Below are positions 1 to 64,000 of a stretch of DNA of 64,000 nt, in pieces. Position 1 is the stretch's first letter. Every line of letters starts with the position of its first letter. The translations under genes and the position numbers were made by a program. Location of the stretch: contig NZ_CP060204.1 in NCBI RefSeq assembly GCF_014250475.1, positions 2,183,001 to 2,247,000 on the forward strand, in the 5' to 3' direction. The stretch comes from Selenomonas timonae. GTDB taxonomy: Bacteria; Bacillota; Negativicutes; Selenomonadales; Selenomonadaceae. The notes beneath the pieces are model-generated. The model did no database searches and was not told the DNA's origin. It saw only the letters and a list, made by a program, of their open reading frames with translations.

Positions 1-425
1 TGGTTCTCGACCTTGAAGCCCGTCTTCTTGAAGATATCCTCTTCCAGATGATCAAGCATATCCTCCTCGAACTCCGAGATCTCCTTGCACTCCGTACAGA
101 TCAGATGGTGGTGGAAGTGCTGGTTCGGATCAATCGGGTTCAACTCGTAGGAGTACGAGCCCTTATTGCGCTTGTCGAATTCCTTGCCGAATTCGATCTT
201 CTGCAGGATCCCGAGCGACACCAGAATCTCAAGGCTGCGGTAGACCGTCGCAAGACCGATCTCCGACTCCGTGCCGCGCAGGATGTCGTAGATCTTCTCC
301 GCGCTCAGATGCTCGCTCGGATGATCGAGAATCACCTGCAACACGATCTGGCGCTGCGGTGTCATCTTGCGCTGCGTTGCCTGCAGACGTTTTTTCAGAT
401 CTTCCATCGTATAGGTCTCTGCCAT
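1..425 (-). CDS. fur: Fur-family metal-responsive transcriptional repressor (3' end outside the window)
   Basis: About 141 codons are visible, starting MAETYTMEDL; the C-terminal end lies beyond base 1. The N-terminal winged helix is recognisable (MTPQRQIVLQVI, then GLATVYRSLEIL). It is followed by the His-rich metal segment HFHHHLICTEC, whose CxxC pair belongs to the structural zinc site of Fur/PerR/Zur proteins. The run HHHL with a following EFEED looks more like Fur than PerR, but the specificity call is inference. The start codon is 18 bases downstream of a perfect 16-bp palindrome. Its position near a large iron-uptake operon with a Fur-like operator fits control of that operon. Fur normally binds DNA as an Fe(II)-loaded dimer. 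Confidence 0.9.
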   Translation of the reverse strand, partial: MAETYTMEDLKKRLQATQRKMTPQRQIVLQVILDHPSEHLSAEKIYDILRGTESEIGLATVYRSLEILVSLGILQKIEFGKEFDKRNKGSYSYELNPIDPNQHFHHHLICTECKEISEFEEDMLDHLEEDIFKKTGFKVEN

Positions 426-442
426 ACTTTTTCCCTCCGCAT

Positions 443-458
443 GTTATTATATAATAAC
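443..458. promoter_or_regulatory. Perfect 16-bp palindrome upstream of fur (candidate operator or -10 region)
   Basis: GTTATTATATAATAAC reads identically on both strands and ends 18 bases before the fur start codon. It contains a TATAAT-like hexamer, so it may be a promoter core, a self-binding site for the repressor, or both. Two GAGAATA motifs lie further upstream, at 484-490 and 538-544. Function is inferred only from position and symmetry. Confidence 0.4.
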
Positions 459-549
459 TCTCCAATATATAATCACAATCAATGAGAATAGTATAGCACA
501 GTCCACATTTTTTTTCTATAGAGATGAAAAACTAATTGAGAATATCCGT

Positions 550-2004
550 TTATTCCTTCTCCTGTGCAATACGGCGCAGGGTTCCCATCAGCAGTTTCGC
601 TTCCGGAACAATCGTCGTAACATCGACACGCTCGGCAGGTGTGTGGATGCCCGTCGTCGTCACGCCGATGGACACCATGTCCAACTCCGGATTCTTCGCT
701 GCGTGCCAGCTGGTCTCAAGGCCTGCATGGATGCTCTCGATCTTCATCTCTGCTCCGTCATTCTGCGCAGCATAGACCTCGCCCATGATCTTCGCGAGGA
801 CGCTGTTCTCGCGCTCACGCCATGCGGGCGACTGCGATCCCACTGTGAGGTTGAAATTCGTACGCTCTGCCATCGTCCGCGCCATCACGATGATTTCGTC
901 CAGACGCTCATTCACCGAAGAGCGCGGGAAGAACTGGACGCACACCTCATTTTCGTCCATACGGAGAACGCCGAGGTTCGCCGAGGTCTCCACCTTATCT
1001 GCATGGAGACGCGACATATCATGCACGCCCGTACGCAGGAGCGTGAGCAGGTCGATGAGGTCACGCTCCTCTGCTTCGCCGATGACGCGCCCTGCATTCT
1101 CCACCGTAGTAAATGCAAACTTCATGGCGGGATCGACCGTGCCATAGAGCGCATGGAAACGCTTCTCCTCCGCGACCAGTGCATTGACAATCTCACGCTC
1201 GTTAATACCTGTCCGAATGACCGCCTCTGCCGTCGGAGGGATGGCGTTGCGTGCCGTACCGCCCGTGAATGTGACAATCTCAATTTTACCATGTGCCTCA
1301 AGTGCCTGCAGTGCAAGCGCGAGCGTGCGAATCGCATTGCCGCGCCCGTCGCCGATGCGCTCCCCCGAATGCCCGCCAAGCAAGCCCTCCACCGCGATGC
1401 GATAGGCGGGCAGCTCCGACTCCCTGCGCGAAAGTGTACGCGAGAAGTCAAGGTTGACACTGCCCGCACTGCCGACTGTCATGATATGATAGTCCTCGGA
1501 GTCGCAATTAATGAGGAAACGCGCATCCTTCAGATGATCCGCAGCGAGATGCCGCGCCCCTGACATCCCCTGCTCCTCATCAACCGTGACGATGGCGCGC
1601 AGCGCACCGTGTTCCTCCGTATGCTGCATCGCAGTCAAAATCTCCGAAACGCCGATGCCGTCGTCGCCGCCGAGGCTCGTGCCGTCCGCCGTCAGAGACT
1701 CCTCTGTACGCACCATCTTGATCGGATCGTTCAGAGGATCGTAAATCACGCCCGGCTTCGCGACACAGACCATATCCATGTGTCCCTGCAGGATCGTGCG
1801 CGGCGCAGCCTCGCAGCCCTTCGTCGCGGGGAGTTCCGCGATGATGTTCAGCACCTCGTCCTGCGTCACCGTGCAGCCGATCTCCTCAAACCGCTTCTTG
1901 AGGTAGTCGCTGACGGCTTTCTCATGTCCCGAAGGACGCGGAATGTGCGTCAGTGCCTCAAATTCTGAAATGACCGTCTCCAATAGTTTTGCATCGTCTA
2001 TCAT
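550..2004 (-). CDS. pepD: Aminoacyl-histidine dipeptidase (PepD-like, M20 metallopeptidase)
   Basis: The 484-residue protein has the length and motif order of the PepD/cytosol non-specific dipeptidase family. LQGHMDMV near residue 75 carries the first metal ligand. SLGGDDGIGV supplies the bridging Asp. TVDEEQGMSGA holds the catalytic Glu pair. GLLGGHSGERIG lies in the dimerisation lid and a metal-binding His is near the C-terminus. Such enzymes use two zinc ions to cleave Xaa-His and other dipeptides in the cytosol. The start is set by AGGAGG seven bases upstream of ATG. The gene stands alone between fur and the iron operon terminator and has its own extended -10 promoter. Confidence 0.9.
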   Translation of the reverse strand: MIDDAKLLETVISEFEALTHIPRPSGHEKAVSDYLKKRFEEIGCTVTQDEVLNIIAELPATKGCEAAPRTILQGHMDMVCVAKPGVIYDPLNDPIKMVRTEESLTADGTSLGGDDGIGVSEILTAMQHTEEHGALRAIVTVDEEQGMSGARHLAADHLKDARFLINCDSEDYHIMTVGSAGSVNLDFSRTLSRRESELPAYRIAVEGLLGGHSGERIGDGRGNAIRTLALALQALEAHGKIEIVTFTGGTARNAIPPTAEAVIRTGINEREIVNALVAEEKRFHALYGTVDPAMKFAFTTVENAGRVIGEAEERDLIDLLTLLRTGVHDMSRLHADKVETSANLGVLRMDENEVCVQFFPRSSVNERLDEIIVMARTMAERTNFNLTVGSQSPAWRERENSVLAKIMGEVYAAQNDGAEMKIESIHAGLETSWHAAKNPELDMVSIGVTTTGIHTPAERVDVTTIVPEAKLLMGTLRRIAQEKE

Positions 2005-2036
2005 ATGGTTGCCTCCTGACTGTAACTGTCTTCCCT

Positions 2037-2042
2037 ATTGTA
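2037..2042 (-). promoter_or_regulatory. Extended -10 promoter of pepD
   Basis: On the minus strand TACAAT is preceded by TGG, giving an extended -10. The -35 region is weak because it overlaps the upstream operon terminator. It lies about 30 bases ahead of the pepD start codon. Confidence 0.45.
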
Positions 2043-2050
2043 CCACAGAC

Positions 2051-2086
2051 AAAAAGAAGCCGCCACACATGATGTATGACGACTTC
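2051..2086 (-). terminator. Rho-independent terminator of the iron-uptake operon
   Basis: The minus strand reads GAAGTCGTCA, a short loop, TGGCGGCTTC, then TTTTT. The ten-base stem contains two G-T pairs. It begins 20 bases after the stop codon of the FMN-binding lipoprotein gene, the last gene of the operon. Confidence 0.75.
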
Positions 2087-2105
2087 CATTTTATCTGTAT
2101 ACGAT

Positions 2106-2582
2106 TTACTTCTTTGCCGCTTCGACCGCCTTTGCGACTGCCTCATTAAACTGGTCATAGCTGACGGTTGCGCCCGCGATGGCGTCGACCTTCGCGAGAT
2201 CCTTCTTGCTCTCCAGCTGGCTTGCGTACGAGCCGATTGCCTTGTAGGCATTCTGCGCTTTCTTGCGCACACCTTCTGGCTTATCCGCGCCGTAATTCTC
2301 GTCCTTTACCTTGCCGTCCTTGTCAAAGCCCGTGTGGACGACCTTCGTGATCGCACCGTTTGCGATCGTCAGTTCAACATGCGAGTGTCCAAGCTGTTCG
2401 TGCTTGGAACTATCCCCCGCAAACGTACCGTCCTTGACCCCTGTCATATCGAGTGACACCGCCTGTGCGGCAGGCTTCGCATCGTTTTTCGGTGCTTCCT
2501 TTTTCTCATCGCCGCAGCCTGTGATCATAACCCCGATCGAGAGAAGTACAGCAAGCCCCAATACGCTTTTCTTCATCGTCAC
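2106..2582 (-). CDS. FMN-binding-domain lipoprotein, last gene of the iron operon
   Basis: A 156-158 residue lipoprotein. The signal peptide ends in ITGC, with Cys21 if the ATG start is used. After a charged linker comes one FMN-binding domain with GTFAGDS near the front and the signature DAIAGATVSYDQF near the end. In related domains the Thr of a SGAT-like motif accepts covalent FMN from ApbE; that modification is inferred here. The gene starts either at GTG 2582, overlapping the ATPase stop by four bases, or at ATG 2576. In Campylobacter-type P19 systems this position holds thioredoxin-like proteins, so an extracytoplasmic redox role in iron reduction is plausible but unproven. Confidence 0.8.
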   Translation of the reverse strand: MTMKKSVLGLAVLLSIGVMITGCGDEKKEAPKNDAKPAAQAVSLDMTGVKDGTFAGDSSKHEQLGHSHVELTIANGAITKVVHTGFDKDGKVKDENYGADKPEGVRKKAQNAYKAIGSYASQLESKKDLAKVDAIAGATVSYDQFNEAVAKAVEAAKK

Positions 2583-3238
2583 GCCGTCCTTTCACGCATA
2601 TGACCATGTTCGATGATGACGCAGCGCTGCGCCTCATCGCCGACCTCGGCGGAGTGGGTAACAGTCAGGATCGTATGCCCCTCATCGTGCAGCTCATGGA
2701 AGATCTTCATGACGAGCTTCTGGTTCTGCTCGTCGAGGTTGCCCGTCGGCTCATCTGCAAGGATGAGGACGGGATAGTTGATGAGGGCACGCGCGATGCA
2801 GACGCGCTGCTGCTCACCGCCCGAGAGCTGGCTCGGCAGATGGCTCGCGCGGTCGGCAAGTCCGACGCGCTCGAGTGCCGCCATTGCCTCGTTACGGTCG
2901 GGCATGCTGTGGTAGTACTGCGCGACCATGATGTTCTCGACAGCCGTGAGGTACGGGATCATGTGGAACTGCTGAAAGACGATGCCGATCTTGTCGCGGC
3001 GATAGCGCGTCAGCTCCTCGGGGGTCGCATCCGTCAGCACCTCGCCGTCGAGGATGACCTCTCCGCTCGTCGCACTGTCCATACAGCCGATGATGTTCAT
3101 GAGCGTCGACTTGCCCGAGCCGGAGGGGCCCATGACCGCAAGCCATTCGCCTTTTTCAACCTTCAGATTGACATCGTCCAGAGCAAGTACCTTTTCATTA
3201 TACGCCTTGGAAACGTGCCGCAGTTCAAGCAAACTCAT
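2579..3238 (-). CDS. ABC transporter ATPase, MacB/LolD type
   Basis: A 219-residue nucleotide-binding subunit. Walker A is GPSGSGKST at residues 37-45, the signature is LSGGEQQR near 138, and Walker B ILADEPTGNLD starts near 159. The sequence GNLD after Walker B and the overall length are typical of the LolD/MacB branch, whose ATPases work with FtsX-like permeases in mechanotransmission or extrusion and not as classical importers. The two FtsX-like permeases directly upstream are the obvious partners. It corresponds in position to the ATPase of the P19 iron system (Cj1663-like). Its role in moving iron or electrons is not established. Confidence 0.92.
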   Translation of the reverse strand: MSLLELRHVSKAYNEKVLALDDVNLKVEKGEWLAVMGPSGSGKSTLMNIIGCMDSATSGEVILDGEVLTDATPEELTRYRRDKIGIVFQQFHMIPYLTAVENIMVAQYYHSMPDRNEAMAALERVGLADRASHLPSQLSGGEQQRVCIARALINYPVLILADEPTGNLDEQNQKLVMKIFHELHDEGHTILTVTHSAEVGDEAQRCVIIEHGHMRERTA

Positions 3239-3251
3239 GCGTTATTCCTCC

Positions 3252-4385
3252 TCATTCGCCGCGCAGGATAATCGCGGGATCTACATTCGTCGCAATGCGC
3301 ACGGGCAGGAGCGATGCAAGCCCCGTGACAAAAACAGACATAACGAGTGCAACGACAACGATGGTCGCCGAGAACTCGATGCCGCGTCCGAAGACGTTGA
3401 CGCTGACACTCTGGGCAAAGAGATAGCCAAAGCCCGAGCCGAGCACGCCGCCAAGCGCACCGAGGAGGCACCCCTCGCCGAAGAACTCCATGACAATGTG
3501 ACGGTTATCCGCCCCGAGTGCCTTCTTCAGCCCGATCTCGCGGCGACGCTCCGTCACAATCGCCATCATTGTTGTCGAGACACAGATCAGCGTCAAGACG
3601 AGGACAACGACGGTGACGATGAGCACGAGCGCTTGAAGTTTCCCAAGCACCGTGCCCTCGGACTGGGCAATCTGCTTGACCAGCTGCGGCTCAACGCCGG
3701 GCACGTCCGCACGGATCTTCTCCTCCGCACGCGTCAGTTCATCCTGACCCGCAACGACCGAGACCTGCGCAAGGCTCAGCTCACCGGGGCGTTCCTTCAT
3801 GCTCTGCATATCGGGCAGGGAGACAAAGACAAAATTCTCCTCGTTTCCGCCCGTTCGGACAATGCCGGACACGCGGTAATCGCTCACGATCGTGCCCTCG
3901 CCGCCCGAAACGGTAATCGTATCACCGGGGTTCACACGCAGCTTTGCCGCAAACTCCGCACCGAGCAGGATCTCCTTCTCCCCTACCGTCGGCCAGTCAC
4001 CGCGAATCTGCCAATACGGGCTGACCTCCTGCAGGACGGCAAAATCCGTACCACCCGCCATCACCGTCTGATGATTGATGAGAAGCGTATCGTAAAGGAA
4101 CGGTGTGATACCGACGATCTCATAGCCCGAGAGGGACTTACGCACGGCGGCAACCGAATCCTCCTGAATCGCGCCCTTGTCCGTCCCCGGCAGAATGAGG
4201 AGGTTCGCACCGTAGGCGCGGAATGCGCGTCCCATCTGTTCGGGGACTTCCTTGTAGACCGTAATCATGCCCGAGATGATCGTCGCTCCGATGGCGACGG
4301 CGAGCAGAGCGATTGCCATACGTGCACGCCGACGCAAGAGGGAATTGGCGACCATGATAAAGAACATTTTATATCGATTCATCAT
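3252..4385 (-). CDS. FtsX-like ABC permease, second of a pair
   Basis: A 377-residue permease with the MacB/FtsX layout. One transmembrane helix lies near residues 20-45, followed by a periplasmic domain of about 200 residues and three C-terminal helices around residues 240-370. The segment ERRREIGLKKALGA is the usual FtsX coupling region facing the ATPase. It starts three bases after the stop of the preceding permease gene and lies 13 bases ahead of the ATPase, so the three are co-translated. It has weak similarity to its neighbour in the same places, suggesting an old duplication and a heterodimeric channel. Confidence 0.9.
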   Translation of the reverse strand: MMNRYKMFFIMVANSLLRRRARMAIALLAVAIGATIISGMITVYKEVPEQMGRAFRAYGANLLILPGTDKGAIQEDSVAAVRKSLSGYEIVGITPFLYDTLLINHQTVMAGGTDFAVLQEVSPYWQIRGDWPTVGEKEILLGAEFAAKLRVNPGDTITVSGGEGTIVSDYRVSGIVRTGGNEENFVFVSLPDMQSMKERPGELSLAQVSVVAGQDELTRAEEKIRADVPGVEPQLVKQIAQSEGTVLGKLQALVLIVTVVVLVLTLICVSTTMMAIVTERRREIGLKKALGADNRHIVMEFFGEGCLLGALGGVLGSGFGYLFAQSVSVNVFGRGIEFSATIVVVALVMSVFVTGLASLLPVRIATNVDPAIILRGE

Positions 4386-4388
4386 TCA

Positions 4389-5672
4389 TCACCTGCCATA
4401 GAGAACCTCTGCCGGCTGCAGCGACAGAAGCATACGGATCGCGGGCACACTCCCGATGATCAGCACGAGCGACATGAGCACAGCAATGATCGGAATGACA
4501 TACGGATTGACCGCAATGCCCGAGCCAAAGACATTCTCGCCGATGAGCTGCGCAAAGCCAAGCCCCACGACATAGCCGAGGATGCCGCCCATAATCCCCG
4601 CGATAAAGATCTCCGCAAGCACGGAGAGCACGACCGCGAGATTCGTCGCGCCGAGCGCCTTGAGAAGTCCGAGCTCACGGCTGCGCTCCATGATGTTCGC
4701 ACTGATGAGGTTGCTGACACCGAGGCTCGAAGAGAGCAGCGAGAGCACTGTAATCAGCAGCATAAGGAGCTGTGTCTTGCCGAGAATCTTGCCCTCGGAC
4801 TCTGCGATCTGGCGCACGGGATGCGCCGCCGCATTCTGCATGACCTCCTCGATCTGATAGGCGATCGATCCGACATATGAGGTACAGTACCAGATGTCAT
4901 ACTCTGCCTGTGAGAGCGACTTCGGATTCTCTGCCGCCTTGCGTGCAAGATCATTCTCCGGCGTCGTCATCGCACTGACCTCGACCTGATCGATCTTCCC
5001 CGCAGCGTTTGCAAGATTCTGCGCAAGAGCAAGTGAGCCGACAATCTGGTTCTCCTCATCGCCGCCGCCCGAAAGGATGCCGGTGACCGTCAGCGTGCCA
5101 TCCGAACCGTCCGGCTTCTTGTACGAGAGTGTACTGCCCGCCGACACACCGAGTTTTTGTGCGAGCTTTGTACCGACGAGCACTTGATCCGTCTGCGTAT
5201 CATCCGCCCAGTCACCGTCGACGTGCCACCACGACTTCATGAACTTCACGCCCGTGGTGTAGACCTCATCCGTCGGCAGCGTGAGCGTGTGCTCAAACCA
5301 CGTGCCGAAGAGCGGAACGGTCTCACCGTCCGCAAGCGTCATATTCGTCGTCAGTGATGGTGCAAATGCAACAATGTTGTTCGTCCAGAAAATCGTCTTG
5401 ATATTGCCGAGATCCGATTCCTCAAGGTATTCACGATGTGTACTCTTCGTGGTTTCCACGCCGTAGAGATCCTTGAGCACCATCGAGTTGCGCGGTGTTA
5501 CCGTTATGTTCGCACCGAATGCCTTCAGCTCCTGATTGACCTTCTCGCCGATGTCGAACATGACATTCAGCATGGCAGTCGCGAGCGAAACGCCAAGGGC
5601 GACCGTCAGTGCGATGAGGATGAACCTCCCGCGCTGACGGATGAGCGCCCCTTTTACCATTTGCCAAAACAT
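4389..5672 (-). CDS. FtsX-like ABC permease, first of a pair
   Basis: A 427-residue FtsX/MacB-type permease. The N-terminal helix (RFILIALTVALGVSLATAML) is followed by a large extracytoplasmic domain to about residue 290 and three helices at the C-terminus. The coupling motif ERSRELGLLKALGA matches that of the neighbouring permease. Its periplasmic domain is longer than the partner's by about 50 residues. Operon position matches the first permease of Campylobacter-type FTR1/P19 iron loci. The substrate cannot be read from the sequence. Confidence 0.9.
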   Translation of the reverse strand: MFWQMVKGALIRQRGRFILIALTVALGVSLATAMLNVMFDIGEKVNQELKAFGANITVTPRNSMVLKDLYGVETTKSTHREYLEESDLGNIKTIFWTNNIVAFAPSLTTNMTLADGETVPLFGTWFEHTLTLPTDEVYTTGVKFMKSWWHVDGDWADDTQTDQVLVGTKLAQKLGVSAGSTLSYKKPDGSDGTLTVTGILSGGGDEENQIVGSLALAQNLANAAGKIDQVEVSAMTTPENDLARKAAENPKSLSQAEYDIWYCTSYVGSIAYQIEEVMQNAAAHPVRQIAESEGKILGKTQLLMLLITVLSLLSSSLGVSNLISANIMERSRELGLLKALGATNLAVVLSVLAEIFIAGIMGGILGYVVGLGFAQLIGENVFGSGIAVNPYVIPIIAVLMSLVLIIGSVPAIRMLLSLQPAEVLYGR

Positions 5673-5693
5673 GGCTTTCCTCCTCTCATGCCG

Positions 5694-6959
5694 TCAGCGG
5701 AAGTGAATGCGCGCCGCTTCAAGCGTATCCCCTGCGATCTGCACCGCACCGTTTGCCACGCGGTACTCCACGGGGATCGGGTTACAGCCGCCGGGAAGGC
5801 CGATCGTCGCCTTGTTCATGACGACATCGCAGAGGCGGCAGACGATCTGTCCGTCGCGCTCGAAATACCCCGTCGGTCCGCAGATCTCACACGCATCAAG
5901 CCCCACGCCGAACGCAGAGCCGCCCTTCTGTACGATGATGACACGCACCTCCGTCCCATCTGAGGCACGGAAGGCATAACGATGGAGATGTCCGTCCGAA
6001 ACCTCCTCGAGCGGAATCTGCACAAGACCGTCCTCCGCCTTGACTGCAACGGCAGGGACAAGCTGTTCCTTCTTGTTCGCATACCAACCGCCGACGCTCG
6101 ATATGAGGATTGTCAGGACGAGCATTGCAAGCAGCCCCGATCCCCAGCGCTTGCGCCGAATCGCACGGGCGAGCAGCTGACGGTACTGCGCGGGATTTGC
6201 CCAAGCGGGACGCTCGGGACGCGGCTGCAGAAAGAGCGTGACAGGCACGAGAATCGAAACGAAGTAAATCGCATAGATGATCTTGTTCTGATTGTCGATG
6301 AACGATGCCATGAAAGAAATGAGACTTTCTGCACCAAACACCTGCCGCGCCATCATAACCGTCATGACAAATATGACCTGCTGCACGGCAGTCGCCGCCA
6401 TCTGCACAGTAAAGACGAAAACGAGACGCCCGTGGTTGAGGGCAGCTGCCGCATGGTACGCCAGATACCCAGAGAGGAAGCCGAGAAAGATGCCGCCGAA
6501 AAAGCCGAGCATCTTCACAAAGAAGATGAGTGTGAAATAATCTCCCATCGCAACCTGAACCGTAGCAACGGGGATCAGCCAAAGCTCCAACCCGTGATAG
6601 AGGAAGATGCCAAGCGCAAGAGCCCCTGTTCCGAGGCGGAAGACGCGCTCCTCCTTTGAGGTCCATTCGCGATGCAGGCTGCGCAGGAGGATCGTACAGA
6701 GAACGAGCGCGCCCACGAGATCGACACCGATTGCCATGCTCTCGAAAATCTCGCGGTTGACTGCGGACTTTGTACCGACACGCACGGCAGTCATAAAGAG
6801 CGAGAGGAAAAAGCCCCATTTCAAAACGCGCACAAACGTATGGCGAATGCTTTGATTCGGCAGGGGCAGAATGATTGCAAGCAGAATACCGAGCGGCACG
6901 GCGAGCTTGATGCTCTCTTCGAGCGCCGGCACCAATTGTTGTAGAAACGCCTGTAACAT
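5694..6959 (-). CDS. DUF2318 Fe-S-containing polytopic membrane protein
   Basis: A 421-residue protein with about eight hydrophobic helices over residues 15-285, then an extracytoplasmic C-terminal domain. That domain carries ACEICG and VCRLCDVVMN plus a later GGCNP. These two CxxC pairs are the hallmark of DUF2318 proteins, annotated as Fe-S-containing membrane proteins and found beside FTR1 and P19. The helices may pass electrons across the membrane to the Cys-rich domain; that is inference. The gene is separated from the upstream P19 gene by 121 bases containing a terminator-like hairpin, unlike the tight spacing elsewhere in the operon. Confidence 0.88.
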   Translation of the reverse strand: MLQAFLQQLVPALEESIKLAVPLGILLAIILPLPNQSIRHTFVRVLKWGFFLSLFMTAVRVGTKSAVNREIFESMAIGVDLVGALVLCTILLRSLHREWTSKEERVFRLGTGALALGIFLYHGLELWLIPVATVQVAMGDYFTLIFFVKMLGFFGGIFLGFLSGYLAYHAAAALNHGRLVFVFTVQMAATAVQQVIFVMTVMMARQVFGAESLISFMASFIDNQNKIIYAIYFVSILVPVTLFLQPRPERPAWANPAQYRQLLARAIRRKRWGSGLLAMLVLTILISSVGGWYANKKEQLVPAVAVKAEDGLVQIPLEEVSDGHLHRYAFRASDGTEVRVIIVQKGGSAFGVGLDACEICGPTGYFERDGQIVCRLCDVVMNKATIGLPGGCNPIPVEYRVANGAVQIAGDTLEAARIHFR

Positions 6960-6981
6960 TGTAATAACCCTTTCCTACTAG

Positions 6982-7010
6982 AAAAGCCGCCGTCCCCGAA
7001 GGACGGCAGC
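6982..7010 (-). terminator. Terminator-like hairpin inside the iron operon
   Basis: On the minus strand GCTGCCGTCC, loop TTCGG, GGACGGCGGC, then TTTTCT. This ten-base stem with a T tract sits between the P19 gene and the DUF2318 gene. It could reduce expression of the downstream membrane and ABC genes relative to FTR1/P19, or protect the 3' end of an upstream transcript. Confidence 0.65.
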
Positions 7011-7080
7011 CATTCTAATTCCGGCAGGACAATCTGCGGCACAGGAATCCCACGCCGTCATCGTCCGGGAGTTGCTGAAA

Positions 7081-7650
7081 TTACCACTTACGCGGAACGT
7101 AGTTGAACACCCAGCTCATCTTGACCGGCTCGGTCCAGAAATGACCCGGAACGCCCGTCTCCTTATCGGTGTGGAGCATGTAGTTCTGGCGTGCAGGGCT
7201 GTCGATCGAGAATTCGCAGTCATAGGTGCCCGCGCCAAGCATCTTGACATTCGCGCCGTAGTGCGGACCGTCGTCTGCGCTCATCGGCATGAACACACCC
7301 TCGAGGCTCTCGCCCGTCTCACGCTTCGTGAACTTGTAGTGCACCGTCAGATAGGGAATCCACTCACCAACACCAAAGCCGCACTCGTTGCCCTCGGTTG
7401 CATGGATATCCGTCTCGATGTGGATATCCGCCTGATCCGCCGGGAGGCTCATGCCGGCAGGCTCCATCGTAACCGGCTGGAAGTACACGAGCGCAACCTT
7501 GAAGTGGTTCGTCGTATTCTCAATCTCGTCGCCGATCGGGAACTCCTCGAATGCAGCTTCGCTGACATTCGCATTGATCGCAAACGTGGAGAATGCGATG
7601 GCGCCAACTGCGAGCGCCTTCTTGAGCATGCTGAGACCGGATTTCTTCAT
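7081..7650 (-). CDS. P19/Tpd-family periplasmic iron-binding protein
   Basis: The 189-residue protein begins MKKSGLSMLKK. The start is fixed by AGGAGG nine bases upstream, and an open frame 19 codons longer has no ribosome site. A signal peptide of about 32 residues ends near ANVSEA. The mature part resembles the P19/Tpd family of copper- and iron-binding periplasmic dimers. It has conserved Met, Asp and His positions such as AGMSLP, HIETDIHA and MPMSADDGPHYG. In characterised relatives a copper-histidine site is adjacent to the iron site and the protein supplies the FTR1 permease. It lies 53 bases downstream of FTR1, as in Campylobacter-type loci. Confidence 0.9.
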   Translation of the reverse strand: MKKSGLSMLKKALAVGAIAFSTFAINANVSEAAFEEFPIGDEIENTTNHFKVALVYFQPVTMEPAGMSLPADQADIHIETDIHATEGNECGFGVGEWIPYLTVHYKFTKRETGESLEGVFMPMSADDGPHYGANVKMLGAGTYDCEFSIDSPARQNYMLHTDKETGVPGHFWTEPVKMSWVFNYVPRKW

Positions 7651-7703
7651 GGGATAATCCTCCTTAAAAAAGATGAAACACTGCTCCCTCTTGCGGGGAA
7701 AAC

Positions 7704-8900
7704 TCACGCCTCTGCCGCAGCAGAGCGCTTTCTATATGATACCATCGCGACCGCCGCTGCAATCAGCAAAAGCTGCGGCACAATGGTTTCATAGGTGGGA
7801 TAAAGCCCGAGCAAGTCGATGCTCGGCACGGGAACCGCCTCGATGACCGAGGTGGAGATCACATCGGCCTCCTGCAGTTCCTTGAGTCCGCCGCCAAGGA
7901 ACGTAACGGCGAGAATGAACATGAACGCGCTCGTCACCTTGAAGAACGGACCGATCGGGATGCGCAGTGCACCGCGCTGCATGAGGAAGAAGATCAGGGC
8001 AAGCGCAGCACAAGCAGCGACAAAGCCGCCCCAAATCATATCGACATCGCCGATGGCGTTGTTGAAAAGTGCCTGATAGAAGAGAATGACCTCTGCACCC
8101 TCACGATAGACGGCAAGGAATACGGCAAAACCGAGCGCTCGTGATTTCCCCGTCGAGAGTGTCAGCTTCACCTGCTTGTCAATGTAGGATTTCCACGCCT
8201 TCGCGTTGGACTTGCCGCCCATCCATGCAGATGTACCGAGGAGGACAAGCACGGCGAAGAGTGCCGTACAGCCCTCGATGATCTCACGTCCGGAGCCCGT
8301 CGTCGCCGTATTATCAAGAACTTCAACGAAGAGATAAGCCGAGATAAAGCTTGCAATAACGCCTGCAATCGCCCAGTTATAGACCGTGGAGAGTTCCTTC
8401 TCGTGTCCGGCACGCCCAAGGTAGGCGATGATACCGACGAGCACGAGGATCGCCTCAACGCCTTCACGCAGAAGAATCAGAAACGCCTGCAGGAACATGC
8501 CCCAGCCGCCCGACTGCACGCCCGCTGTCTCGAGGGTTGTCACTTCTGCCTGAACCATATCGAGAAGTTTTTTTCCCTCGGCTTCTACCTCAGACTGCGG
8601 TGCACCCGCGCGGATCGCCTTTTTCAGTGTGTAGAACTGGTACTCCGTGAGGTTCGCACTCTTGGAGGAGATCCCACTGCGCACAGCACTCTCCAGACCG
8701 TCCTTTTCATAGATGCCGTAGTAGATATCATTGACGGCATCCTTTGCCCCCTCCGCATTGCCTGATTGGTAGATCGTGTAGACATTATTCATCTCAGCGG
8801 CAATGTGGTCGTGGATCTGCTGCCACGTCTGCGCAGCATTTGTGGATGCTGCAGGCAGGAGCAGAAAGAGCGCCATAATGAATACAATGAGTTTTCTCAT
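7704..8900 (-). CDS. FTR1-family high-affinity iron permease
   Basis: A 398-residue protein. Residues 1-22 form a signal peptide and about 23-125 a helical extracytoplasmic domain. Seven transmembrane segments follow. Both diagnostic REGxE motifs are present, REGVE at 145-149 and REGAE at 266-270; their Glu and Arg residues line the iron path in this family. The N-terminal extension distinguishes it from yeast-like FTR1 and fits the bacterial FtrC/EfeU-type branch found with P19. It follows tonB by only 39 bases, which ties the energy-transduction genes to the permease in one transcript. Confidence 0.94.
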   Translation of the reverse strand: MRKLIVFIMALFLLLPAASTNAAQTWQQIHDHIAAEMNNVYTIYQSGNAEGAKDAVNDIYYGIYEKDGLESAVRSGISSKSANLTEYQFYTLKKAIRAGAPQSEVEAEGKKLLDMVQAEVTTLETAGVQSGGWGMFLQAFLILLREGVEAILVLVGIIAYLGRAGHEKELSTVYNWAIAGVIASFISAYLFVEVLDNTATTGSGREIIEGCTALFAVLVLLGTSAWMGGKSNAKAWKSYIDKQVKLTLSTGKSRALGFAVFLAVYREGAEVILFYQALFNNAIGDVDMIWGGFVAACAALALIFFLMQRGALRIPIGPFFKVTSAFMFILAVTFLGGGLKELQEADVISTSVIEAVPVPSIDLLGLYPTYETIVPQLLLIAAAVAMVSYRKRSAAAEA

Positions 8901-8939
8901 GGGATTACTTATTCCTCTCCTTCTTCCGGCACATGCACA

Positions 8940-9584
8940 TTATTTGATATTGCGTGCAGGCTTCATGTTAAAGTAAACAGGACACTGCATATCGGATTCC
9001 ATCGGCTGCCCGTTCATATCCTTCGCGGGCTCGAATTTCCACTGCTTCTCGACAATGCGCCGTGCCATCCGATCATAGAGCGCATTTCCGGAGGAGACCT
9101 GGATGCGGGTGCTGATGACCTTGCCGTCCGTACCGATGCGTGCCGAGACGGCAATGCGGCCTTTGAACTGAACGACACCATAGGGCGGCTGCTCCGCATG
9201 CAGAATCTTGCCGGGCTGACCGATCTGCTTCCCCTCGCCGGATCGAAGAACCTTAGGCTCCTCCTTTTCCGGCGTTTCCTCGACTTCCTTCATAATCTCC
9301 GTGATGGCTTCCTCCGGAACCTCCGCCTCGACCACGGCCGGTTCTTCTTCGACCTGCTCGGGTTCAGGCGGGGGCGGAGGGGGCGGAGGAGGCTCCTCCG
9401 CCTGCTCCTCCTCGGGAGGCCCTGGATCATCCGCGAGTTCGACCCACTCCATCGGCTCCTCCTGCGGAGGTGCTTCAAGTGCTTTGAAGACGTGCGGAAT
9501 GAGAATTGTCAGAAAGAGCCACGCAATGATGTGAAAGAAGAACGCGAGGACAAAGGCGAGACGCCAGTGTGTCTGATACTGCAC
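8940..9584 (-). CDS. tonB: TonB-family energy transducer
   Basis: A 214-residue protein with an N-terminal anchor helix (RLAFVLAFFFHIIAWLFLTI). A long acidic and proline-rich spacer contains nine consecutive prolines around residues 75-83. The C-terminal TonB domain starts near residue 135 and includes YDRMARRIVEKQWKFEPA. TonB couples the inner-membrane ExbBD motor to outer-membrane receptors, so this gene supports a diderm envelope. Translation starts at GTG directly after the exbD stop, with GGGAGGGG upstream. The spacer is Pro-Glu rich; the Lys-rich half of enterobacterial TonB spacers is missing. Confidence 0.92.
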   Translation of the reverse strand: MQYQTHWRLAFVLAFFFHIIAWLFLTILIPHVFKALEAPPQEEPMEWVELADDPGPPEEEQAEEPPPPPPPPPEPEQVEEEPAVVEAEVPEEAITEIMKEVEETPEKEEPKVLRSGEGKQIGQPGKILHAEQPPYGVVQFKGRIAVSARIGTDGKVISTRIQVSSGNALYDRMARRIVEKQWKFEPAKDMNGQPMESDMQCPVYFNMKPARNIK

Positions 9585-9995
9585 TCAGACCCCTCCCGTC
9601 TCCGTCGCGATGGACACATGGCGCGTCCCCGCTTCCTTGAGCGCATCAAAGACGGTGACGACGAACTGGTAGTCCGCCTTGCGGTCGCCGCGCACGACAA
9701 AGACCGTATCGGGATCATCTTCGAGCTGCGTCTTGACCCGCGCCGTAAGTTCCCGCGTTGGCTCCTCATCGCGGTCAAAGAGAACCTTGCCGTCCTCCGT
9801 CACCGTAATGGATACGATGTGCGGGCGCGTGTCCTGCTGTGCACTCGCCGCTTGTGGGAGACTGACCTGCACTGTGCTCGCATTCACCATATACATCGTA
9901 CTGAGCATGAAGAAAACGAGCAGAAAGAGCATAATGTCGATCATCGGGATAATCATGACGAGCGGCTCACGCACATCATGAAAATTACGACGCAT
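9585..9995 (-). CDS. exbD: ExbD/TolR-family biopolymer transport protein
   Basis: A 136-residue protein beginning MRRNFHDVREPLV. One transmembrane helix carries the key Asp in IPMIDIMLFLLVFFML, the proton-conducting residue of ExbD. The periplasmic domain follows. The start chosen overlaps the end of exbB by 11 bases and has GGAGGG eight bases upstream; an in-frame start six codons earlier lacks such spacing. It forms the motor with ExbB and TonB. Confidence 0.93.
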   Translation of the reverse strand: MRRNFHDVREPLVMIIPMIDIMLFLLVFFMLSTMYMVNASTVQVSLPQAASAQQDTRPHIVSITVTEDGKVLFDRDEEPTRELTARVKTQLEDDPDTVFVVRGDRKADYQFVVTVFDALKEAGTRHVSIATETGGV

Positions 9996-10611
9996 GAGAA
10001 TGCCCTCCATCATTCGCGGCGAACCCCGCGAGCAGGGTATTCATCGTCTTTTCGAGCAGTGTCAGCATCATGTCCATGCGCTGTGCGAAGTAGGTGTGCA
10101 CAACAAGTGCAAAGATCGCGACAAGAAGTCCCGTCGCCGTTGCAATCAGTGCCTCTCCGATGCCGCCCGTAATTGCCATCGGCTGCCCTGCCTGCAGGTT
10201 GAACACGCTGAAGGACTGGATCATACCCGAGATCGTGCCCAAGAGACCGAGCAGCGGTGCAAGCGTGACAATCGTTGAAAGATAGTTGAGACGTGCACGC
10301 AGAAGCATTGCCGCCTCACCGTAGACCGCCTCAAGCGTCATGGGAACATCCTCCCCTGCCGCACGCGCATCGACCGCACTCTGTATGAGATGGGCAACCA
10401 TGTTGTCCTTGCCCTTCACAGCAGGTGCGACCTCATCCAGCTTCTTCTTGCGAAGCGCGGCGGCAACATCCGCTTCAAGCGCACGTGCCCCCTGCGATGC
10501 ACGACGATAGAGCAAAAAACGGTCGATAGCAATCGCTGCCACCGTGAGCGAGCACAGGAGCAGCAGGTACATTACCGGTCCGCCTTTTTCAAAGAGTTCA
10601 GCACTGGTCAA
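9985..10611 (-). CDS. exbB: ExbB/MotA/TolQ-family proton channel protein
   Basis: About 208 residues with three transmembrane helices. The conserved cores are LAPLLGLLGTISGMIQSF and GGIGEALIATATGLLVAI, both typical of ExbB. The most likely start is TTG at 10611, giving MTSAELFEKGGPVMYL, because AGGAAGG lies eight bases ahead of it; an upstream TTG would add seven residues. It is the first gene of the iron operon and lies downstream of the strong promoter at 10719-10747. Confidence 0.93.
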   Translation of the reverse strand: MTSAELFEKGGPVMYLLLLCSLTVAAIAIDRFLLYRRASQGARALEADVAAALRKKKLDEVAPAVKGKDNMVAHLIQSAVDARAAGEDVPMTLEAVYGEAAMLLRARLNYLSTIVTLAPLLGLLGTISGMIQSFSVFNLQAGQPMAITGGIGEALIATATGLLVAIFALVVHTYFAQRMDMMLTLLEKTMNTLLAGFAANDGGHSHAS

Positions 10612-10681
10612 AAAGAACACCTTCCTTGTCAAACGTATGAAAACGCGTATAATTCTTCTATAAGTTCGTGGTATATCCGTC

Positions 10682-10700
10682 GATAATGATATCCCTTACG
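10682..10700. promoter_or_regulatory. Fur-box-like operator of the iron operon
   Basis: The first ten bases, GATAATGATA, match the start of the 19-bp Fur consensus exactly; the second half is degenerate. It lies just downstream of the -10 hexamer, where a bound repressor would block transcription. Iron-uptake genes downstream and a fur gene in the same window support the reading. Confidence 0.55.
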
Positions 10701-10718
10701 AAATTTGAATCGATACTA

Positions 10719-10747
10719 AGTATAGCTCTGTAGAGACCGATTGTCAA
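10719..10747 (-). promoter_or_regulatory. Promoter of the exbB-to-FMN-lipoprotein iron operon
   Basis: The minus strand has TTGACA (10742-10747), a 17-base spacer and TATACT (10719-10724). An A6 tract just upstream may act as an UP element. Immediately beyond that, 10758-10776 is an inverted repeat TTAATGA-N5-TCATTAA, a second possible operator. Confidence 0.8.
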
Positions 10748-10782
10748 TACACCTTTTTTAATGAAGTCATCATTAACGAACT

Positions 10783-11979
10783 TCATTCATGTATTTCTTT
10801 GTAAGTTTTTCTCAACTCTTGAAAGTGCGGCAGTGCACGCTCGATCATCTCCGTACGCACGCAGTACGCCGCACGGAAATATCCTGGACAGCCGAAGTCC
10901 GCGCCCGGCACAAGGAGCAGATCGAACTCACGTGCGCGTGCACAGAACGCCACATCGTCCTCTTCGAGTGCCTTTGGAAAGAGATAGAACGCCCCCTGCG
11001 GGCGCATACATTCAAACCCAGCTGCCGTCAGCCCTTCGTAGAGCAGCTTTGCATTATGTGCGTATGTACTCAGATCAGCAGCCTTTCCCGCACAGCGTGC
11101 AATGACAAGCTGCCAGAGCGAAGGCGCATTGACATGTGTAAGGACACGCGCTGCACCTGCCATTGCACCGTAGACGCGTGCAAAATCCGCAGCGGTATCC
11201 GGGACGACGATATAGCCGATGCGCTCGCCCGGCAGGGAAAAGGACTTGCTGTAGGAGTAGCAGACAATCGTGTTGTCATAGTAGAGAGGAATGCACGGAA
11301 CGCTCAGGCCATCGTAGACAATCTCACGATAGGGCTCGTCCGCGATGATAAAAATCGGGTGTCCATACGTCTGCTCCTTTGTACGCAGGAGTTCCGCAAG
11401 CCGCCGAATGGTCTCCTCGCTGTAGACTGCACCGCTCGGATTATTCGGCGAATTTATGATAACGGCTTTCGTGTGCGGCGTGATTGCCGTCTCAAGTGCG
11501 GCAAAGTCAATCTGAAAATTGTCAGTCTTTGCGGGCACGATGACAAGCCGCCCTCCACACGCCTCGACAAAGACACGATACTCGGGGAAGAACGGCGCAA
11601 TCGTGACAAATTCATCTCCCGTTTCCGTCAATGCCTTGAATGCGATTGTCACGGATGCCGCCGCCCCCGCCGTAAGAAAAAGATTTTTCCCTGTGACTTC
11701 CAAACCAAATCTTTTTTTGATGTCGGCCGCAAGGATCTCGCGTACCTGCGGTTTTCCGGGCGCAATCGTGTAGCCGTGCACCTCCGTCGGGTCACTGTGC
11801 GTCAGGATGTCCACCGCCGCGTCCCGAATGAAGTCTGGGGTCGGCACACTCGGATTGCCGAGGCTGAAGTCAAAGACATTCTCCGCGCCGACCTCCGACG
11901 CACGCTTCTGCCCATATTCAAAGATCGTGCGAATCGTGGATTTCTTCGTTCCGAGTTCGTACATCTCTTGCGAAACCAT
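10783..11979 (-). CDS. Pyridoxal-phosphate aminotransferase, class I/II (aspartate aminotransferase-like)
   Basis: 398 residues starting MVSQEMYELG, with GGGAG nine bases upstream; the frame is open further but lacks a ribosome site there. Fold-type I landmarks are present: NSPNNPSGAVY (substrate carboxylate and PLP-ring contacts), IADEPYREIVYD (PLP Asp/Tyr) and YSYSKSFSLPGERIGY, whose Lys would form the Schiff base and Arg bind PLP phosphate. Annotation of relatives ranges from aspartate to aromatic aminotransferase, so the substrate is uncertain. It lies downstream of the terminator that ends the birA-coaX-dusB-aminopeptidase operon and no clear own promoter is visible, so read-through is possible. 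Confidence 0.88.
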   Translation of the reverse strand: MVSQEMYELGTKKSTIRTIFEYGQKRASEVGAENVFDFSLGNPSVPTPDFIRDAAVDILTHSDPTEVHGYTIAPGKPQVREILAADIKKRFGLEVTGKNLFLTAGAAASVTIAFKALTETGDEFVTIAPFFPEYRVFVEACGGRLVIVPAKTDNFQIDFAALETAITPHTKAVIINSPNNPSGAVYSEETIRRLAELLRTKEQTYGHPIFIIADEPYREIVYDGLSVPCIPLYYDNTIVCYSYSKSFSLPGERIGYIVVPDTAADFARVYGAMAGAARVLTHVNAPSLWQLVIARCAGKAADLSTYAHNAKLLYEGLTAAGFECMRPQGAFYLFPKALEEDDVAFCARAREFDLLLVPGADFGCPGYFRAAYCVRTEMIERALPHFQELRKTYKEIHE

Positions 11980-12005
11980 ACCTGTACTCCCTTTCCTAAA
12001 AGAAA

Positions 12006-12038
12006 TTATGTCCCTGCCGCCATCTGACGGCAGGGACA
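12006..12038 (-). terminator. Strong terminator after the M18 aminopeptidase gene
   Basis: A perfect 11-bp stem (TGTCCCTGCCG with CGGCAGGGACA, 8-base loop) at 12009-12038. On the minus strand it is followed by TAATTTCTTTT. It lies 18 bases beyond the aminopeptidase stop codon. Confidence 0.85.
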
Positions 12039-12056
12039 TGCAGTATTTACAAGCCC

Positions 12057-13445
12057 TCACGCATTCCGCAGAAATACGTCGTAGCCCTTCTTCATCTCGT
12101 AGATGTCAACCTTGCTCGTGACCTCCCATGGCGCGTGCATACTCATGACAGCGACGCCGTTGTCGATCACATCCATGCCGTAGCGCGCCATTATGTAGGC
12201 AATCGTACCGCCGCCACCGAGGTCGACGCGCCCAAGTTCCGCAAGCTGATAGCTGACGCCATTTTCGTCCATCATGCGGCGCAGCTCGCCGAGGTACTCT
12301 GCACTCGCATCGCTCGATCCGGACTTGCCGCGTGCACCCGTGAATTTGTTGAACACCATGCCGCGCCCGAGATATGCGACATTTTTCTTCTCGAACGCAT
12401 CCGCATAGAGCCCGTCGTACGCGCTCGACACATCCGAGGAGAGCATCTTTGAGCGTGCAAGGGTGCGGCGCAGGGCGATCTCCGTATACTGCCCGCAGGC
12501 AGAGAGCACCTCTGCGACCATGTTCTCAAAGAAGCGTGACTGCATCCCCGTCGCGCCGACGCTTCCGATCTCCTCCTTATCCACGAGAAGGCAGCACGCC
12601 GTACGCTTTACCGCTTCCGTCTCGAGCATAGAGCAAAGTGCAGTATAGGAGCAGACGCGGTCATCCTGCCCGTAGCCGAGCACCATGCTGCGGTCAAAGC
12701 CGAGCTCGCGTGCACGTCCCGCCGGAACGAGCGTCAGCTCCGCCGAGTTGAAGTCCTCCTCGGCAATGTCATAATGCTCTTTGAGGAGCGCGAGAATCCC
12801 GTCCTTGACGGATTCCTTGTCGTCTTTTTTCAGCGGATAACCGCCGATGAGCACATCCAGCTTCTCGCCCTCGATGACCTTTGATGCCTTTTTCTCAAGC
12901 TGTTCCTGCGAGAGATGTACGAGGAGGTCCGTCACGCAGAAGACGGGGTCGTCCGCCTTCTCCCCGATGGTGATCTCGACAACCGTGCCGTCTTTCTTCA
13001 CGACGACACCGTGGAGTGCAAGCGGGATCGTCACCCACTGATACTTCTTGATACCGCCGTAGTAGTGCGTGTCAAAATACGCCAGACCATTGTCCTCATA
13101 CAGAGGGTTCTGCTTCACATCGAGGCGGCAGGTGTCGATGTGCGCGCCGAGGATGTTCATGCCGTGCTCCATCGGCTCTGCCCCGATATGGAAGAGTACG
13201 ATCGCCTTCTTCATGTTGACCGCGTAGACCTTGTCCCCCGCCGCAAGTGTCTCCCCATTCGCGATGACATCCGCAAGGTCACGGTAGCCTGCTGCGCGTG
13301 CGCGGCGCACTGCCTTCGTCACGCTCTCGCGCTCCGTCTTGCAGTCCGAGAGGAAGTCAATGTAGCCGTGTGCAAGTACATCGACTGCGGCACGTTCCTC
13401 CATTGTGTATTTCAACCAGACCGAGGTCTTCTTATCGTCACTCAT
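12057..13445 (-). CDS. M18-family aminopeptidase
   Basis: 462 residues starting MSDDKKTSVW, with AAAGGA about eight bases upstream. M18 metal-site motifs are visible: NILGAHIDTCRLD (first zinc His and bridging Asp), LLVDKEEIGSVGATG (catalytic Glu pair) and a C-terminal VAVMSMHAPWE containing the last His ligand. Members remove N-terminal residues from peptides in the cytosol and form large tetrahedral assemblies. It is the last gene of the operon with birA, coaX and dusB, 11 bases after dusB. Confidence 0.9.
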   Translation of the reverse strand: MSDDKKTSVWLKYTMEERAAVDVLAHGYIDFLSDCKTERESVTKAVRRARAAGYRDLADVIANGETLAAGDKVYAVNMKKAIVLFHIGAEPMEHGMNILGAHIDTCRLDVKQNPLYEDNGLAYFDTHYYGGIKKYQWVTIPLALHGVVVKKDGTVVEITIGEKADDPVFCVTDLLVHLSQEQLEKKASKVIEGEKLDVLIGGYPLKKDDKESVKDGILALLKEHYDIAEEDFNSAELTLVPAGRARELGFDRSMVLGYGQDDRVCSYTALCSMLETEAVKRTACCLLVDKEEIGSVGATGMQSRFFENMVAEVLSACGQYTEIALRRTLARSKMLSSDVSSAYDGLYADAFEKKNVAYLGRGMVFNKFTGARGKSGSSDASAEYLGELRRMMDENGVSYQLAELGRVDLGGGGTIAYIMARYGMDVIDNGVAVMSMHAPWEVTSKVDIYEMKKGYDVFLRNA

Positions 13446-13456
13446 ATGTATTCCTT

Positions 13457-14428
13457 TCATATATCCCACGCCTCGTGCAAAATCTGCACGAATTCATCTT
13501 TTGATGCCGCGCGATTGAATCGCTCGCGCAGCTCTGCACTGCCTTTCAGACCGCGCGTGTACCATGCCGCATGCTTTCGCATCTCGCGGATGCCAACATA
13601 TTCGCCTTTATAGCCGACGAGGAGATCGAGATGCCGCAGGATGACCTGTGCACGCTCCGCGAGAGTCGGCGGGGGCAGTTCCTTCCTCGTGTGCAGCCAG
13701 TGAATGAGCTGCGGGAAAATCCACGGATTCCCCTGCGCGCCGCGTCCGATCATCACCGCATCTGCACCTGTGATGTCGAGTGCATGCGCAAGATCGGCAG
13801 GACGGCGGATGTCACCGCTCACAATCACGGGAATATTGACGGCACGCTTCACCTCGGCGATCGCCGCATAGTCCGCATTGCCGCTGTAGAACTGCTCACG
13901 CGTACGCCCGTGCACGGCAACGGCATCGACACCGACCGCCTCTGCCATCCGTGCAATTTCCACAGCGTTGCGCGAGGTATCATCCCAGCCAAGCCGCATT
14001 TTTACCGTGAACGGCAGCTTCGTTGCGCGGCGAATCGCGGTTAATATCTCCTCCGCCTTTTTCGGCTCGCGCATGAGCGCCGAGCCCTCGCCATTCTTCA
14101 CAACCTTTGGCGCGGGACATCCCATGTTGAAGTCCAGAATGTCCGCCGTCCCGATCTCCTCGATGTAGGCGGCAGCCTCCGCCGCCATCGCCGCAGATTT
14201 GGCAAAAATCTGCATCGCAATCGGACGCTCGCCCTCCTCCGTACGGAGCATCTTCATCGTGTGTTCGTTGCGGTAGTGGATGCCCTGACTGCTCACCATC
14301 TCTGCAAACGCGAGCGGGCAGCCCATATCGTGTACGATCACGCGGTATGCCGTGTCCGTCACCCCTGCCATCGGTGCGAGAAAGACGGGATCATCGAACG
14401 TGAACGCTCCTATTTTCATCGGATTCAC
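13457..14428 (-). CDS. dusB: tRNA-dihydrouridine synthase
   Basis: 323 residues of the Dus family. FLAPMAGVTDTAYR opens the FMN-binding TIM barrel and FNMGCPAPKVVKNGEGSA contains the catalytic Cys of the NxGCP motif. VHGRTREQFYSG and GADAVMIGRGAQGNPW bind FMN phosphate and tRNA. The length and the C-terminal helical domain fit DusB. Translation begins at GTG 14428, overlapping the coaX stop (GTGA), or at ATG 14419. The enzyme reduces uridines in the tRNA D-loop using NADPH. Confidence 0.93.
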   Translation of the reverse strand: MNPMKIGAFTFDDPVFLAPMAGVTDTAYRVIVHDMGCPLAFAEMVSSQGIHYRNEHTMKMLRTEEGERPIAMQIFAKSAAMAAEAAAYIEEIGTADILDFNMGCPAPKVVKNGEGSALMREPKKAEEILTAIRRATKLPFTVKMRLGWDDTSRNAVEIARMAEAVGVDAVAVHGRTREQFYSGNADYAAIAEVKRAVNIPVIVSGDIRRPADLAHALDITGADAVMIGRGAQGNPWIFPQLIHWLHTRKELPPPTLAERAQVILRHLDLLVGYKGEYVGIREMRKHAAWYTRGLKGSAELRERFNRAASKDEFVQILHEAWDI

Positions 14429-15192
14429 GGCTGATTTCGCTCATAGAGAACACGCAGCCCCGTGAGCGTCAGGAAGTGATCGACCTTGTCGATCGTCTGC
14501 GATTCCTTTGCTACCATGCGTGCAAAGCCGCCCGTCGCGACCACCTTCATCTCCATCGCAAGCTCCGCCTTGATGCGTCGGACGATCTCGTCGATCTGCC
14601 CGACGTAGCCGTAGATGATGCCCGCCTGCATGCCTTGGATCGTACTGCGGCAGACCACTGTTTTCGGCGGCACGAGTTCGATGCGCGGCAGCTGCGCCGC
14701 ACGCTGAAAGAGAGCCTCTGCGCTCGAGCCAAGCCCCGGCGCGATCACACCGCCAAGGAAGTCCCCATTTTCCGCCACAATGTCGAATGTCGTCGCCGTC
14801 CCGATGTCGATGACAATGAGCGGCCCGCCGAACTGCTCGTGTGCGCCGATGACATTTACAATGCGGTCAGCACCGATGGCGCGCGGATTTTCGTAGTTCA
14901 GACGTATACCGGTTCGTATGCCTGGCCCAACGATCAGCGGGCGGATGCGGAAGTAGCGCTCACACATCTTTCGCAGGGGAACGACAAGCGGCGGTACAAC
15001 CGAGGAGATAATGATTGCCTTGATATCGGACATCTCAATGCCCTGATAACGAAACAATTCATTGAACAGAATACCGTATTCGTCGCCCGTCTTCTGCCGA
15101 TCCGTCGAGATGCGCCAGTGCCGCAGAAGCCGCTTCCCTTCGTACGCGCCCATGACGATGTTGCTGTTGCCGATGTCCAGTACTAGCAGCAA
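14425..15192 (-). CDS. coaX: Type III pantothenate kinase
   Basis: 255 residues with the ASKHA fold. LVLDIGNSNIVMG is the phosphate-1 loop, GPGIRTGIRLNYENPRAIGADR is the family-specific pantothenate region, and VIDIGTATTFD is the second Asp motif. Type III enzymes phosphorylate pantothenate for coenzyme A synthesis and resist feedback by CoA. The start codon is TTG with GGAGG upstream. It follows birA by 40 bases, a common pairing in Firmicutes. Confidence 0.95.
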   Translation of the reverse strand: MLLVLDIGNSNIVMGAYEGKRLLRHWRISTDRQKTGDEYGILFNELFRYQGIEMSDIKAIIISSVVPPLVVPLRKMCERYFRIRPLIVGPGIRTGIRLNYENPRAIGADRIVNVIGAHEQFGGPLIVIDIGTATTFDIVAENGDFLGGVIAPGLGSSAEALFQRAAQLPRIELVPPKTVVCRSTIQGMQAGIIYGYVGQIDEIVRRIKAELAMEMKVVATGGFARMVAKESQTIDKVDHFLTLTGLRVLYERNQP

Positions 15193-15232
15193 GTTCTTTC
15201 CTCCGTACTATCAATTTTCTTTCGGAAATAAA

Positions 15233-16204
15233 TTATCTTCGCGGGCGAATCGACACATCGCCCGCAAGCACGCGCCGCCGCCCCTCTGCCGTGTCGACAA
15301 GGAGCGCGCCCTCCGCATCAATGTCCGCCGCAACGCCCTCGAACTCCTCGCCCGCAGGGCCGATCACGCGCACCTCCTGCCCGAGTGTCACGGCATACTC
15401 CCGCCACGCCGCCAGCACAGGAGCAAAGCCCTCGCGCTGCACGCTCGCATAGAGATCATCGAGAGCGCGCAGCAGTTCCTGTAGGAACGCCACGCGCGGC
15501 AGCGGTGCGCCCTTCATCTGCATCAGCGACGTTGCTATCGCGCGCAGCTCTGCGGGGAAATCCTCGGGTGCAATGTTCACATTGATGCCGATGCCGATCA
15601 CGACATAGTTCACGCGATCCATCTCCGCACTCATCTCTGTGAGGATGCCGACCAGCTTGCGCCCGTCGTGCAGGATGTCATTCGGCCACTTGATCTCGGC
15701 ACGCAGCCCGAACGCCTCCATCGCACGCGCGACGGCGACAGCCGCCATCAGCGTACACTTCGGCGCATCCTGCGGCAGGAATGTCGGACGCAGGAGAATG
15801 CTCACCCAGATGCCCTTGCCGGGCGGCGAGAAAAACGCGCGCTCCATGCGCCCACGCCCTGTCCCCTGACTGTCGGCAACGACCACCGTGCCGTCCTCCG
15901 CACCCTCGCGTGCAAGGTTTTTCAGCACGAGATTCGTTGAGTCCACCGCATCGTAACAGATGACCTTCCGACCGACGAGCGCCGTCTTCAGATCCTGCGA
16001 AATCTCCGTCTCGATCAGGCGGTCAGGGGCGGAGCGCAGGACGTAGCCGCTGCGCGGCGCGCTCGATATATCATAGCCCGCATCGCGCAGAGCTGCGATC
16101 TTCTTCCATACGGCTGCGCGCGTCACACCGAGCCGCTCCGCCATCTTCTCGCCTGAGATATAGCCGCCCGCCGCCCGCAGGAGTTCCAGCACATCCCTGC
16201 TCAT
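15233..16204 (-). CDS. birA: Biotin operon repressor / biotin-protein ligase
   Basis: 323 residues starting at the second of two adjacent ATGs, with GGAGGG five bases upstream. An N-terminal winged helix (residues 1-65, EKMAERLGVTRAAVWKKI) precedes the ligase domain. The domain carries GRGRMERAF (biotinoyl-AMP loop), IKWPNDILHDGRKLVGIL and a C-terminal SH3-like domain. The helix-turn-helix marks a bifunctional BirA that both biotinylates carboxyl carrier protein and represses biotin genes. No biotin synthesis genes are in this window. It is the first gene of the birA-coaX-dusB-aminopeptidase operon. Confidence 0.95.
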   Translation of the reverse strand: MSRDVLELLRAAGGYISGEKMAERLGVTRAAVWKKIAALRDAGYDISSAPRSGYVLRSAPDRLIETEISQDLKTALVGRKVICYDAVDSTNLVLKNLAREGAEDGTVVVADSQGTGRGRMERAFFSPPGKGIWVSILLRPTFLPQDAPKCTLMAAVAVARAMEAFGLRAEIKWPNDILHDGRKLVGILTEMSAEMDRVNYVVIGIGINVNIAPEDFPAELRAIATSLMQMKGAPLPRVAFLQELLRALDDLYASVQREGFAPVLAAWREYAVTLGQEVRVIGPAGEEFEGVAADIDAEGALLVDTAEGRRRVLAGDVSIRPRR

Positions 16205-16243
16205 CATATCCCTCCACAAAATCATAGAGCCGTCATCCGCCCT

Positions 16244-16272
16244 ATTATAGCGCAGATAACGACTCCATGCCA
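16244..16272 (-). promoter_or_regulatory. Promoter of the birA operon
   Basis: TATAAT (16244-16249) with TGGCAT 17 bases upstream on the minus strand. The -10 is consensus and the -35 poor. The operon starts about 40 bases downstream. Confidence 0.5.
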
Positions 16273-16301
16273 CAAAAAAATCTAAAATGGACTTCCACAT
16301 C

Positions 16302-17672
16302 CTACGCGCGCCGTGCGCGCACATACCATTGATATGCATCCAGATCCTCGGGATTCACGTCAATCATATGAAGAGAAAGAATCTCTTCTCGAAACGCCTC
16401 CCACGAATCACCAAGTGTCACCGATCTTGGTCGTATGTCATCGATGACAAGATCGGCTTCCTCAAACATCTTGACAATCTCAGATTTTGTAAAGAAACGC
16501 AAATGCGTACGGTCAAGCAGCCCCATGTCCTCATACGTCCAAGAACCGCTCAGCATATTATAGAGATTGGTGATATGAGCCACGTTCGGGATACTCGCGA
16601 TGATCGAACCGCCCGGCACGAGCAGTTCGCGCATATTGCGAACCGCCGTCCACGGATCTAACAGATGCTCAATCACATCCCCCATGATGATGTAATCAAA
16701 ACGCTCCGGAATCTCTGCAGGGTCAAGATTCTCTACATTCATAGAGAGAATCTTCGCAAATGGTGCTGCGATTGCAGCGGCTCTCTCATTGAGTTCGACG
16801 CCATACAGCAATGCCGTTGGGTTTCGTGCTCCAATCTCCCTTAGCGTCGCCCCGCAGGCACAACCGATTTCGAGAACTCGCACCCCCTCACGTGTCAGAT
16901 CTGCCATCGGCAGAATATCCAGACGTACGTAAAAGGAATAATCGAGAGAAAGCCCCTGTTTCGAATAAAAAAGTGAGCGCTCACGCTGACGCAGCAGGTC
17001 GTACTCCTCCATCTCCTGGGCATGGATACTATCATTATGGTGCACATATATGCTTGGTATCGCAGCGATGCCGTCCCCCGCACGCGTCATTCGTATGGTA
17101 TAATCATATGACGCAAGGGCAGGCACCGAATATTCCTCATCAAGAAGTCCTGCTCTCTCAAGTACATCGCGGCGCACCATGAGTGCAAACAGCTCCGCGA
17201 TGATCATAGGAAATCTCTTGTTTCCGGCTCGCGCTCGAACATCCTCTGCGACCGCTTCAAAAGCATCCAAGGAGTGATAGTCTGTTTCTGGAAGGTATTG
17301 TTCCCACTCATACGTACGTGGAGCAACGGCACACACCGCCCCCGTCCTGGGATCACTAATCAGTACATCCAACATATCCTCTGCAGTGTGCTGTGCGAGC
17401 AAGACATCTGCATGAAGAAATAGAACAACTTCTCCAACAGACGCGCGGATTCCCATATTTACGGCATGCGAAAAACCATGATGCTCCTCACTGCGAAGGA
17501 CACGAACGTCATCCCCTGCCACAGAAACTGCAACACGCTCATTGTCCGATGAGCCGTCGTCAACAATGATTACCTCATATGGCAAGCGCACACTTCTCCG
17601 TATTGTCAAAAGGCACTGATTAAGCTGCCTATTCATGTTGTAAACAGGGATAATAATGCTTAGCTTTGCCAC
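16302..17672 (-). CDS. GT2 glycosyltransferase fused to a SAM-dependent methyltransferase
   Basis: 456 residues in two domains. Residues 1-220 form a GT-A glycosyltransferase family 2 domain: IIIPVYNMNR, VDDGSSD at 37-43 and HAD at 87-89 in the DXD position. Residues 245-410 form a class I methyltransferase: VLEIGCACG at 266-274 and a later IMGDVIEHLLDPW, the Methyltransf_11/23 pattern. A single protein could therefore add and methylate a sugar. It is the last gene of the glycan operon, starts at GTG, and looks more AT-rich than its housekeeping neighbours, consistent with acquisition by transfer. Confidence 0.88.
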   Translation of the reverse strand: MAKLSIIIPVYNMNRQLNQCLLTIRRSVRLPYEVIIVDDGSSDNERVAVSVAGDDVRVLRSEEHHGFSHAVNMGIRASVGEVVLFLHADVLLAQHTAEDMLDVLISDPRTGAVCAVAPRTYEWEQYLPETDYHSLDAFEAVAEDVRARAGNKRFPMIIAELFALMVRRDVLERAGLLDEEYSVPALASYDYTIRMTRAGDGIAAIPSIYVHHNDSIHAQEMEEYDLLRQRERSLFYSKQGLSLDYSFYVRLDILPMADLTREGVRVLEIGCACGATLREIGARNPTALLYGVELNERAAAIAAPFAKILSMNVENLDPAEIPERFDYIIMGDVIEHLLDPWTAVRNMRELLVPGGSIIASIPNVAHITNLYNMLSGSWTYEDMGLLDRTHLRFFTKSEIVKMFEEADLVIDDIRPRSVTLGDSWEAFREEILSLHMIDVNPEDLDAYQWYVRARRA

Positions 17673-17701
17673 GTCAAAAACCTCTTATTTTCCATAGAAA
17701 A

Positions 17702-18490
17702 TTACACCCACAGCTTCCATGGCGCTCTCCCGGACGCCCATCGTTCTTCCAATCGATACTTGTCACGCTGGGTATCCATGCACTGCCAAAAGCCCGTATG
17801 CTTGTATGCGTGAAGCCCGCCGCTCCGCGCGATCGTCTCAAGCGGCTCCGTCTCAAAGACACAATCATCATCATCACGCAGATAGTCGAATACCGCCGGC
17901 TCTACCACCATAAAGCCGCCGTTGATCCAACCGCCGTCCTCCTTCGCCTTTTCGACGAAGCGGCTAACCTCATTCGTATCGGATGCAATATCCAACACGC
18001 CGAACCTGCCCCCGGGCTGGATGGCAGTCATTGTCACGATCGTCTGCCCCGTCTTTGCACGGTGCGCTGCAAGGAGGGCATTCAGATCAACATCACTCAC
18101 ACCGTCGCCGTACGTCAGCATGAACGCCTCGTCTCCAATGTATTTTTGTACGCGCTTGATACGGCACCCCGTCTGGGCATGCAGCCCCGTATCGACGAGC
18201 GTCACCTTCCACGGCTCGGATACATTGTTGTGTACAGTCATCGCATTTCCCATCGTAAAGTCGAAGGTCACATCCGATGTGTGCAGATAGTAGTCGGCAA
18301 AGTATTCCTTTATCATATAGCCCTTGTATCCAAGACAGATGATAAACTCATGAAATCCATAATACGAATAGATCTTCATGATATGCCAAAGGATCGGCTT
18401 CCCACCAATTTCGATCATGGGCTTCGGTCTGAGCGCCGATTCCTCGCTGATCCGCGTACCGAGTCCGCCTGCCAAGATAACAACCTTCAT
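17702..18490 (-). CDS. rfbF: Glucose-1-phosphate cytidylyltransferase
   Basis: 262 residues. MKVVILAGGLGTRISEES is the nucleotide-binding loop, followed by RPKPMIEIGGKPILWHIM and YGDGVSDVD, the sequence pattern of RfbF and not RmlA. It makes CDP-glucose from CTP and glucose 1-phosphate, the entry to CDP-linked 3,6-dideoxyhexoses. The usual next enzyme, CDP-glucose 4,6-dehydratase (RfbG), is not in this operon. Spacing to its neighbours is 29-48 bases, within one transcription unit. Confidence 0.94.
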   Translation of the reverse strand: MKVVILAGGLGTRISEESALRPKPMIEIGGKPILWHIMKIYSYYGFHEFIICLGYKGYMIKEYFADYYLHTSDVTFDFTMGNAMTVHNNVSEPWKVTLVDTGLHAQTGCRIKRVQKYIGDEAFMLTYGDGVSDVDLNALLAAHRAKTGQTIVTMTAIQPGGRFGVLDIASDTNEVSRFVEKAKEDGGWINGGFMVVEPAVFDYLRDDDDCVFETEPLETIARSGGLHAYKHTGFWQCMDTQRDKYRLEERWASGRAPWKLWV

Positions 18491-18538
18491 ATGCCTGCTC
18501 CCTTCGACATCATGTCACGCATTGATAACAGCTCTCCC

Positions 18539-19405
18539 CTACATCAGTTCCTTATGGTTTCGCTCCCATCCCGGCAAAATCCTGCCTCCGCGCCACGGAA
18601 TCATGATTTCCCGTTCTCGATAGGAACGCGCACCCCAGTCAACGAGCATCTTCTCCCCGCGCAGTTCTTCATAGCGACGAATGAGTTCGCGCAGTGTCAC
18701 GGCTGTTCCTGAGGATACGACATAATCGCCGCAGAGTTCATAGTGCCCGTCCGCAAGGTAGTTTCCTGCAAGCAGGAAGGCGCGCGCTGCATCCTCCGCA
18801 TGGACAAAGTCCACCCGCTGCTCCCCCGAGGATAGAGCCAAGCGCCGCCCCTCTGCGGCAAGTTGCGGCAGAACCGCGAGCAACTTGTTGCGTCGATCAT
18901 CCTCTCCATATGTATCGAACAGCGTCAGACTGATCGTCTGCAATCCCCGCGCCGCCGTATAGAATTTAACGATTGCATCAAATGCTTCTTTGGTCGCCGC
19001 ATACAAATTCGCCGGCTCATAGGCATCCCCATTGTAATGCTGCCACGAGGAGCGTGCATAAACGAGTCGGCGAACATTGTTCACGTCCATCGCCTCGAGT
19101 AGCTTCGTTCCAAAAGCAACATTACTCGCAATCAGCCTATCAATCTCTTCATATGTGTGAACTGTCGTATAGTATGTAGCAAGATGAAAGACCACATCCG
19201 GAGCGGCATCCTGTACAATTTCCGGCAGCTTCATACGATCAGCATTGTAAAATTGTATATTTTCGCGCAGCTCCACAGGGAGTACATTGACCTGTGAGGA
19301 CGCGCGCACGATGGCGGTGACCTGCCAGCCGTCCTCCAAGAGGCAACGAGCAACATATCCCCCCAGAAATCCCGTCACACCTGTAATCAGTGCCCTACGC
19401 TTCAT
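18539..19405 (-). CDS. NAD(P)-dependent nucleotide-sugar epimerase/reductase (extended SDR)
   Basis: 288 residues. GVTGFLGGYVA is the Rossmann GxxGxxG loop, FHLATYY follows, and NLYAATKEAFD gives the YxxxK catalytic pair. The protein is shorter than typical 4,6-dehydratases (about 340-360) and resembles nucleotide-sugar 4-epimerases or 4-ketoreductases. Lying next to rfbF it most likely acts on a CDP-sugar, for example as a 4-ketoreductase in the manner of AscF or abequose synthase. The exact reaction cannot be told from sequence alone. Confidence 0.82.
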   Translation of the reverse strand: MKRRALITGVTGFLGGYVARCLLEDGWQVTAIVRASSQVNVLPVELRENIQFYNADRMKLPEIVQDAAPDVVFHLATYYTTVHTYEEIDRLIASNVAFGTKLLEAMDVNNVRRLVYARSSWQHYNGDAYEPANLYAATKEAFDAIVKFYTAARGLQTISLTLFDTYGEDDRRNKLLAVLPQLAAEGRRLALSSGEQRVDFVHAEDAARAFLLAGNYLADGHYELCGDYVVSSGTAVTLRELIRRYEELRGEKMLVDWGARSYREREIMIPWRGGRILPGWERNHKELM

Positions 19406-19434
19406 CTATGCTACTCCTCTCCAAAGCCATCCTA

Positions 19435-20721
19435 TCAGTCGCCGCAGAAATACTCCCGCCATCTCTGCAGCTGCTCATCTGCAGGAAATACACGGCAGAA
19501 ATGCGGCAACGAGCTCTTGCTCTGTTCCCTGAGAATCGGCGGCAACGTCTGTGCTGCCACCCTTTCTCTAAAAATCACACGCAGGTCATTGGGCAACCCA
19601 TGCAGAAAGAATTCATGCGGCGTATACCCAAGCGCCCCCCGAAAGTCATAGCGGCGCGGCGCTTCGTTCAGGATTGCATCGTAGATCTCATGCAGCTGCG
19701 CTGTCGTGCGTTCCACGGAAAAATTCTGCAGAATCCGCTGCCGCGCAGCCTTTCCCAGACGGCGGCGCTTCGCAGGAGTGGCAAAGAGCTCCTCCAGCAC
19801 ACGCCGATAGCCCTCTGCATCCTGTACGCGCAGCCCCGTCTCATCCTGCACGACGAGATACTGTTCCGCACATTGATCGAGAACGACGACGGGCAGCTCC
19901 GCCGCCATCGCCTCGAGCAGAGCGTTCTCCGTCGTGCCGAAATGCGTTGGGTTCAGTAGATAGCCGAATACATCCATCTGCGCGAGTTCCGCGCTCACAT
20001 CGCTCACATAATCGACGAAGCGGAATTGCTCCTCGATACCGTATGCCCATGCCTCAGCACGAATCGCCGCCGCATTTGTCATATCACCCACGAGCACGAA
20101 TTCGATGCCGGGGATATGTGACACGCGCGCGCAGTACGCCACAAAGTCAGGATGCAGCTTCGCATAGGACTGCGTGCCGACATAGCCGACGACGAAGCGA
20201 CCGTCATGCACGCGTTCCGTATGCGGTTGGATCGCCGCAAAACCACCCGAGCTGTGCACAACTGACGTATTTTCACGCGCCCAGCGACGCTCTGCCGCGC
20301 TCCAATAGGGATTATCCAGCGAATAGGGCGACGTAAAGATAAATCTCTGCGGCACACGCAGGAACGTCGGAGGAATATACGGATAATAGCAGCCTGAGAC
20401 GTGCGCCCAGAGTGTCAAATGCATCTCAATCTGCGGAAAGTCCGCGAGAAATGCTGCCATCTGTGGATGATGCCACCACTCTATCTGAACGACATCGACA
20501 GCACGCATGGCGGACTCTATTGTGGGCACATCCGCTCCACAGATGATCTCCACGCCATCCGCACGACAGGCGTCGATAAAGTTCATCTTCTCGGGCTGCT
20601 CCAGCAGCAGGATGCGGTGGCGATAGCGCGTCCCCTTCCGCGCCGCATGGGCGGCGACACCCGACAGCACCTTGCCGACACCGCCGCCCATATGCGTTGT
20701 AATATGCAGTACTTCGCGCAT
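19435..20721 (-). CDS. Glycosyltransferase family 4 (GT-B fold)
   Basis: 428 residues. HITTHMGGGVGKVLSGVAAH is the N-terminal acceptor-side loop. FVVGYVGTQSYAKLHPDF opens the C-terminal domain and NPTHFGTTENALLEAMAAELPVVV carries the E-x7-E nucleotide-sugar pattern of GT4 retaining transferases. Donor and acceptor are unknown. An additional C-terminal stretch after residue 350 is not part of the usual GT4 fold. It is located between the epimerase genes in the glycan operon. Confidence 0.85.
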   Translation of the reverse strand: MREVLHITTHMGGGVGKVLSGVAAHAARKGTRYRHRILLLEQPEKMNFIDACRADGVEIICGADVPTIESAMRAVDVVQIEWWHHPQMAAFLADFPQIEMHLTLWAHVSGCYYPYIPPTFLRVPQRFIFTSPYSLDNPYWSAAERRWARENTSVVHSSGGFAAIQPHTERVHDGRFVVGYVGTQSYAKLHPDFVAYCARVSHIPGIEFVLVGDMTNAAAIRAEAWAYGIEEQFRFVDYVSDVSAELAQMDVFGYLLNPTHFGTTENALLEAMAAELPVVVLDQCAEQYLVVQDETGLRVQDAEGYRRVLEELFATPAKRRRLGKAARQRILQNFSVERTTAQLHEIYDAILNEAPRRYDFRGALGYTPHEFFLHGLPNDLRVIFRERVAAQTLPPILREQSKSSLPHFCRVFPADEQLQRWREYFCGD

Positions 20722-20732
20722 AATAGACTCCT

Positions 20733-21275
20733 TTAGTCGAACGGGCTGACGAAATCGGAGAGCGCGGGAAACCCCATATCACGCTCCGAGATGACGGGGT
20801 TCTCTATATCCCACGGAATCCCCGCCGAATCCCAGCGAATTCCCGCGTCACAAGCGGGCGCATAGACGCTCGTCACCTGATACATCATGACGGCGTGTTC
20901 GCTGCGCGTGCAGAAACCGTGTGCCATACCGCGCGGGATATAGAGCATCGTCCCCTCTGCTGCGCGCAGTGAAATAAGTATGTGCTGGCCGTATGTCGGC
21001 GACGCACGTCTGAGATCCACAACCGCATCCAGCACCTCCCCCTCCGCGCAGTAAACAATCTTTTCATGATCCATCGGAGGAATCTGAAAGTGAAGCCCGC
21101 GCAGCACATTTCGGTGCGAAACGGAAAAATACGCCTCGGCAAAGACGGTCGGCAACCCCAGTTCTCGAAACGCATCGACGTGGAAGGTCTTGACAAACAC
21201 ACCGCGCCTGTCCTCCCGTACAATCGGGAGGATTTTCAGACACCCCCCCATCGGTGTCTCCTCTATCTCAAACAC
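20733..21275 (-). CDS. dTDP-4-dehydrorhamnose 3,5-epimerase-like protein
   Basis: 180 residues with the RmlC cupin pattern. RGVFVKTFH is near the front and RGLHFQIPPMDHEKIV carries the catalytic His. IPRGMAHGFC is present and GIRWDSAGIPW lies at the end. In RmlC-type enzymes the His abstracts the C3 and C5 protons of a 4-keto-6-deoxy sugar. No rmlA, rmlB or rmlD accompany it, but an rfbF gene does, so a CDP-linked substrate (as for AscE in CDP-ascarylose synthesis) is possible. Substrate assignment is inference. Confidence 0.88.
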   Translation of the reverse strand: MFEIEETPMGGCLKILPIVREDRRGVFVKTFHVDAFRELGLPTVFAEAYFSVSHRNVLRGLHFQIPPMDHEKIVYCAEGEVLDAVVDLRRASPTYGQHILISLRAAEGTMLYIPRGMAHGFCTRSEHAVMMYQVTSVYAPACDAGIRWDSAGIPWDIENPVISERDMGFPALSDFVSPFD

Positions 21276-21287
21276 GGGATCACCTCC

Positions 21288-21884
21288 TCATATCGCAACA
21301 AGCGTACACAGACCGAGGGCGGACTCCACGGAGCGCCCCATGTACTGCTCGAACTCCGCCTTCATCGCAAAGAGCTGGTGCCAGCGCGGCAAACTCGTCT
21401 CGTCAATGCCATAGCGCAGCATAATGTCCATCATGCGCCGCTCGATTGCCACGATCCCCTCACCCGTCGCCATCGCATCACAGAGTTGAATCAGTCGGTC
21501 ATACTTGGTGTATGTGCGCTCCTGCAAAAAAGAATCCAGAAAGGCATAGTCCTCCGACGTCAGATCCCAGCCGCCGTGGACCGCCGTGATCTCCTGCACA
21601 GGAAAGGAATGCGTCAAACAGATCTCCGCCGCCTCCGTATCTCCCTGCTCCAAAAGGAAGTGATAGCCGAGGATCACGTGATTCATGCCCATCTCGCCGA
21701 ATCTGCGCCCGATGTCGTGAAGCACCCCGAACACAAAGGCGCGCTCCGCATCCAGCCCTTCAACGAGAGCCGCAATGCGCTCCGCCGCCGTTCCGACGGC
21801 AAGCGAGTGGACAATCCAGCCTCCGTCATTCAGCCGCCGCGCCTCATCCAGATACGCCATGGCACGATCTCTCGTGATCCTCAC
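21288..21884 (-). CDS. HD-domain metal-dependent phosphohydrolase
   Basis: About 198 residues with the HD signature: an early His in GGWIVHSLAV, GVLHDIGRRFG as the HD doublet, and a later conserved Asp in YAFLDSFLQE. The start chosen is GTG 21884, which has GGAAG eight bases upstream; an earlier GTG at 21914 would add ten residues but lacks a ribosome site. Relatives act on nucleotides or phosphate esters. Why it lies within a glycan operon is not clear: it could recycle a nucleotide by-product or be a passenger. Confidence 0.8.
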   Translation of the reverse strand: MRITRDRAMAYLDEARRLNDGGWIVHSLAVGTAAERIAALVEGLDAERAFVFGVLHDIGRRFGEMGMNHVILGYHFLLEQGDTEAAEICLTHSFPVQEITAVHGGWDLTSEDYAFLDSFLQERTYTKYDRLIQLCDAMATGEGIVAIERRMMDIMLRYGIDETSLPRWHQLFAMKAEFEQYMGRSVESALGLCTLVAI

Positions 21885-21917
21885 AAAACATCTTCCTTTC
21901 GGCAGTTCCTCCACGCG

Positions 21918-22982
21918 CTATAGCGCGTAGAGTACGGACTCCCCGCTCGTCACGCTGTGATGGCGGAAGAAAAAGCGGTAGCCGCTGTAAAACGAGCGGA
22001 TGAGCAGAGGGATTCGGATATAGTCTTCGAGACTGTGATAGACGCAGATCGCAAGTTTCGGATGATGCGTCCGTATCGTCTCCTCTGCCCCAAGGAGCGC
22101 ATTGTACTCCGCGCCCTCGATGTCCATCTTGATGAGCGTCGGTACCTCTGTCAGCACGCTGTCCAGCGGCATCGCCTGAATCCGCTCCCCCTGTGCCGCC
22201 CCGTGCGTCTCCAAACGTGACGCCGAGGGCGTCGCCTGATTGCCGCTGAACACAAGCTGCTGCTCCTCATTCCAGAGTGCATAAGGATAGAGCGCAACCT
22301 GCGGCAGTGCCGCGTACTTTTCGCAAAGCAGGCGATAGCTTGACGCATCCGGCTCGAAGGCACAGACGCGAACTTTCGGATTCATCGCAAGCGCTTTGTC
22401 GATCTCCTCACCGCCGCATACGCCGGCATCCACGAATATCTCATCGTCGACCAGCGTTGGAATGACGTCATTTGCAAAATATTGATTTGTCTTGGCGAGG
22501 GAGAAATCCAGCGGGCGTCCACACATCATGTTTTCAATCAGACGCGCGTATAAGCGGCGCGATTTCTCATCGGCGAACATCGCGCAGATCTCTTCAATCT
22601 CCGCCCTGTGTTCGGCATAGTAGGCAGCCGCATCCATCTGAACTGCGGAACATATCTGCGCCTTGACCGCCTGCTGTTCTAGCTGCGAGACAATCTGCAG
22701 CAGATTGATCCCCGTCGCCCCAATGATGATTGCAAACGGTTTTCCCGCCAGATAATGTGTATGGGCGGATTCAAATACGCACTCAGACGCATAGATGGGT
22801 ATACCGTCTATCTGCATCCCCTGCATCTTTGCAGCATTGTCGCAGAAGCAGAGCGGCGCGTGCAGCAGCTTTCGATCGACACAGTATTTTTCGTAGAACG
22901 CCCGCGCTACGCGCCCCGTTCCCCAGAGTACATAGTCTGTATCGCGCAGACCTCCAAAGGTATCCGCATGGTCAGCATACAA
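21918..22982 (-). CDS. FkbM-family methyltransferase with N-terminal Rossmann-like domain
   Basis: About 354 residues in two parts. Residues 10-130 contain DYVLWGTGRVARAFYEKY and FCDNAAKMQGMQIDGIPIY, a nucleotide-binding-like Rossmann domain. Residues 180-354 are the FkbM domain: EIFVDAGVCGGEE, CAFEPDASSY and LIKMDIEGAEYNALLGAE. FkbM enzymes O-methylate sugars or polyketides with S-adenosylmethionine. A TTG start nine bases after GAGGAGG is preferred to the GTG three codons upstream, which abuts that sequence. The gene overlaps the end of the radical SAM gene by 11 bases. A second gene of the same architecture lies at 28072-29223. Confidence 0.86.
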   Translation of the reverse strand: MYADHADTFGGLRDTDYVLWGTGRVARAFYEKYCVDRKLLHAPLCFCDNAAKMQGMQIDGIPIYASECVFESAHTHYLAGKPFAIIIGATGINLLQIVSQLEQQAVKAQICSAVQMDAAAYYAEHRAEIEEICAMFADEKSRRLYARLIENMMCGRPLDFSLAKTNQYFANDVIPTLVDDEIFVDAGVCGGEEIDKALAMNPKVRVCAFEPDASSYRLLCEKYAALPQVALYPYALWNEEQQLVFSGNQATPSASRLETHGAAQGERIQAMPLDSVLTEVPTLIKMDIEGAEYNALLGAEETIRTHHPKLAICVYHSLEDYIRIPLLIRSFYSGYRFFFRHHSVTSGESVLYAL

Positions 22983-24954
22983 GAGCCTCACCCTCCTCGA
23001 TTGGCTGAATCAGATCCAATATATTGATGACTTCCTTTACATGCGGATACTCCGCACGAATCTGCTTCTCGATAGTCGTCACATAGGAGACAACAGGGAT
23101 GACGACTGTATCAATCCCCAGCTCGTTCAGGATCGCGGGTGCGTGAATGACTTTCCCCTCAACGATACCGCCCTGCTTGATCCGAGAGTTGTCAATCAGA
23201 TAGGCGTGCTCATTCTGCACGGCAGGGAGGTCGGGCAGCATATTGGCAAAGTAATCGTTGATCCCCCAGAACGCAACGCGCCCCTTCTCCGTGAGGAGAT
23301 GCGCAACCGAATGCGATATGCAGTCCGTGACCTCATGCAGGATCGGCAGCTTGTGCTTCTTTCCGCAATCCTTACAGGTCAGAACATTGCGCGTAAAGAA
23401 GCGCACATTCTTCCATGTGTTCTCTATACCGCACGAGGTACAATCCCCTGTAAATCCGATGCGCTTCTCCTCGTAGTCCAGTGTGACCTCCCGAATCCTA
23501 TCCGGAACGAGGAAGGCACGCTGCGGCAGCGTCATGATCTGCTCGGCGACCCAGTCCATCTCAGATTTTGACATCTTCGACAGGTTCACAACGGGGCAGC
23601 CGTCGCGAATAAACTGCACCTCGTCCTTGATGAGTCCCCGCTGCAGCGCCTGCTTGTAGAGCGGCGTACCGGGATATGCTGTGATGAAATTTAGCGTAAT
23701 ACCGTACTCCGGATGATCCTTCCACCAGTTCAGCGTCTTCGTCGCCGTCTCCAGTGTCTCCTCCACATCGCCAAAGATGAAGCCGCCCTGTATCGTAATG
23801 CCATAGTCATAGGTCAGCTTCAGTGCACGCTCCGTCTGCTCAAACTTGATCTTCTTGTTCATGCTCTCAAGGATGCGGTCGTCCGCACTCTCGAGACCAA
23901 AGCCCATCGTAACACAGTTCGCATCCTTCAATGCGCGGAGCATCTCCTCCGTCACATCCGAGACACGGAACTGCGCCCACCAGCGGATATTGTACGGCTT
24001 GATGCGGGCACAGAACTCGAGGACGCGCTTGAAATTATATGCGAAAAGCTCATCCGATACAAAGATGTACTTGATGCCGTATTTCTCTACAAGAATATCG
24101 AGTTCTCCAAAGAAATTATCCAATGAACGTTTTCGATAGTGACTGCCACTCGTGTGAAAGCAGAACGTGCACTGGAATGGGCAGGAACGGCTCGAAGTCA
24201 TTGTAATCGCATGATCCTCATTGATTCCAAGCAAATTCGCCATATTACCGGCGATCCTGCCAAAGTCAAAACCATCATAGTCGGGGAACGGAATCGAATC
24301 CAGATCGCGCACTTCCTTGCGCGGCAAGGTGCGTCGATAACCGCGCTTGTATGGATTCGGGGTTTCGCGCAGCTCCTCTCCGAGGACACGAGGTGCAATG
24401 ATGAGCCCGTTGACAGAGAGTGGATCGCCGCCCTTGGCAACAACCTTGCAAAGCTCTGGTGTGGTCTCCTCCCCCTCACCGATAATGCCATAGTCAGCAA
24501 ACGCCAAGACCTCCATGCCTGCCTCGGGTGCACTCGTGATGATGCCGCCACCCGCAACGGTGACGATATTCGGATCATATTCCTTGGCCGCCTGCAGGAT
24601 CTCCTTGATGGCATTGTACTGAAAGGACAGTCCCCCTGTGAGGAGCATCCCAATATCATATTTTTTTATATATGCCTGCACCGTATCGGCAACAGAACCC
24701 TCCTCGTGGTTCATGTTGAGTGTATACACACGCAGCCCCGCCGCCTTCATACAGGAAGAAACATAGGGAATCCCGAGTGGGAACTGATACCACTCGCCAA
24801 CCTTATCGACGAAGCGCGGCATCACGAGCAAATAATTCCATGCCCTACTGGCAAAAAGTGGTGAAACACATGTATATTTCTTGGTATCTGTCGAAGAGGG
24901 CGGCGCCATATTGTCACATTTACCCGACATTCCGTCAATTCTTTTCGTTCCCAT
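22972..24954 (-). CDS. B12-binding-domain radical SAM protein with C-terminal zinc-ribbon and Rossmann-like domains
   Basis: 660 residues. An N-terminal cobalamin-binding-type domain covers about 40-190 (LLTGGLSFQYNAI, VAGGGIITSAPE). The radical SAM core follows with SCPFQCTFC, giving the CxxxCxxC cluster site at C258, C262 and C265. A ribbon with CTSCG and CKDCGKKH lies near 500-530. The last 110 residues start VAFWGINDYFANML and run through IDNSRIKQGG, resembling the C-terminal Rossmann region of sugar C-methyltransferases. Such enzymes can methylate unactivated carbon or rearrange sugars; the substrate here is unknown. The start is ATG 24954 with GGGAG upstream. Confidence 0.86.
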   Translation of the reverse strand: MGTKRIDGMSGKCDNMAPPSSTDTKKYTCVSPLFASRAWNYLLVMPRFVDKVGEWYQFPLGIPYVSSCMKAAGLRVYTLNMNHEEGSVADTVQAYIKKYDIGMLLTGGLSFQYNAIKEILQAAKEYDPNIVTVAGGGIITSAPEAGMEVLAFADYGIIGEGEETTPELCKVVAKGGDPLSVNGLIIAPRVLGEELRETPNPYKRGYRRTLPRKEVRDLDSIPFPDYDGFDFGRIAGNMANLLGINEDHAITMTSSRSCPFQCTFCFHTSGSHYRKRSLDNFFGELDILVEKYGIKYIFVSDELFAYNFKRVLEFCARIKPYNIRWWAQFRVSDVTEEMLRALKDANCVTMGFGLESADDRILESMNKKIKFEQTERALKLTYDYGITIQGGFIFGDVEETLETATKTLNWWKDHPEYGITLNFITAYPGTPLYKQALQRGLIKDEVQFIRDGCPVVNLSKMSKSEMDWVAEQIMTLPQRAFLVPDRIREVTLDYEEKRIGFTGDCTSCGIENTWKNVRFFTRNVLTCKDCGKKHKLPILHEVTDCISHSVAHLLTEKGRVAFWGINDYFANMLPDLPAVQNEHAYLIDNSRIKQGGIVEGKVIHAPAILNELGIDTVVIPVVSYVTTIEKQIRAEYPHVKEVINILDLIQPIEEGEALVC

Positions 24955-24967
24955 CAATGTTATCTCC

Positions 24968-25978
24968 CTATCTTATCACGCCGCGCTGCAAGAGTTCTGC
25001 GGCATTGCCGTCGAGGATATCCTCCTCAAACATGGCGTATTGGTACTGTCTGCACTTGGCGCAGACTTCGTATTTATCCTTGTTGAATGTGAGCTGTGCC
25101 CGGCGGAATGCCTCGGTCTTTTTACCCTGCCAAATGGCGCGCATGGACTCCTTCGCAAGATCACCGAGGATATACGGTGTCTCCATCGAGCAGCACGGCA
25201 CAATCATGCCGTCAGGGTTCAGCTGCATCATGTAGAAGGGCTGCGGGCAGACGGCGGCGCTCCCAACAGCCGCACCGTTCTGCGTCACCTCTGCCGCACC
25301 GCCGAGTTGATCGTAGTCGATCTGCGGCACGGCGGGGATCAGATGCTCCACGGCGATGAAATCCGAGATGTCGCCGAAGATCTCCAAAAAGCGCTCCTCC
25401 TCGCCCTCTTTCAGCGCGCAGTCGATGATCTTCACATAGATCCGCGTCGCACCGCGATGCTCATAGAAGAACTGAATGCGTTCGACCAGCTCCCGAAAGA
25501 CGCCGCTGCGGCTCGTATGCGCATACGCCGCATCGTCTATCCCCTGTATCGAGATGCGTATTCTGCCGAGCCGCGCGTCGATGAGCGCACGCGAAAGATC
25601 CTCCGTGAGGGCAAGCCCGTTCGTCACGATGTCGATCGTATCGGCAACGCCATGCTCCGCTGCATAGGCAACCATATCCGCAATGCGTGGATGCAGCAGC
25701 GGTTCGCCTGTCCCCGCAAAGCGCAGCATCTTCAGCGGTTGCGGGAACTCGGTCAAGCCGTCAATACACTTTTCATAGAGATCATAATCAAGCATAACCT
25801 TGCCCGCAACAAAGCCGCGCTCCGATGGAGGGACGGAGTGAATGCAGTAGGCACAGGCGAGGTTGCATCCGTACACGGGAAAGATCTGTACGGAGAAAGG
25901 CGTCGCGAGCGGCAGTACATCGGCGAGCGGCGTGCGCTTTCCGCCCGGCGTCTGCCCGTCGATGCGCTGCGCCCTCAT
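24968..25978 (-). CDS. Radical SAM/SPASM-domain protein, tandem copy 3
   Basis: 336 residues. CNLACAYC (C38, C42, C45) ligates the catalytic 4Fe-4S cluster. GTGEPLLHPRIADMV and ISIQGID are core motifs. A C-terminal SPASM-like region holds CPQPF, VPCCSM and CAKCRQYQ, the sites for an auxiliary cluster. It shares the lead-in LADVLPLATPF and overall layout with the next two genes upstream, so the three are tandem paralogues. Its ATG overlaps the preceding stop by four bases. SPASM enzymes modify peptides, sugars or tRNA; within this operon a sugar or glycoprotein substrate is likely but not proven. Confidence 0.87.
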   Translation of the reverse strand: MRAQRIDGQTPGGKRTPLADVLPLATPFSVQIFPVYGCNLACAYCIHSVPPSERGFVAGKVMLDYDLYEKCIDGLTEFPQPLKMLRFAGTGEPLLHPRIADMVAYAAEHGVADTIDIVTNGLALTEDLSRALIDARLGRIRISIQGIDDAAYAHTSRSGVFRELVERIQFFYEHRGATRIYVKIIDCALKEGEEERFLEIFGDISDFIAVEHLIPAVPQIDYDQLGGAAEVTQNGAAVGSAAVCPQPFYMMQLNPDGMIVPCCSMETPYILGDLAKESMRAIWQGKKTEAFRRAQLTFNKDKYEVCAKCRQYQYAMFEEDILDGNAAELLQRGVIR

Positions 25979-26994
25979 CTCCGTAACTCCTCAATGCGTG
26001 CGAGGATCGCATCCGCATCGTCGTCGAGATGATCCTCAGGATGTGCGACATCGTTCGCCGCGCAGCAGATCGCGCAGCGTTTGTTCTCGCTGCGCCGTCC
26101 CTCAAGCTGCATCCGCCAGAATTCGTGCATCTGCTCACTGTGCCACATATCGAGAATCCGTCCATTGTGCACATTGCCGAGTACGATGGGCTTATAGATC
26201 GTATCACACGGCTCAACGTCGCCGTTTGGAAACACCCCGAGCATATAGAATGCGAGCGGACAGACCTGATAGATGCGATCGGTCTTGATGCCGTTGCGGT
26301 CAGTCTCAATCACCATGTCCTTCGTCATCTCCACGCCGTCGTAAGCGGGCAGCATGTGCTCGATATACATGCGGTCCGTGCAGTCGGCAAAGAGTTCGTA
26401 GAACTTTTCATCCTCCCCCTCGTCCAAGGCAACATCCATCACCTTGAGGAAGAGGTTCGTCGTCTTCTTATGGGCATAGAAATAGCGGATGTTCTCGACA
26501 AACTCATCAAAGTCCACCTTTGCACGGCAAATCTCCGCATATTTCTGCGAGGAAAGTCCCTGCAGCGAGACGCGCAGCGTATCCAGCCCTGCATCAATGA
26601 GTGCGTCGGCGAGCGCGGGACGGAGCATGGAGGCATTCGAGATGATCTCGATGCGCTCGGCAACATCCTGCCCCTTCGCAATGCGTACCATGTCCGCAAT
26701 GTGCGGGTTGAGCAGCGGTTCCCCCTGTCCCGTGAGCGAAAGCATCTTGAGCCGCTGTGGGAACTCTGCAAGCTGCTCGATGGTCTTTTCGTACGTCTCC
26801 ATCGTCATGTGCTCTGGCGTGAAGTCATACTGCTTTTTCATCTCGGCAAAGCCAAGCGAATGCCCGCAGTAGGCACATTTGAAATTACAGAACGTCGTTG
26901 GAAAGACGAACGCACTGTACGGGGTCGCAAGTGGAAGGACGGAGGCGAGCTGGACGCGTTCCGTTCCGTAGATCGGCTTTATTTCGGATGCCAT
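25975..26994 (-). CDS. Radical SAM/SPASM-domain protein, tandem copy 2
   Basis: 339 residues. Catalytic cluster motif CNFKCAYC (C36, C40, C43), GQGEPLLNPHIADMV and VSLQGLSSQKY follow in order. C-terminal cysteines lie in CPLAFYM, VEPCDT and CAICCAAND. Compared with its neighbours it has the same N-terminal lead-in, LASVLPLATPY, and ends with an acidic tail near HPEDHLDDDADAI. The three copies differ mainly in the auxiliary-cluster cysteines, suggesting they act on related but different substrates or steps. Confidence 0.87.
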   Translation of the reverse strand: MASEIKPIYGTERVQLASVLPLATPYSAFVFPTTFCNFKCAYCGHSLGFAEMKKQYDFTPEHMTMETYEKTIEQLAEFPQRLKMLSLTGQGEPLLNPHIADMVRIAKGQDVAERIEIISNASMLRPALADALIDAGLDTLRVSLQGLSSQKYAEICRAKVDFDEFVENIRYFYAHKKTTNLFLKVMDVALDEGEDEKFYELFADCTDRMYIEHMLPAYDGVEMTKDMVIETDRNGIKTDRIYQVCPLAFYMLGVFPNGDVEPCDTIYKPIVLGNVHNGRILDMWHSEQMHEFWRMQLEGRRSENKRCAICCAANDVAHPEDHLDDDADAILARIEELRR

Positions 26995-27003
26995 AGTCCC
27001 TCC

Positions 27004-28032
27004 CTAGTCTGCAAAGAGCGGCAGCAGACGCTCCGCATCATCGTCCAGCTGCTCCATCGGGTTGTTGATTGCATTGAAGCAAGTGCATGTCGCGCAATCC
27101 GGAATTTGATCCTTTTCCTTCTTGAGCATCTTGCGCAGGAATCCCCTGCGGCGGCTGCCGTTCCAAATCTCCGTGAGCGTATGCTCCTTCGCGTTGCCCA
27201 TAGAGAGGTTCTTGCCCAGCCCCGGCACGGGACAGGGGAAGATGTCGCCCTCACAGCCGATCTGCATGAAATAGAAAGACTGGGCGCAAACTTTGCGGTT
27301 CACATCAAGTTCTTCACCGTAGAAATTTTTTGAACCATCGACGATCTCGCGGAGTCCGTCCATCTGCTGCTGCATGACGACGAGGTGTTCGATGTAGATG
27401 CGATCGGCAAAGGGGCTGAAGATCTCGAAGAACTTTTCTTCGTTCTCCTTTGTCCCCAGTGTCGCGTCGATTGCCTTGATGTAAATCTGGACGTTCCCCT
27501 TGTGCTCGTAGAGGTATTTCAGATTCTCGAGATAGCGTTCAAAGTCGATGCGGATGCCGCACGTCTCCTCATACCCCGCCGCATCAAGCCCCTGCACAGA
27601 GATATTGATGTTCGTGATGCCCGCCTCAACGAGCGCTCGACTCTTCTCAGGCGTCAGCAGCAGGCCGTTCGTGATGACCTCGACGCGCCCTGCAATCTGC
27701 GCCTCCACCACCATGCGCACGTACTCCGGCAGACGCGGGTTCATCAGCGGCTCGCCAAGTCCCGAGAAGACGATGCGCTTGACGCCGTCCTGCGGAAATT
27801 CCTTGAGTTCGCGGATGATCTTCTCGAAGAAGCTCTCGTCCATATGCTGCATACGATGTCCGAGGGCACGGAATTCGCCGCCCTCCTCGTCACGAGTGGA
27901 GTGAATGCAGTAGAAGCATTTGAAATTGCAGTATTTCGTCTGCTCGATATAGACGGTGAAGGGGCTTGCAAGAGGGATGATCTCCGCGAGCTTTTTTCTC
28001 TTTGTATCGTAGTTTGGCTTGATCTCTGCCAT
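27004..28032 (-). CDS. Radical SAM/SPASM-domain protein, tandem copy 1
   Basis: 342 residues, first of the triplet to be translated. CNFKCFYC (C35, C39, C42) binds the catalytic cluster, with GLGEPLMNPRLPEY and ISVQGLDAAGY in the core. The C-terminal SPASM-like region contains CAQSFYFM, FPCPVPG and CATCTCFNAINN. It shares the acidic ending (MEQLDDDAERLL) with copy 2. RBS AGGAGA is upstream. It follows the second FkbM gene by 39 bases. No peptide substrate gene of the ranthipeptide or sactipeptide kind is seen next to it. Confidence 0.87.
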   Translation of the reverse strand: MAEIKPNYDTKRKKLAEIIPLASPFTVYIEQTKYCNFKCFYCIHSTRDEEGGEFRALGHRMQHMDESFFEKIIRELKEFPQDGVKRIVFSGLGEPLMNPRLPEYVRMVVEAQIAGRVEVITNGLLLTPEKSRALVEAGITNINISVQGLDAAGYEETCGIRIDFERYLENLKYLYEHKGNVQIYIKAIDATLGTKENEEKFFEIFSPFADRIYIEHLVVMQQQMDGLREIVDGSKNFYGEELDVNRKVCAQSFYFMQIGCEGDIFPCPVPGLGKNLSMGNAKEHTLTEIWNGSRRRGFLRKMLKKEKDQIPDCATCTCFNAINNPMEQLDDDAERLLPLFAD

Positions 28033-28071
28033 TGCTCTTTGCTCTCCTAACGGCGTTCCTTCGCCAGAGGG

Positions 28072-29223
28072 TCAGGGAACGGCATACACGACCGTTTCCA
28101 GTCCCATGAATTGATAGTTGCGGATGTAGAGGCGGTAGCCCTCATAGAGTTCCCTGATCTGCAGGGGAATCTCCCACAGATGTGAAATATCGTGATAGAC
28201 GCAGATCGCGAGCTGCGGATGATATGCTTGAACCAGCTCCCGTGCCCCTCTGAGCGCACGCGGCTCCATACCCTCGATGTCCATCTTGATCATCGTCGGC
28301 GCAAAGCCACGCAGCACGGCGTCGAGCGGTGCGCAGGGGAGTACCGCCGTGCCCGTCGGGTCTGCCTTTGCCGCAGAGCGTCCGTCCGAGACCTCCATAA
28401 AATGCAGCTGCTCATAGCAATCCGATGCCCCGAGCGGCAGAATATGTGCCTCGTGAATTCCCTGCTGCGCGACGATATAGGTCTGAATCCCTGCGCAGAG
28501 ATCCCCCTGCGGCTCGAGCGCCGCATACGCCTCGATCTCTCTGCCGCTCCCGAGGATGCTGCGCAGGGTATCGCCGTCGTAGGCACCGCAGTCAATCAGG
28601 CGACGGTAGTCCATCTCCTCCGGCACATCCGCCGCGAGATACTGCCCCTCGATGGGCAGCGGCTGCGGGAAGCGCGTGACATCGTGCGCGTGATAGCCGG
28701 ACAATGCGGCGAGAAGGAAATCGCGCTCCTCCTCAGTCGAAAACAGTTCATATGCCGCGCGTATCTTCTCTGCATCGCGCGGCAGATTGATGGGGTCGTA
28801 CGAGCCGATAAACATATGCGAGAGGAAGCTACGGCTCTTGATTGCCTGCCAGTCAATCTCATGTAGAGCGTAGATATGCCGAAAACCGATTCCCGCAAGG
28901 GAGCGGCGTATGGCTCTGTCCTGCATCCGACCAAAGAGTCCCGCAAGGATTACAACGCTGTCCTTGCAGTGTGGAGCCAGCTCCGGCGCATCCGGTGCAT
29001 AGACCGGTGCGGACGTGCTACATCGCGCAGCATTCCGGTCGATAAAGCCATGCGGCTCGATGCCGTTACCGACAAGGCACGCATAGAGTTTCTTCCCAAG
29101 ATTCCCCGCCCCGTAGAGGAGCAGCGGCTGTGCCTGAAAAGCAGAAAATCCATGCCGCGCGGGTGTCTCATGGAGGGATGTAAAAAACTGTTCGAGTTTA
29201 TGCAGATCCGCAGGCGATTTCAT
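28072..29223 (-). CDS. FkbM-family methyltransferase with N-terminal Rossmann-like domain, second copy
   Basis: 383 residues. LLLYGAGNLGKKLY begins a nucleotide-binding-like Rossmann domain at about 30-130, with HGFIDRNAARC in the place where sugar C-methyltransferase C-termini have an acidic binding loop. The FkbM domain follows: RLIDCGAYDGDTL, then TMIKMDIEGMEPRALRGAR. The architecture is the same as the FkbM protein encoded at 21918-22982, though the two are clearly diverged. The ATG overlaps the upstream GT2 stop by four bases, indicating translational coupling. It likely O-methylates a sugar hydroxyl in the surface glycan. Confidence 0.86.
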   Translation of the reverse strand: MKSPADLHKLEQFFTSLHETPARHGFSAFQAQPLLLYGAGNLGKKLYACLVGNGIEPHGFIDRNAARCSTSAPVYAPDAPELAPHCKDSVVILAGLFGRMQDRAIRRSLAGIGFRHIYALHEIDWQAIKSRSFLSHMFIGSYDPINLPRDAEKIRAAYELFSTEEERDFLLAALSGYHAHDVTRFPQPLPIEGQYLAADVPEEMDYRRLIDCGAYDGDTLRSILGSGREIEAYAALEPQGDLCAGIQTYIVAQQGIHEAHILPLGASDCYEQLHFMEVSDGRSAAKADPTGTAVLPCAPLDAVLRGFAPTMIKMDIEGMEPRALRGARELVQAYHPQLAICVYHDISHLWEIPLQIRELYEGYRLYIRNYQFMGLETVVYAVP

Positions 29224-30779
29224 ACGCTCTTCCTCAATACAACGGCATACTGGGTCATCAGCGCGTCAAAGCGCTCCTCCGAGAATATTTCACGCACATA
29301 GGAATTGTTCCGGTATTCCTCCATCGCTCTCAGCTGTGCAAAGAAATTTTCTCTCAGATCATACACCTCTTCCATATAGGGATATATATCCATAACATAA
29401 GGCAGCATTGCAAGTTTCTCTGTCAATCCTGACAATCCCTGCGCAAGCGCCTGTGGCTCACTCTGCATGGCATTGGCAACTGCTTGCAGATCATATGGGA
29501 TGTCATAATTGCGTGCCTTAAAAACCAATGTGCCATGCTCTGCCAAATGCGCTGCAGCAGCCTGAATCACGGAAAAGGGATCCTCATAGCGATCCACATA
29601 TTCTCCGATGATAATATAGTCATACCGTTCATTACCAATCTTATCAGACAGTCTGTCAATATCTCCGCAGAGAACTCCATCATCACAAAATGACGATAAA
29701 TCTTGCCAATACTTCGGATCGGTGGTATATGCCGTCAACCGCGTACTCCCAAAGCCGTCACTACGCAAAGTATTCCGTATCTCGAGAAGCGGTGTTCCGC
29801 AGCGCACATCAATACCAAGAGCGCGAACATTCTCCTTCATTGCTATTTTTTCAAAAAGGACTCTTTGCAAAAACACTTCGAAGTTGATAACATCATCCCA
29901 AGCATCTATTCCATTATATTTCAATCGAAACAGAATACGCCCCTTCTCAATATTCATAGCATATTGTTTTGGGTCTGCCCTACCAATGCTGCTTCCTTCA
30001 TGATGGACGAATACATCACCGCACAGAACAATTCGATATCCCAGCCGTCGATAGGTAAATGAGACATCATCATCCGCAAAATCGTAGACAAAGGCATAGT
30101 CGGCTTCGTAACATTCGCGCAGAGAGGTGCGAATCACGCACACAGTTGGGATCAGGCGCAGGCGGTCATGCCACTTTCGCGGGTCGGATACATTAAAAGC
30201 CGCTGCTTTCTCCTGCATATCTGCAAAGTTGGAATATCCCAAGTCAACACTCTGCTTATTTGTCACATTGTCCGACATGGGCACAACAAATCCGATACGC
30301 TCATCCGACTCCATACAGATAAGCATATTCTTCAACCAATTCTTTGTTACAAGAATATCATTCGGCAGACCTACAAAATATTTTCCGCGCAGAAAGCGAC
30401 CCTGCGTCGCATACTTCGCCGCGCTGTAGGCATAAAACGCCCCGATGTTCTTCGTGATTCGATAAATGCGTTTACGTGGATGCGGAATACTTTGAAAGAA
30501 CTCGAACGTCCCATCTGTAGAGCCATTATCCACTAAGATCAGCTCATAGTCAATCCCCGATGTATACCGCAGAAGCGCAGCAATCGCAGGCTTCGTATAA
30601 TCCTCCAGATGATTGAACGCCTGAAAGTAGATGCTCACGAGAGGATCATCCACTGCTGCAACACTAGCGACACTCTTCTCGCGGTTCGCATAGGGATCCA
30701 ATACATCGCCATATACGATCGGCTCTTTTTCATCCGAATGGATAACCGTGATATCTTCCTTCTGCAATCTTGTTATCAT
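29220..30779 (-). CDS. GT2 glycosyltransferase with degenerate C-terminal methyltransferase-like region
   Basis: About 519 residues. The GT2 core at 40-310 shows VSIYFQAFNHLEDY, ILVDNGSTDGTFEFF and LPNDILV. The C-terminal region (about 330-519) has the order of a class I methyltransferase (YDYIIIGEYVDRYEDPF) but lacks a clear glycine-rich SAM loop, so it may be inactive or bind something else. The start chosen, ATG 30779, has CGGAG upstream and lies 19 bases after the preceding stop; earlier in-frame starts would overlap that gene by up to 77 bases. This stretch is visibly more AT-rich than the rest of the window. Confidence 0.82.
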   Translation of the reverse strand: MITRLQKEDITVIHSDEKEPIVYGDVLDPYANREKSVASVAAVDDPLVSIYFQAFNHLEDYTKPAIAALLRYTSGIDYELILVDNGSTDGTFEFFQSIPHPRKRIYRITKNIGAFYAYSAAKYATQGRFLRGKYFVGLPNDILVTKNWLKNMLICMESDERIGFVVPMSDNVTNKQSVDLGYSNFADMQEKAAAFNVSDPRKWHDRLRLIPTVCVIRTSLRECYEADYAFVYDFADDDVSFTYRRLGYRIVLCGDVFVHHEGSSIGRADPKQYAMNIEKGRILFRLKYNGIDAWDDVINFEVFLQRVLFEKIAMKENVRALGIDVRCGTPLLEIRNTLRSDGFGSTRLTAYTTDPKYWQDLSSFCDDGVLCGDIDRLSDKIGNERYDYIIIGEYVDRYEDPFSVIQAAAAHLAEHGTLVFKARNYDIPYDLQAVANAMQSEPQALAQGLSGLTEKLAMLPYVMDIYPYMEEVYDLRENFFAQLRAMEEYRNNSYVREIFSEERFDALMTQYAVVLRKSV

Positions 30780-30798
30780 ACCATATCTCCGTATTTTA

Positions 30799-32673
30799 TC
30801 ATATAGGCTGTTGCGTAATGCAGACAGCAATTTCATCTCCCGTGAGAAGTCGCTGAACGCGCGTTTTCTCATCATCCTCGACGTGGAGAAGCTGCCCCGT
30901 CATTTCGGCAAAATCTTCTAGGCCCTCGAAGATATGCCCCACTCTCATATATCCCACACGTACAAAGGACGGAGAGAACTGCGTCTCCAACGCTTCGACG
31001 AGGTGCGGCGTCGGAAGTATGCGCTGTCCTTCGAGAGAGATGATCACAGGGCGGGCGAGATATGGAAGCTCATTCGTCAGACTCTCCATCGTATGCGTAA
31101 AGCTGTTGAAATTGTGCCATGTGGCATAGAGAAAGCCGCGTGCGCGCAAATGTCTGTGACAGATCTGAAAGAAAGGAATGATATGGGATATATCAAGGTT
31201 GTTCAGCGGCGCGCCAACGATGATCATATCATAACTCTCGTTCAGCTCCTCCTCAAGACAGTCAATCGAGGACAGGCAGCGCACATTGTCCGCCATATGC
31301 TGTGCGTCCACTAGGTAGCGCACATCCGTCACGATGACGTCAATGATGGACTCCTGCCGCCGTTGACGGAGATGATTGCGGACGGCGAGCACTCCCTCGC
31401 CGAAGAGCGGCTCGATGATGAGAACGCGCTCCACTGATCGAACATCGTGCAGACCCTTTAGAAATTCACCTAGAAAAGGCAAGTGTCCGCGCGATTCCCA
31501 CGGATCGACCGTCCATTTGCTGCGGAAGACGGGGCGCATGGATACGATGCTCTTATATTTGCCGCGCTTCGTGCGAACCTCGTTCAACGTCATCCCGCCG
31601 AAATGATGAACAAAGGTATCCTTTGCAAGGATTTGACGAAATCCAGAGCGACGCAGCATTGCCGAGAAGTCATCATCCTCAAAGTCACACATAACATAGC
31701 GATAATCCGCACGGATCTCAGGCACGTCGAAAAGATTTGGCACAACGCTCACGAATGGCATGAGAACTGCTCTCTCCTCCCAGAGGAGAGAGTTCGATAC
31801 ATTGTAATGCGCAGCAAACTGCTCCATCTCCCCCATCGCCTCAAAGGTATTCTCATAGTCCACAGGAATGCCCTGATAGTTGGCAATACAGCCTGCGTTG
31901 CAAGTCGGAACGACCCAGAACACATCCTGCTCCGCCGCATGAACGGCAAGGAGATTCTCGAGCCAATGAGGTGTCGCAACGGCATCGTTCGAGAAATAGA
32001 CGACGTATTCCCCCTCGACAATGTGGCGTGCAATGCCCCAGCCGAGATGATTGTAGACATTGTGTTTCAGATTGATCTTCTTCTCGTGCGGCAGGCTGTT
32101 GAAATACTCCTCCGTCTCATCAGACGAGCCATCGTTGATCGTGATGAGCTCGATATCCCCGCGCAAAAAGTCCGTATGACGGAAGAGGCTCTCGATGGCA
32201 CAGCGCGAAAACTCCACCTTGTTATAGGCAGGTACGATGATCGAGATGCGATATTTGAAATCTGTTCGGCGCGGGCGTTTGCGTGCCGCCTCAAATGCCG
32301 CAAGTGTCTGCGCCAGATACTCCTCTTCTCGCTCAGGGTGGCGCAGTATGTTATATTCCAGATCAAGCTGATAGTGCAGGTCGAGAAAGAGCGGTCGTAC
32401 TTCGTAGGAGAAGTACGACCGTGCCTCTTCTGACGTTTCAGCCGCCAGTGCCTTCTCGGCAGAATGCGCTGCATTCAATGCATAGCGACGACATTTTTCG
32501 ATCAGAGTGCCTTCCTCTCCCGCCAGATACTCTGCGACAGAATCCATTGCCGCTGCAAAATCCGTCAAGACCTGCTGTGCAGGTACCGTCAGCACACCAT
32601 TTTCATGCAGGACAGCGCCGACATAGTCGACCGCTTCCTGCGCCGCCTCCATGATCTCTTCATACCACTGCAT
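30799..32673 (-). CDS. Large GT2 glycosyltransferase, first gene of the glycan operon
   Basis: 624 residues. An N-terminal helical region of about 135 residues precedes the GT2 domain: ISIIVPAYNKVEF, ITINDGSSDETEEYF, YFSNDAVATPHW and a later FVHHFGG. The region after residue 385 resembles the methyltransferase-like tail of the next gene (ESYDMIIVGAPLNNL) without an evident SAM loop. Start ATG 32673 follows AGAGGA by five bases. It is the promoter-proximal gene of a 14-gene unit running to 16302. The acceptor is unknown; surface protein or flagellin glycosylation is a reasonable guess. Confidence 0.83.
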   Translation of the reverse strand: MQWYEEIMEAAQEAVDYVGAVLHENGVLTVPAQQVLTDFAAAMDSVAEYLAGEEGTLIEKCRRYALNAAHSAEKALAAETSEEARSYFSYEVRPLFLDLHYQLDLEYNILRHPEREEEYLAQTLAAFEAARKRPRRTDFKYRISIIVPAYNKVEFSRCAIESLFRHTDFLRGDIELITINDGSSDETEEYFNSLPHEKKINLKHNVYNHLGWGIARHIVEGEYVVYFSNDAVATPHWLENLLAVHAAEQDVFWVVPTCNAGCIANYQGIPVDYENTFEAMGEMEQFAAHYNVSNSLLWEERAVLMPFVSVVPNLFDVPEIRADYRYVMCDFEDDDFSAMLRRSGFRQILAKDTFVHHFGGMTLNEVRTKRGKYKSIVSMRPVFRSKWTVDPWESRGHLPFLGEFLKGLHDVRSVERVLIIEPLFGEGVLAVRNHLRQRRQESIIDVIVTDVRYLVDAQHMADNVRCLSSIDCLEEELNESYDMIIVGAPLNNLDISHIIPFFQICHRHLRARGFLYATWHNFNSFTHTMESLTNELPYLARPVIISLEGQRILPTPHLVEALETQFSPSFVRVGYMRVGHIFEGLEDFAEMTGQLLHVEDDEKTRVQRLLTGDEIAVCITQQPI

Positions 32674-32710
32674 AGTCTTCCTCTTTTCGCACCCCTGCAA
32701 TCACATCCAT

Positions 32711-32737
32711 ACGATAATGTATCCCTTATATTATCGT
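32711..32737. promoter_or_regulatory. 27-bp inverted repeat overlapping the glycan-operon promoter
   Basis: ACGATAAT and ATTATCGT form perfect 8-bp arms separated by 11 bases. On the minus strand TTGACG overlaps the first arm and a poor -10 region overlaps the second, so a protein bound here would control the operon. The half-site GATAAT is also found in the Fur-box-like site at 10682, so an iron-responsive regulator is one candidate. Confidence 0.5.
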
Positions 32738-32753
32738 CAAAATCTCACATTTC

Positions 32754-32798
32754 CTAAAGAAAAGGCGCTGCCGCATTCTCATTCATGCAGCAACGCCT
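32754..32798 (-). terminator. Terminator after ftsH
   Basis: On the minus strand AGGCGTTGCTGCAT, 8-base loop, ATGCGGCAGCGCCT, then TTTTCTTT. The 14-base stem has two G-T pairs. It separates the ftsH operon from the glycan operon. Confidence 0.85.
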
Positions 32799-32810
32799 CC
32801 GTCATTGTTT

Positions 32811-34805
<1,995 letters not shown>

Positions 34806-34822
34806 TTTCTACCTCCTCCGGT

Positions 34823-35368
34823 TTATTCGTAGACGGAACGCTTGAGCACCCCAATGTAGGGCAGATTCCGATATTTCTCCGCATAGTCAAGGCCATAGCC
34901 CACGAGGAATTCATCCGGCACCTCGTGGCCGAGGTAGTCGATCTCCACGGGCGCGACGCGGCGCGAGGGCTTCGAGAGGAACGCACAGATCTTGATGCTC
35001 TTCGGATGGCGCCCCTGGAGCATCTGCTTCAGATAGTGCATGGTCGTACCCGAGTCGATGATATCCTCAATGATGATGACGTGCTTGCCCTCGATGGAGA
35101 AATCGAGATCCTTCAGGATCTTGACCTGCCCGCTCGAGACCGTCGCGTCTCCATAGCTCGACACAAGCATAAAGTCAAAGGCAACGGGATGATCGATGGC
35201 GCGCACGAGATCGGTGAAGAAGACCGCAGCCCCCTTCAGGATGCCGACACAGTAGACCGTCTCCGGTGCATCGCGGTAGTCCCGCGCAATCTCCGCGCCG
35301 AGTTCCTGCACGCGCGTGCGAATATCATCCTCGGAAAAACAAATACGCTCGATGTCGCTGCTCATCAT
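34823..35368 (-). CDS. hpt: Hypoxanthine phosphoribosyltransferase
   Basis: 181 residues starting at ATG 35368, which overlaps the tilS stop (ATGATG). The PRPP-binding motif is VIIIEDIIDSGTTMHYL; GILKGAAVFFTDL holds the pyrophosphate loop and MLVSSYGDAT the flexible loop over the active site. The C-terminal VPDEFLVGYGLDYAEKYR is typical of bacterial Hpt. It converts hypoxanthine and guanine to nucleotides. In Bacillus, Hpt and TilS also act together as an ftsH activator; the conserved gene order here is compatible with that. Confidence 0.96.
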   Translation of the reverse strand: MMSSDIERICFSEDDIRTRVQELGAEIARDYRDAPETVYCVGILKGAAVFFTDLVRAIDHPVAFDFMLVSSYGDATVSSGQVKILKDLDFSIEGKHVIIIEDIIDSGTTMHYLKQMLQGRHPKSIKICAFLSKPSRRVAPVEIDYLGHEVPDEFLVGYGLDYAEKYRNLPYIGVLKRSVYE

Positions 35369-36756
35369 TTGGCTACCGTCTCCTTCACATATGAAATACA
35401 CAAAATATCATGGGTGGATTCCGTCACGGGCGCAAGCGTGCTGCGCCGTCCGCCCTCAATCCAGAAAATCTCATGTGTATCCGCAAGCGCAATGAGCGGC
35501 ATCGTATCCCTCTCCTCACGCGGAATCTTGTCATCAATCAGGATTTCCTTGAGCTTCTTTCGCCCGACGGGAAGCTGCATATAGTCGCCCTCCCGCCGCG
35601 TCCTGAGGACGAGCGGAGGAAGTGCCATGCGATCTGCATAGACCGCTTCGCGCGCCTCCATCCTGCGCCAATCATCCGCTGTCATGCGGTTCAGACACCT
35701 GATATGAAACTCCATGCCCTGAAAATTCATTATAGCATATTCGCGGGTGAAAGGAAGCAAAATTTCACGATTTTCTAAAGCATCTTTGTGTGCGGGCAGA
35801 CGGCAAAGCGCAAGCACGCCATAGCGGCTGTATGCATGCCATCCCCCCTGCATCTCAGCATGTGCCGTGCCCTCGGCAGTGAGGAGCGCGCGCAGCCGCT
35901 CCTCATGGAGATAGGAAAAATCCTGCGCCGCCTGCGTTTCTGCCGCCCAGAAGAGGCGCAGCACACGCCGCTGCAAGGCGGGATGAAGTGCGCGCAGTAC
36001 CTCGATAGAAAGCCCACCTTCGCAGCGCGCCCGACTGTATTCCGCGCGCGCAAGTGCGGCGAGCAAATCGTCCTCCTCCGCCGCAAGGGCAGAGAGTCGC
36101 GTGAGCGCATCCCCCACGGCGGGGTTATACTGCGCGCGAAGCGCGGGCAGGAGTTCATGACGTATGCGATTACGCCACACATCCAAGGCATCATTTGTCG
36201 CATCGTGACGCGGCAACAGCCCACGCTCTTCCGCATACGCCTCGATTGCGGCGCGCGTGAGGGAGAGAAGCGGGCGCAAATGCAGCCCGTCAAAGACGCG
36301 CATCGCCGCGAGCCCCGCAGGCCCCGTCCCGCGCAGGATGCGCAGGAGTACGGTCTCTGCGAGATCGTCCGCATGATGCGCGAGCACAATCGCATCCGCA
36401 TCATGCTCCTTGGCTGCGCGATGCAGGAAGTCATAGCGGCAGATGCGCGCCGCCATCTCAATCGAGATCTTATGCGTGCGCGCATAGGCAGGCACGGCAC
36501 CCGACTCACATACGAACGGAAGCGCACGCGCCGCACAGAATTCCTTGACAAAGCGCGCATCCGCACGGGACGCCGCACCGCGAATGCCATGTTCATAGTG
36601 GGCGGCAATGACACGCGCACCGCCCGCGCTGTGCAGACGCTCCAACGCATCCAGCAGGGCAAGCGAGTCCGTTCCGCCCGAGCATGCAACAAGCAGCGTA
36701 CGCGCCGCATTGAAAAAATCATGTGCGCGCAGAATACCTTCGAGATTTTTCAGCAA
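35365..36756 (-). CDS. tilS: tRNA(Ile)-lysidine synthase
   Basis: 463 residues. LLVACSGGTDSLALLDAL is the PP-loop (SGGxDS) that binds ATP. AHHADDLAETVLLRILRG and GLAAM follow in the N-terminal domain, and the C-terminal TilS domain ends with RRSTLAPVTESTH. It adds lysine to C34 of the AUA-reading tRNA. The start is TTG with GGGAG six bases upstream; a longer frame without ribosome site runs through a terminator. That terminator ends about 17 bases before the start, so expression may depend on read-through. Confidence 0.92.
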   Translation of the reverse strand: MLKNLEGILRAHDFFNAARTLLVACSGGTDSLALLDALERLHSAGGARVIAAHYEHGIRGAASRADARFVKEFCAARALPFVCESGAVPAYARTHKISIEMAARICRYDFLHRAAKEHDADAIVLAHHADDLAETVLLRILRGTGPAGLAAMRVFDGLHLRPLLSLTRAAIEAYAEERGLLPRHDATNDALDVWRNRIRHELLPALRAQYNPAVGDALTRLSALAAEEDDLLAALARAEYSRARCEGGLSIEVLRALHPALQRRVLRLFWAAETQAAQDFSYLHEERLRALLTAEGTAHAEMQGGWHAYSRYGVLALCRLPAHKDALENREILLPFTREYAIMNFQGMEFHIRCLNRMTADDWRRMEAREAVYADRMALPPLVLRTRREGDYMQLPVGRKKLKEILIDDKIPREERDTMPLIALADTHEIFWIEGGRRSTLAPVTESTHDILCISYVKETVAK

Positions 36757-36772
36757 GATATGCTCCCGATAT

Positions 36773-36800
36773 AAAAAAGGGCACTCCAAACGGAGTGCCC
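36773..36800 (-). terminator. Strong terminator directly upstream of tilS
   Basis: Minus strand: GGGCACTCC, loop GTTT, GGAGTGCCC, TTTTTT. The stem is a perfect 9 bp at 36779-36800. It terminates transcription from the S1-domain gene and lies so close to tilS that no promoter fits between. A weaker T tract on the other side makes it potentially bidirectional. Confidence 0.88.
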
Positions 36801-36874
36801 TTTTCCCTCTTCTATGACTGTATGCTGCTGCAGAAGAGCGCACACATTCCATCCAATATCAGCACATCCCTGTC

Positions 36875-37321
36875 TCAGCCACGGCGCGATCCGCGTCCGC
36901 CGCGCTTGGAATCCGTCTTGCGGCGCAGATCGGTCAGCCGTTCATCACTGTCCTTCAGGAAGCGCGACAGCTTGTCCTCGAAGGAAGGAGAGCCGATCTG
37001 CCGCGAGGCAGCCGTGCGCCGCATATCACGTGGGGGGCGCGGCGGACGTGCAGGAGCTGCAGACGGCTGTGCCGGGGCTGCCGCCTTATCCTGAAGCGCC
37101 TTGATCGATAGTCCGATCTTGCCGCGGTCGTCCACGGTGAGCACCTTGACCTTGACCGTATCGCGTTCTCTGAGGAAATCGTGCACATCATTCACATAGA
37201 CATCGGCAACCTCTGAGATGTGGATCAGTCCCGTCTTTCCCTCGGGGAGCTCGACAAAGGCGCCAAAATTCGTGATGCCCGTCACGACGCCCTCTACTAC
37301 ACTGCCAACTTCGATGGCCAA
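36875..37321 (-). CDS. S1 RNA-binding-domain protein (YabR-like)
   Basis: 148 residues. Residues 1-72 are an S1/OB domain: VGSVVEGVVTGITNFGAFVEL, GLIHISEVAD and VKVKVLTVDDRGKIGLSIK. The C-terminal half is Pro/Ala-rich and then basic, ending KRGGRGSRRG, so it probably contacts RNA or ribosomes. In Bacillus the equivalent gene sits beside divIC, as here. The start is TTG 37321 with GGGAAG seven bases upstream. A strong promoter lies at 37384-37413. Confidence 0.9.
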   Translation of the reverse strand: MAIEVGSVVEGVVTGITNFGAFVELPEGKTGLIHISEVADVYVNDVHDFLRERDTVKVKVLTVDDRGKIGLSIKALQDKAAAPAQPSAAPARPPRPPRDMRRTAASRQIGSPSFEDKLSRFLKDSDERLTDLRRKTDSKRGGRGSRRG

Positions 37322-37383
37322 TACAACTCTTCCCTTCAACTACAAACCGTCGGGGTCGTCCCCCATATTTATTTGACCCGTTT

Positions 37384-37413
37384 ATTATACAGGGCAAATA
37401 CATCCTGTGTCAA
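37384..37413 (-). promoter_or_regulatory. Promoter of the S1-domain gene
   Basis: TTGACA (37408-37413), an 18-base spacer and TATAAT (37384-37389) on the minus strand. Both hexamers are perfect consensus, making this the strongest promoter seen in the window. A short GGGG/CCCC hairpin occurs in the leader. Confidence 0.85.
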
Positions 37414-37465
37414 GAAATTCAGGTGCGCATCGGAGCCATTGTACGGCGTTTTCACAGATATGGAG

Positions 37466-37765
37466 TCAATTGTTGTTGGAACGCTTTCCTGGCGCATAGG
37501 GAAGCTCCCCCGCCCCCGTCATGCCCAGCTCTTCACGCGCCAGCTTCTCAATATAGGGGAGTTCGCCCAGACGCTCCTTCTCAGCGCGCAGACGGTCATT
37601 CTCTTCCTGCGCCGCCGTGAGGCGCTCCGTTGCAAGACGCTGATCCTCATACACATGGGAGAGGTAGAATCCCTGTGATACGATCATCGAGCCAAAATAG
37701 GCCAGAATGAGAAGGAGTGCGATCATAAACCAGCGCGGTCTCCTATGCGTCCTTCTCCTTGCCAT
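37466..37765 (-). CDS. Septum formation initiator, DivIC/FtsB family
   Basis: 99 residues. A basic N-terminus is followed by one transmembrane helix (FMIALLLILAYFGSMIV) and then a coiled coil over about 43-70 (ERLTAAQEENDRLRAEKERL). The conserved ending YIEKLAREELGMT is typical of FtsB/DivIC, which link FtsL/DivIB to septal peptidoglycan synthesis. The start overlaps the glycosyltransferase gene by 23 bases. Position next to the S1-domain gene is the usual Firmicute arrangement. Confidence 0.92.
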   Translation of the reverse strand: MARRRTHRRPRWFMIALLLILAYFGSMIVSQGFYLSHVYEDQRLATERLTAAQEENDRLRAEKERLGELPYIEKLAREELGMTGAGELPYAPGKRSNNN

Positions 37766-38900
37766 GCGTATGCCCCCTCTTCCTTGTCAGCATTTCCATC
37801 AGAATCTTGGCCACGCGCTGTGCTGCATCCTCACATGCACAGTCACCTGCCGCCCGCCGCATCTCCGAAATCCGATGCGCAAGGATCTCCTCCACCGCAG
37901 GCGCCATGCGCTCCCCTGGGTGCAGCCATACGGCGGCTCCACGCCGCGTCGCATAGACGGCGTTCTCTGTCTCAGGACCTGGAATCGGATCGTGCAGGAG
38001 GAGCGGCAGCCCCGCTGCAAATGCCTCACTAATCGTGAGACCTCCAGGCTTCGTGATAAGGAGGTCTGCCGCCCGCATGAGCACAGGCACCTCATCGGTA
38101 TAGGCAAAGACGCGGATCACATGCCGCGATGTCTCAGCCACACGACGCGCATGTGCCTCGAGCACCTCATTGTGCCCCGCAGCAACGAGGATGGCAAGCC
38201 GTCGCTCAAGCGTCTCAAGTGCCACAAGCGTGCGATCCATGCCGCCGAGTCCGAGTCCTCCGCCCATGAGAAGAACGGTCGGCAGTCCTCCATGCAGGCC
38301 TACCCGCTCCTGTGCCTCCATCTGTCTCAGCGCATAATCCGCCCGCGCAATCGGTATGCCGCTCGCCTCTACCGTGCGAGGAGCAAATCCTCGCTCTGCC
38401 ATCTCCGCCGCCATCGCCTCCGTTGCGACAAAGTACTGATCTACGCCGCGCACAAGCCAGATTGCATGCAGCGCATAGTCCGTCAGGAGTGCCGCCAATG
38501 CGTAGGAGCCTCCATATCGCGTGCGCCAGAGCGCCGCAGCCCCCTCGGGAAAGGGATGCGTCGCGATGACGAGATCCGGCTCATAACGCCGCACGATCCG
38601 TCCCATCGTGCGCACCATCACCTGCGCAAATGCGCCGCGCACAATACCGCCGCTCGCCTTCTTTCCCGCAATGCGGAAGAACACATCATAGAGATCCGGG
38701 ACGAAGCGCAGCATCGTGAGATAGATGCGCTTCATGAGGTAGTGAATTGTGGAAACTTCACGCGCCATAAAATCGACAACATCCACCTGTATAGCATCTG
38801 CCTGCGGGTGCGCCGCGAGCGCTGCACGGATTGCCTCGGCTGCGCGCGTGTGTCCGGACCCGATGGACGCTGTCAGGATGAGAATACGGGCACGCTCCAT
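37743..38900 (-). CDS. MGDG-synthase-like glycosyltransferase (GT28 type)
   Basis: 385 residues starting MERARILILTASIGSGHTRAA, the N-terminal signature of monogalactosyldiacylglycerol synthase and processive diacylglycerol glucosyltransferases. The C-terminal half has LLMGGGLGLGGMDR and LITKPGGLTISEAFAAGLPLLL, a MurG-like nucleotide-sugar site. It probably glycosylates a diacylglycerol lipid in the inner membrane. The start has GGAGG six bases upstream. Overlap with divIC suggests coupling between envelope lipid synthesis and division genes. Confidence 0.87.
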   Translation of the reverse strand: MERARILILTASIGSGHTRAAEAIRAALAAHPQADAIQVDVVDFMAREVSTIHYLMKRIYLTMLRFVPDLYDVFFRIAGKKASGGIVRGAFAQVMVRTMGRIVRRYEPDLVIATHPFPEGAAALWRTRYGGSYALAALLTDYALHAIWLVRGVDQYFVATEAMAAEMAERGFAPRTVEASGIPIARADYALRQMEAQERVGLHGGLPTVLLMGGGLGLGGMDRTLVALETLERRLAILVAAGHNEVLEAHARRVAETSRHVIRVFAYTDEVPVLMRAADLLITKPGGLTISEAFAAGLPLLLHDPIPGPETENAVYATRRGAAVWLHPGERMAPAVEEILAHRISEMRRAAGDCACEDAAQRVAKILMEMLTRKRGHTHGKEKDA

Positions 38901-38963
38901 CCTCCACCTCCTCACAGAACCACGATTATTGTATCACAATTTTCAACGATGGACAAAATTTTT

Positions 38964-39740
38964 TTACGCTGTGAGACCACCGTCGACACAGTAAACGCTC
39001 CCCGTCACCCAACCTGCTGCGGGTGAGGCGAGAAATGCGATTACAGCAGCGGCTTCGCAGGGCGTTCCGATGCGTCCGAGCGGATAGACTGACGCCATCT
39101 CCCGCAGTTGCTCCTCACGGGCACGCTGCGATGAGAGCTGACGCTCCGTGAGCGGCGTCAGGATATCGGCAGGAGCAACGGCATTCACGCGCACCTGATC
39201 GCCTGCAAGGTCGAGCGCAAGTGAGCGTGTAAAGGCGATGACCGCCCCTTTCGTCGCCGCATATGCCGCGCAGAAATAATTCCCGTGCAGTCCCGCATCC
39301 GAGGCTACATTCACGATATTGCCCAGCGTGCTCCGCAGATGCGGCAGCGTCGCCTGCGTCAGATGGAATGTCCCCTTGACATTCGTCGCAATCAAGTCAT
39401 CTAGGGTCTCCTCCGTGAGATCATCCAGCGCACCTTCTACGTAGATCCCGGCAGAGTTCACGAGGATATCGATGTCGCCAAACACGTGCACTGTCTCCTC
39501 TGCCGCACGATGGCAGTCCTCCGTGCGGCGCACATCAGAGCGCGTAAATTGCGCCCGCTCCCCCGCCGAAAGCTGTGCAAGCGCCGTCTGACCACGCGCC
39601 GCATCGCGCCCCACGAGCATGACCGATGCCCCGCCCGCAAGAAAGATCTCTGCCGCAGCCAGCCCGATGCCCGAGGTGCCGCCCGAGATCAGTGCCGTTT
39701 TTCCCACGAAGGCATCCCGTGTAAAAATATTCTGTTCCAT
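38964..39740 (-). CDS. Short-chain dehydrogenase/reductase, FabG-like
   Basis: 258 residues beginning MEQNIFTRDAF. The classical SDR elements are ALISGGTSGIG (cofactor loop), LVNSAGIY, NIVNVASDAG (catalytic Ser) and YAATKGAVIAF (YxxxK). The C-terminal SVYCVDGGLTA matches FabG and related ketoreductases. Physiological substrate is unknown; fatty acid or sugar alcohol oxidoreduction are both possible. The gene starts only 13 bases after the T tract of the HU terminator and has a weak ribosome site (GGACGG), so it is probably expressed by read-through. Confidence 0.86.
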   Translation of the reverse strand: MEQNIFTRDAFVGKTALISGGTSGIGLAAAEIFLAGGASVMLVGRDAARGQTALAQLSAGERAQFTRSDVRRTEDCHRAAEETVHVFGDIDILVNSAGIYVEGALDDLTEETLDDLIATNVKGTFHLTQATLPHLRSTLGNIVNVASDAGLHGNYFCAAYAATKGAVIAFTRSLALDLAGDQVRVNAVAPADILTPLTERQLSSQRAREEQLREMASVYPLGRIGTPCEAAAVIAFLASPAAGWVTGSVYCVDGGLTA

Positions 39741-39752
39741 ATCCGTCCGATC

Positions 39753-39786
39753 AAAAGAAAAACCGGACTCCCAACGGAAGTCCGGT
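39753..39786 (-). terminator. Terminator of the HU gene
   Basis: Minus strand: ACCGGACT, 9-base loop, AGTCCGGT, TTTTCTTTT. The perfect 8-bp stem lies at 39762-39786, 20 bases after the HU stop codon. Confidence 0.88.
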
Positions 39787-39805
39787 CTCACGTTCAAGAG
39801 AAAAC

Positions 39806-40078
39806 TTAGTTCACAGAATCCTTCAGAGCCTTGCCAGCCTTGAACACAGGCGTCTTCGAGGCCGGAATGTTGATCTCCTTGCCCGTCCGAGGGTTGCGCC
39901 CCTTGCGTGCCTTACGATCCTTCACCTCGAAGGTACCGAAGCCGATCAGCTGAATCCTGTCACCCTCGGAAAGCGCATTCTTGACTGCCTCAAAAACGGC
40001 GTTGACCGCCTTCTCTGCGTCCTTCTTCGTCAGACCTGCCTGCTCTGCTACGTTTGCGACCAATTCCTGCTTGTTCAA
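39806..40078 (-). CDS. hup: HU-family DNA-binding protein
   Basis: 90 residues with the complete HU sequence pattern. [20 protein letters not shown] opens the helical dimer core, [14 protein letters not shown] leads to the arm, and [17 protein letters not shown] contains the minor-groove Pro. HU bends and compacts DNA. Translation starts at TTG with AGGAGG eight bases upstream. It has its own promoter and terminator, so it is likely monocistronic and highly expressed. Confidence 0.97.
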
Positions 40079-40114
40079 AGTAGCATCCTCCTTTAGATAT
40101 TTTCCATTTTCCTA

Positions 40115-40132
40115 GCGACCACAAGGGGTCGC
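40115..40132 (-). other. Short hairpin in the HU mRNA leader
   Basis: GCGACC, loop of six, GGTCGC. It lies between the promoter and the ribosome site, about 36 bases before the start codon, and has no T tract. It may stabilise the message or regulate HU. Confidence 0.4.
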
Positions 40133-40145
40133 GCTGTCATGAGAG

Positions 40146-40174
40146 AATTTAACAGAATTACTTCGAAAAATCAA
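40146..40174 (-). promoter_or_regulatory. Promoter of the HU gene
   Basis: TTGATT (40169-40174), 17-base spacer, TAAATT (40146-40151) on the minus strand, in a very AT-rich intergenic region of about 140 bases that also ends the methylase gene. Confidence 0.65.
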
Positions 40175-40222
40175 GGGGAAAATCAAAAAAAACCGCTTTT
40201 TTCCCTAAAAATACACGTTTTT

Positions 40223-40918
40223 TTATCCATTTTCCCAAAAACCAGGGGTGTATGGAATAAAAAGTGTGGTCAGATGATCAATATCTTCCTGCCAATCAAG
40301 TTCAAAAAGTGGGATGCGCTGCACGCGCTCATCGGGCAGTGCAAGATGATGAAGATAGATGACCTCCTGCGTATCTGGGAAGTGCTCCATCAGGAGGATC
40401 TTCAGATCAGACGCCAGCTCACGTGAATAGAGCTGTGTGATGATGAGATTCTGTGCAGGTGGCGCAGCAACAGCCTCCTCATCCATCGCATCCACAATGG
40501 AGAGCCCGTTCACGGGATCGAGCTCGAGTGCAGCAAAAAGCGGCTCCAAAAAGCTCATCGCAGGCAGGATCTCGAGAGGCACCCCCGCCTCCATCGTGCG
40601 CTCGCGCAGAAGCTGTACCGTGCGCTCAGCGACAAAGGGGCTGCCTGGAACGAGATAGAGCACATCCATCGTGCGTGCACGCGCCATCAAATCATCCACA
40701 ATTGACGCGTACAGTTCATCAAAATCGTCGGCTTCCTCGTAGAGATGGTCATACGTCTCGTAAGAAATCCCCGCTGCATCGAGCACTTCCACCGTCGGAT
40801 GAATGCGCGTGCGCAGGATAATGTGCTGCGCCGCCTCGATGCGCGCCCATGTCGCGCGCGTGATAAGCCCCGCATCCCCGGGACCAAGTCCCGCCACTGT
40901 CAGTTTATATTCTGCCAT
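40223..40918 (-). CDS. Tetrapyrrole-methylase-domain protein, YabN N-terminal part without MazG
   Basis: 231 residues covering only the SAM-dependent tetrapyrrole methylase fold. LTVAGLGPGDAGLIT is the first loop and YLVPGSPFVAERTVQLL the second; the C-terminal WQEDIDHLTTLFIPYTPG is the typical end of that domain. In most Firmicutes this domain is fused to a MazG nucleotide pyrophosphohydrolase of about 250 residues, in the same gene context (mfd, HU). Here the frame stops right after the first domain and no MazG remnant follows in the AT-rich 143-bp gap. Function of the domain is not known in detail. Confidence 0.85.
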   Translation of the reverse strand: MAEYKLTVAGLGPGDAGLITRATWARIEAAQHIILRTRIHPTVEVLDAAGISYETYDHLYEEADDFDELYASIVDDLMARARTMDVLYLVPGSPFVAERTVQLLRERTMEAGVPLEILPAMSFLEPLFAALELDPVNGLSIVDAMDEEAVAAPPAQNLIITQLYSRELASDLKILLMEHFPDTQEVIYLHHLALPDERVQRIPLFELDWQEDIDHLTTLFIPYTPGFWENG

Positions 40919-40921
40919 ATC

Positions 40922-45831
<4,910 letters not shown>

Positions 45832-45836
45832 TTACA

Positions 45837-46166
45837 TCAGTTCTGAATGCTCTCGAGCTTCTTCTTGCGCGCTGTCTCCTTCGTAATCGCCGTCTTTGCC
45901 GTAGCGGAGGAGGCGCGGGACGAGGAGCGCTTGACCTCAGGCGGAACCCACTCCGTCAGCCCCCATTTGCTCTCGCCCTCATAGTGAAAGCGGCTGTCCA
46001 TGTTCATCATCGTGTAGATCTCGGAGATCGCCATCGCCAGAGACTGTACGGGTTTGTGCGTCGCCTCGATGACCTCGGTGATCAGCTCCTTATAGTGAAC
46101 GGGCGTCCCCTTCTTCGCGAGGATGTGATAGGCGGCGTCCACTTCCGACATGTGTTCAAAATCCAT
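45837..46166 (-). CDS. rpoE: RNA polymerase delta subunit, HARE-HTH domain
   Basis: 109 residues. Residues 5-75 are a HARE-HTH domain: SEVDAAYHILAKKGTPVHYKEL, then SLAMAISEIYTMMNMDSRFHY and KWGLTEWVP. In Bacillus RpoE this domain is followed by a long acidic tail; here the tail is short (about 35 residues) and basic, rich in Ser, Lys and Arg. That is opposite in charge, so its effect on RNA polymerase may differ. It sits between argS and pyrG, the expected place. Confidence 0.85.
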   Translation of the reverse strand: MDFEHMSEVDAAYHILAKKGTPVHYKELITEVIEATHKPVQSLAMAISEIYTMMNMDSRFHYEGESKWGLTEWVPPEVKRSSSRASSATAKTAITKETARKKKLESIQN

Positions 46167-46190
46167 AGATACGCTCCTTTCAAGCGGCGC

Positions 46191-47849
46191 TTACATCTTC
46201 TCCGGTGCCGAGACCCCGAGCACGCCGAGACTGTGGCGAATCACGCGCCCTGTCGCAAGCACAAGGGCGAGGCGCGCAGAGGCGAGAGCCGGCTCCTGTC
46301 CGACAATGCGGCATTTATTGTAGAACGAGTGGAATGCACTCGCGAGTTCATGACTGTAACGTGCAATGCGCTGCGGAGCATAATCCGTCGCTGCGCGCGC
46401 GATTTCCTCGGGGTAGGAGGCGAGCTTCTTGATGAGTGCGATTTCCGTCTCGTCCGTCAGGAGCTCGAGCTCTCCCCCATCCCGCACGGCAATCCCCGCC
46501 TCATCCGCCTGACGGAAGATGCTCGAGATGCGCGCATGCGCATACTGGATGTAGTAAACGGGATTCTCATTGGACTTCTTCTTGGCAAGGTCGAGGTCGA
46601 AATCAAGCTGACTGTCGAGCGAGCGCATGAGGAAGAAGTAGCGCGCTGCATCGACGCCGACCTCCTCCATCAGCTCGCGCAGTGTGACCGTCTCACCCGT
46701 GCGCTTGCTCAGCTTCACGAGCTCTCCATCACGGTAGAGGCTCACCATCTGCAGGAGGAGTATCGTGAGCACTTCGGGATCGTGTCCGAGTGCCGCCATC
46801 GCCGCCTTGACACGCGCCACATAGCCGTGGTGATCCGCGCCCCATATGTTGATGAGGCGTCCGTAGCCGCGCTCGTATTTATCGTCGTGGTAGGCGATGT
46901 CTGCTGCGAGATAGGTCGGTACGCCGTTATCGCGGAAGATCACGCGATCCTTGTCATCTCCGTAGTCCGTCGAGCGCAGCCAGACTGCGCCGTCCTTCTC
47001 GTATGCCTTCCCGCGCTCGAGCAGCGTGTCCACCACACGACGCACGGCATCGGGATGCAGTGTGCGCTCGCTGTACCAGCGATCGAAGGTCACGCCGAAA
47101 TCCGCCAGATCCTCCTCAAGCGCCGCAAGTTTCTCGCGGTAGGCGACATCCTGAAAGAGCTGCAGACGCTCCTCCTCGGGCAGTGCGAGATACCTATCCC
47201 CCTCGCGGTCAATGATCCGCTGCGCCGTCTCCACGATATCCGCACCGTGGTAGCCATTCTCGGGGAAGACCACCTCTTTGCCAAGGAGTTCCAGATAGCG
47301 CGCATTCACCGACACAGCGAGGAGATTCATCTGATTGCCTGCGTCGTTCACATAGTACTCGCTGTCCACAGCATATCCCGCCGTGCGCAGCAACTTCACA
47401 AGCGCCGAACCAACGGCGGCACCGCGCCCATGTCCTACGTGCAGAGGACCCGTCGGGTTCGCGCTGACGTACTCCACCTGAATACGCGGCGCATCCTGCG
47501 ATGGCAGCGTACCATAGTCCTCTCCTGCAGCAAGAATGGCACGCAGAGTATCGGCAATCACCGACTTTTTGAGATAGAGATTGATGAAGCCGGGGCCTGC
47601 GACCTCCGCACGATCGAGCCAGTCACCCGCGAGATGCGCCTGTATCGCGGCTGCAATCTTCTGCGGCGGCTGACGAAAGACGCGTGCGGACTGCATGGCA
47701 AAATTCGTCGCAAAGTCGCCGAGTTCCTTCTCGGGCGGCTCCTCCAGAAGAATTGCAGGGAGTGCGCCGCCCTCCGGCAGCTCTCCCGCCGCCACAGCTG
47801 CCTCTACTGCGCGTATGAGCGCCTGCTCGATCTGCTGCTTGATATCCAC
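46191..47849 (-). CDS. argS: Arginyl-tRNA synthetase
   Basis: 552 residues starting at GTG 47849 (MDIKQQIEQALI). The frame is open for another 99 codons upstream but those overlap the DUF1934 gene and have no synthetase features. Class I motifs are present: SANPTGPLHVGHGRGAAVG (HIGH equivalent HVGH) and a KLSKRTGETV region replacing KMSKS. The C-terminal anticodon-binding DALR domain ends in HSLGVLGVSAPEKM. AGGAG lies 12 bases ahead of the start, slightly far. Confidence 0.95.
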   Translation of the reverse strand: MDIKQQIEQALIRAVEAAVAAGELPEGGALPAILLEEPPEKELGDFATNFAMQSARVFRQPPQKIAAAIQAHLAGDWLDRAEVAGPGFINLYLKKSVIADTLRAILAAGEDYGTLPSQDAPRIQVEYVSANPTGPLHVGHGRGAAVGSALVKLLRTAGYAVDSEYYVNDAGNQMNLLAVSVNARYLELLGKEVVFPENGYHGADIVETAQRIIDREGDRYLALPEEERLQLFQDVAYREKLAALEEDLADFGVTFDRWYSERTLHPDAVRRVVDTLLERGKAYEKDGAVWLRSTDYGDDKDRVIFRDNGVPTYLAADIAYHDDKYERGYGRLINIWGADHHGYVARVKAAMAALGHDPEVLTILLLQMVSLYRDGELVKLSKRTGETVTLRELMEEVGVDAARYFFLMRSLDSQLDFDLDLAKKKSNENPVYYIQYAHARISSIFRQADEAGIAVRDGGELELLTDETEIALIKKLASYPEEIARAATDYAPQRIARYSHELASAFHSFYNKCRIVGQEPALASARLALVLATGRVIRHSLGVLGVSAPEKM

Positions 47850-47865
47850 CTTCGTTATTACTCCT

Positions 47866-48297
47866 TTACATAGGTTCGATCCGTATCTCGAGCGTATTAT
47901 CACTTTGACGCACGCCATCCACATAGAGTGTATAGAAGAGATATATCTCCTCCCGCCCGTCCGCAAATGTACGCATGCGCAGGCGGCGCGTATCCGTCTT
48001 GATGAGGAAAGTGCCGTACGGCGTACGGTAGTTGCTCGAGCGCTCCTCACCTGCGGCAAAATGCTGCGTCCAGCGTACAACGCCGCGACGCTGGAGCATA
48101 ACCCCCGCCGCGCCGATCCGCAGAACCGACGGAACGGTCTCACCATCGATCAACGTCGCATCATCGTAGCTGACATAGTGGCTCTCACCACGCAAAAAAC
48201 GCTGTCCGGTAACGGACAGCGCAATGCGGCTCTCCTCGCCCGCAGCATCCACCTGCCTCCCGTCGAGGAAGACACGTACCTGCTCCGCACCCTTCAT
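47866..48297 (-). CDS. DUF1934 (YwiB-like) calycin-fold protein
   Basis: 143 residues starting MKGAEQVRVFLDG, with GGAGGGA nine bases upstream. The pattern of beta strands, VLRIGAAGVMLQRRGVV and YRTPYGTFLIKTDTRRLRM, matches the DUF1934 family of small calycin-like barrels. In Bacillus this gene (ywiB) also precedes argS, so context agrees. Biochemical function is unknown; it ends 17 bases before the argS start. Confidence 0.85.
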   Translation of the reverse strand: MKGAEQVRVFLDGRQVDAAGEESRIALSVTGQRFLRGESHYVSYDDATLIDGETVPSVLRIGAAGVMLQRRGVVRWTQHFAAGEERSSNYRTPYGTFLIKTDTRRLRMRTFADGREEIYLFYTLYVDGVRQSDNTLEIRIEPM

Positions 48298-48333
48298 CGA
48301 ATCGTCCCTCCGACAAAAAGTGTCCTGCATAGC

Positions 48334-48798
48334 CTAATTCTGATCGACGGCAATCGCGAGATCCACCATCTGACCGCTCAAATTCATCTCCACAACGAGG
48401 TATTGCCCATCGCTGATCTTGACATCGAAATCCTTGCCCACGCTCAGAGACGGGGTGGAGATGTCAACGTCGAGTCCCAGCCCCGTGATATTTGTCGCCG
48501 TGTGCGCCGTCAACATGTTGCTAAGCTCCGAGATCGCGCTCTGTGCCATCTCGTCAAACGTCTCCACCGGCATTCCCATCATCATCTGAGAGGCGATGAA
48601 CTTTGCCGTATCCTCACTTATATTGTAGACGACATTCCCGCGGATCTGCTTCGTAAAGCCGACCAGCATCGATACCCCGTGACTCTTGACTCGATCCGAT
48701 GCGGCATAGAGTTTTGTCCGCGTCGGCTCGGGGAACCCCAGCATCGGCATGACCGTTGTAAAGGCATCCACAAAAGGATTGATCAGTTTTGCATCCAT
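48334..48798 (-). CDS. cheX: CheX-like chemotaxis phosphatase
   Basis: 154 residues. The CheC/CheX/FliY phosphatase fold is indicated by the motif AISELSNMLTAHTATN, in which the Glu and Asn (ExxN) are the residues that dephosphorylate CheY-P. VGFTKQIRGNVVYNIS and MVDLAIAVDQN match family ends. It follows the CheY-CheX fusion gene by three bases, so the two probably act together. There are no other chemotaxis genes in the window. Confidence 0.86.
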   Translation of the reverse strand: MDAKLINPFVDAFTTVMPMLGFPEPTRTKLYAASDRVKSHGVSMLVGFTKQIRGNVVYNISEDTAKFIASQMMMGMPVETFDEMAQSAISELSNMLTAHTATNITGLGLDVDISTPSLSVGKDFDVKISDGQYLVVEMNLSGQMVDLAIAVDQN

Positions 48799-48801
48799 CT
48801 A

Positions 48802-49665
48802 CTACTCTCCCTCTGCAAAGCCCACATTCATCCGCACCATTCCAATTGGCAGCCGTATGCTGATGCAGAACGTCGTCATACGTGGGCTGACAATATGCAC
48901 CTGAGACCCATGAATCGTCCCCGGCGGTGTCAGGCGCAGTTCCTTTCCCTCAAGTACGTTGTTGATCTTCGAGACGGCACGTCCCGCGAGGATGTTCGCC
49001 GCCTCCTCGACGGCATCCACCGCCTCGACATCATCGACTTCTTCCACAGATGCACGTCCAAGCATGTGCATCGCGAACAGCTTGATTACAGACTCATCCA
49101 TATAGAAAATCGCACGACCTGTCGTGAATCCCGTAATGCCGATAATGACGGCAACACCGCTCACATCGAGTGAGCGCGAATCATACGGCTCAATCTCGAC
49201 CTCCCCCTCCATGCCGAGAAGCCCTGCGAGTCCCTGTTGGAGACCTCGCCCAAAGGGCTTGGCATAGAGTTCACGAAACGCCGACTCCTGACTCACCGCA
49301 GACTCACAGATGAGATGGAGCGTGTCCACAAGATCCGACTTCGACACCGGCTTTTGCAAAAATGCGCGGATTCCGACAGCCTTTCCCTGCGTGATGAGAT
49401 TCAGATCCTTCATCGCACTGATCATCAGAATTTTTGCATGCGCATCCGCCGCAAGAATACGTTTGCTGCACTCCAACCCATTTGCATCTGGCAGATTCAT
49501 ATCCATTGTCACAAGATCCGGATGCAGCTCCGTGTAAAGGCGCAGTGCCTCTACCGCATCCGCCGCCATCCCGCAGACCTCGAAATCCGTATCCCTTAGA
49601 TTTTCAGCAATCATCACGCGGCTGATCTTGGAGTCATCCACAATCAGCACCCGTAATTTCCCCAT
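48802..49665 (-). CDS. Response regulator fused to a CheX/CheC-type phosphatase domain
   Basis: 287 residues. Residues 1-120 form a CheY receiver with acidic pair D10/D11, phosphoacceptor D55 (VTMDMNLP) and K105 (FLQKP). Residues 130-287 form a CheX/CheC-like domain with AVEEAANILAGRAVSKINN carrying the E-x2-N site. A receiver joined to its own phosphatase could be self-terminating or could act as a phosphate sink. No DNA-binding domain is present. It heads the long block running to mfd and has a good promoter. Gram-negative style CheZ is absent. Confidence 0.88.
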   Translation of the reverse strand: MGKLRVLIVDDSKISRVMIAENLRDTDFEVCGMAADAVEALRLYTELHPDLVTMDMNLPDANGLECSKRILAADAHAKILMISAMKDLNLITQGKAVGIRAFLQKPVSKSDLVDTLHLICESAVSQESAFRELYAKPFGRGLQQGLAGLLGMEGEVEIEPYDSRSLDVSGVAVIIGITGFTTGRAIFYMDESVIKLFAMHMLGRASVEEVDDVEAVDAVEEAANILAGRAVSKINNVLEGKELRLTPPGTIHGSQVHIVSPRMTTFCISIRLPIGMVRMNVGFAEGE

Positions 49666-49706
49666 ACAAACTCACCCTCTTTTACGGACTGTTACATGTA
49701 TTCCCT

Positions 49707-49735
49707 ATTATACACGAAACAACGGCATTCGTCAC
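49707..49735 (-). promoter_or_regulatory. Promoter of the cheY-cheX / argS / pyrG / mfd block
   Basis: GTGACG (49730-49735), 17-base spacer and TATAAT (49707-49712) on the minus strand, about 40 bases before the start codon at 49665. Confidence 0.65.
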
Positions 49736-50097
49736 ATGTTTTTTGGCAAAACTTCCACCCAGTACCCGTCCGGATCTTCAACGAAATAGATGCCCATCTC
49801 CGCATTTTCATAGCAGATGATGCCCATCTCCGCATGTTTTGCGCGTGCTGCAGCATAATCGTCCGTATAGAGCGCGAGATGGAACTCCTTCTCCCCAAGA
49901 TCGTACGGCTCCGTGCGCGCATGCAGATACGTCAACTCGAGCTCGAAATCCGTCACGCCATCCCAGAGGTAGACGAGCGTAAATCCCTCAGCCTCCAAGC
50001 GGCGCTTCTCACGAAAGCCGAAGGCCTTCTCATAGAAGTCCATGCTGCGTGCAAGATCAAGCACATTGAAATTCACGTGCGTAAACGTAAATGACAT
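49732..50097 (-). CDS. VOC-family protein, glyoxalase I-like
   Basis: 121 residues with two beta-alpha-beta-beta-beta modules. Candidate metal ligands are H7 in THVNFNVLDLARSM, a Glu in DFELELTYLH, the His in EFHLALYTDD and the last Glu in YWVEVLPKN, the H-E-H-E order of nickel or zinc glyoxalase I. The enzyme would isomerise the methylglyoxal-thiol adduct to a thioester. The sequence contains a local repeat, AEMGI occurring twice within 18 residues. It is a single gene upstream of the cheY-cheX promoter. Confidence 0.87.
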   Translation of the reverse strand: MSFTFTHVNFNVLDLARSMDFYEKAFGFREKRRLEAEGFTLVYLWDGVTDFELELTYLHARTEPYDLGEKEFHLALYTDDYAAARAKHAEMGIICYENAEMGIYFVEDPDGYWVEVLPKNM

Positions 50098-50164
50098 CCT
50101 GTCCTCCCAACCAAAAATACATTGTATCTCGGAAACACTGCATATGCAGTAACAAACACAATAA

Positions 50165-51637
50165 TTACGTGCGGTCTACGCGGTCAAAGAGCTCCGTCAC
50201 CTCAGGTGCGGGCTCCCGATCGAGCTTGCTCACAATGTAGATCGCAAGAAGTCCGAGCAAAAAGCCCGGCACAATCTCATAGAGACCAAAGAGCGCAAAC
50301 TGCTTCCAGATGAGCACCGTAATGCCGCCCGTCACAATCCCCGCAAGCACGCCACGTTCCGTTGTGCGTCGCCAGAACAGACACATGAGGAGCGCAGGGC
50401 CGAACGAGGCACCAAATCCCGCCCATGCGTACGCCACCATATCGAGGATGAAATTATCGGGACTCAGTCCGAGGTAGATCGCCGCCGCCGCAATTGCAAG
50501 CACGGACAGGCGGCTCACCCAGACGAGCTCCACCTGCTGTGCATTCGGACGGAAGCTACGCCGATAGATATCCTGCGCGAACGCCGATGCCGCAACGAGC
50601 AGCTGCGCAGAGGCTGTACTCATGATTGCCGCAAGCACCGCCGCAAGGATCAGCCCTGCCACAATGGGCGGGAAGAGCTCGCCCGCCATCGCGAGGAACA
50701 CCGTCTCTGCCGCCGTCCCCTCAAGGGGTGTCTTGAGATAGACTGCACCGACCATGCCGACCAGAATCGCAGCGGAGAGCGAGATCACCACCCACGCCAT
50801 TGCAATACGCGTCGCCTGCGGCAGCTCCTCCGCATGACGAATCGCCATGAAGCGCACGAGGATGTGCGGCTGTCCGAAGTAGCCGATGCCCCATGCCATG
50901 AGAGAAATGAATTCAATGAATCCGAGCGTACTCCCGTCCACCTTTGTCAGCGGCGAAAAGAACGAGGCGTGCTCCATGTAGATCAGCTCCGCCGTCGCCG
51001 TGAAGCCGCCGAGCATGACGGCAGCACCCACGGGCACCACGAGGATCGCGAAGAACATCATCACGCCCTGGATGAAATCCGTGCGCGAGACGGCAAGGAA
51101 GCCGCCAACAAGCGTATAGAAGACGACCACGGCCGCGCCTGCAATGAGAGCCGTGAAATACGGCAGCTGAAAGATCGTCTCGAAGAGACGCCCCGCCGCC
51201 ACGAATCCCGAAGACGTATAGAGAATGAAGAAGATCAGAATGAAGATTGCCGGCACGATGCGCAGTGCACCCGATGTCGCAAAGAACCGATTCTCAAAGA
51301 AATCCGGCAGCGTCAGCGAGTTGTTCGCAAGCTCCGTATAGACGCGCAGGCGCGCCGCAATGAACTGCCAATTCGCCCATGTACCGAGTGCAAGACCGAG
51401 GGCAATCCAGCCCGCATTGAGCCCTGCCACATACGCAAATCCGGGCAGCCCCATGAGCATCCACCCCGACATATCCGATGCCTCGGCGCTCATCGAGGTC
51501 ACCCATGCGCCGAGTTTCCGATTGCCAAGAAAGTAGTCGCTCATATTACGCGTACGCCGATAGTAATAGACGCCAATCCCCATCATCACGAGCATATAGA
51601 CAAGGAAGATGACGCTGATTTCAATTTGCTCTGCCAA
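50165..51637 (-). CDS. putP: Sodium/proline symporter
   Basis: About 490 residues with 13 predicted helices. TSMSAEASDMSGWMLMGLPG is the sodium- and proline-binding signature of PutP, and FAILVVPVGAAVML and STASAQLLVAASAFAQDIYRR match the SSS family. The preferred start is TTG 51637, seven bases after GGGGGA. A frame open further upstream reads through the repeat element at 51657-51823 and is not expected to be translated. The element directly precedes the ribosome site, so it lies in the leader and may affect expression. Confidence 0.92.
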   Translation of the reverse strand: MAEQIEISVIFLVYMLVMMGIGVYYYRRTRNMSDYFLGNRKLGAWVTSMSAEASDMSGWMLMGLPGFAYVAGLNAGWIALGLALGTWANWQFIAARLRVYTELANNSLTLPDFFENRFFATSGALRIVPAIFILIFFILYTSSGFVAAGRLFETIFQLPYFTALIAGAAVVVFYTLVGGFLAVSRTDFIQGVMMFFAILVVPVGAAVMLGGFTATAELIYMEHASFFSPLTKVDGSTLGFIEFISLMAWGIGYFGQPHILVRFMAIRHAEELPQATRIAMAWVVISLSAAILVGMVGAVYLKTPLEGTAAETVFLAMAGELFPPIVAGLILAAVLAAIMSTASAQLLVAASAFAQDIYRRSFRPNAQQVELVWVSRLSVLAIAAAAIYLGLSPDNFILDMVAYAWAGFGASFGPALLMCLFWRRTTERGVLAGIVTGGITVLIWKQFALFGLYEIVPGFLLGLLAIYIVSKLDREPAPEVTELFDRVDRT

Positions 51638-51656
51638 AGACAAATCCCCCGTTAGC

Positions 51657-51823
51657 AAGGAATCGCTGATAATAATGAAGTCCGTCAGATTGGTGTAGAT
51701 TTTTTGTCCTGTCAAGGAGACAAACCGGACGCATAGCAAAAGCTATGTGGAGGATTTGTCGACGCAGAGAGGGCGAAAAAGATGCGCCAAGATGATCGGG
51801 CTGAATTTATCAGTGCTTCCTTA
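51657..51823. mobile_element. MITE-like near-palindromic repeat element, copy 1
   Basis: About 167 bp, ends AAGGAATCGCTGATAA and (inverted) TAAGGAAGCACTGATAAA. The two ends remain alignable inward for about 50 bases, including a T-rich stretch near each inner edge, so the whole element can fold into one long imperfect hairpin. A central small stem, CATAGC-AAAA-GCTATG, is present. It has no coding potential. A second copy in the same orientation lies at 52263-52426, and a 33-bp deleted form at 60863-60895. No clear target duplication was found. Confidence 0.75.
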
Positions 51824-51898
51824 AACAATATGACGTTCATTATACGAGATTTTTGCCCGAAAAGCAAAATTTTTCAGGAGCTCGCGCTCTTTGGCATG

Positions 51899-51922
51899 AA
51901 AAAACCCCGCATACGCGGGGTT
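51899..51922 (-). terminator. Terminator of the rubredoxin gene
   Basis: Minus strand: AACCCCGC, loop GTAT, GCGGGGTT, then TTTT. The stem is perfect and lies 20 bases after the rubredoxin stop codon. Confidence 0.88.
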
Positions 51923-51942
51923 GCTCTCCTAGATGGACGACG

Positions 51943-52104
51943 TTACTCCTGCTGTTCAAACAGAGACTTGTCCACGCCACAGAGCGGGCAGACAAAATCC
52001 TCCGGCAGATCCTCAAACGCCACACCTGCGGCGAGATCGTAGTCGGCATCGCCGACTGCCTCATCATAGACCCAACCGCAAACCGTACAAACCCATGTCT
52101 TCAT
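51943..52104 (-). CDS. Rubredoxin
   Basis: A 53-residue protein, [20 protein letters not shown] at its start. The two iron-binding pairs are VCTVCG (C6, C9) and VCPLCG (C39, C42), with the usual aromatic and acidic surface between. It binds one iron by four cysteines and shuttles single electrons, in anaerobes often to rubrerythrin or superoxide reductase for oxygen defence. GGAGGG is seven bases upstream of ATG. It is a monocistronic gene with its own terminator, in a segment bounded by two direct copies of a repeat element. Confidence 0.96.
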
Positions 52105-52193
52105 GGGAAGCCCTCCTTAATATAATACACACGATTAAAACATAACACACAGATGTATCGGGAGGTTAGACTTATGTATAAGTTACTACCCAA

Positions 52194-52208
52194 TAACAAT
52201 TATTATAT
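52194..52208. promoter_or_regulatory. PerR-box-like site upstream of rubredoxin
   Basis: The minus strand ATATAATAATTGTTA matches the PerR consensus TTATAATNATTATAA at 11 of 14 defined positions. It lies 90 bases before the rubredoxin start in an AT-rich leader. Peroxide control of rubredoxin would be biologically reasonable, but the AT-rich background raises the chance of coincidence. Confidence 0.35.
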
Positions 52209-52262
52209 TACAACATATTTTGTATTTTGGCTAGGGGTTTTGAAAAAAATTTATAAATTTTT

Positions 52263-52426
52263 ACGGAATCGCTGATAAAATGAAGCCCGTCAGATTGGCG
52301 TAGATTTTTTCGTCCGAACGAGGAGGCAAACCGGACGCAGAGTGGTGCTCTGTGGAGGATCGAGGGCGAAGTGCGGGCAAAAAGATGCGCTAAGATGGCG
52401 GTGCTGAATTTATCAGTGCTTCCTTA
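52263..52426. mobile_element. MITE-like near-palindromic repeat element, copy 2
   Basis: About 164 bp, same orientation as copy 1 and clearly alignable to it over its full length. Its central stem is CAGAG-TGGTG-CTCTG where copy 1 has CATAGC-AAAA-GCTATG, so pairing is kept although bases changed. It also has CGTCCG paired with CGGACG. Its right end overlaps the 3' end of the response regulator gene and supplies that gene's stop codon. Together with copy 1 it forms direct repeats flanking rubredoxin. Confidence 0.75.
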
Positions 52427-53181
52427 CCATGGCGATATTCTGTTGGTTTTACGCCCATATGCTTTTGAAAGATCTTGCTGAAATAGCGCGTGTCTTGATA
52501 GCCGCAGGCAGCGGCAATCGCATAGATCTTCTCATCGCCCTCACGCAGCATCTGCCCCGCACGGCGCAGGCGGCAATCCGTGAGATAGGCGCTAAACGAG
52601 GTGCCGCAGCGTGCGAAGAGCTTGTGCAGATAGCTGACGCTCAGTCCCAGCTCATCCGCGACCTCACGCACGGTGATCGGCTCCGCCATATGCTCCTCCA
52701 TATGGCGCACAGCGTGCAGGAGATAGCCGCGGACCGGCTCCTCCTCCGGCAGATCGAGATGTGTGACGATGACCTCCGAAGCATTCGCTTCATGGAGATG
52801 AACGCGGCGCTCCCTGATATGGTCTGCTGCCAGACGCACGGCCGCGGAGAGCTCCTCATCGTCAAGCGGCTTCAGGAGATAGGCACATACGCCAAGTGCA
52901 ATCGCCTGCTGCGCGTACTCGAACTCACCGTAGCCTGAGAGAATGATGTACTCTGCTTCCAGCTCCTCGCGCAGGCGCGCAATCACATCCAGCCCCGAGA
53001 GCCCGGGCATTTTGATATCCACAATCAGTACATCGGGACGATACTCGCGCGCGAGAAGAATCCCCTCCATGCCGCTGCCTGCCGCACCGATGACCTCGGC
53101 GCCAAAATCCTCCCACGGCGTCAGGCGCATAATGCCCTCACGCTGCATGGGCTCGTCGTCAATAATCAGCACTTTAATCAT
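52390..53181 (-). CDS. YesN-type response regulator with AraC DNA-binding domain
   Basis: 263 residues. The receiver (1-120) has D8/D9, phosphoacceptor D55 (LIVDIKMP) and K104 (YLLKP). The C-terminal AraC domain begins near residue 155 and shows EVADELGLSVSYLHKLFARC and DTRYFSKIFQKHMGVKPTEYR. Residues 253-263 and the TAG stop are encoded by the repeat element at 52263-52426, so the native end has been replaced; the DNA-binding core is intact. The ATG overlaps the kinase stop by eight bases, so the pair is co-translated. Confidence 0.92.
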   Translation of the reverse strand: MIKVLIIDDEPMQREGIMRLTPWEDFGAEVIGAAGSGMEGILLAREYRPDVLIVDIKMPGLSGLDVIARLREELEAEYIILSGYGEFEYAQQAIALGVCAYLLKPLDDEELSAAVRLAADHIRERRVHLHEANASEVIVTHLDLPEEEPVRGYLLHAVRHMEEHMAEPITVREVADELGLSVSYLHKLFARCGTSFSAYLTDCRLRRAGQMLREGDEKIYAIAAACGYQDTRYFSKIFQKHMGVKPTEYRHGKEALINSAPPS

Positions 53182-54868
53182 AATGAGGAGCCTCCTCCCA
53201 GTGCTTCAATCTCAGTATTACCTCCGTCCCTTTCCCCTCCGCAGAGTGCAACTCAACTCCGCAAACTTCATCCCCATTCAGCACCGCGCGCATGTGCACA
53301 TTGTAAAGTCCAAAATGATTGTCATCCCGCCGCGCGAGCACTTCCTGCTGCCGCTCGGGACTCATCCCCTGTCCGTTGTCCTTCACGCGAAAGACGAGAT
53401 ACCCGTCTTCCCGCGCGCCTGTGATCGTGATGCATCCGCCGCGTTCTGCCATCTCGATGCCGTGCTGTATCGCATTTTCCACAAGGGGCTGCAAAATCAG
53501 CTTCGGCACATAACAGCCATATGCCGAGGACTCCACACGCACCGTCACCTTGAGGCGCCCCTCGAATCGGCGCTGCTGGATCTTCAGATACGTGCGGAGA
53601 AAGGTGAGCTCCTCCGCCACTGTTACGAACTCCTTCATGCTCACCGAGGCACGCAGCAACTTCCCCAGCTGCACGGCAATGTCGGCAGCCCCCTCACTAT
53701 CGCCGAGTTTTGCACTCCACTTGATGAGGTTGAGCGTATTATACATGAAATGTGGCTTGATCATCTCCGTGAGCGATTTCACCTGCGCCACGCGCAGTGT
53801 CCGCTCGCGCTCCCGATTTTCTGCAAGCAGCGTGCGGATATGCGAAACGAGGCTGTTAAATGTCAGTGCAAGTTCCCCGATCTCATCGCCGCGCTGCGCG
53901 TCCACCTGTACCGAGAAATCATCGCGGCTGCGTACGCGGCGCATGGCAAGCGCAAGGCTGTGCAGCGGACGCCAGAGATGACGGCTCAGCAGATAGGCAA
54001 GATACGCAGTCATGCAGAGCGCGACGGCATCCACCATCAGCACGAGACGGAAAAGATAGTCAAGCGGTGCGGAGTCAAGCCGCTGGCGCAGATGCACGGC
54101 AAAGCCCGTATCCGACGAGGAGTAGGCATAGTCGCGAAAGACAGACTCCGAAGCCGTCCCCTCCTCGGGCGTGGAAAATACGGAAGAAAAACCCTCGCGG
54201 TGATGATCGAGCATGTCCATCATGACATAGCGATAGCGATCCGTCAGGATGATCTGCCCTTCATTGCCGTCCTGCACACGCTGAATGAGCGGCACAAGAG
54301 CCTCACGCCGCACATCGATAACGGCAAAGCCGAGCAGCTCCTCCCCCTGACGAATCGCACGCGCCATCGAAAAGACCGTCTCCCTGCGATCTGCCTCATA
54401 GCGGTCTGCAGAAGCAATCACCCAGTCCTGCCCCTCCACGGCACGGCCGAGCAGCCCCCAATGCAGATGTTCCGGCAGCCGATAATCGCGCGGCAGATCA
54501 TCCGTCGCAATGACCTGACTGCCGTCTGCGGAGAGGAGATAGATTGCTGCCTCGCCGGAACGTCCTGCCAGAATCGCATAGAGATCGCCGTAGATGTTCT
54601 CTACATCTGCACGCTCACCACGCAGAAATGCAATGGTCTCCCCACGCACGAGCAGAGGGTTCATCAGGCGCTGATAGCTGCCGACAAGATTGTCGATCTC
54701 GCGCGAGATGCGCTGTACCTCGGCACGGCCGCCCTTTGCCTGCGTATTTTCATAGACACGATCCGCCGCATAGAGGATCATCGCAGAAGCTAAAAGGAGC
54801 GGAAAGAGTCCCCCAAAGAGCAGATAGGCAAGCAGTCGCTTCTGATAGCTGATCCGATATCGTCCCAT
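53174..54868 (-). CDS. YesM-type sensor histidine kinase
   Basis: 564 residues. TM1 (about 13-34) and TM2 (about 272-296) enclose an extracytoplasmic Cache-like sensor domain. A HAMP domain follows near 300-350. The His_kinase domain carries EMIKPHFMYNTLNLIKW, in which the His is phosphorylated, and the HATPase has VENAIQHGIEMAERGG and DNGQGMS. This LytS/YesM class usually senses sugars, peptides or metals. The upstream gene on the same strand encodes an iron-type substrate-binding lipoprotein that could present ligand to the sensor domain. Confidence 0.92.
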   Translation of the reverse strand: MGRYRISYQKRLLAYLLFGGLFPLLLASAMILYAADRVYENTQAKGGRAEVQRISREIDNLVGSYQRLMNPLLVRGETIAFLRGERADVENIYGDLYAILAGRSGEAAIYLLSADGSQVIATDDLPRDYRLPEHLHWGLLGRAVEGQDWVIASADRYEADRRETVFSMARAIRQGEELLGFAVIDVRREALVPLIQRVQDGNEGQIILTDRYRYVMMDMLDHHREGFSSVFSTPEEGTASESVFRDYAYSSSDTGFAVHLRQRLDSAPLDYLFRLVLMVDAVALCMTAYLAYLLSRHLWRPLHSLALAMRRVRSRDDFSVQVDAQRGDEIGELALTFNSLVSHIRTLLAENRERERTLRVAQVKSLTEMIKPHFMYNTLNLIKWSAKLGDSEGAADIAVQLGKLLRASVSMKEFVTVAEELTFLRTYLKIQQRRFEGRLKVTVRVESSAYGCYVPKLILQPLVENAIQHGIEMAERGGCITITGAREDGYLVFRVKDNGQGMSPERQQEVLARRDDNHFGLYNVHMRAVLNGDEVCGVELHSAEGKGTEVILRLKHWEEAPHYD

Positions 54869-54958
54869 AAATGGCGCAGCCCCTCTCCAGCCGCAAGTAA
54901 AGAGCGACGGAAAAACGAGGAAAACAAAAGTCTTCCTTAATGTTCAGACTATAAAGAA

Positions 54959-54987
54959 AGAATACGGATAAATTCAATTCCTGTCAA
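54959..54987 (-). promoter_or_regulatory. Promoter of the YesM/YesN pair
   Basis: TTGACA (54982-54987), 17-base spacer, TATTCT (54959-54964) on the minus strand, about 90 bases before the kinase start. The 253-bp gap 54869-55121 otherwise holds only the terminator and the G-rich tract described separately. Confidence 0.75.
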
Positions 54988-55042
54988 GTAAAATCATGTA
55001 TAAATAGAAAAAATATATTTACATACAAAAAGGAACGAAAGC

Positions 55043-55072
55043 AAAGGAAAAACCGCCACGAAACGTGACGGT
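55043..55072 (-). terminator. Terminator of the substrate-binding lipoprotein gene
   Basis: Minus strand: ACCGTCACG, loop TTT, CGTGGCGGT, then TTTTCC. A nine-base stem with one G-T pair at 55052-55072. Confidence 0.85.
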
Positions 55073-55079
55073 CTTGGAA

Positions 55080-55119
55080 GGGGAAAATATGGGAATGGGG
55101 GGATGGGGGGAAAATGGGG
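55080..55119 (+). repeat. G-rich tract with five G runs (quadruplex-type)
   Basis: Runs of 4, 3, 6, 6 and 4 guanines separated by 2-7 bases of mostly A/T on the plus strand; the minus-strand transcript is correspondingly C-rich. It fills the space between the lipoprotein stop codon at 55122 and its terminator. Confidence 0.7.
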
Positions 55120-55121
55120 AT

Positions 55122-56135
55122 TTATTTGATAACCGCCGCGCGCCATTTGCTTAGGAACTCGTCCCGAAAGGAGACGGCGCGCTGCGTATCAAACCAAATG
55201 TAACGAATCTCCGAAAGAGGACGAAGATTCGGCGGTGCCGGAATATCGGCACGCGTTGAGCGTCGTTCATATTCGCCGAGGCGTTCATGAACCTGACGGC
55301 TCATCAGGAAATTGAGGAATTTCTTTGCATTCTCTGCGTGCGGCGCATTTTTAATGATTGCAATTCCGCCCGAGGACACAGCCGTCCCCTCTTCAGGATA
55401 GACAATCTTCATATGGGCACCGCCCGCAATGTATGTGAGTACAGCCTCCTCAAACGTTGCAGTAACGGCGTATTCTCCATCGGAAAGTGCCTTGATCTGC
55501 GCTGCTGAGCTGGCGGTACTGCGTCCGTCGAGCTGCTCTGCCACTTCTCCGATGACTGTGGTATCGCCGCCAAGGGCATCCATCATCGTCAGGAGGACGG
55601 CATAGGAGGACGTGGACTTCGTCGGGTCTGCCAGTGCAATGCGTCCACGAAACTTTGGGTCGAGCAGATCCCGCCACCCCTTTGGGGCGTCTGCCTCGCT
55701 CACCAGATCACTGTTGTAGGCGATGACGTAGGGATCCATAACCATGTTGTAGAATGCATTGTTCCCGCGCACAAAATTGGGTAGAATTGCAGATTTTTCG
55801 GGTGACACATAGGGTTCGAGATAGGACTCAAGTGCGACGTAGGCATCCGTCGTTCCGCCCCATATAATATCGCCGTGCGGGTTCTCCTGCTCCGTGCGGA
55901 CACGCGCCATGAGCTCGCCCGAACTGCCGCTGACAAGCTGTACCTGTATGCCGGTCTGCTCCTGAAACTCTTTGGCAAGCGGAGCTGTCCAGTCATCCGT
56001 ATTACAGTTGTAGACAACAACGATATTTTCATCCGGCTGCACGCTCTGCGTCTCTATGCCGCAGGCTGCAAGGAGAAACCCTGCCGTGAGCAGAAGCGTC
56101 GCACCCCATATCTGCATGCGCTGAAAGATGATCAT
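55122..56135 (-). CDS. Iron-type ABC substrate-binding lipoprotein (family 1 solute-binding, AfuA/FbpA-like)
   Basis: 337 residues starting MIIFQRMQIWG with AGGAGG nine bases upstream. The signal peptide ends in LLAAC, with the lipid-modified Cys near residue 25. IVVVYNCNTDDWTAPLAKEF, SGELMARVRTEQENPHGDII and PKGWRDLLDPKFRGRIALADP follow the Fe(III)/phosphonate-type solute-binding family. No permease or ATPase gene adjoins it. Downstream lie a terminator and the YesM/YesN pair, so it may feed a sensor as well as a transporter encoded elsewhere. Ligand is uncertain: ferric iron, 2-aminoethylphosphonate or phosphorylated sugars are known in this family. Confidence 0.85.
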   Translation of the reverse strand: MIIFQRMQIWGATLLLTAGFLLAACGIETQSVQPDENIVVVYNCNTDDWTAPLAKEFQEQTGIQVQLVSGSSGELMARVRTEQENPHGDIIWGGTTDAYVALESYLEPYVSPEKSAILPNFVRGNNAFYNMVMDPYVIAYNSDLVSEADAPKGWRDLLDPKFRGRIALADPTKSTSSYAVLLTMMDALGGDTTVIGEVAEQLDGRSTASSAAQIKALSDGEYAVTATFEEAVLTYIAGGAHMKIVYPEEGTAVSSGGIAIIKNAPHAENAKKFLNFLMSRQVHERLGEYERRSTRADIPAPPNLRPLSEIRYIWFDTQRAVSFRDEFLSKWRAAVIK

Positions 56136-56180
56136 CGTGCGACACCTCCTCAACGAGATGTCATCAATTTCAAATCTTTT

Positions 56181-56200
56181 TGATAATTCTACAATAATCA
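56181..56200. promoter_or_regulatory. Inverted repeat overlapping the lipoprotein-gene -10
   Basis: TGATAATTCTACAATAATCA is palindromic at 16 of 20 positions and has TGATAAT-like arms as in Fur-type operators, but with a six-base centre and not one. It covers the -10 hexamer of the promoter at 56186-56214, where a repressor would act. Confidence 0.45.
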
Positions 56201-56214
56201 GAACTGCAGTGCAA
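56186..56214 (-). promoter_or_regulatory. Promoter of the substrate-binding lipoprotein gene
   Basis: TTGCAC (56209-56214), 17-base spacer, TAGAAT (56186-56191) on the minus strand, about 50 bases before the start codon. Confidence 0.65.
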
Positions 56215-56300
56215 TCATACAGTTCGTCATTTTTGGGGGAGAATCCTATCTTGATAGGACGCAACGAAATTAAATGTACCGGATAGCGGTGGAAGTACGG

Positions 56301-58130
56301 CTAATCTTTCCCACGAAGCGCACGCTGTGCGTCGAAAAAATGCACAATCGCCTCTGCCGCAGGGCGATTCATCCCCGGCGCAGCGGCGAGTTCATCGACA
56401 GATGCCGCCTTGATCTTATCGAGTGTGCCGAAGTGCGACCAAAGACTCTGCCGCCGCTTCGGGCCGACACCGACAATGTGATCGAGGACGGAGACGAGGT
56501 TGCGCTTGCCGCGCAGCTTGCGATGAAAGGTGATGGCAAAGCGGTGCGCCTCGTCACGGATGCGCTGGACGAGGTAAAGGGACTGACTGCGGCGCGGCAG
56601 CTCGACCGGCTCCGAATGCCCCTCTGTAAAGATGAGCTCGAATTGCTTTGCGAGCCCGACGACGGGCACATCCTTGTGCCCCGCCTCATTTCGGATGATC
56701 TCGAGCGCGGAGGAGAGCTGACCCTTGCCGCCGTCGATGATGATGAGGTCAGGCAGTTCGTCCTCGGGCAGTCCCACATAGCGTCGCGTCGTCACCTCAC
56801 GCATGGAGAGGAAGTCGTCGGGCTTGCCCTCCGCGCTCCGAATCTTGAAGCGGCGATAGTCGGACTTCTTCGGCATGCCATCCTCGAAGACGACCATCGA
56901 GGCGACGGTCTCCTGCCCCTGATTGTGCGAGATGTCAAAGCATTCCATGCGGCGCGGCGGCTTTTTGAGTCCGAGATAGCGCCCCAGCTCCTCGACCGCG
57001 CCGAGTGTAGTCTCATTGGCGAGACTGCGGCGTGTCTCCTCATCCGCGAGGAATTTCTCCGCATTGCCCGTCGCCATCGTCACAATATCGCGCTTTGTCC
57101 CGCGCTGCGGCGTGAGGAGCGCGACCTTGCCACCGCCCTTTCTCTCTGAGAGCCACTGCTCAATGATCGCACGCGCAGCGTCGTCGATCGCATGCGGCAA
57201 CAGCACCTCGCGCGGCACGAAGGTCGCCTGATTGTAGTACTGCTCGAGGAAGGCGCGCAGGATGTCCGCATCGCTCTCCTCCTCGCTCCCACGGAGGAGG
57301 AAGTGCTCGCGCCCAATCATCTTTCCGCCGCGGATGAAGAAGATCTGCACGCAGACGCCTGCCGCCGAGCGCGCCATGCCGAGCGCATCCTGATCTCCCG
57401 CGCCCGTCACGATGTTCTGCCGCTCTGCCGCCTTGCGCACGGCTATGAGCTGATCCCGCAGGCGCGCCGCCGTCTCGAAGTGGTACGCCTCCGCCGCAAG
57501 TGCCATGCGGTGCTCAAGCTCACGCTCCACATCGTCCGTCCGTCCCTCGAGAAAGAGAAGAACAGCATGGATCATCGCTCGGTAATCCTCCTCCCCCACC
57601 TTGCCTACACAGGGTGCGAGACAGCGCTTGATATGGTACTCAAGGCATGGCCGATCAGGCATTGTCCGACACGTACGCAGAGGAAAAAGGCGCTTCAGGA
57701 GCTTTAAGCTGTCCCGCAGCGCCGTCACATTCGTATAGGGGCCGAAGTAGCGCGCTCCATCACGCAGTACGCGCCGCGTGATGAAGACGCGCGGATATTC
57801 CTCCTGCACCGTCACCTTGACATAGGGGTAACTCTTGTCGTCCTTGAGCCGTATATTGTAGCGCGGACGATGTTTCTTAATGAGATTTGCCTCGAGAATC
57901 AGCGACTCGACTTCGTTCGCTGTCATGATCGTCTCGAAGTCGGCAACGTGCGAAACCATCGCACGCACCTTCGGCGCCTGATTGCGGCTGCTCTGGAAAT
58001 ACTGCCGAACGCGGTTCTTGAGGACGATTGCCTTGCCCACATAGATGATCTTCCCGCGCGCGTCCTTCATGAGATAGACGCCGGGACTCTCTGGCAGCAA
58101 CTTCAGTTTTTCGGCAACGAGGTCGGTCAC
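56301..58130 (-). CDS. uvrC: Excinuclease ABC subunit C
   Basis: 609 residues. An N-terminal GIY-YIG nuclease domain (PGVYLMKDARGKIIYVGKA) is followed by a Cys-rich stretch (RTCRTMPDRPCLEYHIKRC) that may hold an Fe-S cluster. Then come a UVR motif, the RNase H-like second nuclease with CFDISHNQG and IIIDGGKGQL, and C-terminal helix-hairpin-helix motifs. It makes the 3' and 5' incisions around bulky lesions. The start is GTG, four bases after the leuA stop. Length matches the family. Confidence 0.96.
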   Translation of the reverse strand: MTDLVAEKLKLLPESPGVYLMKDARGKIIYVGKAIVLKNRVRQYFQSSRNQAPKVRAMVSHVADFETIMTANEVESLILEANLIKKHRPRYNIRLKDDKSYPYVKVTVQEEYPRVFITRRVLRDGARYFGPYTNVTALRDSLKLLKRLFPLRTCRTMPDRPCLEYHIKRCLAPCVGKVGEEDYRAMIHAVLLFLEGRTDDVERELEHRMALAAEAYHFETAARLRDQLIAVRKAAERQNIVTGAGDQDALGMARSAAGVCVQIFFIRGGKMIGREHFLLRGSEEESDADILRAFLEQYYNQATFVPREVLLPHAIDDAARAIIEQWLSERKGGGKVALLTPQRGTKRDIVTMATGNAEKFLADEETRRSLANETTLGAVEELGRYLGLKKPPRRMECFDISHNQGQETVASMVVFEDGMPKKSDYRRFKIRSAEGKPDDFLSMREVTTRRYVGLPEDELPDLIIIDGGKGQLSSALEIIRNEAGHKDVPVVGLAKQFELIFTEGHSEPVELPRRSQSLYLVQRIRDEAHRFAITFHRKLRGKRNLVSVLDHIVGVGPKRRQSLWSHFGTLDKIKAASVDELAAAPGMNRPAAEAIVHFFDAQRALRGKD

Positions 58131-58134
58131 GTTC

Positions 58135-59802
58135 TCAATGCCCTGCCTTCATGCGGTTGATCGCACTGAAGAGCGCGAGGATGGACGAGGTGATGATGTC
58201 CGTATCCAGTCCCGCTCCCCAGTAGACATTGCCGTCCTCGCCCGTGATGCTGATATAGGAGATGGCGCGCGAGGTCTGCCCGATCTCAAGCGCGTGCTCA
58301 CTGTAGGTCAGGTTCGTGTAGCGAAGCCCCAGATTTGCCTGCATGGCGTTCGAGATGGCGTCGAGGCGGCCGTTGCCGCGTGCCTCATACGTGCGGTCCT
58401 CGCCGTCCACCTTGAGATGAACGTCGCCCATGCGCGTGCCGTCCGGCTGCTTTTTCAGATGGAAATCCGTGAGTTCGAACGGGAATACAACATTGACGTA
58501 GGTATCCATGAACACCTTGTAGATCTCGTCCGGCAGGAGTTCTTTGTGCCCGCTGTCGGATACGGACTTGACGCGGTAGCTGAGATCCTCGCGCATCTTC
58601 TTCGGCATGCTGATGCCGTACTGCTGCTCCATGATATAACCGACACCGCCCCTGCCCGACTGGCTGTTGATGCGGATGACATCGCCGTCGTACGTGCGCC
58701 CGATATCCTTCGGATCGATGTAGAGATAGGGCAGTGACCAGTGCTTGGGTTTGTTCTCATCCCAGTGCTTCATGCCCTTGGCGATGGCATCCTGATGGGA
58801 ACCGGAGAACGCGGCAAAGACGAGTGCGCCCGAATACGGCTGGCGCGGGTTGACCTGCATGCGCGTCACCTGCTCATAGACCTCAACGAGGTGCGGGAGA
58901 TCGGAGAAGTCGAGGTTCGGATCGACACCGAGCGCGAACATGTTCATTGCAACCGTGATGATGTCGACGTTGCCCGTGCGCTCCCCGTTGCCGAAGAGCG
59001 TGCCCTCGACACGATCTGCGCCTGCGAGCAGCCCCATCTCCGCATCTGCTACGCCGCAGCCGCGGTCGTTGTGCGGGTGGAGGGAAAGGACGACGCTGTC
59101 ACGGTATTTCAGCCGCTCATTGACGTAGGCAATCTGCATTCCGTAGACGTGTGACATCGACATTTGAACCGTCGAGGGAAGATTGATGATCGCCTTGCGA
59201 TCGGGCGTGGGCTGCCACACATCGAGAACGGCATTGCAGACTTCGAGCGCATATTCGGGCTCCGTGCCCGTGAAGCTTTCGGGCGAGTATTCAAACCGAT
59301 AGTTCGCGCCCGCCTCCTCCGTCAGCTTCTTGAGAAGCTTTGCGCCGTCCACGGCGATCTGGAGGATCTCCTCCTTTGAGCGTGCAAATACCTGCTCGCG
59401 CTGTGCTGCAGACGTGGGGTTGTAGACATGCACAATCGCGTTCTTCACGCCGCGCAGCGCATCAAACGTCTTTCGGATGATATGCTCCCGCGCCTGTGTC
59501 AGCACCTGCACGGTCACATCGTCGGGGATGAGATTGTCATCGACGAGGCGGCGCAGGAACTCGTACTCCGTCTCCGACGCGGCAGGAAAACCGACCTCGA
59601 TCTCCTTGAACCCCACACGCACGAGAAGATCGAAGAACGCCAGCTTCTCGTCCAAACTCATCGGGATGATGAGTGCCTGATTGCCGTCGCGCAGATCAAC
59701 CGAGCACCAGATTGGAGCCTTGTCCGGCGCGTCCTGGCGCAGCCAGTCCAGACGGATCTCAGGCGGCATATAGTATCCCTTGGTGTACTTCGTGTGATTC
59801 AT
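58135..59802 (-). CDS. leuA: 2-isopropylmalate synthase
   Basis: 555 residues starting MNHTKYTKGYY, with GGGGGA upstream. CSVDLRDGNQALIIPM gives the metal-binding Asp and catalytic Arg of the DRE-TIM barrel, and SLHPHNDRGCGVADAE has the HxH metal ligands. A C-terminal allosteric leucine-binding domain follows from about residue 430. The length and N-terminus fit the longer LeuA type. It condenses acetyl-CoA with 2-oxoisovalerate to start leucine synthesis. No other leucine genes are adjacent; a terminator-like hairpin lies in its leader. Confidence 0.95.
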   Translation of the reverse strand: MNHTKYTKGYYMPPEIRLDWLRQDAPDKAPIWCSVDLRDGNQALIIPMSLDEKLAFFDLLVRVGFKEIEVGFPAASETEYEFLRRLVDDNLIPDDVTVQVLTQAREHIIRKTFDALRGVKNAIVHVYNPTSAAQREQVFARSKEEILQIAVDGAKLLKKLTEEAGANYRFEYSPESFTGTEPEYALEVCNAVLDVWQPTPDRKAIINLPSTVQMSMSHVYGMQIAYVNERLKYRDSVVLSLHPHNDRGCGVADAEMGLLAGADRVEGTLFGNGERTGNVDIITVAMNMFALGVDPNLDFSDLPHLVEVYEQVTRMQVNPRQPYSGALVFAAFSGSHQDAIAKGMKHWDENKPKHWSLPYLYIDPKDIGRTYDGDVIRINSQSGRGGVGYIMEQQYGISMPKKMREDLSYRVKSVSDSGHKELLPDEIYKVFMDTYVNVVFPFELTDFHLKKQPDGTRMGDVHLKVDGEDRTYEARGNGRLDAISNAMQANLGLRYTNLTYSEHALEIGQTSRAISYISITGEDGNVYWGAGLDTDIITSSILALFSAINRMKAGH

Positions 59803-59839
59803 GATCGTTCCCCCCGTATAACATTGCATCATCCATATA

Positions 59840-59878
59840 AACAAGAAAGTCCCTCGCCGCTGATGTGGGGCGAAGGAC
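59840..59878 (-). terminator. Terminator-like hairpin in the leuA leader (candidate attenuator)
   Basis: Minus strand: GTCCTTCGCC, loop, GGCGAGGGAC, TTTCTTGTTT. The ten-base stem with one G-T pair lies about 40 bases before the leuA start and downstream of the promoter at 59906-59934, so it would act within the leuA transcript. Confidence 0.7.
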
Positions 59879-59905
59879 GCGCCTGCGTTATCCTAGCGTT
59901 GTGCT

Positions 59906-59934
59906 ATCTTACCATATTCACGTGCAGTTTGCAA
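59906..59934 (-). promoter_or_regulatory. Promoter of leuA
   Basis: TTGCAA (59929-59934), 17-base spacer, TAAGAT (59906-59911) on the minus strand. The -35 lies within the last codons of the upstream gene. The manA promoter has nearly the same hexamers. Confidence 0.6.
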
Positions 59935-60859
59935 ATCCGACCAAGGTCGCATTAAACTTCTCAATCAGCTTCTCGGGCTTGTACGACTCCTTTGCCTTGC
60001 GCAGCCCTTCGATCCCCATATCCTCCTCGCGGTTGATGTAGGTCAGATGGCTCCACGCGTGCTCCACGAACCCCTGATTGATCGCGGGATATGCGCCGCG
60101 CAGCTCGGGGTCTGCCTTCTCCACGTGGATGACCGCTGTATCCGTGTTCAGCTGCTCACCGAAGGTAAAGGCGATGACGCGCCCGTCGAGGAGAATCGCG
60201 CCGCCCTTCAGCCCGAAGTCCGCGAAGTTGTTCAGCACCTCGAGGATCGCCGTACGCTCATAGCCGATGAACGGATCAACGGTCCCGTCCTCCTGCTTGT
60301 GCTGCTTGTACCAGCTGTTCAGCTCGAGCTTGCACAGCGTTACGATCTCATCCGTAATCGGCACGAACACCGCGTCGGGATGCTCCTTGCGAAACGCATT
60401 CAGATGGTTCTTCTTCGAGTGCAGCTTGCGGCCCGCGAGGCTGATGAGCTTTTCCGAAAGGTACACATAGTCATAGTTGTCGCGGTCAGCGACCACCTCA
60501 AAGTGTGCGCAGTCGCAGCTGCGCAGGAAATCCGCATAGCCGCGTTCCATGTCATAGATGTGGAACGGCTGCTCAATCTCCTCGAAGTACGCGAGCAGCT
60601 TCTTCGTCGCCGCAGGATAGAGCGCGGAATCGCAAAACGGCTGCAAGGCGGAGACACGCGCCTTCCACTCGCTCACAACGTAGAGGACATCGTCCTCCTC
60701 GGCGATGTGGACATGGAACGGTTCGCGCCACATGTAGAGATTCGTAAAGTTAAAATGCGAATTCTCATAGTAATTCGCACGAAAATATCGATCAAGCAGC
60801 GGCTTGTCTTCCTTTGTCAAGGCATGAAATTCGATGAGTCTCACCTTCCCTTTGGGCAT
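59918..60859 (-). CDS. DUF2156 (phosphatidylglycerol lysyltransferase C-terminal-like) protein
   Basis: 313 residues with a double GNAT-like fold. The family pattern includes NYYENSHFNFTNLYMWRE near the start, KLHSKKNHLNAFRKEH in the centre and INREEDMGIEGLRKAKESY near the end. The domain is the aminoacyl-transferase part of MprF-like proteins without membrane helices, so cytosolic; substrate unknown. The ATG at 60859 has no ribosome site directly upstream, while a good AGGAG lies at 60905-60909 on the far side of a 33-bp hairpin element. An alternative GTG start six codons in has AAAGGG close by. Confidence 0.82.
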   Translation of the reverse strand: MPKGKVRLIEFHALTKEDKPLLDRYFRANYYENSHFNFTNLYMWREPFHVHIAEEDDVLYVVSEWKARVSALQPFCDSALYPAATKKLLAYFEEIEQPFHIYDMERGYADFLRSCDCAHFEVVADRDNYDYVYLSEKLISLAGRKLHSKKNHLNAFRKEHPDAVFVPITDEIVTLCKLELNSWYKQHKQEDGTVDPFIGYERTAILEVLNNFADFGLKGGAILLDGRVIAFTFGEQLNTDTAVIHVEKADPELRGAYPAINQGFVEHAWSHLTYINREEDMGIEGLRKAKESYKPEKLIEKFNATLVGFANCT

Positions 60860-60862
60860 TCG

Positions 60863-60895
60863 TAAGGAATCGCCATATTTATCAGCGAGTCCTTA
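60863..60895. mobile_element. 33-bp internally deleted relative of the MITE-like element
   Basis: TAAGGAATCGC and GCGAGTCCTTA are inverted arms (10 of 11 paired) around an 11-base loop. TAAGGAATCGC equals the left end of the larger elements, and TTTATCAG with TCCTTA matches their right end. It lies between the ribosome site and the start codon of the DUF2156 gene. Confidence 0.6.
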
Positions 60896-60918
60896 ATAAA
60901 AGTTCTCCTAACGGTTTC

Positions 60919-60924
60919 ATTATA
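60919..60924 (-). promoter_or_regulatory. Extended -10 promoter of the DUF2156 gene
   Basis: TGTTATAAT on the minus strand is a perfect extended -10; the -35 is weak. It precedes the ribosome site at 60905-60909. Confidence 0.55.
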
Positions 60925-60954
60925 ACAAAGCCGTCAAGCCCTACCTGTTCTGCT

Positions 60955-61917
60955 CTATATTTTACTGAGAATCAGCTCTCCCATGCCCGTGAGCACACAG
61001 TGTCCCAATCCTGCGGGCAGGAAGACGCTCTCCCCCTTTTGTACCTGCAGTTCGTCCGTTTCAGTGCGAAGCTGTACGTTGCCCGAAAGCACGGTCAGAC
61101 ACTGGAATGAGTCTTCGCTTACAGTAAGCGCACATTCCCCGTCCACTGTGAGATGATAGGCGGTGAAATACCCGCACGCCGCCAGAAGGCGCGCCCTCGC
61201 TCCCGCGAAGATGTCGACCTCATTGCCGCACGCATACGCGGGAGCAGGTGCAAGGGAGGTCACATCAAGCGCCTTTTCGATATGAAGATCGCGTGGCTTG
61301 CCGTCCGCACCGATGCGGCCGTAATCGTAGATGCGATACGTCGTATTCGAGTTCTGCTGGATCTCGCAGATGAGGATGCCCTTGCCGATTGCATGGAGCG
61401 TCCCCGCAGGGATGAAGAAGACATCGCCCTTCTGCACAGGCACATGACGCACAACATCGAGCAGAGTGTTGTCCTCTATGCGCCGACGAAACTCTTCCTT
61501 TGAGATCTCGTGCGCAAATCCATAGAGCAGCTCCGCCCCCTGTGCTGCGTCCACGACATACCACAGCTCCGTCTTGCCGTACTCCCCCTCGACGCGCAGT
61601 GCATAATCATCATTTGGATGCACCTGCACGGAGAGATCGTCACGCGCATCGATGAGCTTGATGAGCAGTGGGAAATACGAAAACTTCGCCGCACGCGTGC
61701 CGAGTGCATCCGTGCCCGCCTCCGCGAGCCAATCCGAAAGAGTCCATCCCGCCGCAGCGCCGTTTGCAATGACGCTTTTGCCGTCCCTATGGCAGGCAAG
61801 CTCCCAGCTCTCGGCGACCTTCGTCAGCTGCGTTTCCTTTCCGTATTCATCCCTGAGCCGCGTACCGCCCCAGAGATAGTCCTTCAGCGGCGCAATGAGT
61901 TTCATCGGATACTTCAT
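60955..61917 (-). CDS. manA: Mannose-6-phosphate isomerase, class I
   Basis: 320 residues of the type I phosphomannose isomerase cupin fold. KDYLWGGTRL is near the start. LSVQVHPNDDYA carries zinc ligands (Gln and His), GKTELWYVVDA the Glu, and FIPAGTLHAIG the second His. EIQQNSNTTYRIYDYGR lies in the active-site rim. It interconverts fructose 6-phosphate and mannose 6-phosphate, giving precursors for mannose-containing glycans. It is monocistronic with its own promoter. Confidence 0.95.
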   Translation of the reverse strand: MKYPMKLIAPLKDYLWGGTRLRDEYGKETQLTKVAESWELACHRDGKSVIANGAAAGWTLSDWLAEAGTDALGTRAAKFSYFPLLIKLIDARDDLSVQVHPNDDYALRVEGEYGKTELWYVVDAAQGAELLYGFAHEISKEEFRRRIEDNTLLDVVRHVPVQKGDVFFIPAGTLHAIGKGILICEIQQNSNTTYRIYDYGRIGADGKPRDLHIEKALDVTSLAPAPAYACGNEVDIFAGARARLLAACGYFTAYHLTVDGECALTVSEDSFQCLTVLSGNVQLRTETDELQVQKGESVFLPAGLGHCVLTGMGELILSKI

Positions 61918-61948
61918 AATTCACGTCCTTATTTCATTTCATAGGACT

Positions 61949-61977
61949 ATCTTACCGAATTCTACAAAAAACTGCAA
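61949..61977 (-). promoter_or_regulatory. Promoter of manA
   Basis: TTGCAG (61972-61977), 17-base spacer, TAAGAT (61949-61954) on the minus strand, about 30 bases before the start codon. Confidence 0.65.
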
Positions 61978-62005
61978 GTACAAAGCACGACCTATGAAAT
62001 GATGA

Positions 62006-62034
62006 TTGTTCCCCACCGCTGACTGTGGTATCAT
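62006..62034 (+). promoter_or_regulatory. Promoter of uraA
   Basis: TTGTTC (62006-62011), 17 bases, TATCAT (62029-62034) on the plus strand. The leader contains a short hairpin CCTGC/GCAGG at about 62042-62058 followed by ATTTCTTT, a weak attenuator candidate. Confidence 0.45.
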
Positions 62035-62105
62035 AGGAACGCCTGCAGCAGACGCAGGATTTCTTTCATAAAATATTTTACCCATCTGAAACGGAGTGAT
62101 TCACC

Positions 62106-63365
62106 ATGTCCCAAAAGGTCATTGATACCACGGAGCGCCCGCCGCTCCTCACCACCATCCCGCTCTCCCTGCAGCATCTCTTCGCGATGTTCGGCTCGAC
62201 CGTGCTCGTGCCGATCCTCTTTCACGTCAACCCCGCGACCGTGCTGCTCTTCAACGGCATCGGCACACTGTTCTACCTCATCCTCTGCAAGGGCAAGATT
62301 CCCGCCTATCTCGGCTCGAGCTTCGCCTTCCTCTCCCCCGTCTTCCTCGTCCTCTCCGAGTACAGCTACGAGGCAGCACTCGGCGGTTTCATCGTCGTCG
62401 GCATCGTCTTCTGCATTGTCAGCTTCATCGTGCATACGATCGGAACGAGCTGGATCGACGTCATCTTCCCGCCCGCCTCGATGGGCGCAATCGTCGCCGT
62501 CATTGGACTCGAGCTAATGCCGACGGCGGCGGGCATGGCAGGGCTGACGGGAGAAAATACCGACGCAACCGTCATCTTCGTCTCGATCGCAACCCTCGCC
62601 ATCACAATCTTCGCCTCGATGGCGTTCCGCGGCTTCCTCTCCATCATTCCGATTCTCATCGGCGTTGTCGCGGGCTACATCATCGCCTTTGCCGTTGGCA
62701 TCGTCGATCTCTCGCACGTTGAGAGCGCGCCGTGGCTCGCGATACCGACGATCTACACGCCGGAGTTCGACCTGCGTGCCATCCTCATCATCCTGCCCGC
62801 CTCCATTGTCGTCATCGTGGAGCACATCGGCCACCTCATTGTCACGGGCAATATTGTCGGACGCAACCTCGCAAAGGATCCGGGGCTTGATCGCTCCCTC
62901 CTCGGAAACGGCGTCTCGACCATCTTCTCGGGCTTCTTCGGCTCGACACCGAACACGACCTACGGCGAGAACATCGGCGTGCTCGCCATCACAAAGGTTT
63001 ACTCCACGTGGGTCATCGGCGGCGCAGCGATCTTTGCAATCCTGCTCTCCTGTCTCGGCAAGCTCGCCGCGCTCATCCAGAGCATCCCGACGCCCGTCAT
63101 GGGCGGCGTCTCCATGCTGCTCTTCGGCGTCATCGCCGCCTCGGGCATCCGTATCCTTGTCGAGGCGAAGGTGGACTACAACAATCCGATGAATCTCCTC
63201 CTCACCTCGATCGTCATGGGTGTCGGTGTCTCGACGGCAAGCCTCACCATCGGCACGGTCACACTGCGCGGTATGTCGCTCGCGACTGTCATTGCCATCA
63301 TCCTCTCCGTCTCTTTCCGCATCATCCTCGCCCTGCGCCGTCAGGAGCAGAAACAGAGCGAGTGA
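62106..63365 (+). CDS. uraA: Uracil/xanthine permease, NCS2 family
   Basis: 419 residues, about 14 helices, the first plus-strand gene. Family motifs are LQHLFAMFGSTVLVP near the start, FGSTPNTTYGENIGVLAITK in the centre (substrate-binding Glu region) and GGVSMLLFGVIAASGIRIL. The pattern fits proton-coupled uracil transporters such as UraA/PyrP better than xanthine carriers. Its stop overlaps the next start by one base (TGATG). The upstream pyr-type PyrR-binding element was looked for but not convincingly found. Confidence 0.93.
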   Translation: MSQKVIDTTERPPLLTTIPLSLQHLFAMFGSTVLVPILFHVNPATVLLFNGIGTLFYLILCKGKIPAYLGSSFAFLSPVFLVLSEYSYEAALGGFIVVGIVFCIVSFIVHTIGTSWIDVIFPPASMGAIVAVIGLELMPTAAGMAGLTGENTDATVIFVSIATLAITIFASMAFRGFLSIIPILIGVVAGYIIAFAVGIVDLSHVESAPWLAIPTIYTPEFDLRAILIILPASIVVIVEHIGHLIVTGNIVGRNLAKDPGLDRSLLGNGVSTIFSGFFGSTPNTTYGENIGVLAITKVYSTWVIGGAAIFAILLSCLGKLAALIQSIPTPVMGGVSMLLFGVIAASGIRILVEAKVDYNNPMNLLLTSIVMGVGVSTASLTIGTVTLRGMSLATVIAIILSVSFRIILALRRQEQKQSE

Positions 63366-64000
63366 TGGAAATCACAGTCGACCTGCACGCGGATGAAACA
63401 TGCCCCGCAAAGGCGTACCTGATGCGCACGCGCGGCATTTCCTCGGGGCTCTGGAAACGGATCAAACACAGCGGAACATTCGCCGTGAACGGCGTCCCCG
63501 CGATTGCTGCGCGCACGATGCTGCGTGCGGGTGATATTGTCTCCTACGAACTGCCCATCGTCTCCTCCATCACACCGGAGCAGCTACCGCTCTCCATTGT
63601 CTATGAGGACAACGATCTCCTCGTCATCGACAAGCCTGCGGGGCAACTCGTCCATCCGACGACAAAGGAGGCACACGGCACCGTTGCAAACGCCGTGCTG
63701 GGACTCTATACCGCGCGTGGTATCTCTCTCGACTTTCACCCCTGCCACCGCCTCGACCGCAACACCTCAGGGCTGCTCCTCATCGCCAAGCGTCCCGAGG
63801 TGCAGCATCAGATTGCGCGTACACATACACTTGAGCGAACGTATCTGGCGCTGATCGAGGGAGCGATTACACCTACGTCAGGCACGATCGATGCGCCGAT
63901 TGCACGCGCCCTGCCGAGCATCATCTTGCGCCATGTCGCGCCCGATGGAAAGCCCGCGCGCACACATTATGAAATGGTGTGGACGAACGGAGAACATACC
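63365..64000 (+). CDS. RluD-family pseudouridine synthase (3' end outside the window)
   Basis: 212 codons are visible. An S4-like N-terminal region (about 1-60, GISSGLWKRIKHSGTFAVNG) precedes the synthase domain, which has IVYEDNDLLVIDKPAGQLVH and the catalytic segment HRLDRNTSGLLLIAK with the nucleophilic Asp. The family isomerises uridines in 23S rRNA or tRNA. The ATG at 63365 overlaps the uraA stop (TGATG), so the two are co-translated. Which site it modifies cannot be told from this part. Confidence 0.92.
   Translation, partial: MEITVDLHADETCPAKAYLMRTRGISSGLWKRIKHSGTFAVNGVPAIAARTMLRAGDIVSYELPIVSSITPEQLPLSIVYEDNDLLVIDKPAGQLVHPTTKEAHGTVANAVLGLYTARGISLDFHPCHRLDRNTSGLLLIAKRPEVQHQIARTHTLERTYLALIEGAITPTSGTIDAPIARALPSIILRHVAPDGKPARTHYEMVWTNGEHT

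Follow-up and report, generated by a model that had tools for sequence, protein, structure and literature searches.

Three consecutive radical SAM genes, here called S1, S2 and S3, in a 64,000-nucleotide stretch of Selenomonas timonae DNA (the window) appear to be an old set of paralogues that was inherited jointly and kept together, and on balance their products probably modify a deoxysugar, likely CDP-activated or in a short glycan, for the O-glycosylation of flagellin. This reading draws on orthology, the linkage of the genes as a cassette, the company of CDP-sugar and glycosyltransferase genes, a flagellar neighbourhood in some relatives, a BtrN-like fold and residues specific to each clade.

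The initial annotation had described three adjacent related radical SAM genes encoding 342, 339 and 336 residues, which was confirmed on the minus strand, with the products sharing 34–39% identity by BLASTP (S2/S3 39%, S1/S3 38%, S1/S2 34%; E 4e-80 to 2e-65) and the codon-aligned genes 50–52% identity in DNA. S1 and S2 are separated by 9 bp and S2 and S3 overlap by 4 bp (Table 1). The lead-in LAxV/I-x-PLAS/TP and the CxxxCxxC, GEPLxxP and I/V-S-x-Q-G motifs are all present as claimed in each protein, and each scores above the Pfam cut-offs for Radical_SAM (PF04055) and SPASM (PF13186). The claim that differences are concentrated in the auxiliary region was roughly right, with pairwise identity falling from 41–59% per 40-column block over alignment columns 1–120 to 18–23% in columns 281–320, between auxiliary ligands 2 and 3. 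With S1 as query no fourth close copy was found in the S. timonae genome, the next match scoring 37 bits vs 199 and 235 for the two neighbours. Among the 25 best NCBIfam matches listed per protein no named radical SAM equivalog reached its cut-off, the best being TIGR04317 (81–104 bits vs a cut-off of 380), and identity with a named NCBIfam maturase was rejected, every listed score being far under its cut-off.

Table 1. The trio, its cluster-binding regions and the neighbouring genes, in window coordinates (clade support from tree 2).
Feature	Coordinates	Strand	Remarks
GT2-family glycosyltransferase	30799..32700	-	Pfam
GT2-family glycosyltransferase	29220..30875	-	plus weak methyltransferase match below cut-off
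FkbM-family methyltransferase 1	28072..29223	-	profile matches
S1, predicted twitch radical SAM protein	27004..28032	-	342 aa; first of trio; clade support 100/99
S1 CxxxCxxC, residues 35-42	27907..27930	-	motif alignment
S1 twitch region Cys249-Cys316	27085..27288	-	Pro268 after ligand Cys267
S2, predicted twitch radical SAM protein	25975..26994	-	339 aa; clade support 99/97; AlphaFold model pLDDT 92.5
S2 CxxxCxxC, residues 36-43	26866..26889	-	motif alignment
S2 twitch region Cys245-Cys310	26065..26262	-	Asp264 after Cys263; extra Cys311 just beyond
S3, predicted twitch radical SAM protein	24968..25978	-	336 aa; clade support 99/99; AlphaFold model pLDDT 92.3
S3 CxxxCxxC, residues 38-45	25844..25867	-	motif alignment
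S3 twitch region Cys244-Cys309	25052..25249	-	Cys263 after Cys262
B12-binding radical SAM protein, next gene	22972..24957	-	661 aa; homologue in 9/21 loci compared
FkbM-family methyltransferase 2	21918..22991	-	profile matches
HD-domain protein	21288..21914	-	Pfam
RmlC-type sugar epimerase	20733..21275	-	PF00908 above cut-off; NCBIfam rmlC 154.7 bits, just below cut-off 155.75
Glycosyltransferase	19435..20721	-	GT4-type matches all below curated cut-offs; homologue in 20/21 loci compared
NDP-sugar SDR, epimerase/reductase type	18539..19405	-	no family-specific match
RfbF, glucose-1-phosphate cytidylyltransferase	17702..18490	-	TIGR02623, 403.5 bits vs cut-off 300.25
Glycosyltransferase with methyltransferase-like second half	16302..17672	-	matches below curated cut-offs

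The three proteins are predicted to be twitch radical SAM proteins with ligands for one auxiliary cluster. The CxxxCxxC motif was found in every S1, S2 and S3 row that is intact and unmasked at that site, and four auxiliary cysteines are present in 47/47 S1, S2 and S3 rows (C-X12-G-X4-C ... CxxC in S3). A passage of PMC6231123 gives the seven-cysteine SPASM motif as CX9-15GX4C-CX2CX5CX3C-C, of which the trio has the first half and the CX2C but lacks CX5CX3C and the last C. The earlier SPASM label is thus borne out in that the Pfam model of that name matches, but the four auxiliary cysteines are those of a twitch domain; a SPASM protein with two auxiliary clusters was rejected on cysteine count.

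The residue after ligand 2 is P in 11, S in 4 and V in 1 of the 16 S1 rows, D in 13 and E in 2 of the 15 S2 rows and C in 16/16 S3 rows, with Cys311 of S2 kept in 15/15 S2 rows. In anSME such an Asp may act as the base. In three extra S1-clade rows of genomes G199 and G446, V, D and V replace P/S. The 'CC' of S3 is weak evidence for an epimerase because several relatives that are not part of the trio carry it too. A shared hydrogen-donor cysteine (Cys158 of S1, Cys156 of S2) was rejected as too poorly conserved, being found in 11/16 S1, 14/15 S2 and 5/16 S3 rows.

S1, S2 and S3 form three clades of 18 labelled rows each (tree 2; Table 1). The local tandem triplication initially proposed was rejected by the tree and an AU test (p 1.3e-5), each copy grouping with counterparts from further Bacillota genera and families and from one Melainabacterial MAG, with an S1 counterpart also in Brachyspira. 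The phylogeny that had been suggested as a check accordingly yielded no clade private to the window, nor did it show independent recruitment from distant families. A single clade of S1, S2, S3 and the divergent S3x rows was not rejected (AU p 0.17), while the same clade without the S3x rows was (AU p 0.0025); three independent recruitments are unsupported, the outcome hinging on inclusion of the S3x rows. It is the rejection of a private triplication together with the survival of the clade containing S3x that points to an old paralogue set. The expected restriction of relatives to such clusters fails, single relatives occurring in other Selenomonadaceae loci, many with glycan genes. Tree 1 was built without L123 (a duplicate of L040), all frame-broken pieces of L058 other than S3, matches scoring no more than 50 bits and proteins of <270 or >500 aa; tree 2 further omitted S3 of L119 (masked bases), S1 of L040 (cut), two of L053, L054, L055 and L059 and one of L134.

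In 15 of the 21 loci compared the three genes are consecutive and keep the order S1-S2-S3; the 21 loci were picked for holding relatives of the trio, and several are cut by contig ends. The trio ranges across Selenomonadaceae, other Bacillota and one Melainabacterial contig (L043), a MAG contig with possible misbinning. Relatives were scanned for by short conserved peptides, with 80/143 kept, and the 21-locus table was made by tblastn at >=45 bits, the ORF caller having preferred antisense ORFs over some real genes; among those it missed are the S. noxia S1 and one of the S3 genes in G052. Matches were found in at least nine of the 398 genomes of a phylum sample, with at most five candidates scored per genome. 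Besides S. timonae, five genomes of that sample have two or more matches, and G291 and G377 are single-match genomes. Members of all three clades occur in G465, G507 and G199, while G446 has one S1-clade gene and one outside relative, and extra S3-clade copies are found in G120, G052 and Desulfosporosinus with no second S1 or S2.

The usual companions of the trio are a glucose-1-phosphate cytidylyltransferase, an RmlC-type epimerase, glycosyltransferases and FkbM methyltransferases. In keeping with a CDP-3,6-dideoxyhexose pathway, RfbF (403.5 bits), RfbG (437.4 bits) and RfbH (709.8 bits) of S. timonae all score above curated cut-offs, with rfbG (861,447-862,478) and rfbH (862,523-863,845) 16 kb from a flagellin; Pfam flagellin domains lie at 873.9 kb (FlgL-like) and 879.8 kb, other flagellar names in this genome being assigned by eye. 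RfbH is present in 10/14 sampled members of the genus, and in 10/10 of these rfbH lies 14.6-33.3 kb from flagellin. Across a 151-genome family sample RfbH occurs in 6/6 trio genomes vs 36/145 others (Fisher p 0.00035), an association that is partly kinship as 4/6 trio genomes are from one genus. In G120, two S3-clade genes directly follow rfbH, 21.7 kb from flagellin. CDP-paratose genes are reported in a flagellar glycosylation island of C. butyricum (PMC13317340).

In Desulfosporosinus (L050), G465 and G199 the trio cluster has flagellin on one side and flaG-fliD-fliS on the other; it adjoins a flgK...flagellin-flaG-fliD-fliS block in G507 and, as a partial cluster, sits between flagellin genes in G446; in Caloramator a flagellin at 1,515,223 is about 3.4 kb before the locus stretch compared. 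Flagellar genes fall within the compared stretch in only 5/21 loci. The G353 cluster is on a 12.2-kb contig with no flagellar genes, that of Sporanaerobium is flanked by genes reading as rplA and rplJ (named by eye), and the window holds no flagellin, the nearest in the S. timonae genome being about 1 Mb away. In the window, S. noxia and G120 the cassette is flanked by ftsH and birA, and in S. flueggei it adjoins ftsH. Flagellin carriage itself (12/12 genomes with trio members) was dropped as evidence for its base rate of 322/398 in the phylum sample.

The folds predicted for S2 and S3 are BtrN-like. Among solved structures BtrN is the one that the trio profile matches best in sequence (E 3.6e-15), and it is also the best structural match of both models (S2: Z 23.3, rmsd 2.6, 239 aligned; S3: Z 23.1, rmsd 2.8, 238 aligned), followed by DesII (Z 20.5 for S2, 20.8 for S3), with BlsE (19.8, 18.9) tied with peptide enzymes such as SuiB (19.2, 19.1) and SkfB (18.6, 18.8). 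Taken by itself, the C-terminal part of S3 gives only a weak match to BtrN (E 0.022). BtrN is a twitch radical SAM 2-deoxy-scyllo-inosamine dehydrogenase whose cluster is bound by four cysteines, according to a passage of PMC9012708. Its auxiliary cysteines align with those of the trio, but it shares 18-21% identity with S2/S3 in the best fold alignments and has other residues after ligand 2, and the trio differs in being three paralogues in a CDP-sugar/glycosyltransferase cluster. DesII (a TDP-sugar ammonia-lyase) and BlsE (cytosylglucuronate decarboxylase) act on sugar-nucleotide-type substrates, but where NCBIfam scores for them are listed these fall far short of the cut-offs, at 39 and 31 vs 450 bits for DesII and, for S2, 34 vs 400 bits for BlsE. 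The model for S2 and S3 is provided by HygY and NeoN, radical SAM epimerases of aminoglycosides, which are likened by description and, unlike the trio, belong to antibiotic pathways; a dehydrogenase/epimerase switch is described for HygY, and Cys249 is reported as the hydrogen donor of NeoN. The flagellin glycosylation islands of Geobacillus and Clostridium (PMC5109656, PMC13317340) resemble the trio loci in that flagellin is accompanied by FkbM methyltransferases, glycosyltransferases and genes for nucleotide sugars, but no word starting 'radical' or 'SPASM' occurs in the main text of either.

Under the flagellin-sugar proposal, RfbF in the window with RfbG and RfbH encoded elsewhere would supply CDP-4-keto-3,6-dideoxyglucose, which would then be epimerised by RmlC and reduced by the SDR. 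Each trio member would use a 5'-deoxyadenosyl radical to take one hydrogen atom from a sugar carbon, after which S2, with Asp beside ligand 2, may pass a second electron to the auxiliary cluster as a dehydrogenase; S3, with Cys there, may return a hydrogen atom from the other face as an epimerase; and S1, mostly with Pro/Ser, may have a third reaction of its own or target a different position. The FkbM proteins would O-methylate the sugar and the glycosyltransferases assemble the glycan, the cassette having presumably departed from the flagellar locus in Selenomonas. A full relay, in which the three enzymes perform three different reactions on one CDP-activated or glycan-bound deoxysugar on its way to a flagellin sugar, is offered tentatively, as a possibility short of an expectation. 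The stepwise or parallel modification of related substrates first envisaged fits the clade-specific auxiliary-site residues, the reaction itself being only proposed.

The distance of the Selenomonas cassette from flagellin, and its place by ftsH in four genomes, would suit a cluster making another surface glycan (LPS O-chain, capsule or S-layer), so that the flagellar link seen elsewhere could not be transferred. O-antigen loci commonly hold glycosyltransferases and rmlC/rfb-type genes. We consider this rather improbable, since the rfbG and rfbH that complete the CDP-sugar route lie near flagellin in S. timonae, as does rfbH in every sampled genus member having it and the S3-clade pair of G120, and no flippase, polymerase or ligase turned up in the general annotation of the cluster genes.

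It is more improbable still that the trio acts directly on amino-acid side chains of flagellin or another surface protein, with the glycan genes mere neighbours. The flagellar neighbourhood of some relatives would fit this, as would the fold scores of SuiB, SkfB and ChlB (Z 18-19), tied with BlsE, but BtrN, which acts on a cyclitol, is the top fold match, followed by DesII, and genes for nucleotide sugars and glycosyltransferases are the frequent partners. Pfam at E 0.01 gave only the radical SAM core and SPASM/twitch, with no sign of a peptide-binding domain. That S1-S3 form one hetero-complex, or are redundant on the same carbon with the copies reflecting dosage or subunit structure, is the most doubtful reading: the genes often co-occur and are tightly spaced, but all seven cluster cysteines are kept in each clade, every aligned S2 (Asp/Glu) and S3 (Cys) row has its own auxiliary-site residue and the extra S3 copies of G120, G052 and Desulfosporosinus argue against a fixed stoichiometry.

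Flagellin glycans can influence motility, filament assembly and immune recognition. In a literature search covering few subscription papers, none of the matches listed dealt with a role of radical SAM enzymes in glycosylating flagellin; one paper, on a Rickettsia genome, was listed as a match for the combination. If the relay were true, it would give a flagellin sugar with a stereochemistry beyond the reach of ordinary NDP-sugar enzymes, no earlier flagellin glycan would be known to depend on radical SAM chemistry, and the cassette would have spread through Bacillota and reached at least one further phylum. The trio would offer three naturally diverged paralogues in which a single residue next to the auxiliary cluster might decide the fate of a sugar radical, making a HygY-type dehydrogenase/epimerase switch testable on a natural set. 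More broadly, a conserved radical-enzyme cassette in flagellin-glycan loci would indicate sugar structures not yet sought.

The initial annotation had placed three consecutive radical SAM genes here, and S1, S2 and S3 (the trio) do lie adjacent on the minus strand with the lengths it gave (see table), sharing 34–39% pairwise protein identity and merely 50–52% DNA identity. Each protein carries the radical SAM CxxxCxxC motif and four auxiliary cysteines, with the remaining cysteines of a full SPASM domain absent from all three. By the SPASM and twitch definitions in PMC6231123, they are thus twitch proteins, such that the radical SAM half of the earlier "SPASM radical SAM" label stands, with a twitch in place of a full SPASM domain.

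Trio genes and neighbouring genes with located matches in the window
Feature	Position	Strand	Length
S1, radical SAM	27004–28032	minus	342 aa
S2, radical SAM	25975–26994	minus	339 aa
S3, radical SAM	24968–25978	minus	336 aa
FkbM1, FkbM methyltransferase	28072–29223		
B12-binding radical SAM protein	22972–24957		
Glycosyltransferase	19435–20721		

Relatives were drawn from a public-genome scan, a 151-genome family sample and a 398-genome phylum sample. In the resulting 80-protein tree S1, S2 and S3 form three separate clades of 18 labelled rows apiece (support 100/99, 99/97 and 99/99, respectively), the S1 clade additionally including three unlabelled rows from genomes G199 and G446. All three clades include Selenomonadaceae along with several further families of Bacillota and one Melainabacterial MAG. 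The local tandem triplication originally proposed for the window is contradicted by this phylogeny, with forcing the three copies into one clade costing 1133 log-likelihood units (AU p 1.3e-5). A single S1+S2+S3 clade was rejected when divergent relatives (S3x rows) were left out (p 0.0025) and not rejected when they were included (p 0.17). Judging by the clade tree and the AU tests on these one-clade constraints, the trio duplications are old. The S1 clade also has a member outside Bacillota, in Brachyspira alvinipulli, on a contig with partial copies at both ends, equal in score and opposite in direction, resembling an assembly repeat.

The four auxiliary ligands are kept in 47/47 trio rows of the first alignment, and CxxxCxxC is present in every row neither cut nor masked there. 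The residue directly after the second auxiliary ligand differs between the clades, being P (11), S (4) or V (1) in 16 S1 rows, D (13) or E (2) in 15 S2 rows and C in 16/16 S3 rows, with an extra cysteine beyond CxxC in 15/15 S2 rows. Among sequences from later-fetched genomes, both S2 features recurred in 3/3 and the S3 cysteine in 3/3, the S1 residue being P for G465 and S for G507. Contrary to the S1 P/S pattern, the three additional rows of G199 and G446 carry V, D and V, and the second cysteine of S3 was also found in several non-trio relatives and is therefore not peculiar to S3.

Fold comparison covered S2 and S3 (AlphaFold mean pLDDT 92.5 and 92.3). BtrN ranked first for both models in VIA-align (Z 23.3 for S2, 23.1 for S3), followed by DesII (20.5 and 20.8), with BlsE (19.8 and 18.9) level with peptide enzymes such as SuiB (19.2 and 19.1). 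The trio sequence profile likewise found BtrN as its best solved relative (E 3.6e-15). BtrN oxidizes an aminocyclitol, its four-cysteine auxiliary cluster being the likely electron acceptor according to PMC9012708; the SkfB paper cautions that sequence networks poorly predict fold or function within the subfamily (PMC6231123).

The trio sits within a run of glycan genes flanked by ftsH and birA (both named by eye). On the S1 side are two GT2 proteins and an FkbM methyltransferase; beyond S3 come the B12-binding radical SAM protein, the second FkbM, an HD protein, an RmlC-type epimerase, a glycosyltransferase, an SDR, RfbF and a further glycosyltransferase with a methyltransferase-like half. 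A weak NeuD-type match (E 0.003) falls in the N-terminal part of FkbM1, and the C-terminal CxxC pairs of the B12 protein resemble a zinc ribbon by eye. Across the 21 loci compared, S1-S2-S3 order is uninterrupted in 15; the same loci hold homologues of the tabulated glycosyltransferase (20/21), RmlC (18/21), FkbM (17/21), RfbF (16/21), rfbG (10/21), the B12 protein (9/21) and rfbH (5/21). The B12 gene seems separable from the trio, since none was found between S3 and FkbM2 in Selenomonas noxia (L039/L117). In Sporanaerobium hydrogeniformans (L041, 1000–17600) the trio cluster is flanked by rplA and rplJ (by-eye names) and looks inserted into a ribosomal-protein region.

Flagellin is encoded in 12/12 tested genomes carrying trio members and in 322/398 phylum-sample genomes, a base rate such that neighbourhood alone, rather than flagellin presence, counts as evidence. 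The Desulfosporosinus cluster (L050) is flanked by flagellin and fliD-fliS with flaG genes either side. Four of the five non-own phylum-sample genomes with at least two matches have flagellar neighbours: in G465 and G199 the cluster has flagellin on one side and flaG-fliD-fliS on the other, in G507 it adjoins a block containing flgK, fliW, flagellin, flaG, fliD and fliS, and in G446 a single S1-clade gene and an outside relative lie between flagellin genes. The fifth, G353, has no flagellar genes on its 12.2-kb contig.

In S. timonae itself RfbG and RfbH are encoded outside the window cluster, at 861.4–863.8 kb. Two flagellin domains, an FlgL-like one at 873.9 kb and another at 879.8 kb, belong to a block whose gene order, named by eye, is flgK-flgL-fliW-flaG-fliD-fliS-flagellin, with several large open frames after it. 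These run immediately downstream of flagellin (881–899 kb), the first resembling a glycosyltransferase by eye. RfbH occurs in 10/14 sampled genus members, with flagellin 14.6–33.3 kb from rfbH in 10/10. Six RfbH-bearing members have no trio, and in four of these, namely G037, G085, G097 and G107, a single related radical SAM gene lies at most 10 kb from rfbH. Besides its trio, G120 has two S3-clade radical SAM genes immediately after rfbH (L120, 9854–11984), 21.7 kb from flagellin. In the family sample RfbH was found in 6/6 trio genomes versus 36/145 others (Fisher p 0.00035, inflated by kinship). The proximity of rfbH to flagellin, the radical SAM genes near rfbH and the co-occurrence of trio and RfbH connect the window cluster, although about 1 Mb away, with the CDP-sugar genes close to the flagellar block.

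Known flagellin glycosylation islands include ones with FkbM genes (PMC5109656) and ones with CDP-paratose genes (PMC13317340), and no word starting with "radical" occurs in the main text of either paper. Among the matches listed, which for the looser of the searches were 12 of 264, no paper addressed radical SAM enzymes in flagellin glycosylation, the one full-text co-mention being a Rickettsia genome paper; with most subscription journals outside the search, this is no proof of novelty.

The anatomy, orthology and linkage of the trio genes and the predicted fold of S2 and S3 are established by these results. RfbF, RfbG and RfbH lead to a CDP-4-keto-3,6-dideoxyhexose. The trio would act on a sugar of this type, either before or after its transfer, most likely for flagellin glycosylation.
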